Source of the DNA: Steroidobacter sp.
GTDB lineage: Bacteria; Pseudomonadota; Gammaproteobacteria; Steroidobacterales; Steroidobacteraceae
Assembly (NCBI RefSeq): GCF_016790065.1
Contig: NZ_JAEUPY010000487.1
Location: 1-38,577 of the forward strand
DNA length: 38,577 nucleotides
Direction: 5' to 3'
Each line of letters begins with the position of its first letter. Position 1 is the stretch's first letter. Of this stretch, positions 1 through 38,577 are shown one piece after another. The translations under genes and the position numbers were made by a program. The notes under the pieces are model-generated. The model ran no database searches and was not told the DNA's origin. It saw only the letters and a program-made list of their open reading frames with translations.

Positions 1-1
1 T

Positions 2-1084
2 CATTTCGACGAGCCTGTGGGGCCGTATGCAACAGGCCTCAAGGTCGTAGAGCAGTACGACTACACGCGCTCCTTTAGCAAGGCGCAGCCGGGCAGGCCA
101 CTGCAAACATTGGTCTGGTATCCGGCCGAGGGCAAGGATGCCTCCATGACCGTCGGCGACTACGTTGCGTTGCTGGCGACAGAGACGACTTTCGGCAAAC
201 CCACCGAGCCGAGCGCTGAAGCCAAGGAGCTGCTGGCCGGTTTGACTCCAGTCCTAGCATCGCGACTCAGGGCGGTACGCGACGCGCCGGCTGCGTCGGG
301 GCGTTTCCCTGTCGTCATTTACTCGCCGGGTTTTTCTTCGGTGGCTTGGGAGAATGCCGATCTGTGCGAGCACCTCGCCAGTCACGGCTATGTGGTCATC
401 GCCACGCCCAACATGGGCGCGACCACTCGCGCCATGACCAAAGATTTGGCGGGCCTCAACACGCAGGCGCAGGACATTTCTTTTCTGGTCGGCTATGCGC
501 AGACGTTGAGCAATGTCGATGCCTCTCGAGTTGCGGCGCTGGGTTTCAGTTGGGGTGGCTTGTCGAATGTGTTTGCCGCTGCCCGCGACGAGCGCATCGG
601 CGCTCTGATCTCTCTCGATGGCAGTCTGCGCTTCTCTCCAAACTACGTGCAGCAGGCAGGCGACGTGCATCCGGAGCGGATGACCGTGCCGCTGCTATCC
701 ATCGCGGGCGCGCCGATGACGTTCGAGTATCAAGAGCGGGTGTTGAACGCAGCGGAATTTCGGGGCCCCAATGTTCTGAACGCTTGGACCCGCGGCGATT
801 TGGTTGATGTGCATCTACTCGGCTTCGTGCATGGGCATCACACGTCCATGCATCAGCGCAATGAAGTGCTTTGGCAGAGTTATTTCCCATCGATGCAGCA
901 AGCCGACTATGACCGTGACGAAGCCACCGCGGGGTATGGCTGGCTGGCGCGTTACACGCTTGCCTTTCTCAATGCCTATCTCAAGCACGACTCGGTTGCG
1001 CTTGCGTACTTGAAGAAGACGCCGCGTGAGAACGGTGCGCCCAGGCATTTCATGACAGTGAGCTTTCGCGATGCGAGTAAGTGA
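2..1084 (+). CDS. alpha/beta hydrolase (dienelactone-hydrolase / PAF-acetylhydrolase-like), 5'-truncated
   Basis: The reading frame is open from base 2, so the gene begins left of the window; a GTG at 17 is in frame but the in-frame codons before it (HFDEP) look like continuing protein. Counting from that GTG, PGFSS near residue 104 resembles the oxyanion-hole loop, GFSWGG at 176-181 is the nucleophile elbow with Ser178, and a His-rich segment (FVHGHH) near 270 may supply the catalytic His. These features fit a secreted or periplasmic esterase/hydrolase of the alpha/beta fold; the substrate cannot be read from sequence. The last 14 bases overlap the start of the next serine hydrolase, suggesting translational coupling and one operon through 7822. 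The signal peptide, if any, lies outside the window. The fold is well supported; the subfamily is tentative. Confidence 0.85.
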   Translation, partial: HFDEPVGPYATGLKVVEQYDYTRSFSKAQPGRPLQTLVWYPAEGKDASMTVGDYVALLATETTFGKPTEPSAEAKELLAGLTPVLASRLRAVRDAPAASGRFPVVIYSPGFSSVAWENADLCEHLASHGYVVIATPNMGATTRAMTKDLAGLNTQAQDISFLVGYAQTLSNVDASRVAALGFSWGGLSNVFAAARDERIGALISLDGSLRFSPNYVQQAGDVHPERMTVPLLSIAGAPMTFEYQERVLNAAEFRGPNVLNAWTRGDLVDVHLLGFVHGHHTSMHQRNEVLWQSYFPSMQQADYDRDEATAGYGWLARYTLAFLNAYLKHDSVALAYLKKTPRENGAPRHFMTVSFRDASK

Positions 1085-2768
1085 ATGGCTGCGCGCGGGC
1101 ATCGCTGCCGCGCTGTCTTTGGTCGCGATGGGCGATGCACAGGCGTCCCAGAACACGTTGAGTCAAGTCACGCCTGCGCAGGTCGACGAAGTCTTTTCTA
1201 AATGGAATCGCGCTGACTCGCCAGGATGCGCCGTCGCAGTTCTGCATGATGGCGAGACGGTGTTCACGCGCGGCTATGGCATGGCGGATCTATCGCACGA
1301 CGCGCCGATCGTTCCGTCGACGCCGTTTCATGTGGCCTCGGTGTCGAAGCAGTTCACGGCAGCGGCCATCATGCTGCTCGAAGAGCAGGGCAAGCTTGCA
1401 TTGGACGATGATGTTCGACGCTACATCCCCGAGCTGCCGGACTTCGGCACTGGCATCACGCTGCGCAATCTCTTGCAACACACCAGCGGCCTGCGCGATC
1501 AATGGGGCTTGCTGGCGCTGGCAGGCTATCGGTACTCGCTGGATTTGATCACCGATGACGATGTGCTGAAGATCGTGCTGGCCCAGCGTGAATTGAACTT
1601 CACGCCCGGCTCGAAGTTCATGTACTCGAACACCGGATTCACGTTAGCGGCGCAGGTCGTGAAGCGTCTATCGGGCCAGTCGCTACGAGAGTTCACCACT
1701 CGAAACCTGTTCGCGCCGCTCGGCATGAACTCGACGCACTTCCGAAACGATCATGCTGAGATCAATCGCGGTGAGGCTTGGGGCTATGTCCCGGCGCCCG
1801 GCGGTAAGTTCCGCTTGGCCGTGACCAACTTCGACACGGTGGGGCCGACCAGTCTGTATACGACCGTCGAAGATCTGGCGAAATGGGATCAGAATTTTTA
1901 TGAGCAGCGCGTCGGTAGCGCCCATTTCAACGACCGAATGACGCGGCTCGATCCGCTCACCACCGGCGGTGACAACTACTTCGCGATGGGCTTGATGATG
2001 TTGCGGTATCGCGGATTGCCCATCGTAGAACATTCGGGTGGGGACGCGGGCTATCGTTCGGAGATTCTGCGTTTTCCCGAGCAACACTTTTCAGTGGTCT
2101 GTCTGTGCAATACCACGGCGCCAGCAACGGAGCTGGCGCGTAAGGTGGCCGATTTATATCTGGCCGAACGTTTGCCGTTGCCGCCGGTGACGTTTGTTGT
2201 CCGAGACGATGCAGCGACTCGGAGAGCCGCGCTTGGCAAGGATGGGATCTATCGGTCGCGTGACACTGGCATCGTGATGCGGCTCGATGTGGTCGATGGC
2301 TCGTTACACACGATCCAGCCCAGCGGCAAAACTCCGTTGCGTTCGGATGGTCAAGGTCACTATCTGGTGCCCGAAGCGTTGGGTCCGGCCCGCTTCGAGC
2401 CGGCGACCGGCAAGGCGCTGCGTGTCGTGACTCAGGGTGAGGGCGAGCCGTCGGAGATCTGGGATCGGTTGGCTGCCTATTCAATGCCGGCCGGCGCGCT
2501 CAAAGAGTTGACTGGTCGCTACTACAGTGACGAGCTGGATGTGAGCTACAGCCTGGTCGAACGGCAGGCACAGTTGGTGCTGGAGCGTAAGAAATACCCG
2601 CCCGATCCGCTGACAGCGATTGGGCCGGACTTGTTCTTGTCCTCCCAAGGAGGCACGGTGCAGTTCACGCGGGCCGAGACCGGCACAGTACGAGGTTTGC
2701 TCGTCACGGGAGCGCGAGTACAGAATGTGACATTCCGTCGCCAGGGATCGTCCACCGATGCACGTTGA
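1071..2768 (+). CDS. secreted serine hydrolase, beta-lactamase/D-aminopeptidase (S12) family
   Basis: 565 residues. Residues 1-26 form a signal peptide (a basic start, a hydrophobic run, then AQAS). The three active-site motifs of the penicillin-binding-protein-like family are visible: S90-V-S-K93 (SxxK), Y185-S-N187 (YxN) and H321-S-G (the HxG variant of the KTG box), followed by about 200 residues of a C-terminal beta-rich extension. Family members act as D-aminopeptidases, DD-peptidases, esterases or amidases; the HxG form favours esterase or D-aminopeptidase over true beta-lactamase. The ATG at 1071 lies inside the 3' end of the preceding hydrolase and the stop overlaps the next gene by 11 bases, so the three genes look coupled. 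The exact substrate is unknown. Confidence 0.9.
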   Translation: MRVSEWLRAGIAAALSLVAMGDAQASQNTLSQVTPAQVDEVFSKWNRADSPGCAVAVLHDGETVFTRGYGMADLSHDAPIVPSTPFHVASVSKQFTAAAIMLLEEQGKLALDDDVRRYIPELPDFGTGITLRNLLQHTSGLRDQWGLLALAGYRYSLDLITDDDVLKIVLAQRELNFTPGSKFMYSNTGFTLAAQVVKRLSGQSLREFTTRNLFAPLGMNSTHFRNDHAEINRGEAWGYVPAPGGKFRLAVTNFDTVGPTSLYTTVEDLAKWDQNFYEQRVGSAHFNDRMTRLDPLTTGGDNYFAMGLMMLRYRGLPIVEHSGGDAGYRSEILRFPEQHFSVVCLCNTTAPATELARKVADLYLAERLPLPPVTFVVRDDAATRRAALGKDGIYRSRDTGIVMRLDVVDGSLHTIQPSGKTPLRSDGQGHYLVPEALGPARFEPATGKALRVVTQGEGEPSEIWDRLAAYSMPAGALKELTGRYYSDELDVSYSLVERQAQLVLERKKYPPDPLTAIGPDLFLSSQGGTVQFTRAETGTVRGLLVTGARVQNVTFRRQGSSTDAR

Positions 2769-3681
2769 GACACCGCTGATCGAGTCCATGTCGTTGAGCG
2801 CGAGCGCCGGGGCTCAAATCTTTTTGAAGCTGGATGCCGTGCAGCCCACCGGCTCGTTCAAAGCGCGCGGCGTGGGCTATGCCTGCGTCGAGCATCGCAA
2901 GCGGGGCGCCCAGCGGTTCATCAGTTCATCCGGCGGCAATGCCGGACTGGCGGTGGCGTATTCGGGAAGACGGCTCGGCGTGCCGGTGACGGTGGTCGTT
3001 CCCAAAACCACCACTCAACGCGCCAAACGCCTGATCGAGCTGGAGCAGGCGGAAGTGATCGTGCACGGCGAGTCGTGGCACGAGGCCAATGCCATGGCGC
3101 TTACTCTGCTGGATGCGAGCAGCGCGTTCATTCATCCGTTCGACGATCCGCTGCTGTGGACCGGGCACGCCACGCTGGTCGATGAGCTGGCTCGGCAGAC
3201 CGAGCCGCCGGATGCCATCGTCTTGTCAGTGGGCGGCGGCGGCCTGCTGTGCGGTGTCGGCGAGGGTTTGAAGCGCAACGGCTGGAACGAGGTCGCCATC
3301 GTTGCAGTGGAGACGCTCGGTGCCGATTCGTATGCGCAGGCACTGGCCGCCGGTAAGCCGGTGCTGCTGCCGGCAATCACCTCGATTGCAAGCTCGCTGG
3401 GCGCCCGCCAGGTGTGCCAGCAAGCGGTCGATTTAGCGCGTGAGTTCCAGATAGAAAGCGTCGTCGTGTCGGACGCGCAGGCGGTGGCCGGCTGCATGAC
3501 TCTATTGGACGAACACCGCATCCTGGCCGAACCGGCCTGCGGCGCTTCGTTGGCCGCGTTGACTCAAAAAACATCGGTGTTAGCACGGGCCAAGCGGGTG
3601 GTCGTGGTGGTTTGTGGCGGGGTGGGCGTCAACCAGCGCCAGCTTCTGGATTGGGACGCAGCGTTCCGTTTGAAAACCTAG
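2758..3681 (+). CDS. PLP-dependent serine/threonine dehydratase-like enzyme
   Basis: 307 residues, no signal peptide, so cytoplasmic unlike its neighbours. GSFKARG at 32-38 carries the Schiff-base Lys35; SSGGNAG at 57-63 is the substrate-carboxylate/PLP loop; the tetraglycine loop at 159-162 holds the cofactor phosphate; Cys286 in VVCGG matches the residue facing the PLP ring in animal-type L-serine dehydratases. It is the fold-type II family that deaminates Ser/Thr to 2-oxoacids, and it lacks the ACT regulatory domain of biosynthetic threonine deaminase. SSGGNAG rather than SAGNHA places it nearer the serine-dehydratase-like branch. It starts inside the preceding gene (11-base overlap). Its place among peptide and amide hydrolases suggests it disposes of released Ser or Thr; stereospecificity is not evident. 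Confidence 0.85.
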   Translation: MHVETPLIESMSLSASAGAQIFLKLDAVQPTGSFKARGVGYACVEHRKRGAQRFISSSGGNAGLAVAYSGRRLGVPVTVVVPKTTTQRAKRLIELEQAEVIVHGESWHEANAMALTLLDASSAFIHPFDDPLLWTGHATLVDELARQTEPPDAIVLSVGGGGLLCGVGEGLKRNGWNEVAIVAVETLGADSYAQALAAGKPVLLPAITSIASSLGARQVCQQAVDLAREFQIESVVVSDAQAVAGCMTLLDEHRILAEPACGASLAALTQKTSVLARAKRVVVVVCGGVGVNQRQLLDWDAAFRLKT

Positions 3682-3705
3682 TCGTCTGGTTCCGGTCGTC
3701 TGGTT
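3681..3705 (+). repeat. short tandem direct repeat after the dehydratase gene
   Basis: The 11-mer GTCGTCTGGTT occurs at 3681-3691 and again at 3695-3705 with a 3-base spacer. The first base is the last base of the upstream stop codon. It may be chance or slippage; no function is assigned. Confidence 0.6.
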
Positions 3706-3720
3706 TTGGGTAGAACCTTG

Positions 3721-3751
3721 GATGTTGTCGGCGCACGCCGCCGGCAACATC
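3721..3751 (+). terminator. hairpin in the intergenic gap, possible terminator or processing site
   Basis: Arms 3721-3733 (GATGTTGTCGGCG) and 3739-3751 (CGCCGGCAACATC) pair over 13 positions with one G-U, around a 5-base loop. No T-run follows, so it is not a classical intrinsic terminator. It separates the dehydratase gene from the next serine hydrolase, the widest gap of this plus-strand series, and could mark an operon boundary or stabilise the upstream mRNA. Confidence 0.5.
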
Positions 3752-3788
3752 GGCGAGCGCCTATCTGCGCTCTGCACCGGGTCCGACC

Positions 3789-5354
3789 ATGACAAAGAAA
3801 GCCTCGACGCTTGCCCCCGATTCCTCGCGCCGCCTGCTGTTGCCGCTATTGATCGGCACGTTGCTGGCCTCGCACGCGAGCCTAGCCAGCACGCCTCGTA
3901 ATGAGGCCTCGCGTATCCGTGTATTCGAAACCTCTCTCCGGCCAGCCGTCAGCGTAGTGGGGCAGCCCGAGCAGCGCTGGACGCTGCAGGAACGGATGGA
4001 GCACTGGAAGGTGCCGGGCTTGAGCATCGCGGTGATTCGCGATGGCAAGGTGGCCTGGGCCAAGGGCTACGGCGTGCTCCAGGTGGGCGGCAAAGAGTTG
4101 GTCGACACGCAGACGCTGTTCTCGGTCGGTTCAGTGAGCAAGGTCGGCGCGGCGGCAGTGACGCTGCGGCTGGTGGATGCCGGCAAGCTCGATTTGGATC
4201 GCGACGTGAACAGCTATCTCAACGCCTGGAAGGTCCCGGCGAATCCTTACACCGTTACGTCTCCGGTGACGCTGCGGGGTGTGATGTCGCATTCGGCGGG
4301 CCTGACCGTGCATGGTTTCGCCGACTATCAGCCGAACGAAACGCTGCCGACGACAGTGGAAACGCTGCTCGGCCGCGCGCCTGCGAAGAATGCGAAAGTG
4401 GAAGTGATCTACACGCCTGGTTCGCGCTTTCAGTACTCCGGCGGCGGCACGACGGTGGAGCAATTGGCGGTGGAAGAAGCTACGGGCGGCGATTTCCCGT
4501 CGGCGGCACGCCGTTATTTGTTCGAGCCGTTGGGCATGAAGCGCAGCACCTATGAAAACCCGGTGCCGGCCTCGCTAGGAAACATTGCCAAGGCGCATGG
4601 CTGGGATGGCAAGCCCCGCGCGTTGCCGCGAGGCTATGAAGCGATGCCGGAGAAAGCAGCTTCCGGATTGTGGACCACGCCTTCGGACTATTCGGCGATG
4701 GTGATTGCGTTCATCCAGTCCTATCAGGGCTCGGGCAATTTTCTGAGCGCGCCGCTGGCGCACCAGATGATGTCGGAAGTGGGTCGCAGCGTCTTTGGCC
4801 TGGGGCCACGTCTGGAAGGGGCGGGCGTGGATCGTCGCTTCAGCCACGGCGGTGCCAATGATTCGTACATGGCGTGGATGGAAGGTCACCTGGCGACGGG
4901 TAACGGCGTGGTGATCTTCACCAATGGTAGCAACGGCACCGAGTTGTACACGGAGGCGCGTCGCGCCGTGGCGCTGTCGGAAGGCTGGTCGGAGGAGCTG
5001 GACTATCATCAGCGCGTGCCGGCTGTGTCGCTCAGCGCAGCGGAATTGAGCGAGCGTGCTGGCGTGTATGCGATCGGCGATGCTTTCGTGCTCACCACGT
5101 TCCGCCACGGCAGCGACGACAAGGCGGGCTATGAGATCGTGCAGAAAGACGGCGCGCTGTATCGTCGCGAAGGTGACGAGTCGAGGCGGCTGTATGCGAT
5201 GGACGCCACCAACTTCGTCGACGAGGAAGGCGGCACCACGTATCAGTTCTTGCGGGACTACGCCGGCAAGCTGAACGCGTTGCTGGTCTCGGAAGATATC
5301 GGTTCTAATACCGGCAGGATCCAGACTCGGGCCGTTAAAATGAGCGCCCGGTAA
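3789..5354 (+). CDS. secreted serine hydrolase, beta-lactamase family (S12), second copy
   Basis: 521 residues. The N-terminus has basic residues then a hydrophobic stretch (residues 16-33), consistent with a signal peptide. SxxK is S115-V-S-K118; the second motif reads Y216-S-G218 instead of YxN, as in the YSGGG subgroup; HGG starts at H353. The catalytic domain ends near 400 and about 120 C-terminal residues form an extension. It is clearly divergent from the serine hydrolase at 1071, so this is not a recent duplication. The likely role is periplasmic hydrolysis of a D-amino-acyl amide or an ester. It follows a hairpin and precedes the acylase by 23 bases. The family is secure and the substrate open. 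Confidence 0.9.
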   Translation: MTKKASTLAPDSSRRLLLPLLIGTLLASHASLASTPRNEASRIRVFETSLRPAVSVVGQPEQRWTLQERMEHWKVPGLSIAVIRDGKVAWAKGYGVLQVGGKELVDTQTLFSVGSVSKVGAAAVTLRLVDAGKLDLDRDVNSYLNAWKVPANPYTVTSPVTLRGVMSHSAGLTVHGFADYQPNETLPTTVETLLGRAPAKNAKVEVIYTPGSRFQYSGGGTTVEQLAVEEATGGDFPSAARRYLFEPLGMKRSTYENPVPASLGNIAKAHGWDGKPRALPRGYEAMPEKAASGLWTTPSDYSAMVIAFIQSYQGSGNFLSAPLAHQMMSEVGRSVFGLGPRLEGAGVDRRFSHGGANDSYMAWMEGHLATGNGVVIFTNGSNGTELYTEARRAVALSEGWSEELDYHQRVPAVSLSAAELSERAGVYAIGDAFVLTTFRHGSDDKAGYEIVQKDGALYRREGDESRRLYAMDATNFVDEEGGTTYQFLRDYAGKLNALLVSEDIGSNTGRIQTRAVKMSAR

Positions 5355-5377
5355 TCACAATGGGGTGACGAGCGACG

Positions 5378-7822
5378 ATGCGAATCCTGTGCTGCTTGGT
5401 ACTCATCGTCGCTCTGCTCCCCGTCGCACAAGCCAGTTCGGTCCCGGCCGCGGCCGAACGCAAACAACTGGCGGGCTTACAACAGCCGGTAGAGATCCTC
5501 CGCGATCCTTGGGGGATCTCTCATATCTATGCCCAGACCGAGGCGGATCTGTTTTTCGCCCAGGGTTACAGCGCGGCTCGCGACCGGCTGTTCCAGTTCG
5601 AGTTGTGGCGGATGCAGGCCACCGGCACGGCGGCGGCCGTGTTCGGGCCGAAAGAGCTCAAGCGGGACATCGGCGCCCGTCTGCATCAGTTTCGCGGTGA
5701 TTTGCGGCAGGAACTGAATTTCTATCATCCGCGGGGCGAGGCCATCGTCGACGCGTTCGTGAAGGGCGTGAACGCCTATATCGCGGAGACGGAACGCAAT
5801 CCCGAACTGCTGACACTGGAGTTCCGTCTACTCGGCATCACGCCGAAGCGCTGGACACCCGACGTCGTCATCTCTCGTCACCAGGGCCTGCTCGTCAACG
5901 TGCGCTCGGAGCTGGCGAACGCGAAGCTGTTGACGACTGTCGGCGCTGAGCGCATTCGCAAGCTCACTTATTACCAGGGCGGCGATCCGCAACTGGTGGC
6001 GCCGCCGGGCCTGGATCTGGCGAGTCTGCCGGAGCAAGTGCTGGAGCTGTACGTCGCGTTTCGCGATCCGATGCAGTTCGAGCCCAGCCAGATCGATCCG
6101 CAGTACCGCAACTCCGCGGACTCGTTCAAGCAAATGTCGGCATCGATTGGCGTGATTCCCAACGAGCCGTCGCGCGATATCGGCAGCAACAACTGGGTCA
6201 TCGCCGGCGAGCGCTCGCAGAGCACGTATCCCATCATGGCGAATGATCCGCACCGTGCGGTCACTGCACCGTCCTTGCGTTATTGGGTGCATCTGAACGC
6301 GCCGGGTTGGAACGTGATCGGCGGTGGCGAGCCGGTGTTGCCCGGCGTATCCATCGGTCATAACGAGTACGGCGGCTGGGGCTTGACCATCTACGGCAGC
6401 GACAGCGAAGACTTGTATGTTTACGACACCGATCCGGCAAACCCGGACGCGTATCGCTACAAGAATCGCTGGGAAAAGATGCGCGTCATCCAGGACACCA
6501 TCGAGGTGAAAGGGCAGGCGCCAGTGGCGGTGACCTATAAGTACACGCGTCATGGTCCGGTGCTTTTCGAGGATACCGCCAAGCGCAAAGCATATGCGTT
6601 GCGTGCCGCCTGGATGGATCGAGGCGCGGCACCTTACCTCGCCAGCCTGCGTATGAATCAGGCCAAGAGCTGGGAAGAATTCCGGGCCGCATGCCTGTAC
6701 AACCTCGCGCCGGCCGAGGCGATGGTGTGGGCGGACCGCCAAGGAAACATCGGTTGGCAGGCCACCGGCCTGCGGCCCCGGCGGCCGAACTGGAGCGGGC
6801 TGTTGCCCGTGCCCGGTGACGGCACGTATGAATGGAACGGCATCCTGCCCATCGAACAATTGCCGCATGCTCTGAATCCGTCGCAAGGTTTCCTGGCTAC
6901 GGCCAATAATTTTCTGATGCCGGTGGATTTCAAGTTTCCAGACGCAATGACTTACGAGTGGTCCGACTCGACGCGCGCCGATCGTATTTCCGAGATGTTG
7001 AGCACCGGCCAGAAATTCAACGTTGCACTCAACGCTCGCATGCAGAACGATGAGTTGTCATTGCCGGCGCGCGAGCTTGTGCCGCTGCTGGCCGGCTTGC
7101 CGCTGACGGGAGTAACTGCGCAAGCGCGCGATCGCCTGCTTGCTTGGAATTACGTGCTCGACAAGGATTCGGTGGCGGCTGGCATTTATCAACCGTGGCA
7201 GACACGGCTGCGCGACAACTTTCGCGACTTGATCCTGGGCGAGGAACTCGCGAAGCAGAAGCCACGGATCACCGCTTCGATGAAACGCATGATCGATCAG
7301 CTGTATGCACCCGGTGTCGACTTCGGCGTGGATCCGCTCAAAGGTCGCGACCAGTTGCTGGTGCGGAGCCTGGAGCAGGCAGTGAAGGAGCTGACGGCGA
7401 CGCTCGGGCCGGACATGGAAGGTTGGCGTCTCGGGCAGGAGAAACATCACCACGCATTGATCAAACATCCCTTGTCGAGCGTGGTGAACGAGCAGACTCG
7501 CGCTCGATTCGATGTGGGCCTCGCGCCACGCGGCGGCGATAACTACACCGTCAATGCCACGGGCTCCGGGCGACAAGCGGCTGGAGCTTCCTTGAAGATC
7601 ATCGTGGACACCGAAGACTGGGACAACTCCATCGGCCAGAACACGCCCGGGCAGTCCGGCGATGTGAACAGCCCGCACTATCGCGACCTGTTCGAGCTGT
7701 GGGCCCAAGGCAAATACTTTCCGATCTTGTTCTCGACGCCCGCAGTCAAATCCGCGGCGCGTTCGCGAACCTTACTGGAGCCCGGTCGAGCCGAGCGTCC
7801 CGCCGAGGTGCAATCGAATTAG
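5378..7822 (+). CDS. penicillin acylase family Ntn hydrolase (penicillin/acyl-homoserine-lactone acylase type)
   Basis: 814 residues, the usual size for this family's proprotein. Residues 1-20 are a signal peptide ending in AQAS. The alpha-chain signature DPWGISHIYA lies at 43-52. The self-cleavage site is G269-S270 within GSNNWV: Ser270 would become the N-terminal nucleophile of the beta chain, leaving a spacer and alpha chain of about 250 residues. Downstream, HGP near residue 391 and GGDNYTV near 720 are typical beta-chain motifs. Members hydrolyse N-acyl amide bonds (penicillins, acyl-homoserine lactones, acylated peptides) in the periplasm. The gene closes the plus-strand hydrolase series; its stop overlaps the stop of the convergent small gene by 3 bases. 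Substrate class cannot be decided here. Confidence 0.92.
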   Translation: MRILCCLVLIVALLPVAQASSVPAAAERKQLAGLQQPVEILRDPWGISHIYAQTEADLFFAQGYSAARDRLFQFELWRMQATGTAAAVFGPKELKRDIGARLHQFRGDLRQELNFYHPRGEAIVDAFVKGVNAYIAETERNPELLTLEFRLLGITPKRWTPDVVISRHQGLLVNVRSELANAKLLTTVGAERIRKLTYYQGGDPQLVAPPGLDLASLPEQVLELYVAFRDPMQFEPSQIDPQYRNSADSFKQMSASIGVIPNEPSRDIGSNNWVIAGERSQSTYPIMANDPHRAVTAPSLRYWVHLNAPGWNVIGGGEPVLPGVSIGHNEYGGWGLTIYGSDSEDLYVYDTDPANPDAYRYKNRWEKMRVIQDTIEVKGQAPVAVTYKYTRHGPVLFEDTAKRKAYALRAAWMDRGAAPYLASLRMNQAKSWEEFRAACLYNLAPAEAMVWADRQGNIGWQATGLRPRRPNWSGLLPVPGDGTYEWNGILPIEQLPHALNPSQGFLATANNFLMPVDFKFPDAMTYEWSDSTRADRISEMLSTGQKFNVALNARMQNDELSLPARELVPLLAGLPLTGVTAQARDRLLAWNYVLDKDSVAAGIYQPWQTRLRDNFRDLILGEELAKQKPRITASMKRMIDQLYAPGVDFGVDPLKGRDQLLVRSLEQAVKELTATLGPDMEGWRLGQEKHHHALIKHPLSSVVNEQTRARFDVGLAPRGGDNYTVNATGSGRQAAGASLKIIVDTEDWDNSIGQNTPGQSGDVNSPHYRDLFELWAQGKYFPILFSTPAVKSAARSRTLLEPGRAERPAEVQSN

Positions 7823-8154
7823 GGCCGATCGTCGCAGCGGCGGCCGCGAGAGATTCGACGTTCCTGATTCGAGTACGCTGCCGACACCATGCCCATATCG
7901 CTGTTGCGCCGCGAGCCGGAGCGACGATCTCGGTGATGTTTGAAGCGACAGTTGCAAACTTTGGCATCGCAACCCGTCAACGGTAGCCGCGGTGCGTTCC
8001 GGGACAGGAAACGCGGTCCACAGAGACGACGGGCTCCGGCGCAAGCATCGCTGCCAGGCATAATGGAGACTGCGTGGTAGGTGTTGCTCTCGGGTTGCGT
8101 CTGATGTTTCGCGCCAAGCAATTTGGCGAACCAAATAGAATTTATTAGTGCCAT
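7819..8154 (-). CDS. small conserved Cys/His/Arg-rich protein of unknown function
   Basis: 111 residues. The start at 8154 has a very strong ribosome binding site (GGGGAGGAG) directly upstream. The protein has three segments: HAVSIMPG with an ACAGAR stretch (residues about 27-42), a CNCRFKHHRDRR motif (about 68-79) and an ERRISRGRR tail. From memory this matches a widespread family of roughly 100-120-residue proteobacterial proteins with a CxCR-x-H-x2-DRR core and an ERR-GRR end; I know of no function. The Cys/His pattern could bind metal, and the Arg-rich tail could bind nucleic acid. It occupies most of what would otherwise be a 450-base gap between the acylase and the S9 peptidase. It is the last reading frame on its strand, 117 bases below the peptidase gene. 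Confidence 0.75.
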   Translation of the reverse strand: MALINSIWFAKLLGAKHQTQPESNTYHAVSIMPGSDACAGARRLCGPRFLSRNAPRLPLTGCDAKVCNCRFKHHRDRRSGSRRNSDMGMVSAAYSNQERRISRGRRCDDRP

Positions 8155-8271
8155 GACTCCTCCCCATCTCTCATGGCTAAACCGTCACGCCTGCTTCTTC
8201 GAAGAATCACATCGACAAAACGACGGTCCATCTTGCTGTTGCGGATCTCACCTAGCCACGCCAGAAAATAC

Positions 8272-10374
8272 TTAGGGCTCAATCATGCTCAAGGCCGGTC
8301 GTGAGTGGGCGGAATCCCTACGTTCGCTCGGTGCTGCCGCGTTGAAGTGATCGGCAATCCATTGCAGCCAGCGTCGACGGACATCGCGCGTGTGCACGGG
8401 ATCCGAGGCAGTGTGACCGTCCAATGGATAGGCGATGAATTGCACGGCGGTGCCATTGTCTCTCAGGGCCCGATAGAGCTTGTATGACTGGGTGATCGGA
8501 ACGCGACGGTCGCCAGTCAGTGCCAGAATCAAGGTCGGTGTGCGGATGTTTCTTGCGAAGTGGATGGGCGACTGTTCGCGGTACTGCTGGTCGTTGTCGC
8601 CAATGTATGGCGAGCCGTTGATGCTGTAGCCATACCAGGCGTTGAAATCCGACAAGCTATATTCGTCAGCGAAGTCGGTCACAGCTGCACCTGCGACCGC
8701 GGCACTCCAACCTTGGTAGTGAGAGGTGAGCCAGGCAGTGAGATAGCCGCCATACGACCATCCGGATAGTGCGATTCGCTGCTCGTCGACGATTCCCAAT
8801 GCTTTGACCGTAGCGATACCCGCCATCACATCGCGGCCGGGACCGTCACCCGCGTCGTTAACGATGGCGCGGCGGTAGGCATCGCCCGCCGATGTGCTGC
8901 CCCGATAGTTGGGTGTAAACACCAACCATCCTTGTGCCGCTAGCAGTTCGTAGTAAGGCGTGAATGTTTCCGTGGAGGTCGTCATCGGGCCGCCATGAAT
9001 CGCCACCACCAGCGGATAGCGCTTGCCCTTCTGGAAGCCTGGCGGATGAATCAACACGCCAACTTGATCGAAGCCGTCGAGCTGCCAGTGGATGGTTTGC
9101 AGCGGCCCGTACTGTTTATTCGCCAGCGGTTCGTTGAACGCCGTCAGTCGCTTGGGCTTCGCCTCCGCCGAGCGCTTGAAATACAGTTCGGTGTTGCGTC
9201 GGGCTTCCATGCCCAAGAATGCGATTGCGCCGCTGGCGCTCGTCGACACACTGCGCACGTCAGTAACGGGCCCGACGTCTACTTTGCGAGCGGCGCCGTC
9301 GAGGGGCACGAGCCACATCGCATCCTTGCTGCCTTCTACCGCAACGCTGATCAGGCTCTTGGAGTCGGGAAGCCACACGCCATCACGAAAATTTCGATCA
9401 ATCGCGCTGGTGACGTTGCGCACTTCGCCACTCGAAGTGGAAACGAGCGTGATGCCCTCGGCGCGAAAACGAAACTCCGGCCCCCGTGAGCGCATGAAGG
9501 CCAGCCATTGTTGGTTCGGCGAAGTAGCCAGCATTGAACCGATAGGAGCGTTCGGATTCGCTGCCAGCACAGATTTTCGCGCTCCTCCGCCGCTATCGAC
9601 CGAGTAGAGTTCGGTCGGCGCCGTGAGCTCTTGAATGCTCGGCGTTGGCGTGGTCTTGGCGGCCTTGGCCGTGAAAGCCAGCGACTGGCTGCTGGCCCAT
9701 TCGAAGTCCTCGACGGACTCTTGACCGGAAGTCAGCCGTTGCGCAGCTCCGCCTGCGACCGAAATGACCCAGAGCTGCGTCGGCATCAAGCGTTCTTTGG
9801 ACAGGAAGTTGTTCCGGTCGTCGACTTCGAAGGAACGATTGTGAGGATCGTCACTGGCGGGTGGCGGCGCTGAGTCCGCAGTCGTGTATGCGATGGATGC
9901 GCCGTCTGGGCTCCACTTGAAGGCGCCGACGCCAGCGGCAGCCTTGGTCACTGCGCGAGCACCATCGAAATCATTCGAGCGAGCAATGAATATCTGAGCA
10001 GCCGTTCCTGACGGCGAGTCGAGCCACGCCAGCTGGGTGCCATCCGGCGACCATTTGGCAGCGCTGATCGAGTTGCGCCCTGGAGCAACGATGCGCTGCG
10101 CGCCGGTCTCTGTGTCGACGATGACCAGTTGGCGATTGAAACGATTGTCGACCCAATCCGCGCGCGTCACCAACAACGCAATGCTGCGACCGTCGGGCGA
10201 GATCGCCGGTTGGCCGGAGAAGCCGACTTCGGCGTCCAGATCGGCGAAAGTGATTCGATTGCTTTCGGCGGCAGAGGACGTGCCGGCCAGCAAAGACAAT
10301 CCGACTGCGACACACGCGGCCGCGAGACGCTTACGGACATTGCTTCCGCTGTGCGCGGGCTGAATCTTGGACAT
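8272..10374 (-). CDS. secreted S9 family prolyl-oligopeptidase-type peptidase
   Basis: 700 residues from the ATG at 10374. The longer upstream frame is rejected because MSKIQ is followed by a proper signal peptide (hydrophobic run, then SSAAES). Residues about 35-430 form a WD40/TolB-like propeller with recurring SPDG or WSPDG turns. The C-terminal alpha/beta hydrolase domain shows GWSYGGY with Ser540, GDRRVP with Asp622 and DGHTAS with His654, a complete triad. Such enzymes are dipeptidyl- or acylaminoacyl-peptidases; the propeller restricts them to short or folded-small peptides. It is the last gene of the minus-strand sigma/FecR operon, 46 bases after the erythromycin-esterase-family gene. 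The exact cleavage preference is not visible. Confidence 0.92.
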   Translation of the reverse strand: MSKIQPAHSGSNVRKRLAAACVAVGLSLLAGTSSAAESNRITFADLDAEVGFSGQPAISPDGRSIALLVTRADWVDNRFNRQLVIVDTETGAQRIVAPGRNSISAAKWSPDGTQLAWLDSPSGTAAQIFIARSNDFDGARAVTKAAAGVGAFKWSPDGASIAYTTADSAPPPASDDPHNRSFEVDDRNNFLSKERLMPTQLWVISVAGGAAQRLTSGQESVEDFEWASSQSLAFTAKAAKTTPTPSIQELTAPTELYSVDSGGGARKSVLAANPNAPIGSMLATSPNQQWLAFMRSRGPEFRFRAEGITLVSTSSGEVRNVTSAIDRNFRDGVWLPDSKSLISVAVEGSKDAMWLVPLDGAARKVDVGPVTDVRSVSTSASGAIAFLGMEARRNTELYFKRSAEAKPKRLTAFNEPLANKQYGPLQTIHWQLDGFDQVGVLIHPPGFQKGKRYPLVVAIHGGPMTTSTETFTPYYELLAAQGWLVFTPNYRGSTSAGDAYRRAIVNDAGDGPGRDVMAGIATVKALGIVDEQRIALSGWSYGGYLTAWLTSHYQGWSAAVAGAAVTDFADEYSLSDFNAWYGYSINGSPYIGDNDQQYREQSPIHFARNIRTPTLILALTGDRRVPITQSYKLYRALRDNGTAVQFIAYPLDGHTASDPVHTRDVRRRWLQWIADHFNAAAPSERRDSAHSRPALSMIEP

Positions 10375-10420
10375 GCGTTGGACTCGTGATGAACAGTTGC
10401 GTTGGTGTTTGAGCTGAGTG

Positions 10421-11800
10421 CTATCGATGCGAACTGCTGCAAGCAGGACTAACCGTGCCCAGGTACAGCAATGCGTCGTAGGCGCGCCCGATTGCCAGCT
10501 CAATGGCTAGCGAGCCCAGAGCGACGGGCTGGGGCTGCTTGAGCCAGGTTGCAACGGGCGGTGGCGCTGGACGCAGATCCAGAATGAAGCGCGACTGGTC
10601 GATCTCGCCAAGCACGCCGTCAAAAGAATGTGCTGGGGATCGGGTCAGCGTCTTCTTGCCGCCGGCACAACTCCGGAAACCTTCCACTTCGATCTCGCCG
10701 GCACCGACGAGATTGCCAATGCTGAAGAGTCGGTTGCCGAGGCGGCGTTTCAGATACGTTCCCGCCGGCTGTTGCGAGGAGTCGTCGGTCGCCGAGTTCC
10801 AGCTCGCTTTGATGGGAGCGGTGCTCAGATGATAGGCATGAGCGAACACCAGAATCTTGCCGCTGGAGCCTTGCTGTTCGATCACCCATTCCAAGTTGTC
10901 GGCCTGTGCACGATCACGCGAATCGAGCGCCGGTGCGAAGAACGTTGGCGTTCCGTTGCTGTCGCTGCGCTTCCAACCGACCGGGATTTGGCGGAGCCAC
11001 GCATCCGCTTGGCGCGCTCCGATGGCTGCTCGATAACCCCATTGAAAGTTATTCGCCGAGCTGGCCGCGATGTAGTCAGCTTCTTTTCGTTCCAGCAAGG
11101 CGATGAGATCGGCCACAGTGGCGGTGAGTGCATCACGCTGCGTAAGACTCAGGCTGGCGTAACCAGATGCTTCGGCCGAGCGGGTATCGAAGTGAAGGTG
11201 CTTCAATTGCGAACTTGCGCGCGTACGAAGGCTCGTCTCAGCGACTGCGTCCACGCGAGCCAGGTAGTCAAACGCGGCCGACAATGCAGTGTCGAGGTGT
11301 CGCTTGGCTTCAGGGTTTCCGGGACTGCCCGGGACGTCGAAGCCGTAAAAATCGACCTTGCGGTGATGCGACGGATCGGCGTTGTAGGCACGCAGCCAAG
11401 CAATCAAGTCGCGATTGGCGGGGAGGCGGTCGAAGGTCCACGAGATGCCGTTGGCCAATACGTCGTCAAGCGTCCCCGGGCCGCCGCGCACGAAATCATG
11501 AACCACGCGGCCCTCGACTAGCCCGGATTCGATGGCGATCGCCGTGAATCCTTTCTTCTCTACCAGGTATTGAAACAGACGATTACGAAACTCGAGAGGT
11601 TCGGCGGCTCCGTGTGTTGCTTCGGTGACAGCAACCACGGTTGCGTCGCCGATCATGCTGCCAAGCGTCTCAAGATCCTCGGGCACGGCGGATTGAGTTG
11701 CCCAATGAATGAAAGCCTCACGGCCCGCCGACTCGTTGCTAGATGCCGGCGCTTGCGCGTGCATAGTCGCAAGCATGCACATAGAAACGAAACCCCTCAT
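10421..11800 (-). CDS. erythromycin esterase family protein
   Basis: 459 residues. The N-terminus is a short hydrophobic stretch ending in MHAQA, a plausible export signal. The conserved core of the Ere/succinoglycan-biosynthesis-like family is present: E60-A-T-H63-G, then E91 in AIESG, and H321 in VFAHAYHLS. The spacings (Glu/His three apart, second Glu 28 after the His) match the active-site residues known in Ere-type enzymes. Known members open macrolide lactones, but many relatives have no macrolide activity. The start overlaps the stop of the upstream metallohydrolase as ATGA (11797-11800), so it is translationally coupled in a sigma-factor-led operon. That setting suggests a catabolic lactone or ester substrate rather than a resistance cassette; this is inference. 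Confidence 0.85.
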   Translation of the reverse strand: MRGFVSMCMLATMHAQAPASSNESAGREAFIHWATQSAVPEDLETLGSMIGDATVVAVTEATHGAAEPLEFRNRLFQYLVEKKGFTAIAIESGLVEGRVVHDFVRGGPGTLDDVLANGISWTFDRLPANRDLIAWLRAYNADPSHHRKVDFYGFDVPGSPGNPEAKRHLDTALSAAFDYLARVDAVAETSLRTRASSQLKHLHFDTRSAEASGYASLSLTQRDALTATVADLIALLERKEADYIAASSANNFQWGYRAAIGARQADAWLRQIPVGWKRSDSNGTPTFFAPALDSRDRAQADNLEWVIEQQGSSGKILVFAHAYHLSTAPIKASWNSATDDSSQQPAGTYLKRRLGNRLFSIGNLVGAGEIEVEGFRSCAGGKKTLTRSPAHSFDGVLGEIDQSRFILDLRPAPPPVATWLKQPQPVALGSLAIELAIGRAYDALLYLGTVSPACSSSHR

Positions 11801-14181
11801 TCCGTTTCTGACAGGCGCTGCTGCAGCGTCTGACGCGCCTTTTCGAAATGGCTCTGTAGCCTGGGGATCGGCGCGCCTTCGAATGCTTTGCGAAGTTTCT
11901 CTTCGCTGCTGCTAACGATCTTGAGTAACGCAGACGCCGCTGCACGTTCGGTCGCGGGAAGCGTGCTGCCACGCCGGCCGATCCAAATCGGCGAAGTGTG
12001 AGCGAAGGCGTAGTCATCCATCGCCGGCCAACTGGAGATTCGTCCGCCGTGAGCGCGCGCGGCGATCCAGCCACCTTCGGGAATCGCGATGCTGCCGGAG
12101 AAGCTGCGTTTACCGGCTTTGGTCAACCCGCTGCCTTGCCAGACGACTGCGCCGTTGATGAGCAGCTCCAGCTTGTCGAATGCAACTGCACTGTAAACAT
12201 CGAGATGCCATTGAACGGCGGCTGACTTTTCATCGAGCACGTCGCCAGGGCGCGCCGCTGCAACCCGAAGATCCAGCAGTGGCCCGTTGGTGACAAAGCT
12301 CCGACCGGCTTTTAGATCTCGCAGATAGTCATCGAGCTTGAACGGTTGGGGCGTGCGCACGTAAGCGCGCGTTGCGCCCACGGGCATGATGCGAAAGAAA
12401 TTTGCCATCGAGTCCGAGCCGGCGCTCGGTGCAATCGGCAGGCCGAGGTTTAGCAGCTGATACCACACGCCTGCCGCGCCGAGCGCGTCGCTCCACAGGC
12501 ACGACAGCTCGTACAAGTCCACTTCGCCCAGCACTGCATCCGGAATGAGCGAATGCGGTGTCGGGTACGGATGAACGTAGACGTTGACGCCGCCTTGCTT
12601 GCGAGCGTGGCGTAATGCATCCGCATTGAGGCGGTCGTCCCATCGATAAGACTCGTAGTACGGGCCCCAGAACCAGGGCCAGAACAGCTCATTGGCGCCG
12701 ATGATGCCGATGTGTCCGAAGAAGTGCGGCCGGACTTCCTGCGAGAACTGCAGGAACGGCGGTTCACTCAATTGCTGCCAGCCCCAGTACTGCCGATCTT
12801 CCAGGCGCTCGTGCAGATTGGCGACGGTTGGCGTTGCGAAGTCCAAGTCTTCGGCGCGCATTTGCAGGAGTAGATCTTCTGGAGTGAGCCGGTAGGGGCC
12901 GCCGTAGTTGAGGTGCAGATGATGATCTGCCGAGATGTAGCCAGCCGCGCGGGTGTCCCACACCGGCTCCAGCTTTATGGAGATGTCACGCGTCGTTCCG
13001 GCCTCGATGTTTTCGCGGATGACCTTCAATGGAGTTGTGGGGCCGCGCACGGCGGAGATCCGTACGTCGCCTGCTGGCACGGTGATTTCGGTCGTACCTG
13101 GAGAAAAGAAATAGATTGCGCCGCTGGCCAAGTCGAATTTCGGCTGGCCGGCATCCGGTAGGACTGGATGGCCTTGAGCATCCACAACGGCGAGCCGAGC
13201 GGCGTCACCTTTGATCCGAAGTTGTGCCGTCGGCACGCCCCAGTGCCACGCGTGGATCGGCACGTCGATAACGTTGCCGCCCGCATACGGCACCCGCTTC
13301 AACACCATGCGTTCCTGCGCATCGCTTTCCGTGAAATAGATATCTTTGCCTTCGGCGCTCCATGCTGGAGTGAGTGGCAGTCCTCGGGAGAGCACGATAG
13401 CCGAACGTGGCTCGTCGAACGGTAGTAATCGCAGCTCAGGTTCGCTGCTGGACGGCAATGTCACAGCTACCGTGCGACCGTCGGGGCTCAATGCGGGACG
13501 GCTGTGCGAGAGGATGTTGCCCGCATAGAGGGTGCGTTCGTTACCATCCGAAAGATCATGAATGCGAATCTCATCGGGGCCGCTGCCGCTGTCGAAGAAG
13601 TACAGCACCCGCTCGCCGTCGGGATGCACGAGAGGGCGCAGCACGGCGCCTTTGTGATCCGTCAGCCGAGTTCGCTGGCCTGTAGCGAACTCCAGGCGCC
13701 ACAGATCCAAATCGCCTGCGGTGGCCGAAGAGTAATAAAGAAAGCGGCCGTCGGGCGAGAACGTCGGGTCGAGTTCCAGCACCGGCTCGCCAGCCAAAAG
13801 CTGCTCGCGGTTTTCGTTGAGATCGAGCATGACGATGGAGGTGTCGCGGGTATCGTCACGAACGAAGGCGAGGTGTCGGCCATCGGGCGACCAAGCCGGC
13901 CGCGAATCCATGTGAGCGCCCGAGGTAATGCGCCGCGCGACATGCGTTTCAAGATCCAACAACCAAAGCCAGCCGCGTGCCGCGAAAGCGACGTGGCGGC
14001 CATCGGGTGAAGGCGCCGGATCGGTCGGCCCGGCATTCAGCGTGGGCAGGTTGTATGCTTCGAAATAAAGGTGATGGCCGAAGCTCTGCAACTTCGGGTA
14101 GCGATGTCTCCAGTCGGCATGCACCTCGGTCGTCATTGCCAGCAGGAGCAGCACCGCGCTCAACACGGTGCGGTCAATCAT
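11797..14181 (-). CDS. TolB-like beta-propeller plus CehA/McbA-like metallohydrolase (PHP-type) protein
   Basis: 794 residues with a signal peptide (residues 1-22, ending VHAD). Residues about 50-290 carry repeated propeller turns: SPDG at 58, 98, 142 and 232, HPDG at 187. A linker of about 110 residues leads to a C-terminal domain that opens with ISADHHLHL: D419, H420, H421 and H423 are the metal-binding start of PHP-like CehA hydrolases. Further His/Asp motifs follow (VHPYPTPH and GSDSMANF). CehA-type enzymes are named for carbaryl hydrolysis, but most relatives are uncharacterised secreted phosphoesterase- or esterase-like proteins. The gene is joined by ATGA overlaps to fecR upstream (14178-14181) and to the Ere-family gene downstream. 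The two-domain order is clear; the reaction is not. Confidence 0.85.
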   Translation of the reverse strand: MIDRTVLSAVLLLLAMTTEVHADWRHRYPKLQSFGHHLYFEAYNLPTLNAGPTDPAPSPDGRHVAFAARGWLWLLDLETHVARRITSGAHMDSRPAWSPDGRHLAFVRDDTRDTSIVMLDLNENREQLLAGEPVLELDPTFSPDGRFLYYSSATAGDLDLWRLEFATGQRTRLTDHKGAVLRPLVHPDGERVLYFFDSGSGPDEIRIHDLSDGNERTLYAGNILSHSRPALSPDGRTVAVTLPSSSEPELRLLPFDEPRSAIVLSRGLPLTPAWSAEGKDIYFTESDAQERMVLKRVPYAGGNVIDVPIHAWHWGVPTAQLRIKGDAARLAVVDAQGHPVLPDAGQPKFDLASGAIYFFSPGTTEITVPAGDVRISAVRGPTTPLKVIRENIEAGTTRDISIKLEPVWDTRAAGYISADHHLHLNYGGPYRLTPEDLLLQMRAEDLDFATPTVANLHERLEDRQYWGWQQLSEPPFLQFSQEVRPHFFGHIGIIGANELFWPWFWGPYYESYRWDDRLNADALRHARKQGGVNVYVHPYPTPHSLIPDAVLGEVDLYELSCLWSDALGAAGVWYQLLNLGLPIAPSAGSDSMANFFRIMPVGATRAYVRTPQPFKLDDYLRDLKAGRSFVTNGPLLDLRVAAARPGDVLDEKSAAVQWHLDVYSAVAFDKLELLINGAVVWQGSGLTKAGKRSFSGSIAIPEGGWIAARAHGGRISSWPAMDDYAFAHTSPIWIGRRGSTLPATERAAASALLKIVSSSEEKLRKAFEGAPIPRLQSHFEKARQTLQQRLSETE

Positions 14182-15353
14182 TTGGCAACGTCATCCCGCT
14201 GCTGTAATTCAATGCTGCCGTTGGCGTGGCGGATCACACGCAGATGAAATGATTCTTCCAGTCCCAGCAACCAGCCATCCAGGTTGTGCTCCAGCACTGT
14301 GCCGGTGATGCGCAGCTCGCCCAAAGCCGGATCGGCGAGTTCGATGCGCCGAGCGGTGTAGCGATTAACGTCGGCGATGATGCCGGCCAGCGGCTCATCG
14401 AGATAACTCAGTCGACCTTCACGCCAACTTGCCACGGTACGCACATCGATCGAGGTAATCGCTGTCGTCGCACCGGCGAGCGATGCCGTTAGCTGCTGGC
14501 CGGCGGTCAGGCGCGCCGTGCTGTCGTGCTGATCGGTCGAGTGGCTGAGCGGAGGCCTGTCATCCGAAGGCGGCAGAACCAAGCGGTCGTCGCTGACCTT
14601 CACAGTTCCTTCAGCGACTGCCACGACTACATGATCGCCGGACCAGCGTACATTGAAGGCCGTGCCCACAGCGGTGATGGTCGTGGAGCCTGCACGCACC
14701 GTAAAAGGTCGACTAGCGTCGGGAGCGACACGGAAGAACGCCTCGCCGTGTTTGAGCGTGACTGTACGAGCCCCTGCGGTATACACGGTGCGCAGTAGCG
14801 TGTATCCGCCGGCGTCAACGGTGGAGCCGTCGGGCAGTAGTGCCTTGAGCGTGCCTCCGGACGGCGTCTGCGTCTGTTGGTAGGTCAACAAGCCAGGCAG
14901 ATTGATCTCGCGAAGATAACCCGCCGTCAGCAAGGCGAACATCAACAGCATGCTTGCGGCCAGCGTGCCGGCAGTCCATAACGGCCAGCGCCGAAAGCGT
15001 GTCCAAGCGATCGTCCGCACAGCGGCGATCGAGGGTGGTGTCGGTGCTGACGACTGAGCTGCGCTCGGTGCACTGGCGCCGGATTCCAGCCACTCCCATA
15101 TACCTTGCTTGCCGTCATAGCAGTCTGTAGCTAAATCATGCGGCTTCGGCCAAGGGGCGCGCATGGCGTCGGCTGCGCACATCATGCTCTCAACGCGAGC
15201 GTACTCTGCATGGTGTCGCGGGTCCGCGCTCAGCCACTGCTGCCATTCGGTGATACGTGCGATGGACACCTGCGGCTCACGAACCTCCATGAACCATGCG
15301 ACGGCTTGCCGCAGGATCGGGTCGTGCTCGCGGGCGGCGGAGGGCTTGTTCAT
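14178..15353 (-). CDS. FecR-type anti-sigma / sigma regulator (unit 1)
   Basis: 391 residues from the ATG at 15353; an in-frame extension upstream is rejected because this ATG overlaps the sigma stop as ATGA, as in the other two units of the window. Residues 17-55 are the FecR N-terminal cytoplasmic segment that binds sigma. A single membrane helix spans about 125-145. The periplasmic FecR domain runs about 172-236 (LLPDGSTV, GEAFF, AVGTAFNVR), and a C-terminal STN-like segment follows from about 340. In known systems FecR senses the receptor's STN domain and controls the paired sigma factor. The long linker (about 70-115) between the N-terminal part and the helix is larger than in units 2 and 3. 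Partner receptor: the divergent gene at 16085. Confidence 0.92.
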   Translation of the reverse strand: MNKPSAAREHDPILRQAVAWFMEVREPQVSIARITEWQQWLSADPRHHAEYARVESMMCAADAMRAPWPKPHDLATDCYDGKQGIWEWLESGASAPSAAQSSAPTPPSIAAVRTIAWTRFRRWPLWTAGTLAASMLLMFALLTAGYLREINLPGLLTYQQTQTPSGGTLKALLPDGSTVDAGGYTLLRTVYTAGARTVTLKHGEAFFRVAPDASRPFTVRAGSTTITAVGTAFNVRWSGDHVVVAVAEGTVKVSDDRLVLPPSDDRPPLSHSTDQHDSTARLTAGQQLTASLAGATTAITSIDVRTVASWREGRLSYLDEPLAGIIADVNRYTARRIELADPALGELRITGTVLEHNLDGWLLGLEESFHLRVIRHANGSIELQQRDDVAK

Positions 15354-15946
15354 TTGGACTGCTCCACCGCATCCAAGCCCACTCGACAATAGACAATGGC
15401 GCGCATCACGTAGTCCCGGACCATGCGCTCGGACAAACCCATGCGATGGGCGACGTCCGCAAACTCCAATCCCTGGACTTTGTGCAGCAGGAAGGCCTGG
15501 CGGCACTTTGCCGGCATTTCTCCGACGAGCCGCTCCAGGTGCTCGACCTGTTGTTCCACCGCTGCGATGTGCTCCGGAGTGGGGTTGTCTCGCAGTTCCT
15601 CGAACAGGCCGCCTTGCATCGCCCGCAGGCCGCGAGTGCGCAGTCGCAGGCGGTCGATCGCCAGGTTCGATGCAGTCTTGAACAGCAGTGCCCGTTGATA
15701 GCTCAAGCCCCAGGGACGATCCAGATTCAGCAGCTTCACGTAGGCTTCCTGAGCCACTTCTTTGGCTTCGTGATGTGAACTCAGGCGCTCGGACAGGAAC
15801 CGCAGCAGTGCTTCGTTATGCTCGCGAAACAGCCTCGCCACCAGTTCGGCGCGTGACCCATCCGCCTGCGTGCCCGAATGCGATTGCGCTCCGTCGGTGG
15901 CGGAGCCAGGCGGAGACTCGGGCGGTTCTTGTGGACACATCTTCAT
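15350..15946 (-). CDS. FecI-type ECF sigma factor (unit 1)
   Basis: 198 residues from the ATG at 15946, preceded by GGGG about eight bases upstream; longer in-frame starts would run into the intergenic palindrome. Sigma region 2 lies at about 37-105 (FREHN, EVAQEAYVKLL, ALLFKTASNLAIDRLR) and region 4 at about 138-190 (MPAKCRQAFLLHK, LSERMVRDYVMRAI), joined by a short acidic linker. The first 30 residues are Pro/Ser/Gly-rich and probably disordered. It overlaps fecR by ATGA. It heads a five-gene operon and is divergent from the STN receptor, so the 138-base gap probably holds both promoters. It closely resembles the sigma factor at 34149 and much less the one at 22923. Confidence 0.93.
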   Translation of the reverse strand: MKMCPQEPPESPPGSATDGAQSHSGTQADGSRAELVARLFREHNEALLRFLSERLSSHHEAKEVAQEAYVKLLNLDRPWGLSYQRALLFKTASNLAIDRLRLRTRGLRAMQGGLFEELRDNPTPEHIAAVEQQVEHLERLVGEMPAKCRQAFLLHKVQGLEFADVAHRMGLSERMVRDYVMRAIVYCRVGLDAVEQSK

Positions 15947-15986
15947 TGGCAGTAACCCCGTACCTATCAACGACGGCGGCCCGGAA

Positions 15987-16008
15987 TTTTGCGATCCGAA
16001 TCGCAAAA
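15987..16008. promoter_or_regulatory. perfect inverted repeat in the sigma/receptor divergent promoter region
   Basis: TTTTGCGAT (15987-15995) and ATCGCAAAA (16000-16008) are exact inverted complements around CCGA. The site sits 41-62 bases upstream of the sigma start and 77-98 bases upstream of the receptor start. The size and symmetry look like an operator for a dimeric regulator; a weak hairpin with a T-run on the minus strand is the alternative. Confidence 0.5.
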
Positions 16009-16062
16009 AAATACTCGTGGAGCGTTTAAAGGGCGCGCAGCCGAGCATTGGCGCGGCTGGTC

Positions 16063-16080
16063 GTACATAACTTGGGGAGA
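16063..16080 (+). promoter_or_regulatory. leader and ribosome binding site of TonB receptor 1
   Basis: GTACATAACTT is followed by GGGGAGA at 16074-16080, four bases before the ATG at 16085. This decides the start over an in-frame start at 15989. A similar AT/AC-rich stretch before GGGGA occurs at the other two STN receptors. Confidence 0.65.
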
Positions 16081-16084
16081 ACGA

Positions 16085-18565
16085 ATGACGATCACATCTT
16101 ACGTCCACAGCCGTCAGGCCGACTGGTGCGTTCTAAGAGGGGCTCTGGTGGGGGCGAGCATCTTGCTCGCCAGCGCAACCGTCCACAGCGCCACGCCCTC
16201 GACGCTGCAAAGCCAGCGAGCGGGCGCCGTCGTGTTCGACATTCCGGCGCAGTCATTGGCCACTGCGCTACTGCGCTTCTCCGAGCAGGCGGGCATTCAA
16301 GTCACCGCTCCGAGCGCGACATTGCAAGTCTTCCAGACCCCTGGGGTGCGGGGCGATTACACCGCGGTGGAAGCACTGGACATCCTTTTGAAGGGCAGTG
16401 GGCTGACTTACAAGTTCGTCGATGCGGAGACGGTGGTGGTGCGTGGCGCGCACACCGCTGCTCATACCTCCGGAACCATGCGCTTGGCGCAGGCTGGGGC
16501 AGGTTCGGAAGCGGCCAAGGCTGACGGACAACAAACCCGGAGCATGGCTGAAGAAGAAGTCATCGTCACGGCGCAAAGACGAGGCGAGGAGAGTCTGCAG
16601 AACGTGCCCATCTCCATGTCCGTGATCAGTGGGCAGGAACTCGACAAGTCGCACTCTTTGGGTGTGCTGGGCGAGCTCAGTAAAGTGCCGGGCGTCGGTC
16701 TTTACGAAGCCACACAGACGGGCGGCGCTTCTGTTTCGATCCGCGGCGCCTCGGTGAACTATCCATTGTTTTCTGGCGCCAGCACTGTCGGTTACTACAT
16801 CGACGACATTCCGTTCGGATTCGTGAGCAGTGCGGTGCTGCCGGACGCAGGCTCGTTCGATCTGGCTCGCGTCGAAGTGTTGCGCGGACCGCAGGGAACG
16901 CTCTACGGCGCCAACGCGCTCAATGGCGTGGTGCTGATCAAGACCAGCGATCCGGATCTCGAAGCTTTCGGTTTGAAGGCGCGCACGCTGCTTTCCAGCA
17001 CCGAAGACGGTGGCGAGAACTATCGCGGCGATCTGTCGGTCAACATTCCCATCGTGAGCGGCAAGGTGGCGGCACGCGCGACGGCGGGATTCAGCGATTA
17101 CAGCGGTTGGATCGATCGGCCCAACGCCGGCGTCAAGGACGCCAACGATCGGGAAGTCACCAATCTGCGCCTGAAGCTCAAAGCTCAAGTGACCGACGAT
17201 TTGTCGTTCACGCTGTCAGGCTGGCATTCGAAAACTCAAACGGGCAGTCCCGATATGGGATTGGACGGTCGCGTCAACGCCTCGGCGCGGCTCGAGCCTT
17301 TGTCGTTCGACTACGATGTCTTGGGAGCGGTGATCGACTACCGGTTTGCCGATGTGGCCATGCGCAGCGCCACTAGTTACATCGACTACCAGAACGACAG
17401 CGAACTCGATCTGCGTTACATCCCGAACCAGAACTCATTGTTCACCGATCTTGGCGCCAAGGTATTCGCTCAGGAGTTCACGTTCAATTCCACCTCCACG
17501 GGGCCGTGGGGCTGGTCGGGCGGTGCGATGTATCGAGATGCCAAGGACACGATCTTTCAGCAGTTCTCCGCCATCCGCGTGGAGGGGCCCGGCATCTTTC
17601 CGTTCGCCAACGATGAATACCGGTCGGAGTCGATCGCGGTCTACGGCGAACTCTCTCGCCGCTTCATGAACGATCGGTTGCAGCTCTCTTTAGGCGCACG
17701 CTATTTCCGAGACACCGTCAGCGTCGACAATCTCAACACGGCGGCTGGCCCGGTCGAAGACACGTTCGAAAAAGTCACGCCCCGCACCGTGCTGAGCTGG
17801 TTTCCCAGTGACGACGCGATGTTCTACGCCTCCTATGCGCAGGGCTTTCGCAGCGGCCGCAACCAGAATGAGTTGACGCTCGCCGTGGTGCCCGACCTGC
17901 CGGCGGCCGATCCGGATTCGTTGAACAGCTACGAAGTCGGTTCCAAGGGCCGCTGGTTCGACGGCGGACTCAAGTACGACGTGGCGGTGTTCTATATCGA
18001 TTGGAAGGATTTGCAGCTGAGCCGCGTGGTCGTACCGCCGAGCGGCCCAACCTTCTCGGCATTGACGAACGGCCAGAGCGCCAGCGGTGTTGGCACTGAA
18101 CTGCGCCTCGGCTTCGAACCCATTCGAGATCTGAATGTCGATCTGAACTTTGCATGGAACGATCTGGCGTTCGACAGCAAAGTCTTCACCAACGGCATTC
18201 TGTGGTTCGACAAAGGCGATCGGCTGGTGGACTCAGTGAAGTACAACGCCGGTCTGTCGCTGGACTATGCGTTTCCGACTTCGTCGCGAGGCTGGAACAC
18301 TTCGCTGCTCACCTCAGTGAATTACACCAGCCCGCGGCTCTACAGCACTGTGTCCGGTCCGAGAAGGATTCTGGCCATCGCCGATGACGTGATACTGACT
18401 CGACTGGAGCTGGCCGTCGAAGCGCCCGCCAACTGGACCATCTCGCTGTTTGCGGACAACTTGTTCGATGAAGATCCGGTGGTGACGCACTTCCCCTTCA
18501 ATCCGCAGCGTGAGGCCAGGATTCGGCCCCGCACCATCGGCGTGCAACTCGAATACCGGCTCTGA
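16085..18565 (+). CDS. STN-domain TonB-dependent receptor (unit 1)
   Basis: 826 residues. A signal sequence at about 18-36 is followed by an STN domain at about 48-121 (FDIPAQSLATAL, VRGDYTAVEALDILLKGSGL), the periplasmic signalling domain that contacts FecR. A linker leads to the TonB box (EEVIVTAQ, about 158-164), the plug domain (VPISMSVISGQEL, RVEVLRGPQGTLYG) and a 22-strand barrel with the usual C-terminal VQLEYRL. It imports a ligand through the outer membrane with TonB energy and reports it. The TAQRR/VPIS plug type is the broad CirA-like TonB-receptor class whose ligands are often not siderophores. Divergent from sigma/fecR and 30 bases ahead of the P1 peptidase. The ligand is unknown; a peptide is guessed from the cargo. 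Confidence 0.93.
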   Translation: MTITSYVHSRQADWCVLRGALVGASILLASATVHSATPSTLQSQRAGAVVFDIPAQSLATALLRFSEQAGIQVTAPSATLQVFQTPGVRGDYTAVEALDILLKGSGLTYKFVDAETVVVRGAHTAAHTSGTMRLAQAGAGSEAAKADGQQTRSMAEEEVIVTAQRRGEESLQNVPISMSVISGQELDKSHSLGVLGELSKVPGVGLYEATQTGGASVSIRGASVNYPLFSGASTVGYYIDDIPFGFVSSAVLPDAGSFDLARVEVLRGPQGTLYGANALNGVVLIKTSDPDLEAFGLKARTLLSSTEDGGENYRGDLSVNIPIVSGKVAARATAGFSDYSGWIDRPNAGVKDANDREVTNLRLKLKAQVTDDLSFTLSGWHSKTQTGSPDMGLDGRVNASARLEPLSFDYDVLGAVIDYRFADVAMRSATSYIDYQNDSELDLRYIPNQNSLFTDLGAKVFAQEFTFNSTSTGPWGWSGGAMYRDAKDTIFQQFSAIRVEGPGIFPFANDEYRSESIAVYGELSRRFMNDRLQLSLGARYFRDTVSVDNLNTAAGPVEDTFEKVTPRTVLSWFPSDDAMFYASYAQGFRSGRNQNELTLAVVPDLPAADPDSLNSYEVGSKGRWFDGGLKYDVAVFYIDWKDLQLSRVVVPPSGPTFSALTNGQSASGVGTELRLGFEPIRDLNVDLNFAWNDLAFDSKVFTNGILWFDKGDRLVDSVKYNAGLSLDYAFPTSSRGWNTSLLTSVNYTSPRLYSTVSGPRRILAIADDVILTRLELAVEAPANWTISLFADNLFDEDPVVTHFPFNPQREARIRPRTIGVQLEYRL

Positions 18566-18595
18566 GCCAAAACTGGGACAACACTGAGATCACAG

Positions 18596-19819
18596 ATGAA
18601 ATGGAATAACGAGGCAGTGTTGCGCCGGCTGGCAACGATGTCGCTGCTCGTAGCCTGTGCAATGTCACCGGCTTTGCAGGCCGAAGCGGTGCAAGCTCGT
18701 GACCTGGGCGTGCCGTTCGCCGGCACGCCCGGGCGCTACAACGCGATTACCGACGTCGACGGCGTCGAGGTGGGATACGTCACGTTGATCGAGGGAGAGG
18801 GTCATCTCGATGCTAGCAAAGGCATTGTGCGTACCGGAGTGACCGCGATTCTGCCGCGCGGAAAGCACTCTACGACGCCAGTGTTTGCAGGTTGGGAAAC
18901 CAGCAACGCAGCGGGTGAGATGACCGGCACGGTGTGGCTCGAGGAACGAGGTTATATCGATGGACCGGTGATGATCACCAATACCCACAGCGTTGGCGTG
19001 GTGCGCGACGCGGTAGTGCAATGGTTGGTGAGCAACCAATGGCCGGGCGACTGGTTCGTGCCGGTGGTGGGAGAAACCTATGACGGCTTCATCAGCGACA
19101 TCAACGGCTTTCATGTGACTCGCGAGCACGCGCTGGCGTCGATCGCCAGCGCGCGTCCCGGGCCCGTTGCACAAGGCAACGTCGGCGGCGGCACCGGCAT
19201 GGCGTGTTTCGGCTTCAAGGGTGGCACCGGCACGGCTTCCAGGGTCGTTCAAGTCGAGTCGCAGAGCTTCGTGGTCGGCGTACTGGTGCAATGTAATTTC
19301 GGTAAGCGGCAATGGCTGCGCATCGGCGGTGCACCGGTTGGCGAAGCGCTGGCAGACAAATACTTGCCGGGCATCCCTGGCCAGCAGCGAACTGCGGACG
19401 GCAGACGTCCCAACCGTGCCGAAACCGGCGATGGCTCCATCATCGTCGTCGTGGCGACCGATGCACCGTTGTTGCCCCATCAACTGAAACGTCTCGCCAA
19501 GCGGCCGGCCGCCGGGATGGGACGCATGGGGGACGCGGGTAGCGACGGTTCGGGCGACATCTTCATCGCGTTCTCTACCGCCAACCCGAATATCGAAAGC
19601 GTGGAGATGAAGCCGAAGACGGTGCGCATTCATCCCAACGATCAGCTGACACCGATCTTCGAGGCGGCGGTGCAGGCGACGGAAGAGGCGATCACCAACG
19701 CGATGATCAACGCAACGTCGATCACGGGCGTCGGTGGCTTTGGTCTGGTCGCGCTTCCCCACGACGAACTTCGAGCCATTCTGAAAAAGTACGGCAGACT
19801 GCAAGCGAGAAAGAATTGA
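18596..19819 (+). CDS. P1 family (DmpA/S58) aminopeptidase
   Basis: 407 residues. Signal peptide at about 1-29 (hydrophobic run ending LQAEA). The family signature GNVGGGTGM is at 194-202, then GFKGGTGTASR at 206-216. GDGSIIVVVATDAPL near 278-292 contains Gly280-Ser281, which by family analogy is the self-cleavage point that makes Ser281 the N-terminal nucleophile of the small subunit. Known relatives release N-terminal L-residues, D-Ala amides/esters or beta-amino acids, so the enzyme suits unusual peptides. It lies 30 bases behind the receptor and one base ahead of the amidohydrolase, so receptor and both enzymes are probably one transcript. Specificity between L, D and beta residues cannot be read here. 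Confidence 0.92.
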   Translation: MKWNNEAVLRRLATMSLLVACAMSPALQAEAVQARDLGVPFAGTPGRYNAITDVDGVEVGYVTLIEGEGHLDASKGIVRTGVTAILPRGKHSTTPVFAGWETSNAAGEMTGTVWLEERGYIDGPVMITNTHSVGVVRDAVVQWLVSNQWPGDWFVPVVGETYDGFISDINGFHVTREHALASIASARPGPVAQGNVGGGTGMACFGFKGGTGTASRVVQVESQSFVVGVLVQCNFGKRQWLRIGGAPVGEALADKYLPGIPGQQRTADGRRPNRAETGDGSIIVVVATDAPLLPHQLKRLAKRPAAGMGRMGDAGSDGSGDIFIAFSTANPNIESVEMKPKTVRIHPNDQLTPIFEAAVQATEEAITNAMINATSITGVGGFGLVALPHDELRAILKKYGRLQARKN

Positions 19820-19820
19820 G

Positions 19821-21242
19821 ATGACGCTCTGTTCGCTCCGGCCGGCCTGCTTGCTGCTGGCAATGCTCTCCGCTGTGCCGGCTCTGGCACAGCAAGGGCC
19901 CGATAACCGTCGGCCGTGGCTGAATTCATCCACTGCGGTATCGGATGATCCGCGTCGGGTGCCAGTCTCTCCGGCGCCGCGAGGTCCGGAGGGAAGTCTG
20001 GTCATTCGCGGCGGCCGCGTGTTCGATGGCACGGGCAGCGCGGCACGCCTCGCCACCGTGGTCATCGAGCGAAATCGCATCGTCGCCGTGCTGCCGCCGG
20101 GAGTGAACCAGTGGCCGGCGAACGCACGAGTGACCGACGCTGCCGGCAAGACGGTGATGCCTGGATTGATCGACTTGCATACTCATCTCACGTACACCGA
20201 GCCCGGTGTATCCCAGCAGCAGGAAAACGAAGGTGAGTCGGCCACGCTGCGCGGCATGGAGCGGCTGCGCTTCTACACTGAGTCCGGTATTACCAGCGTC
20301 CGAGACGTGGCCTCGGTGGGTAACGCACCGTTTCGATTGAAGCAATGGGTTGCTGAGAACCGCATTCCTGGTCCGCGAGTGTTTGCAGCTGGCCAGCTGA
20401 TTACGGGAACGGGTGGGCATGGTGCTGAAGAGCTGTGGCAGACCGGTTGCCATCAGCAACCTCATGCAGCAGTTCGGGAAGCCTCCGGCGCCGATGACTG
20501 GCGCGAAGCGGTTCGCGAGCAGTTCAAGCGCGGCGCTGACCTGATCAAGCTAGCCAGTCACTACTCGCGGGATGAAGTGGCGGCCGCAGTGGATGAAGCG
20601 CACACGCTGGGTCTGAAGGTGACCGTGGATGCGGAGACGTTCTACATCCAATGGGCGGTCGAGGCTGGCGCCGACACAATAGAACATCCCTTACCTCGCA
20701 GCGACGAGACCATCCAATTGATGGCGCGCAAGGGAACCGCCTCGGTGCCGACGCTGGTGCCCTACATATACATCTTCGATCTGGCGGGCGGGTACTTCGG
20801 CTCGACCTCGCGCCGCTTCGATTTCTCCAAGGACAGCAACTTCGAGATGCTACGCAAATTGAAGCGTGCCGGGATCCGGCTCGGCGTGGGCACGGACCTG
20901 GTGAGCGATTGGTTTCGCTACTTGCCGCATGCCTACATTACGGAGTTGAAGCAATTCGTCGCCGCGGGTTTCAGCATCGAGCAAGCATTGGTGGCAGGCA
21001 CGCGCACCAGTGCGGAGATTCTGGGAATGGCCGACAAGCTGGGCACGCTGGAACCTGGCAAGTTGGCCGACTTGATCGTCGTCGATGGCCAGCCGGATCG
21101 CTCGCTGGACGATCTGCGTCGCGTGTCGTTGGTGATCCGCGATGGTCACGTCATTCTGGAAAACGGCGCGGTCGTCATCGCGCCGCATGTGCCGGTGCCC
21201 GAGCCCAATCCCAAGGAGACGGTTCCCGGGCGCCGTTGGTGA
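19821..21242 (+). CDS. secreted amidohydrolase (imidazolonepropionase / Xaa-Pro dipeptidase-like)
   Basis: 473 residues; signal peptide 1-24 (ends ALAQ). GLIDLHTHLTY places the first metal pair at H120 and H122; K243 in LIKLASH fits the carboxylated or metal-side Lys position; H289 in DTIEH and D359 in GVGTDLVSD complete the expected set. The position where relatives usually have HAH reads D270-A-E272, so one standard metal His is replaced. Related enzymes cleave Xaa-Pro or cyclic/N-substituted dipeptides, or open lactams. It follows the P1 peptidase with a single-base gap and the SD-like GAGAAAG, so it is cotranslated with it. The His change may mark a subgroup with different metal use or an altered activity; the fold call is secure. 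Confidence 0.88.
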   Translation: MTLCSLRPACLLLAMLSAVPALAQQGPDNRRPWLNSSTAVSDDPRRVPVSPAPRGPEGSLVIRGGRVFDGTGSAARLATVVIERNRIVAVLPPGVNQWPANARVTDAAGKTVMPGLIDLHTHLTYTEPGVSQQQENEGESATLRGMERLRFYTESGITSVRDVASVGNAPFRLKQWVAENRIPGPRVFAAGQLITGTGGHGAEELWQTGCHQQPHAAVREASGADDWREAVREQFKRGADLIKLASHYSRDEVAAAVDEAHTLGLKVTVDAETFYIQWAVEAGADTIEHPLPRSDETIQLMARKGTASVPTLVPYIYIFDLAGGYFGSTSRRFDFSKDSNFEMLRKLKRAGIRLGVGTDLVSDWFRYLPHAYITELKQFVAAGFSIEQALVAGTRTSAEILGMADKLGTLEPGKLADLIVVDGQPDRSLDDLRRVSLVIRDGHVILENGAVVIAPHVPVPEPNPKETVPGRRW

Positions 21243-21429
21243 TCAAAAACAATCCTTGACCCATCGGCTGGGCTGTCTCGGCGCTGGCGGCAGATGCGAG
21301 AGGCCAGGCCTGCCACGAATCCGGCCGCTCATGCTCAGTGATCCCACGGAGGACAGGTAGCGACATTGAGTGGCACATTGCCGAGTCCGTCTGCTGCAAA
21401 TTAACGGCCTCGTAGAGGAGCTCACAACA

Positions 21430-22068
21430 ATGATTCGATCGCGAAAAATCTGGTCTGGCTTGGGTACGTGCGTGACATTGGCTGCTGGCGCCGTGATGGT
21501 GCAGGCGGCAACGGCTGCTCCTAGCGGCACGGACGCAGTCGCGCCGACCTTTCAGGGCAACCTGGACGACGCGCTGAAGAAGATCTTCGCCGGTGAAGGC
21601 GGAGAAGATGGTGCCGGCCTCACGCCGATGTGGCCTTCCGTGGTCGCGCCGGCGCTCACCGGTCCGGAGATCGAGAAAGTGGTGAAGGGCAACACCCTGA
21701 CCATGAAATGGCACTACGACTACTTCTTCGCCGCTGACGGCACGCTCTCCGGCACCTCGTCCTCGTTCGAGAAGCTGGGCGAAGCCAGCAAGTGTCCGAA
21801 GGGCTTCGTGGAAGGCGAGGGCTACTCCATGTCCTCGGACGGCAAGACCTGCTGGAAGATTCCGGTGGCACCGACGGCAGGCACCTGGTCCATCAAGAAT
21901 CATCAGCTGTGCCTGGACATCAAATGGAAGGGCGGCGCCAAGCAGTCCTGCCAGTACGTCACCATCCTGCTGGACGACATCGCGCTGTTCGATGCCAACG
22001 GCAAGATCGACGGCAAGGGCATGAAGCTGGTGAAGGGCAAGCAGCTGACCAAGCTGGCTCACAACTAG
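21430..22068 (+). CDS. secreted four-cysteine protein of unknown function
   Basis: 212 residues from the ATG at 21430, which has GAGGAG ten bases upstream; the in-frame extension to 21370 lacks such a site. Residues 1-30 are a signal peptide (ends ATAA). The mature part has four Cys (122, 141, 161, 174), fitting two disulfides, with aromatic/Gly patterns such as WHYDYFFAADGT, GTWSIKNHQLC and DIKWKGG, suggesting a small beta-sandwich or barrel. The C-terminal 30 residues are Lys-rich. Lys is encoded AAG in 18 of 21 cases, a rather regular codon choice. The pattern recalls DUF995-like periplasmic proteins, but I cannot confirm that. It stands alone between the amidohydrolase operon and the convergent PKHD hydroxylase. 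Confidence 0.75.
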   Translation: MIRSRKIWSGLGTCVTLAAGAVMVQAATAAPSGTDAVAPTFQGNLDDALKKIFAGEGGEDGAGLTPMWPSVVAPALTGPEIEKVVKGNTLTMKWHYDYFFAADGTLSGTSSSFEKLGEASKCPKGFVEGEGYSMSSDGKTCWKIPVAPTAGTWSIKNHQLCLDIKWKGGAKQSCQYVTILLDDIALFDANGKIDGKGMKLVKGKQLTKLAHN

Positions 22069-22141
22069 TAGCGCATCCGGGCGATGCGGTTGGAACCTTC
22101 GGTTCAGCCGCATCGCTCTGGTTCACCAGGACTGCTACTAG
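22065..22141. repeat. REP-doublet-like palindromic element between convergent genes
   Basis: The outer arms CTAGTAGC (22065-22072) and GCTACTAG (22134-22141) are exact inverted complements. Inside are GCGATGCGG/CCGCATCGC (22081-22089 with 22108-22116), GAACC/GGTTC (22093-22097 with 22101-22105) and CTGGT/ACCAG (22118-22122 with 22125-22129). An alternative stem CGCATC/GATGCG (22072-22077 with 22083-22088) directly follows GTAG at 22068. Each outer arm covers a stop codon of one of the converging genes. GTAG followed by a hairpin, repeated inverted at the other end, is the layout of REP/REPIN elements mobilised by RAYT transposases. It could also simply serve as a bidirectional terminator. Confidence 0.7.
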
Positions 22142-22806
22142 GGCTCAGCCCACATTCGCCACAGATTGGAGCAGGACTTGGACAACGAATCGAACTGCGC
22201 GGTCTTGCCGGTCTGCTGAAACAGCTGGCGTCGCAGGACTTCCAGGTCGAACAGAATCTGCCGCTGACGCGGATCCCGAATCAGGCTCTGCACCCAACCC
22301 ACCGCAACCTGCCGCACTCCTGAGGTCACGGTTGCCACTCGATGCACCGTATCCGAAGGGTAGAGCACCAACGCACCGGCATCGAGCTTGTGATCGTGCG
22401 TGCCCAAGGTGTCCTCGATCATCAGCTCGCCGCCTTCATAGTCGCCGGGCGCTGATAAAAACAGCGTGAACGACAGGTCCGAGCGGATCCGATTGCCTTC
22501 GCCCATCAGCGCGTTATCGACGTGATCGCCATAGCCCATGCCGCTGGTGTAACGGCTGAAGGTGATGGGGCGCAGCGCCTTGGGCATGGCGGCAAGCGTG
22601 AACACTTCGTTGGCGGCCAGCGCCGCGACGATCAACTGCTGCAATTTCTCGAAATGCTTGCCCTTGGGGTCGAGCTGTTCGTTGTTCTTGACCAGCGTCG
22701 CCGCCCAGCCCGCAGTCTTGCTGCCGGATTGGTACGGTTGCTCGGCCAGCAGCCGGCGCACTTCACGCAACTGCTCGGCAGACAGAACATCGGCGATACA
22801 GAACAT
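22138..22806 (-). CDS. PKHD-type Fe(II)/2-oxoglutarate dioxygenase (YbiX/PiuC family)
   Basis: 222 residues from the ATG at 22806, preceded by GGGAGGGGG; the upstream in-frame start at 22848 is rejected. The length matches the family (about 225). The iron triad is H95-x-D97 in YGDHVDN and H155 in SDTVHRV; R165 in SGVRQVAVGW would bind 2-oxoglutarate. A C-terminal helical tail follows. Members are cytoplasmic hydroxylases, frequently iron-regulated and next to TonB receptors such as PiuA; their substrate is not established. Here it is divergent from sigma factor 2 across about 116 bases, which links it physically to the receptor module that follows. The family is certain and the role is not. 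Confidence 0.93.
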   Translation of the reverse strand: MFCIADVLSAEQLREVRRLLAEQPYQSGSKTAGWAATLVKNNEQLDPKGKHFEKLQQLIVAALAANEVFTLAAMPKALRPITFSRYTSGMGYGDHVDNALMGEGNRIRSDLSFTLFLSAPGDYEGGELMIEDTLGTHDHKLDAGALVLYPSDTVHRVATVTSGVRQVAVGWVQSLIRDPRQRQILFDLEVLRRQLFQQTGKTAQFDSLSKSCSNLWRMWAEP

Positions 22807-22922
22807 AGTTGGCCCCCTCCCGGCAAAGTGTAGCCTCTCGCCAGCCACTCGGCGCTGTTTTGCTGAGTAACTTACCGCACTGGTGCGTCTTATTATGCAG
22901 GGGCCCCAAGCGGAACCAGGTT

Positions 22923-23450
22923 GTGCTTGCCAGCGACAGTCTCCCGCCCGTGGAAAAACAGGCGTTCGATCGGCTGAGCCGGACCTTCCGGCCCGGCCTG
23001 ATGGCGTTCTTTCTGCGCCGGGTGGGTAATCGCGCCGAGGCGGAGGACCTGACTCAAGAGGTGTTCGCGCGCCTCGCCGGGATGAATCGCGAGCAGATGC
23101 AGTCGGCTGAGGCGTACATCTTCAGCATGGCCGGCAACCTGTTGCGGGACCGGCAACGCCGCGAAAAGGTGCGTTTCGAGTATCGGGTCGACGCGCTGGC
23201 CTCGGAGAGCGTCGGTATCGATCAGCTCGATCCGCTGCGGGTGGCGGTGGGTCGCGAGATCTTGGCGGATCTGGGCGACGCCTTGAGCGAACTGCCGGAA
23301 GCGACTCGCACGGCCTTCATCCTGTATCGGTTGGAAAACGTGGACAAGCGCGCCATCGCCGCAGCGTTGCGCATGTCCGTGAGCAGCGTCGATCGCCATC
23401 TGTCGCGCGCCATTTCGCATTTGATTCAGCGAGTGAGGGAAAAGACATGA
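22923..23450 (+). CDS. FecI-type ECF sigma factor (unit 2)
   Basis: 175 residues if started at the GTG at 22923, which has GGAA seven bases upstream; the frame is open back to 22809 but the extension would overlap the divergent hydroxylase leader and is not sigma-like. Region 2 lies at about 13-85 (FRPGLMAFFLRRVGN, AEDLTQEVFARLAGM, YIFSMAGNLLRDRQRR) and region 4 at about 118-172 (LSELPEATRTAFILYRLE, MSVSSVDRHLSRAISHL). It overlaps fecR by ATGA. It belongs to a different FecI branch from the two other sigma factors in the window. The probable target is the receptor/isopeptidase transcript starting near 24554. The start codon is less certain than the gene. Confidence 0.88.
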   Translation: MLASDSLPPVEKQAFDRLSRTFRPGLMAFFLRRVGNRAEAEDLTQEVFARLAGMNREQMQSAEAYIFSMAGNLLRDRQRREKVRFEYRVDALASESVGIDQLDPLRVAVGREILADLGDALSELPEATRTAFILYRLENVDKRAIAAALRMSVSSVDRHLSRAISHLIQRVREKT

Positions 23451-24457
23451 TCACGGCGACGGATCGCGTGCAGCAGGCGAGTCAGTGGTGCCTGCGCCTC
23501 GCCGAAGGTGATTTGTCGGTTGAGGCGCGTCGCGACTTCGACGTCTGGACAGCCGACCCGGAGAATGCGCTCGCGTTCGAGGATGCCGCGCGGGTTTGGC
23601 AGGCATTGGAGCGCAGTCATCTGTCGCCGCAGCTCATCGAGATGAGGCGCAGCGCTTTGGACAAGCTGCGCCGTGCGGAAGCGGCAAGCTGGAGTCGTGG
23701 CACGAGCCATCGCTGGCGTTACGTGTCGATCGCGGCGTCGCTTGTTGTGATTCTCATCGGCGCCGCGTTGTGGGTGCGCTTCGCACCCGTGACCTACGTC
23801 ACTGGCATCGGTGAACGGCAGGTGATTGCACTGGCGGACGGCTCGATGTTGACTCTGGACGCACAGAGTGAAGTCGCCGTGCGTTACAACGGCAATCGCC
23901 GTGACTTGTCGTTGCGTCGGGGCCGTGCCAAGTTCCAGGTCGCCAAAGATCCATTGCGACCCTTCAGTGTGAGCGCAGCCGACAAGATGGTGGTGGCGAC
24001 AGGAACCCAATTCAGCGTCGAGCTGCTCTCCCGGAAAGTGCGCGTGGTGTTGTACGAAGGCGCGGTCGAAGTGCTGGCCACGGAAACGTTGCAGCCGGTG
24101 ACGATCACCGCCGCCACTCGCCACCAGCGCGATCCGGGGTTGTTGCCGGGGCGCGAGCTGATTGCACCGACTGAGCAGGCCGTCGCGCAAACTCAACCTG
24201 TCGATTTGTTGCGTGCCGCGTCGTGGGAAGCCGGTCAGGTTGCCTTCAATGACGAGCCGTTGGCCACGGCGGTCGAACGAATGAATCGCTACACCAACGT
24301 GCCCCTCGAGATCGGCGATGAGCAAGCCGCGACCGTGCGCATCAGCGGCGTGTTCGCGGCCGGGGAGCCAGAGGCCTTCATCGAGGGCGTGACCGGCGTG
24401 TTCCCGGTGCGTGTCGATGAGGTGGCGGGCCGGCGCGTGTTCCGCAGCACTCGCTGA
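23447..24457 (+). CDS. FecR-type anti-sigma / sigma regulator (unit 2)
   Basis: 336 residues. The N-terminal sigma-binding segment spans about 10-52 (QWCLRLAEGDLSVEARRDFDVW); a membrane helix lies at about 91-110; the periplasmic FecR domain at about 118-205 includes IALADGSMLTL, GRAKFQV and VATGTQFSVE; a C-terminal STN-like part (FNDEPLATAVERMNRYTN) ends the protein. The start overlaps the sigma stop (23447-23450), as in the other two units. It would read the STN domain of the receptor at 24554 and control the sigma factor just upstream. The FecR-to-receptor gap is 96 bases and contains an inverted repeat. Confidence 0.93.
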   Translation: MITATDRVQQASQWCLRLAEGDLSVEARRDFDVWTADPENALAFEDAARVWQALERSHLSPQLIEMRRSALDKLRRAEAASWSRGTSHRWRYVSIAASLVVILIGAALWVRFAPVTYVTGIGERQVIALADGSMLTLDAQSEVAVRYNGNRRDLSLRRGRAKFQVAKDPLRPFSVSAADKMVVATGTQFSVELLSRKVRVVLYEGAVEVLATETLQPVTITAATRHQRDPGLLPGRELIAPTEQAVAQTQPVDLLRAASWEAGQVAFNDEPLATAVERMNRYTNVPLEIGDEQAATVRISGVFAAGEPEAFIEGVTGVFPVRVDEVAGRRVFRSTR

Positions 24458-24467
24458 CGAACTTTTC

Positions 24468-24534
24468 TGTTTGATGCGTCTACTTGGCATGCGCGACTGA
24501 AAATATTTCGGAGCGCAGGCTCTGGCATCAAACA
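24468..24534. promoter_or_regulatory. inverted repeat flanking the receptor 2 promoter region
   Basis: TGTTTGATGC (24468-24477) and GCATCAAACA (24525-24534) are exact 10-base inverted complements separated by 47 bases. The right arm lies 19 bases before the GTG start. The interval contains the only room for a receptor promoter. It may be paired operator half-sites or a long-loop hairpin. Confidence 0.5.
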
Positions 24535-24549
24535 AACAAATGGGGAAAG
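24525..24549 (+). promoter_or_regulatory. leader and ribosome binding site of TonB receptor 2
   Basis: An AC-rich run (ATCAAACAAACAAAT) leads to GGGGAAAG at 24542-24549, four bases before GTG 24554. The nearby ATG at 24540 is in another frame, so the GTG is the start. Confidence 0.6.
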
Positions 24550-24553
24550 TTTC

Positions 24554-27391
24554 GTGGCCGTCATATTTTCTCGCCCTTGTATCACTGCAGCGGTGCTGGC
24601 CTTGTGCTCACCCGCGATCGTCGCTGCGCAGACCGGTGCTGCCGCCGAAGTTCAAACCGAGAGCTATCGGCTCGATATTCCAGCGCAGCCGCTCAGCGAC
24701 GCGTTGCAGATGTTTGCGCGCCTGGCGCGCCAGCAGCTGTCGTTCGATGCCGCGAGGTTGGCAGGCAAGACCAGTCAGCCGCTCATCGGTGAATTCACAG
24801 CAGAGGCCGCCTTGCGGCGGCTGTTGGTAGGCACCGGCATCGCTTTTCGCAGAGGTTCCCAGGGCGTGTGGCTGGTGGGCCCAGCGCCACTGTCGAACGA
24901 AAGCGCACGCGACGTTGAAGAAATACTCGTCACCGGCTCTCGCCTGTCGCGCGCCGGTGTCGAAGGCCCGGTGCCGGTCAACATTTACACCCGCCGTGAC
25001 ATCGAGCGCAGCGGCCAAATGACGGTCGCCGATTTTCTGAGCACGCTGCCGGAGATTTCGCTCGCCAGTCCTGAAAACTCTTCCGCCACCTACTTCGGTG
25101 AAAGCACCGTGCGGCTACGCGGCTTGCCGGTGGGCACGACGTTGGTGCTGGTCAATGGTCGTCGCGTCACCGGCGGCAGCACCACCGCGGGCTTCGGCGG
25201 ATATCTCGATCTGAACAACATTCCTTCGGGAGTGATCGAGCGCGTCGAGGTGGTGCCCGAAGGCTCGTCGGCCGTGTACGGTTCGGACGCGCTGGCGGGT
25301 GTGGTCAATATCATTCTTAAAAAAGAGATCGACGGCGTACAAAGTAATGTTCGTTACGGCCGGGCTTCCGGCATCGATGAGAAATCGGCGGACGTGGCTT
25401 GGGGCGCGAGTAGCGACCGCGGCGCAATCTCCCTAATCGGTAGCTACTACCAACGCAGCGATCTGGTCGGCACCGAGCGCAGCATCGTGTCGAGCAACGC
25501 GTACGGCACTCTGATCGATCGCTGTAATCCAGGCACGGTGTATTCGGTGGATGGTAGTAACCTGCCTGGCTTGAACTCGCCGACGGCGGCCATGACCGAG
25601 AGCGGTGACTTTGTTGCCGGAGCGGTCAATCGCTGCCGCTATACGAGCGAGCGCGCACTCATTCCCATCGCGCGGCGGGCCAGTGTCTTCGGCTTCGGCA
25701 GCTATCAGTTGACGCCGCAAGTCGAGCTGTTCGCAGAGTTCCTGTACACGCGACAGAATCAGGAATTCGGATTCACTCACTGGACGTTGAACAGGACGCG
25801 CGTGCCCGCCTCGAACGCGTTCAATCCGTTTGGCCAGGACGTGTTGGTGAGCTATCGCTTCAACTCGGCTGGCGCGCTCGCCGGTGTGGAGACTGACGTC
25901 GACTTCATGCGGCCGCTGATCGGCGCCCGCGGTACGTTCGGTAGCGACTGGAAATGGGAAGTCGCGGCGTGGCAGGCGGGGGAGAAAGTATTCGGAGATC
26001 AACGCGGCGGCGCGCTCAACGTAGCCAATCGTGCGGCGGCGCTGGCTTCGTCCGATCCGGCAACGGCATTGAACCTGTTCACCACCGGCGCTTCGGCTTC
26101 GGATGCACTGTTGCGATCGATCTTCACGGAATTCAACTTGCACACGTCCGATCGTAGCCGCATCGTCAATGGCTTCGTGCGCGGCACAGCGTTCGCGCTG
26201 CCGGCCGGCGATGTGAGCGTGGTGCTCGGCGCCGAGTACGTCCGCAACGATTTGAAGTGGCGTGAGACGGCGAGCTATTCCACCGACTCAGCCTACAACT
26301 TCACCTATGACCGCCAAGTGGCGTCGGTGTTCTCGGAGATTCACGTACCGATCATCGCGGGTGCCACAGCACAGTCTGGTGACCTGCTGGCTTTGAGCGG
26401 TGCGCTTCGTTACGACCACTACGATGATTTCGGCGGCCACACCACGCCGCAATTGGCGCTCGAATTTCGACCCTGGCAAAGCTTGCTGGTGAGAGCCGCG
26501 TACGCCGAAGCGTTCAAGGCGCCGAGCCTGATTTCGTTGTATTACCCGGTGTACACCGCCGACAACCAGTGCTGCGTGACCGATCCTCAGCGTGGCGGCG
26601 AGTCGGTGAGTTACATCTATAGTTACGGCGGCGCGCCCGGTTTGAAGCCTGAGAGCGGCGAGTCGTTGTCGGCCGGCCTGGTGTGGTCGCCCACGCAGAT
26701 CGATGGATTGGAAACCTCGTTGAGCTGGTGGCAGATCAAGCAGTACGACCGCACCACCGTGCTGGATCCACAGACTATCGTCGACTACGAGGCGCTGTTT
26801 CCCGGCTACGTGACGCGTGATCCGGTTACGAGAGCAATCCAGGCAGTGTCGGTCGGCTTTGTGAATTTCGGCGAGTTGCAAGTTTCCGGGTTCGACTTCG
26901 ATGTGAGCTATTCGCTATCGACCGCCGCGGGCACTTGGCAGCCCGGGTTGCGGGTGAGCCAGATGTATCAATACGACGCGGCCATCCTGCCGGGCTTGCC
27001 GATGACCGATCGACTGAGCAAGGCCGACGACGATGCCTGGGGACCGCGTTGGAAGGGCGTGCTGAGTCTGGGGTGGTCGCTCGGGGATTACTCGGTAAAC
27101 GTGGCGGGGCGCTATTTGGGGGCGTATGCCGATTACCCGCTCGCTGGCGTGTCCAGGCGCGAGTTGGGCGATTTCTGGTTGTTCGATCTGTCGACCAAAT
27201 ATGACCTCGGTCGTGCGTTCGCCGCCAACAATCGCTATTTGCGGGATGCCTATCTGCAGCTGAGCGTGGTCAACGCGCTCGATTCGCTGCCTCGCTACTC
27301 GGATCATCGCTCGGGGTACATCGGTTACGACCCCGCGCAATACGACATCCGCGGTCGATTCGTCACCGCGCACTTCGGCGTGCAGTTCTGA
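24554..27391 (+). CDS. STN-domain TonB-dependent receptor (unit 2, lasso-isopeptidase linked)
   Basis: 945 residues from GTG. Signal peptide 1-25 (ends VAAQ). The STN domain at about 39-108 (LDIPAQPLSDALQ, FTAEAALRRLLVGTG) marks a signal-transducing receptor. The TonB box VEEILVTG is at 121-128, then a plug with VNGRRVTGG and GSSAVYGSDALAGVVNIILKK, and a barrel ending in VTAHFGVQF with the terminal Phe typical of outer membrane proteins. It contains a NAFNPFGQDVLVSYRF segment matched by NVYNPFGQDVSVYYQF in the receptor at 35895, so these two share a subfamily. It directly precedes the isopeptidase-like gene (10 bases). In characterised lasso-peptide loci such a receptor takes up the lasso peptide for the isopeptidase; that pairing is the basis of the inferred ligand. 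Confidence 0.93.
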   Translation: MAVIFSRPCITAAVLALCSPAIVAAQTGAAAEVQTESYRLDIPAQPLSDALQMFARLARQQLSFDAARLAGKTSQPLIGEFTAEAALRRLLVGTGIAFRRGSQGVWLVGPAPLSNESARDVEEILVTGSRLSRAGVEGPVPVNIYTRRDIERSGQMTVADFLSTLPEISLASPENSSATYFGESTVRLRGLPVGTTLVLVNGRRVTGGSTTAGFGGYLDLNNIPSGVIERVEVVPEGSSAVYGSDALAGVVNIILKKEIDGVQSNVRYGRASGIDEKSADVAWGASSDRGAISLIGSYYQRSDLVGTERSIVSSNAYGTLIDRCNPGTVYSVDGSNLPGLNSPTAAMTESGDFVAGAVNRCRYTSERALIPIARRASVFGFGSYQLTPQVELFAEFLYTRQNQEFGFTHWTLNRTRVPASNAFNPFGQDVLVSYRFNSAGALAGVETDVDFMRPLIGARGTFGSDWKWEVAAWQAGEKVFGDQRGGALNVANRAAALASSDPATALNLFTTGASASDALLRSIFTEFNLHTSDRSRIVNGFVRGTAFALPAGDVSVVLGAEYVRNDLKWRETASYSTDSAYNFTYDRQVASVFSEIHVPIIAGATAQSGDLLALSGALRYDHYDDFGGHTTPQLALEFRPWQSLLVRAAYAEAFKAPSLISLYYPVYTADNQCCVTDPQRGGESVSYIYSYGGAPGLKPESGESLSAGLVWSPTQIDGLETSLSWWQIKQYDRTTVLDPQTIVDYEALFPGYVTRDPVTRAIQAVSVGFVNFGELQVSGFDFDVSYSLSTAAGTWQPGLRVSQMYQYDAAILPGLPMTDRLSKADDDAWGPRWKGVLSLGWSLGDYSVNVAGRYLGAYADYPLAGVSRRELGDFWLFDLSTKYDLGRAFAANNRYLRDAYLQLSVVNALDSLPRYSDHRSGYIGYDPAQYDIRGRFVTAHFGVQF

Positions 27392-27401
27392 GGTGCTCGC
27401 T

Positions 27402-29501
27402 ATGAAGATTCAATGGTCGTTGGTTTGCGGTGTGCTTCTGACTGCGCTCACTCTCGATGCGGCGAGCGCTACATCGAGCCAGGGTTTGAGTGCGGAGCAG
27501 CCTCGCGTCAGTTCGGCTGACTTGGTCGAATTGCGCGCGCTCGGGGGCACGCTAGGCGTGTCGCCGAGTGGCAAGTCGGTGGCATTTCAGCTGCAGCAGG
27601 CGGACTTTGCTGCTCGCACCTATCGATCGAGCTGGCATGTCGTAGCCATCGCCGGGGGCCCACCGATTCGCGTCGGCGAGGGTGGCGACGTCATTTTGGA
27701 TCGCAGCGATGAGGGCGCCCTGATGGGCGGGCGTGTCGCGCCTACCGTGCAATGGTCGCCGGATGAGCGATGGATTGCTTATCTGCGCAAGGATGCTGGC
27801 ACTGTGCAGCTCTGGCGTAGCAGTGCCGATGGCGTAACTCAGCAACAACTGACGCACGGCTCGGCGGATGTCATGGAGTTCGAATGGTCCGCGAATGGTG
27901 AGTCGTTGTACTTCGAGACTGGCCGTGAGCACGAGGCGATGTTGGCGGCGGAGCAGGAGGAGGGGGATCGAGGCTACTTGCTCGACGATCGATTCATGCC
28001 GGATGCGAGTCGCAAGCCACTGTGGCCGATCTGCAAGCGTGAACAGGCTCCTGCGCAGAGCGGATCGAGGCAATGTAGCACCACGCTACGCGTGCTGGAG
28101 CTGGCGTCAGGGCAAGAACGCGGCGCCACTAGCGACGAGCAAGAAGGCTACTCGTTGCGCAAGCGGCCGGCGGCAGTTGCAGGACTCGACTCAACTCGGC
28201 AAGTGCAGAAAGTCATTCGCAACTTGGCCGGCTCGCGCAGCGCGTGGCTGGAGAATGAGAATCCTCGCGAGTTTCCTGGTCTGCATCCGCCGCTGACGCT
28301 CTATGTGGATGGCAAGCGATGCGACGCGCCCGCCTGTCACGGTCGGTTGAACGACGTGTGGTGGCGCGATGACCAGATCGTGTTCCGCCGTCGCGAAGGC
28401 CATGCCAATCGTTTCAGCGTCTTCTATGTGTGGGCACCGGATAAGCGTGGCGCACCTCGCCAGGTGTATCGCACTGAGGACCAACTCGATGCCTGCAAGT
28501 TGGCGCAAGGCCGACTGGTTTGTCTGTACGAGTCGCCCACGCTGCCGAACCGTCTCGTCAGCATCGACCTCGAGCGCGGCAAGCTGCGCACGGTGCTCGA
28601 TCCCAATCCGGACTTCGCACGCTTCGACCTGGGCAAGGTCGAGCTGCTGGAATGGCACGACGCTTTCGGCAATCCGACGTTCGGACATCTGGTGCTGCCG
28701 CCGGACTACCAGCCCGGTCGCCGTTATCCCCTGGTGATCGTTCAGTACCGCTCGCGCGGCTTTCTCAACGGCGGCGTAGGCGATGAGTACCCCATCTATC
28801 CGCTGGCGGCTGCCGGCATGGCGGTGTTGAGTTTCGATTGCCCCACGGATGCGAATTTCAACATGCGCAATGACCCCAAGAACCTCGGGGCGTGGATCGA
28901 GGCATCGCTGCGCGACGGACATGAGCGACGCATGGATCTGAGTGCACTCGACATCGTCATCGACCAGCTCGATCAGCGCGGCATCATCGATCCGCGTCGG
29001 GTCGGTGTCACAGGGCTGAGTCATGGTGCGGACAATGTGGAGTTCATGCTGTTCAACTCCACACGCTTCGCCGCGGCGGCGGTCAGCGGTGCCTGGTCAC
29101 GGCCGCAATATTTCTATCTGAATCCGAACACCTGGTACCGCAACGAGATGATCAAATATGCGCTCGGCGCCCAGAATGCAGAGCAGGTATCGGAACGCGG
29201 TCGGGTTGCTTCCATCGTGTACAACACCGACAAGGTCACCACGCCGTTGCTGATCCAGGCGCCGGACGCCGAGCTACTCGCGACGCTGCCAATTCACATT
29301 GCATTGCTGGATGCCGGCAAGCCGGTGGAGACCTATGTGTTCCCGGACGAGTACCACATCAAATGGCAACCTCAGCACAAGCGGGCGATCGCTGAGCGCA
29401 GTATCGATTGGTTCCGTTTCTGGCTGCTGAATAGCGAAGATGCCAGCCCCGACAAAGCGGAGCAGTACTCGCGCTGGCGCAAGCTGCGCGGGCCGGCCTG
29501 A
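27402..29501 (+). CDS. lasso peptide isopeptidase-like S9 hydrolase (AtxE2 type)
   Basis: 699 residues from the ATG at 27402, which has GAGG eight bases upstream; a GTG at 27393 is the alternative. Signal peptide about 1-24. An N-terminal propeller (VSPSGKSVAFQ, WSPDERWIAYL, EWSANGESLYFE) is followed by an alpha/beta hydrolase domain: GLSHGADNVEF with Ser540, APDAEL with Asp622 and DEYHIKWQPQHK with His652. Three details fit the AtxE2 family as I remember it rather than general S9 peptidases: the RGYLLDDRFMP segment, the unusual elbow followed by LFNS, and the HIKWQP-H...IDWFRFWL ending. AtxE2 enzymes cut the isopeptide bond that closes lasso peptides. Gene order sigma, FecR, receptor, isopeptidase is the order known beside lasso clusters. 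No precursor, B or C gene is in the window. Confidence 0.8.
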   Translation: MKIQWSLVCGVLLTALTLDAASATSSQGLSAEQPRVSSADLVELRALGGTLGVSPSGKSVAFQLQQADFAARTYRSSWHVVAIAGGPPIRVGEGGDVILDRSDEGALMGGRVAPTVQWSPDERWIAYLRKDAGTVQLWRSSADGVTQQQLTHGSADVMEFEWSANGESLYFETGREHEAMLAAEQEEGDRGYLLDDRFMPDASRKPLWPICKREQAPAQSGSRQCSTTLRVLELASGQERGATSDEQEGYSLRKRPAAVAGLDSTRQVQKVIRNLAGSRSAWLENENPREFPGLHPPLTLYVDGKRCDAPACHGRLNDVWWRDDQIVFRRREGHANRFSVFYVWAPDKRGAPRQVYRTEDQLDACKLAQGRLVCLYESPTLPNRLVSIDLERGKLRTVLDPNPDFARFDLGKVELLEWHDAFGNPTFGHLVLPPDYQPGRRYPLVIVQYRSRGFLNGGVGDEYPIYPLAAAGMAVLSFDCPTDANFNMRNDPKNLGAWIEASLRDGHERRMDLSALDIVIDQLDQRGIIDPRRVGVTGLSHGADNVEFMLFNSTRFAAAAVSGAWSRPQYFYLNPNTWYRNEMIKYALGAQNAEQVSERGRVASIVYNTDKVTTPLLIQAPDAELLATLPIHIALLDAGKPVETYVFPDEYHIKWQPQHKRAIAERSIDWFRFWLLNSEDASPDKAEQYSRWRKLRGPA

Positions 29502-29509
29502 GGAGCCGC

Positions 29510-30355
29510 TTACGCTGCAATCCCTGGACGACGCCTGGGCGGGCGATTGGGCATGTGGGCGGCGACGCCGGCTTCGGCGTCGATGCCCTGGGTGCAGTAG
29601 TGGGTGGGTGTGGTGCCGAAGGTCTGACGAAATCTGGCGGTGAAGGCGCTCGGGCTCAGGTAACCCACATCGAGCGCCACGGCGGTGACGGGTTGACCGA
29701 CCGCCAGTCGTGACAAGGCTTCGAGCAGGCGGACTTGCTGACGCCAAGCGGCGAAGCTCATGCCGGTCTCGCGTCGGAACAGTCGCGTCAGGGTGCGTCG
29801 GCTCATGCCCGCGGCTCGTGCCCAATAGGCGAGTGTTTGATTCTGTGCCGGCTCTCGAAACAACGTGCGGCAAATGCGAGCCAGGCGAGGATCTGCGGGG
29901 ATGGGAGCGGACAACGGGGCGACCGGCATCGCGCCGATCTCATCGAGGATCAGCGCCATGATGTGACCTTCGCGCCCGGCAAAATCATATTCCAACGGGA
30001 TATCGACCGCGGCGTCGATCAGGGCACGCAGCAACACCGACACTTCGATGACACAACAGCTGCTGGGCAGGCGTGGGTTGGATTGGCAATCGATGTATAG
30101 CGTCCGGAGCGAAACATTCTGGGGACAACGCACTTCATGCGGAGTCATCGGCGGCAGCCAAACCGCACGCTCGGGCGGCACGACAAAGCCGCCAGCCGGA
30201 GTGAGCACGGACATCACGCCCTTGCTGGCATAGAGCAACTGGCCGCGAAGATGTTGATGCGTGGGTTCGACATGGCCCGCGGAATACTCTTCGGCTAGCG
30301 CAGCTAGCGGACGGGGAATGTCTTGGAGCTTGGCGGGGGTGCGCTTCGAAACCAT
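29510..30355 (-). CDS. AraC family transcriptional regulator with cupin-like sensor domain
   Basis: 281 residues from the ATG at 30355; a much longer in-frame extension runs into the esterase gene and is rejected. Residues about 25-95 form a cupin-like sensor (HVEPTHQHLRGQLLY, the HxH...Q pattern; FVVPPERAVWLPPMTPHEV). The AraC DNA-binding domain occupies about 158-255 with two helix-turn-helix units (LAYWARAAGMSRRTLTRLF and VTAVALDVGYLSPSAFTARFRQTFG). The Pro/Arg-rich tail is probably disordered. It lies 92 bases below the Fes-like esterase on the same strand and close to the siderophore-type receptor, as in siderophore loci controlled by AraC regulators. It converges on the isopeptidase gene with only 8 bases between stops and no clear terminator. 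Confidence 0.9.
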   Translation of the reverse strand: MVSKRTPAKLQDIPRPLAALAEEYSAGHVEPTHQHLRGQLLYASKGVMSVLTPAGGFVVPPERAVWLPPMTPHEVRCPQNVSLRTLYIDCQSNPRLPSSCCVIEVSVLLRALIDAAVDIPLEYDFAGREGHIMALILDEIGAMPVAPLSAPIPADPRLARICRTLFREPAQNQTLAYWARAAGMSRRTLTRLFRRETGMSFAAWRQQVRLLEALSRLAVGQPVTAVALDVGYLSPSAFTARFRQTFGTTPTHYCTQGIDAEAGVAAHMPNRPPRRRPGIAA

Positions 30356-30447
30356 GAATTTTGCAGGCGAAGACGGATCGACCCGTGACCGATGATCACG
30401 GTTATAGGCGCGCCCGGGTCGTAACGCAATCGGCGCCGACGATGAGG

Positions 30448-31773
30448 TCACGGGCTTGGCCGGGGCAGCAGGAAACTCAGGCCTTCCACCAAGCCATTGC
30501 GCCAATTCAGATAGCTGTGGTCGCCTTGGAACTCGTCGTAGCGCAACGGATTGCCTTTGGCGGTGAGCACGTCGCGAAACAGCCGATTCGGTGCCAGCAT
30601 GGGCTCGCCTTCTGCGCTGCCGACTGCCAGGTAAAAGCGCAAGGGCAGTCGTGGGCGTGCCGCATACTGGTGCGGCAACCAGCCGCTGCCCTGAGCCGTC
30701 GAGTGTTCGCCGTCGGCTGATGGATGCCACCAATACGAACCCGACAGGGACAGCACGTTGCCGAATGTTTCTGGATGCAGGTAGCCAAGGTAAGCCGACG
30801 AAAGACCGCCGAGACTCGAGCCGGCAACCACGGTGAGTCGTGGGTCGCGTGTCACTCGATAATTTTTCCGTACGCGAGGTAGCAACTCATCGACCACAAA
30901 CTTTGCGAACTGCGCGTTCGCCGCCAGTTCCTCACTGCGACGGGTGTTGTCGATGGCGCTCACTAACACGGCGACCAGCGGCGGCAATGTGCCGTCCGTA
31001 ATCAAGTTGTCCAGAATCGTGGGCGTCGGTACTGAGAGCAGGTAGCCCTCGCGATCGAACAGCACCAGCAGCGGCAAGCGCTTGGAGCTTCGTGCGTAGC
31101 CGGGCGGTGTATACACGGACACGCGTCGGCGGTTGTTGAGGATGGCGCTGGTGATCTCGAAGGTGTCGACGGCACCGGCTGCGATCGAGGGATCGGGTTG
31201 CAGCCAAGCTTCGGCTGGCGCGGACGGACCTTCGAAGTACGAGGTCGGTGTGGGTGCGCCATCGAAATCGTCGACATAACGATGTTGGCTGCGAGGATCT
31301 GCAAACAGTTCGTACGTCAGTCCATTCGCCTGCATGCGCCAGACAGCCTGCGGGTCGTCATTGCGCCCGCGAGGCCAAGCCAAGTAGTACCGATATCGAG
31401 CGCGTGCGTCGACGAGTAAGCTGGTCTGCATCACATCGGTGCCCGGCAAGCGTTCGAAGGGCACGACTTGTCGGCTGCCGCCGGGAGCGAAGCTGGCGAT
31501 CAGACCGACGTTGCTTTCGTTGTCCGTCTCGGTTTGTCGCCACAGGAAGGTTGTGCGCATCTGTTCCGGTTGTCCCGGCACTGACTCCAACAGCGGTGTG
31601 CCACGCTTTTCCACTGCGCTCCAGAGTGCCGCCACCGCTGCAGCTCGTGTCTCCGGCGTCGCTGAGCGGATGGCGGTAATTTCGGGCACTTCCGCGCTGT
31701 GCTCGGCTGTGGCGGAGCTGACCCAAGTCAGTAGCGCTACGAGCGCGAGGGCATGTGACGCGAATGTTTTCAT
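30448..31773 (-). CDS. Fes-like siderophore esterase (enterochelin esterase family)
   Basis: 441 residues from the ATG at 31773 (a GTG nine bases upstream is possible). Signal peptide about 1-23 (ends SSATA), so periplasmic. The N-terminal half (about 60-160) resembles the Fes N-terminal beta domain, with TFLWRQTE and AWPRGRNDDPQAVW. The C-terminal esterase_D domain has VYTPPGY, LFDREGYL, then GSSLGGLSS with Ser320 and GDHSYLNWR with His419. Fes-type enzymes hydrolyse the ester backbone of catecholate siderophores to free iron; others act on related esters. Its position divergent to a siderophore receptor and upstream of an AraC regulator supports a siderophore role. No siderophore synthesis gene is seen, so it may serve a foreign siderophore. 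Confidence 0.88.
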   Translation of the reverse strand: MKTFASHALALVALLTWVSSATAEHSAEVPEITAIRSATPETRAAAVAALWSAVEKRGTPLLESVPGQPEQMRTTFLWRQTETDNESNVGLIASFAPGGSRQVVPFERLPGTDVMQTSLLVDARARYRYYLAWPRGRNDDPQAVWRMQANGLTYELFADPRSQHRYVDDFDGAPTPTSYFEGPSAPAEAWLQPDPSIAAGAVDTFEITSAILNNRRRVSVYTPPGYARSSKRLPLLVLFDREGYLLSVPTPTILDNLITDGTLPPLVAVLVSAIDNTRRSEELAANAQFAKFVVDELLPRVRKNYRVTRDPRLTVVAGSSLGGLSSAYLGYLHPETFGNVLSLSGSYWWHPSADGEHSTAQGSGWLPHQYAARPRLPLRFYLAVGSAEGEPMLAPNRLFRDVLTAKGNPLRYDEFQGDHSYLNWRNGLVEGLSFLLPRPSP

Positions 31774-31945
31774 CGAGATCACGCACGAGGTCCGGGGGAA
31801 GGGCGTTGCGAATGTGGCACAGCGCGCCGCACATCGGAAGCAAGTGCGCCTGCATTGGCCCTCTCGCGATACCGCCCGTGCCGGACAAGACAGGATGAGC
31901 CAAGAGGCGCTGGTAAGTTTTTATCTCGACACACCGCCGCGCGTC

Positions 31946-31984
31946 ATTCGCGCAGGCAAGCGCCAAGAAGGGATTCGCAGGCAA
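31946..31984. promoter_or_regulatory. direct repeats in the esterase/receptor divergent region, candidate AraC boxes
   Basis: CGCAGGCAA occurs at 31951-31959 and 31976-31984, 25 bases apart, each preceded by ATTCG (31946-31950 and 31973-31977, the second overlapping the repeat). Same-orientation repeats of this kind suit an AraC regulator. They lie 26-64 bases upstream of the receptor ATG at 32010, close to the translation signals. Confidence 0.4.
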
Positions 31985-32009
31985 CGAATACAATTTGGGA
32001 GACTGCGAC

Positions 32010-34124
32010 ATGACGATGGCTGCTCGTTCTTTCTGGTCCGTCGGTGCGACCACGGTGTTGGCCTTTGCAGCGACCGCTACGCTGGCGCAAGGCGCTTCGG
32101 CGGGCGCTGACGCGGAGGAAGGAGACACACTCGAAGCCATTACTGTGCTCGCCAAACGTCATGCGATGACGCGGCCGGCGCAGGGTGCGAAACTCCCTGT
32201 GGCACTCATCGACTTGCCGCAGTCGGTCACCATCATCGATCGCGAACTGCTCAGCGATCAGAACGTCGTGCTGCTGCAGGATGCGTTACGCAATGCCGGC
32301 GGCGTGGTCCCGGGCGGCTACTTTCAGGGCTTCGATTTCTATCGTATCCGCGGTTTCGATTCGAGCGGCTTCACTTTCCTCGACGGCTTGCTCGCCGATC
32401 AGACCTTCTGGACCCAGGAAGAGCTGTTCGGCATGGAACAGGTCGAGGTGTTGAAAGGTCCGGTGTCGGGCCTGTTCGGTCAGTCGCCCGCCGGCGGTCT
32501 GGTCAACTTGGTGAGCAAGCGGCCCAAGCGCGATCAGTTTCTGCATCTCGAAGCTTCTACTGGCAGCGACGACTACATGGACATCGGCGTCGACGGTAAC
32601 ACGCAAATCGGCGAGCGAGTGGCGCTGCGAGTGAATGCTCTCTATCGCGAACACGGCAGCTTCGTGGACAACGTCGCTTTGGCCAAGCGTTATTTCCTCG
32701 CGCCTGCACTCACGTGGGATATCGGCGATGCCACGCATCTCACCTTGCTGGGTCAGTTCATCAGCGAAGACACCGGCATTGCGCAACCGCTGCCGGCCGA
32801 AGGCACGGTGCTGCCCAATCCCGCCGGCAACATTCCACGCACGCGCGCGATCGGCGAACCGACGTTTCGTGATGGCGCCGACATCGAGCGACGCCAGGCG
32901 GGCTGGGATTTCACTCACGACTTCAGCGACGCGCTGTCGTTTCGACAAATGGCACGTGCCAGCAGCATCGACGTCGACTTCCAGGCCATCTATCCGTGGT
33001 ATGTCGATGAAGACCTGCGCACGTTGAATCGTTATGCACGCAAGCAAAAGGTCGAGGCGACGGCTTACGCAGTCGACAATCAGCTGATTGCCAAGGTGGC
33101 CACCGGCAGCGCACGGCACACCATGGTGGGTGGCATCGACTACTATCGATTCGACCAGCAACAAGGCTTCGCGTACTACAGCTTTTCCGGCCCGGGCCTG
33201 GCGCCCATCGATCTGTTCGATCCGCAATACGGCGAAGTGGTGCCGGATTTCTCGGTACGCCGGCTGATTCCGACCCGACTCAAACGCGTCGGTGCTTACT
33301 TTCAAGATCAGGTCGAGCTGACCGATCGTTTCTCGGTGCTGTTCGGCGGCCGCTACGACTGGACTGAAGACAACGATGCCAAGGACCGCAAGTTCACGCC
33401 GCGGGCCGGCGTCACCTTCAAGGTAGTGCCCGGCGCCAACGTGTTTGCCAGCTATGCGAAGTCGTTCCAGCCGCAGGGCGGCTATGTCACGGCCGCTGGC
33501 GACCCGCTGCCGCCCGAAACCGGCGAGCAATTCGAGATCGGCCTGAAGACCGAACTGTTCGGCGACCGACTGGCCGGCACCATTTCCGTGTATCAGCTGA
33601 CGCGCCAGGACATCGCCACCGACGATCCGAACTCCGAAGAGTATGTGTTCATCACCACCGGCGAGCAGCGCAGCCGCGGCGTGGAGATCGACGGGGTGGT
33701 ACGCATCACGCCGACGTGGGAAGTGATCGCCAACTACTCATACACCGACGCTGAAATCACTCGCGACAACGAGCTCGTGGTCGGCTCGCCGACGGTCAAC
33801 ATTCCAAAGAACGGCTTCAATATCTGGACCAAGTACGTCATCGCAGATGGCTTGCTGCGCGGTCTTGGATTCAGCGCCGGCGTGCGTCACTACAGCGCGC
33901 AGGCGGGCGATCTGAAGTACGTGGGGGCTGAAAGTGACGCCTTCGAGCTGCCGTCGTATACGGTCTGCGATGCCGGCGTATCCTACGATCGGGATCGGTA
34001 CACGCTACGATTCAATGTCAGTAACCTGACCCAGGAAGACTATTTCCCCGCGTCCTACGGACGTACCTTTGTGATGCCCGGCGAGCCTCGGACCTATCGC
34101 TTCGGGGTGTCTTACGACTTCTAA
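32010..34124 (+). CDS. TonB-dependent siderophore receptor without STN domain
   Basis: 704 residues from the ATG at 32010, preceded by GGGAGA (31997-32002); the in-frame TTG at 31995 is rejected. Signal peptide about 1-27 (ATLAQGASA). There is no STN domain: the TonB-box region (LEAITVLAKR) directly follows. The plug shows LPQSVTIIDRELL, YRIRGFDSSG and MEQVEVLKGPVSGLFGQSPAGGLVN, and the barrel ends in TYRFGVSYDF. The plug with a D-L-P-Q-S-V-T start and G-L-F-G-x-x-x-P-G-G pattern is that of FhuA/FpvA-like siderophore receptors. It is divergent from the esterase and AraC genes. It lies 24 bases before sigma factor 3, so that sigma gene may be read through from here. Confidence 0.93.
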   Translation: MTMAARSFWSVGATTVLAFAATATLAQGASAGADAEEGDTLEAITVLAKRHAMTRPAQGAKLPVALIDLPQSVTIIDRELLSDQNVVLLQDALRNAGGVVPGGYFQGFDFYRIRGFDSSGFTFLDGLLADQTFWTQEELFGMEQVEVLKGPVSGLFGQSPAGGLVNLVSKRPKRDQFLHLEASTGSDDYMDIGVDGNTQIGERVALRVNALYREHGSFVDNVALAKRYFLAPALTWDIGDATHLTLLGQFISEDTGIAQPLPAEGTVLPNPAGNIPRTRAIGEPTFRDGADIERRQAGWDFTHDFSDALSFRQMARASSIDVDFQAIYPWYVDEDLRTLNRYARKQKVEATAYAVDNQLIAKVATGSARHTMVGGIDYYRFDQQQGFAYYSFSGPGLAPIDLFDPQYGEVVPDFSVRRLIPTRLKRVGAYFQDQVELTDRFSVLFGGRYDWTEDNDAKDRKFTPRAGVTFKVVPGANVFASYAKSFQPQGGYVTAAGDPLPPETGEQFEIGLKTELFGDRLAGTISVYQLTRQDIATDDPNSEEYVFITTGEQRSRGVEIDGVVRITPTWEVIANYSYTDAEITRDNELVVGSPTVNIPKNGFNIWTKYVIADGLLRGLGFSAGVRHYSAQAGDLKYVGAESDAFELPSYTVCDAGVSYDRDRYTLRFNVSNLTQEDYFPASYGRTFVMPGEPRTYRFGVSYDF

Positions 34125-34148
34125 ACCTGCGCCCTGAAAAAATAGTTC

Positions 34149-34757
34149 ATGCCGGATGACAGTAAACAGGCCGCTGAGCGTCTTACTGCGATGTCAGCCG
34201 GTTCCCGCCTGAATCCGCCGTCGCCGGAGTTGCCGCCTTTGCGGGGCGATACGCGTGTCAGCGACGTGGAACGCATTTTCCGGGAGCACAACGATTCGCT
34301 GGTCCGCTTCATCGCCGCGCGGCTGGGGTCGAAGCAGGAGGCGGCCGAAGTCGCTCAGGAGGCTTACGTCAGGCTGCTGAGCCTGGATCATGAGGAAGCC
34401 GTGAGCTACCTGCGCGCGTTCCTATTCAAGACCGCCGCTAATTTAGCAACAGACCGGTTGCGAGTCCGCTCCCGGCGCGGCTTCATGACAGCCTCGGTAG
34501 AAAAGGCGGTGTTCGAGCTGTCCCCGGAGCGGGAGCTGGAGGGCGAGCAGGCGGTCGAACGGTTGCGTCAGGCCATCGACGAGCTGCCGCAGAAATGTCG
34601 GGAAGCGTTCTTGCTGTACCGGCTCGAAGAGCTGAGTTGTGCCGATATTGCCGTACGCCTGGGGCTGCAGGAGCGAATGGTGTGGCGGTATATCGCACGC
34701 GCGCTCGAGTACATTCGTGTGCGGGTCAAAGGTGAGTCTGGGGAGCGGGCGCCATGA
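34149..34757 (+). CDS. FecI-type ECF sigma factor (unit 3)
   Basis: 202 residues. A Pro-rich, probably disordered start (about 1-38) precedes region 2 at about 40-110 (VERIFREHNDSLVRF, EVAQEAYVRLLSLD, AFLFKTAANLATDRLR) and region 4 at about 143-195 (LPQKCREAFLLYRLE, LGLQERMVWRYIARALEYIRV). The ribosome binding site at 34149 is weak, so a downstream ATG at 34191 is possible, though it has no better site. It overlaps fecR by ATGA. It is closely similar to sigma factor 1 across both regions. The 24-base gap to the preceding siderophore receptor leaves little room for an independent promoter unless that promoter lies inside the receptor gene. Confidence 0.93.
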   Translation: MPDDSKQAAERLTAMSAGSRLNPPSPELPPLRGDTRVSDVERIFREHNDSLVRFIAARLGSKQEAAEVAQEAYVRLLSLDHEEAVSYLRAFLFKTAANLATDRLRVRSRRGFMTASVEKAVFELSPERELEGEQAVERLRQAIDELPQKCREAFLLYRLEELSCADIAVRLGLQERMVWRYIARALEYIRVRVKGESGERAP

Positions 34758-35803
34758 ACGATCATGACGCCACTGAGCGCGACGCCGCCGAATGGTTCCT
34801 GGCGATTCAATCCGCACAGGATCCTGATCCCGAGACGTTGCAGGCTTGGTTGCGCTGGCTGGAGGCCAGCGAACAGAACCGACAGGCCTTCGAAGAGATC
34901 GCGCAGGTCTGGAACACTACGCCGTATGCGGTGATGGCCAAGCCCGCCACTGCGATCGCCGATGAAGACTACGACGCTTCCATTCCTATCGCCGAGTGGC
35001 TCGCCAACAGCCAAGTTGCAACTGCCGGCGCGGTAGTCTCAAGCAAACGCTTGTGGCTGCGTCCGTTGCTTGCAGTCGCTGCATCGCTTGCGTTCGTTGC
35101 CGTTGGATGGGTGTCGTACCGCGCGCTCGCTCCGATACAGCAAGGTGAGTTTGTCACTGGCACCGGCGAACAACGACAACTGAAGTTGGCCGATGGTTCG
35201 CATATCACGTTGGGCGCGCATTCGCGGCTGAGTGTCGATCTGACCGAAACTCGCCGCCAAGTACATCTTCAGGCCGGCGAAGCCTACTTCTCCGTCCACA
35301 AAGATCCGCGACGACCGTTCGTCGTGGAGGCGATGAAGAGCACGATTACTGCGGTTGGTACTGCTTTCAACGTCCGAGCAATCGAAGATCGACTGACCGT
35401 GACGGTGAGCGAAGGCAGAGTCAAAGTAGCGAATCTGCCAGAGCCTGCCATTGACGCGCCGGTGCCTGAGTCGATTGGCATGCTGGGGCGTGGTCAGCAG
35501 CTGACGTATACGCACGGGATCTCGCAAGGCGAGCTTGCGATCATCAAACCAGTGGACACCCACGATTCGGCGCGGTGGCGTGAAGGCTGGTTGATTTATC
35601 GCGACGAGCCGCTGAAGTATGTGATCGCCGATATCGCACGCTACACCGATCTCAACGTCGAAGTCACGGCCATCGCAGCCGAGGCACATTTCAGCGGCGC
35701 CGTTTCCAAGGATGGCATCGCAGAATGGGTGGCAGCGCTGCCCGACGTCATTGCCGTCTCGGTCACGCCCACCGAGGCAGGCTTCAGGATCAGCGAGCGT
35801 TAA
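34754..35803 (+). CDS. FecR-type anti-sigma / sigma regulator (unit 3)
   Basis: 349 residues. Sigma-binding segment about 10-50 (AAEWFLAIQSAQDPDPETLQAW, NRQAFEEI); membrane helix about 100-121; periplasmic FecR domain about 140-210 (LKLADGSHITLGAHS, GEAYFSVHKDPRRPF, AVGTAFNVR); a C-terminal STN-like part (YRDEPLKYVIADIARYTDL) closes it. The start overlaps the sigma stop (34754-34757). It should sense the STN receptor at 35895, 91 bases downstream. A 10-base inverted repeat begins at the last base of its stop codon. Confidence 0.93.
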   Translation: MNDHDATERDAAEWFLAIQSAQDPDPETLQAWLRWLEASEQNRQAFEEIAQVWNTTPYAVMAKPATAIADEDYDASIPIAEWLANSQVATAGAVVSSKRLWLRPLLAVAASLAFVAVGWVSYRALAPIQQGEFVTGTGEQRQLKLADGSHITLGAHSRLSVDLTETRRQVHLQAGEAYFSVHKDPRRPFVVEAMKSTITAVGTAFNVRAIEDRLTVTVSEGRVKVANLPEPAIDAPVPESIGMLGRGQQLTYTHGISQGELAIIKPVDTHDSARWREGWLIYRDEPLKYVIADIARYTDLNVEVTAIAAEAHFSGAVSKDGIAEWVAALPDVIAVSVTPTEAGFRISER

Positions 35804-35843
35804 CGCATTTACCCAACGTACTTACGCAGTACAGTAAATGCGT
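35803..35843 (+). promoter_or_regulatory. hairpin/inverted repeat between fecR 3 and receptor 3
   Basis: ACGCATTTAC (35803-35812) and GTAAATGCGT (35834-35843) are exact inverted complements; GTAC at 35818-35821 and 35829-35832 adds an inner short stem. It begins at the last base of the fecR stop. It has no T-run, so it may be an operator, an mRNA-processing hairpin or a Rho-assisted end. Confidence 0.5.
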
Positions 35844-35863
35844 CGTTCGACGTCTTACCCCGC

Positions 35864-35888
35864 GTATCTAACAACAATGACCGGGGAG
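35864..35888 (+). promoter_or_regulatory. leader and ribosome binding site of TonB receptor 3
   Basis: An AC-rich run (TCTAACAACAATGA) is followed by GGGGAG at 35883-35888, six bases before ATG 35895. It parallels the leaders of the other two STN receptors. Confidence 0.6.
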
Positions 35889-35894
35889 CAATCG

Positions 35895-38577
35895 ATGCGT
35901 AGCATCGTGAGTACGACGCTGAGAAGTTTGTTCATCGCTACAACCGTGTTGAGTGCGGCCGTAGCCACGGCGCCCATCGCGCTGGCCGCCAATCAACTCG
36001 ATGAGAACGTGTCATTCCATATCCAGGCGCAGTCGCTGGAAAATGCGCTGTTCGAATTCTCGAAACAATCCGATTGCCAGATTCTGTTCTCCTCCGAGTC
36101 GCTGCTGGACAAACAGGCGCCCGCCATCTCCGGCAAGATGCAAATAAAACAAGCCCTCTCGCTGCTGCTCTCCGGTACGGAGCTGGGATTCAGGCTCGTC
36201 GGCAATCGCACGATCAGTGTCGGTGTGGGCGTAGGCGCGGACGCGAGTACTGACATGAGCGCCGGCAACGGCAAGATCCGTCTCGCGCAAGCTGAGGCCA
36301 CACAGTCGACAGCACAGCGCCCATCCGAAGCGCCGGACAGAGGCATCGAAGAGGTAGTCGTCACTGGCTCGAACATTCGCATGAATGCGGCAGCAGACAT
36401 GGGCGCGCTGCCGGTGCAAGTCATCTCGGCGCAGAAGTTCCAGCAAACGGCCGGCGAATCCATTGCCGATCTGTTGCGCAGTCAGCCCATCGTGTCGGGC
36501 TTCAACACCACGCCCGCCAACGATGAATACAACGGCGGCAATACTTCGATCAATCTGCGCGGTATCGGCGATCAGTACACGTTGGTGCTGGTCAATGGCC
36601 GGCGTTTCGGCGGCGAGGATGTGCCCGACATTGGAGCCATTCCCACCGAAGCCATCGAGAGTGTGGAGATCTTGAAGAACGGCGCGTCGGCCATCTTCGG
36701 CTCCGATGCAGTGGCCGGCGTGGTCAACATCAAACTGAAAAATAATATTCGGGGCTTGGAGTTCGTCAGTTCTTACGGCAACACCACCGATCACGATGCT
36801 TCGTTTCGTCGAGCCGGCATGCTGTTCGGCACCGAGCTCTCGGGCCTGCGTCTGAGCGGCAGCCTGTCCTGGCAAGATCGCAACGGCATCGAACGGCAAG
36901 ATCGTGAAATTTCCGCGAGCCGCGATTTTCGTCGCTTCGGCGGCATCGATCGTCGTAGCCGGACTGCGTTGATTCCGAGTCGCATCAGGCTGCCGAACAA
37001 CACGTTCCGCTCGATCGACGTGTCGCGGTTCGGTCCCGGACAAAGCAGTTTGAATCCGGCCGACTTCGTCACGCCGAGCGTCGACCAGGGTTGGTCTGGC
37101 AACGAGATCGGCACTTTCCCGCCGTATCAACGTCTCTCTGGGCATTGGCTGGCCGAATACGACATCGTCGATCAACGTCTGACGGTGTTCAGCGAGGGCT
37201 ACTACGATCGTCGCGATCAGCGGTTCAAATACGTGGCGCCCCAGATCATCGTCGATGTGCCGGCCGCCAATGTTTACAACCCGTTCGGCCAGGACGTGAG
37301 CGTCTACTATCAGTTCGGCGGCAACGAACTGGCGCCGCTGTACTCCGACTACGACACCCGCAACTTGCAAGGCAGCTTCGGCGTGCGTGGCGATCTGGGC
37401 GAGTATCGTTACGAAGTCGCTTACACGCGCTATCGAAAGACCGTCGACTCCAAGAACTATAACGACGTGGTCTATGAGAGCGCGCAGGCAGCTGTCGAAC
37501 GTCCCGGTGCCGATGCACTCAACGTTTTCGGTTATTGGGCGAACAGTGGCGCGCAACTCGCGGGCCTGACCGCCGTCAGTGGCTTGCACGTGGGCAATGA
37601 GGTGACGACGCTCGAGGGTAAGGTTTCGGGTCCGTTGTTCCGGCTGCCCACCGGCTCGGTCGATTTCGCCGCGGGCGCTGCGCATCGCAAGGTGGACTAT
37701 TCCTATGTTCCCGACGAAACCTGGCGTACCGTCGAAACTTACTGGAGCGGCTTGAATACCGAGATCAAGCACGGTGAACGCGAGATCGACTCGGTGTATG
37801 CCGAGTTGCGCGTGCCGCTGCTGTCACCTTCGAGCACGGGACCGATCAACGCGCTGGAGCTTGGCGGAGCGGTGCGTTACGAAGAGTACAGCGATTTCGG
37901 CAACGCCACGGTAGGGCAGGTCAATACGCGGCTGGCCATGTTCGACGAATCGCTGATCTTGCGCGCCTCGTTCGCTGAAGCGTTCAAGGCACCGTCCGTC
38001 GACAATCTCACCGCGCCACAACTCACCAGCCAATTGAACGGACTCGTGGATCCGTTCTTCGGCGGCGTCGCGCCTATCTACGTTGTCGAAGGTGGTAACC
38101 CGGGGCTCAAGCCCGAGCAGGCCGATACTTATAACTTCGGCGTGGTGTACTCGCTGCGCTCGGCTGGTCTGACGTTGAAGGCCGACTACTGGCGCATCGA
38201 CCTGACGGATCTGATCGATTTTCCCAGCGTGCAGAGCGTGCTGTTCGGTACGTCGCCCAACGGTTCACTGACGCGAGATCCGATCACCAACGTGGCGACG
38301 GTGGACTCGCGTATCGACAACGGCGGCGATCGGCGTGTTCGGGGTATCGACATCGGCACCTCGTACACGGTGCGAACCGACCATGCCGGACAGTTTGCGT
38401 TCGATCTGAACGCTACTCGTATCCTCGAGTTCAAAACCATCTTGGGCTCCGTGGTCGACGATCATCTCACCGGCACTAGCTTGGGCGTCGTGCCTAAGTG
38501 GCGCTCGGTGCTCGGTGCCTATTGGAACAAGGCGGGTTGGGAGACGGCATTTTTCCTGCACTACAGTGAAGGCGTGA
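35895..38577 (+). CDS. STN-domain TonB-dependent receptor (unit 3), 3'-truncated by the window edge
   Basis: 894 residues are visible and the frame is still open at the right edge. Signal peptide about 1-32 (ends IALAAN). The STN domain is at about 40-110 (FHIQAQSLENALFEFSKQSD, MQIKQALSLLLSGTELGF). After a linker the TonB box IEEVVVTG is at 151-158, then the plug with VNGRRFGGE, VEILKNGASAIFG and SDAVAGVVNIKLKN, and most of the barrel, including FAEAFKAPS and NPGLKPEQADTYNFG. The NPFGQDV motif links it to receptor 2. Only the last barrel strands should be missing. It is the target expected for sigma factor 3 and FecR 3. Genes that would reveal its substrate lie beyond the window. An opposite-strand frame of 586 codons (36012-37772) is a shadow. 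Confidence 0.93.
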   Translation, partial: MRSIVSTTLRSLFIATTVLSAAVATAPIALAANQLDENVSFHIQAQSLENALFEFSKQSDCQILFSSESLLDKQAPAISGKMQIKQALSLLLSGTELGFRLVGNRTISVGVGVGADASTDMSAGNGKIRLAQAEATQSTAQRPSEAPDRGIEEVVVTGSNIRMNAAADMGALPVQVISAQKFQQTAGESIADLLRSQPIVSGFNTTPANDEYNGGNTSINLRGIGDQYTLVLVNGRRFGGEDVPDIGAIPTEAIESVEILKNGASAIFGSDAVAGVVNIKLKNNIRGLEFVSSYGNTTDHDASFRRAGMLFGTELSGLRLSGSLSWQDRNGIERQDREISASRDFRRFGGIDRRSRTALIPSRIRLPNNTFRSIDVSRFGPGQSSLNPADFVTPSVDQGWSGNEIGTFPPYQRLSGHWLAEYDIVDQRLTVFSEGYYDRRDQRFKYVAPQIIVDVPAANVYNPFGQDVSVYYQFGGNELAPLYSDYDTRNLQGSFGVRGDLGEYRYEVAYTRYRKTVDSKNYNDVVYESAQAAVERPGADALNVFGYWANSGAQLAGLTAVSGLHVGNEVTTLEGKVSGPLFRLPTGSVDFAAGAAHRKVDYSYVPDETWRTVETYWSGLNTEIKHGEREIDSVYAELRVPLLSPSSTGPINALELGGAVRYEEYSDFGNATVGQVNTRLAMFDESLILRASFAEAFKAPSVDNLTAPQLTSQLNGLVDPFFGGVAPIYVVEGGNPGLKPEQADTYNFGVVYSLRSAGLTLKADYWRIDLTDLIDFPSVQSVLFGTSPNGSLTRDPITNVATVDSRIDNGGDRRVRGIDIGTSYTVRTDHAGQFAFDLNATRILEFKTILGSVVDDHLTGTSLGVVPKWRSVLGAYWNKAGWETAFFLHYSEGV

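What the first reader, a model, noticed from the sequence alone, without database searches (positions are those of the whole stretch)
22923..29501. Orphan lasso-peptide uptake and opening module: sigma, FecR, STN receptor, isopeptidase-like enzyme
The enzyme at 27402 has the elbow GLSHG, the YHIKWQP-H segment and the WFRFWL end I associate with AtxE2-type lasso isopeptidases, and sits directly behind an STN receptor and its sigma/FecR pair, the order known next to lasso clusters. Yet no precursor, B (peptidase/RRE) or C (cyclase) gene is visible. This would be a scavenger that imports and unlocks lasso peptides made by others, with induction by the peptide itself. The seen part is the triad and gene order; the AtxE2 call is from memory of the family; scavenging is inference.
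Basis: partly seen in the sequence, partly recalled or inferred. Interest (0 to 1): 0.8.

Follow-up and report, generated by a model that had tools for sequence, protein, structure and literature searches.

The report
Stand-alone lasso peptide import-and-opening module
A soil-type bacterium carries a complete set of genes to sense, import and cut open knotted "lasso" peptides without the genes to make one beside it, and close relatives carry several such sets, which suggests that these bacteria take up lasso peptides made elsewhere, possibly by neighbours.

Summary
A sigma/FecR/STN-receptor/hydrolase operon lies at 22809 (or 22923) to 29501. The hydrolase is an AtxE2-type lasso isopeptidase: NF033523 649 bits, cut-off 400; AtxE2 is the best sequence and fold match; the catalytic Ser/Glu/His are kept; the tree places it in the isopeptidase clade, not among S9 peptidases. 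No lasso precursor, B or C gene, or remnant, was found in the 38.6-kb contig.

"Orphan" holds for the locus only. The same genome has lasso A-B-C loci on contigs C570 and C214 and a B-less A-C locus on C49, so it is no pure scavenger.

The stronger result is comparative. In the genus, 8 of 12 isopeptidases stand alone, against 4 of 83 in a mostly sphingomonad sample. Peristeroidobacter soli has seven, only one beside a cluster; one lone module is sphingomonad-like in both enzyme and receptor. G390, a sphingomonad, has the module and no lasso B or C found.

Best reading: a receiver module for lasso peptides not made at the locus. Foreign origin is likelier; the cell's own peptides are not excluded.

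The parts
22809..23450 (+). ECF sigma factor (FecI-like); a GTG at 22923 is an alternative start
   Evidence: Pfam Sigma70_r2 and Sigma70_r4_2 over cut-off; TIGR02937 over cut-off; GTG at 22923 in frame
23447..24457 (+). FecR-type anti-sigma regulator; overlaps the sigma gene by 4 bases
   Evidence: Pfam FecR 78.9 bits and DUF4880 32.3 bits, both over cut-off
24554..27391 (+). TonB-dependent receptor with N-terminal STN signalling domain
   Evidence: Pfam STN, Plug and TonB_dep_Rec_b-barrel, all over cut-off; receptor trees
27402..29501 (+). AtxE2-type lasso peptide isopeptidase; its N-terminal stretch looks like a signal peptide (read by eye, no predictor run); Ser540, Glu624, His652
   Evidence: NF033523 649 bits, cut-off 400; 5txc E 6.1e-107; model pLDDT 89.1, Foldseek 5txc E 6.7e-65, TMq 0.82; triad and family columns

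Best explanation
A stand-alone receiver module for lasso peptides. Proposed course: a threaded lasso peptide, not encoded at this locus, binds the STN receptor; binding is signalled through FecR to the ECF sigma factor, which switches on the operon (inferred from the FecI/FecR/FecA architecture); the receptor takes the peptide through the outer membrane with TonB energy (inferred); the isopeptidase, probably periplasmic, cuts the ring's isopeptide bond and turns the knot into a linear peptide (inferred from family, triad and fold), which common peptidases can degrade. The peptide's source is most likely other bacteria, either soil relatives or sphingomonad-type producers. Shown: gene identities, operon layout, absence of biosynthesis genes at the locus, conserved catalytic residues, recurrence of such unlinked modules. 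Inferred: ligand, transport, induction, cleavage, foreign origin.
For: (1) The enzyme is in the AtxE2 family by curated model, PDB sequence and fold and tree. Ser, Glu and His of the triad are present in 13 of 13 unlinked enzymes and in 85, 84 and 85 of 85 linked ones; five S9 peptidases have Asp in place of Glu; the window keeps 37 of 39 family-conserved columns, those S9 peptidases 19-24. (2) Purifying selection: dN/dS about 0.21 (0.292/1.407, synonymous sites near saturation) against its P. soli counterpart and 0.13 (0.138/1.066) for the C358 / G106-C1 pair. (3) The unlinked state is not an assembly artefact in the nearest relative (62-63% identity): it lies on a 733,728-base P. soli contig on which the searches found no lasso B or C. 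(4) P. soli (G106) has 7 isopeptidases over cut-off but only 2 lasso B and 3 lasso C genes, with 1 isopeptidase beside them. Of 24 lasso peptides tried with SpI-IsoP only its own was cut (PMC9266682, passages), so if each enzyme takes a different peptide and each locus makes one, at least four of the seven lack a home-made substrate. (5) A P. soli unlinked module (L053) nests with Sphingomonadaceae in both the enzyme tree (98) and the receptor trees (96-97; 97/93). (6) G390, a sphingomonad (2 contigs, listed 100% complete), has the module, no lasso B and only a generic 57.9-bit C match. (7) The unlinked state needs at least 10 changes on the enzyme tree for 13 unlinked and 70 linked tips.
Against: The host genome itself carries lasso loci (C570, C214, C49). 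The window's receptor clade is sister to a clade that holds the receptors of the genus's own isopeptidase-less lasso loci (98/99), which fits processing of the cell's own or kin peptides in trans. The assembly is fragmented (937 contigs) and the far side of the C214 cluster is not seen. No ligand was identified. In G043 the related enzyme is linked to a biosynthesis cluster and its receptor is of another lineage, so enzyme and receptor do reshuffle. Counted by genome, the enrichment of unlinked copies in the genus is weak (2 of 5 against 4 of 70 genomes, p = 0.048); counted by gene it leans on P. soli's six copies.
Confidence: 0.55

Rival explanations
1. In-trans recycling: the module takes back and opens lasso peptides made by the same cell at other loci (C570, C49 or C214). 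The isopeptidase gene has simply moved away from its biosynthesis genes.
For: The genome has three lasso loci; the only isopeptidases over cut-off in the genome lie on C810 and C358, none on those three contigs. The window receptor clade is sister to the clade with the receptors of C570-type and C49-type loci (98/99). Of the 11 genomes searched with the C-gene profile, only G000 and G106 have a C49-type locus (an intact C gene without B), and these two also carry window-type modules.
Against: C570-type clusters occur in G115, G123 and G074, whose only isopeptidase over cut-off stands beside a different cluster. P. soli has more unlinked isopeptidases (6) than lasso loci without a linked one (2). 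G390 has the module and no lasso B or C found. The G000/G106 co-occurrence may be shared ancestry.
Confidence: 0.28
2. The enzyme has drifted to another substrate (branched, cyclic or isopeptide-bonded peptides other than lassos), and the operon is one of several peptide-uptake systems in a hydrolase-rich contig.
For: The contig carries other predicted amide and peptide hydrolases: two PF00144 proteins (one D-aminopeptidase-like, below that model's cut-off), a penicillin acylase, S9 and S58 peptidases, an amidohydrolase, plus another FecR/STN-receptor pair. Related modules in C358 and G106 (L054) carry a second, diverged S9 enzyme between receptor and isopeptidase.
Against: 37 of 39 family-conserved columns are kept, the glutamate that sets the family apart included; the nearest branch contains a cluster-linked enzyme (G043).
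Confidence: 0.12
3. Protection rather than feeding: the module disarms antimicrobial lasso peptides that would enter through this receptor.
For: The family opens lasso peptides by specific hydrolysis (PMC9266682, passages).
Against: A dedicated receptor with signal-driven expression would draw the toxin in; known lasso peptides from isopeptidase clusters are said to lack antimicrobial activity, astexin-1 excepted (PMC9266682, passages).
Confidence: 0.05

Closest known systems
AtxE2 lasso isopeptidase and the astexin-2/3 cluster of Asticcacaulis excentricus
   Same: Enzyme family, fold and catalytic Ser/Glu/His; isopeptidase clusters have a TonB transporter and sigma/anti-sigma pair near the isopeptidase gene (review PMC9266682, passages)
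   Different: Here no precursor, B or C gene at the locus; 36% identity over the fold alignment; the host is inferred to be a gammaproteobacterium of the genus of P. soli
Isopeptidase-containing lasso clusters of Sphingomonadaceae
   Same: Sigma-FecR-receptor-isopeptidase order
   Different: In 79 of 83 sampled loci (82 Sphingomonadaceae plus G362 of the window's class) a lasso B or C gene lies in the stretch fetched; here an AraC-type gene stands in that place
Fec-type cell-surface signalling (FecI/FecR/FecA) and uptake of siderophores made by others
   Same: STN receptor, anti-sigma, ECF sigma; an uptake system kept without biosynthesis (analogy from general knowledge)
   Different: Ligand is predicted to be a lasso peptide, with a dedicated opening enzyme

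Membership tests
AtxE2-type lasso peptide isopeptidase (NF033523) | Score over the curated cut-off of the family model | tested here: met
   649 bits against 400
AtxE2-type lasso peptide isopeptidase (NF033523) | Ser-Glu-His triad at the AtxE2 positions | tested here: met
   S540, E624, H652 align with S, E, H of AtxE2; eight outgroup enzymes have Asp (5), Ser (2) or Ala (1) at the Glu site. 5txe is the S527A variant; the numbers E610 and H638 are recalled
AtxE2-type lasso peptide isopeptidase (NF033523) | Propeller plus alpha/beta-hydrolase fold, nearest to AtxE2 | tested here: met
   AtxE2 first, TMq 0.82, rmsd 3.3
AtxE2-type lasso peptide isopeptidase (NF033523) | Falls within the isopeptidase clade, not among S9 peptidases | tested here: met
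   84-row isopeptidase set, SH-aLRT 98, S9 rows outside (quick tree, no bootstrap)
AtxE2-type lasso peptide isopeptidase (NF033523) | Cleaves the isopeptide bond of a threaded lasso peptide | not testable with these tools
   Needs an enzyme assay
Isopeptidase-containing lasso biosynthetic cluster | Precursor A, B (PF13471) and C genes at the locus | tested here: not met
   None found in the 38.6-kb contig, no remnant
Fec-type cell-surface signalling system | ECF sigma, FecR and STN-bearing receptor genes in one row | tested here: met
Fec-type cell-surface signalling system | Induction of the operon by the transported ligand | not testable with these tools
   Needs a reporter assay

The most novel reading that the evidence does not exclude
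Some Steroidobacteraceae, P. soli above all, keep a repertoire of receiver-only lasso modules, each with its own receptor and ring-opening enzyme and most with their own sigma/FecR pair, partly acquired from sphingomonads, and use lasso peptides made by neighbours as food or as a signal of who is nearby.
Probability: 0.45. Interest if true: 0.8.

Novelty: new variant of a known kind. Interest (0 to 1): 0.62.

Why it matters
What lasso peptides with isopeptidases are for is called enigmatic in a review (PMC9266682, passages). Modules that import and open lasso peptides without making them separate uptake and opening from production. If foreign peptides are the substrate, the peptides act between species, and a strain with seven isopeptidases gives a direct test: feed defined lasso peptides and read which sigma/FecR module responds. 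I found no description of such unlinked modules in the papers listed or read in passages (searches), which cover open-licence PubMed Central only.

Tried and rejected
Ordinary S9/dipeptidyl peptidase: rejected by family score, triad and tree. Lasso cluster lost through contig ends: rejected for this contig within its 27 kb and 9 kb of flank, and for the P. soli counterpart on a 733,728-base contig. Decayed biosynthesis genes beside the module: tblastn in 18 stretches (L005 and L008 cover the same places as L055 and L058) with three linked loci as positive controls; 17 gave nothing better than E 0.018, and only L101 (G681: broken C gene, no B found) shows decay. A single origin of the unlinked form: not favoured, at least 10 changes for 13 unlinked tips (no shuffled-label control was printed). 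A search for ten-residue lasso rings in print gave 55 papers, 20 listed, none of those about such rings by title and abstract.

Rows dropped or counted by judgement: the tree used 92 of 115 collected sequences (15 near-duplicates at 65% identity or more, 7 weak S9 matches and one duplicate left out). Nine matches below the family cut-off (fragments or weak) were not fetched. The B-match listing was truncated, so linkage was judged from fetched DNA. L082 (G682) counts as unlinked although lasso B/C genes lie 22 kb away on the same contig; strictly 3 of 83 are clean. L070 (G043) counts as linked because its contig end shares 197 identical bases with the contig that holds B and C. The first precursor scan missed ten-residue-ring candidates, so it was repeated in wider form.
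Full report
WHAT IS THERE. The window is a whole contig (G000:C810, 38,577 bases) of an 8.5-Mb assembly in 937 contigs, 96.4% complete, 5.6% contaminated. The operon reads ECF sigma (22809 or 22923 to 23450), FecR (23447-24457), STN/plug/barrel TonB receptor (24554-27391) and hydrolase (27402-29501), with junctions of 4 bases overlap, 96 bases and 10 bases. The hydrolase passes the curated lasso isopeptidase model at 649 bits over 400; its best PDB match is AtxE2. An AlphaFold2 prediction on 27 aligned relatives has mean pLDDT 89.1 and pTM 0.89, and Foldseek puts AtxE2 first (E 6.7e-65, TMq 0.82, 36% identity), ahead of SpI-IsoP and other S9 enzymes. Residues 1-30 have low confidence with a predicted helix at 5-20, and the sequence looks like a signal peptide; of four cysteines, C307, C365 and C374 are invariant and C312 nearly so across the 27 sequences, which would suit a periplasmic enzyme. 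Both points are inferences.

FAMILY TESTS. On an alignment of 85 cluster-linked and 13 unlinked enzymes, triad Ser and His are present in all, and Glu in 84 of 85 linked and 13 of 13 unlinked; eight outgroup enzymes have Asp (5), Ser (2) or Ala (1) at the Glu site. Of 39 columns at 95% or more in linked enzymes, the window keeps 37, AtxE2 37, unlinked enzymes 36-39, linked ones 32-39, outgroups 19-29. A 92-row quick tree places the window enzyme with P. soli L055 (SH-aLRT 100), in a five-row clade (99) with the C358, P. soli C1 and G043 enzymes, inside the isopeptidase set (98); the ordinary S9 peptidases fall outside. Three diverged enzymes (L060 and the second S9 enzymes of C358 and L054) also fall outside this set, with a warning that long branches meet.

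IS IT AN ORPHAN? On the contig, yes: no PF13471 B gene, no C gene, no remnant by tblastn with 186 B/C proteins (best E 0.052), and no precursor-like ORF by two forms of a pattern. Genome-wide, no: lasso B genes lie on C570 and C214, each with a C gene and a precursor-like ORF, and C49 carries a precursor-like ORF and a C gene without B in the 20 kb seen. The genome has two isopeptidases over the cut-off, the window's and one on C358, both behind sigma, FecR and receptor genes and without biosynthesis genes.

COMPARATIVE SURVEY. In the genus, 5 of 14 genomes carry isopeptidases over the cut-off, 12 genes; 10 of 14 carry lasso B. Four of the 12 stand beside B and C (G106 C2, G115, G123, G074) and eight do not: two in G000, six in G106. 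Its six unlinked enzymes lie on contigs C1, C3, C5 and C8, on which no lasso B and no strong C match was found (C1 and C3 hold generic matches of 68 and 75 bits). Five of the six have sigma, FecR and receptor genes at hand; L058 has FecR and a receptor but no sigma match in the stretch. In the family as a whole the enzyme was found in 6 of 150 sampled genomes and PF13471 in 42 of 150 (the weakest matches are probably not lasso B). In 397 genomes of f46, inferred to be Sphingomonadaceae, 70 have enzymes over the cut-off and 192 have PF13471. I fetched the surroundings of all 82 over-cut-off genes plus G362: 79 of 83 have lasso B or C in the stretch, 4 do not. Per gene, 8 of 12 against 4 of 83 gives Fisher p = 1.7e-6; per genome, 2 of 5 against 4 of 70 gives p = 0.048. 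The per-gene figure leans on P. soli's six copies. A further unlinked locus, L007, comes from an uncultured bacterium.

WHOSE PEPTIDE? Three facts favour foreign peptides for the family. P. soli has seven isopeptidases against two B and three C genes, and the tested enzymes are reported as highly substrate-specific (PMC9266682, passages). One P. soli unlinked module, L053, is sphingomonad-like in enzyme (98) and receptor (97/93). G390 has the module but no lasso B match and only a generic C match (57.9 bits). Against this, for the window copy itself: its receptor belongs to a clade sister to the one holding the receptors of the genus's own isopeptidase-less lasso loci (98/99), and the C49-type locus occurs in the same two genomes as window-type modules. 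Own-peptide processing in trans therefore stays open. G115, G123 and G074 keep C570-type clusters with no unlinked isopeptidase, so that cluster does not need one.

EVOLUTION. The unlinked state needs at least 10 changes on the enzyme tree for 13 unlinked and 70 linked tips, so it arose repeatedly or modules moved often. Enzyme and receptor distances correlate (Mantel r 0.52, 0 of 999 permutations as high, 82 pairs; Steroidobacter-type subset r 0.50, 0 of 999, 14 pairs), which fits inheritance as a unit, with exceptions such as G043. dN/dS is about 0.21 (window against L055) and 0.13 (C358 against L054) for the enzyme, so these unlinked copies look maintained.

LITERATURE. Seen as passages: PMC9266682, PMC11006600, PMC13352647, PMC12670498 (outline). 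[quoted passage not shown] the third says the gene is found colocalised with lasso clusters. The searches named under Why it matters brought no description of unlinked modules in what was listed. Two key papers tried, on the AtxE2 structure and on AtxE2 specificity, are not held; the others were not tried.

VERDICT. A true stand-alone lasso import-and-opening operon: known parts in an unlinked arrangement that is enriched in this genus. Foreign peptide as substrate is my best reading at 0.55, own-peptide recycling 0.28, other substrates 0.12, protection 0.05.

Noticed in passing
L156 (G000:C49) 9885-12100 and L157 (G106:C7) 9270-11500: A lasso C gene with a precursor-like ORF and a convergent TonB receptor but no B gene in the 20-kb stretch; the leader resembles that of the C570-type clusters, so the locus may borrow their B protein.
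   Followed up: partly
L024, L061, L063, L065, L068, L156, L157 (precursor ORFs beside lasso C): After the leader's Thr-Lys/Arg, the predicted cores start with Gln in six of seven loci (Glu in L061), and Asp stands at position 10 in all seven, the first acidic residue after position 1. This would mean a ten-residue ring, or nine if the leader is cut one residue later.
   Followed up: partly
L024, L061, L063, L065, L068: C570-type lasso clusters conserved in five genomes with receptor and FecR (and sigma where the contig reaches) but no isopeptidase in the stretch.
   Followed up: partly
L026 10195-12408 and L054 10851-13067: A second, diverged S9 enzyme (about 30% identity to the isopeptidase) between receptor and isopeptidase in both loci, with Ser in place of the triad Glu.
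   Followed up: partly
L060 8624-14754 (G106:C3): FecR-receptor-enzyme row whose receptor is sister to the window/L055 pair but whose enzyme scores below the isopeptidase cut-off (246 bits).
   Followed up: no
window 17-21242: Dense run of predicted amide and peptide hydrolases (two PF00144 proteins, penicillin acylase, S9, CehA/McbA metallohydrolase, S58, amidohydrolase) with a second FecR and STN-receptor gene.
   Followed up: partly
L101 (G681) 8863-12279: Isopeptidase locus with a broken lasso C gene and no B gene found in the genome: a cluster that seems to be decaying towards the receiver-only state.
   Followed up: partly
window 30448-35803: Enterochelin-esterase-like protein beside a siderophore-type receptor and another sigma/FecR pair, downstream of the module.
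   Followed up: no
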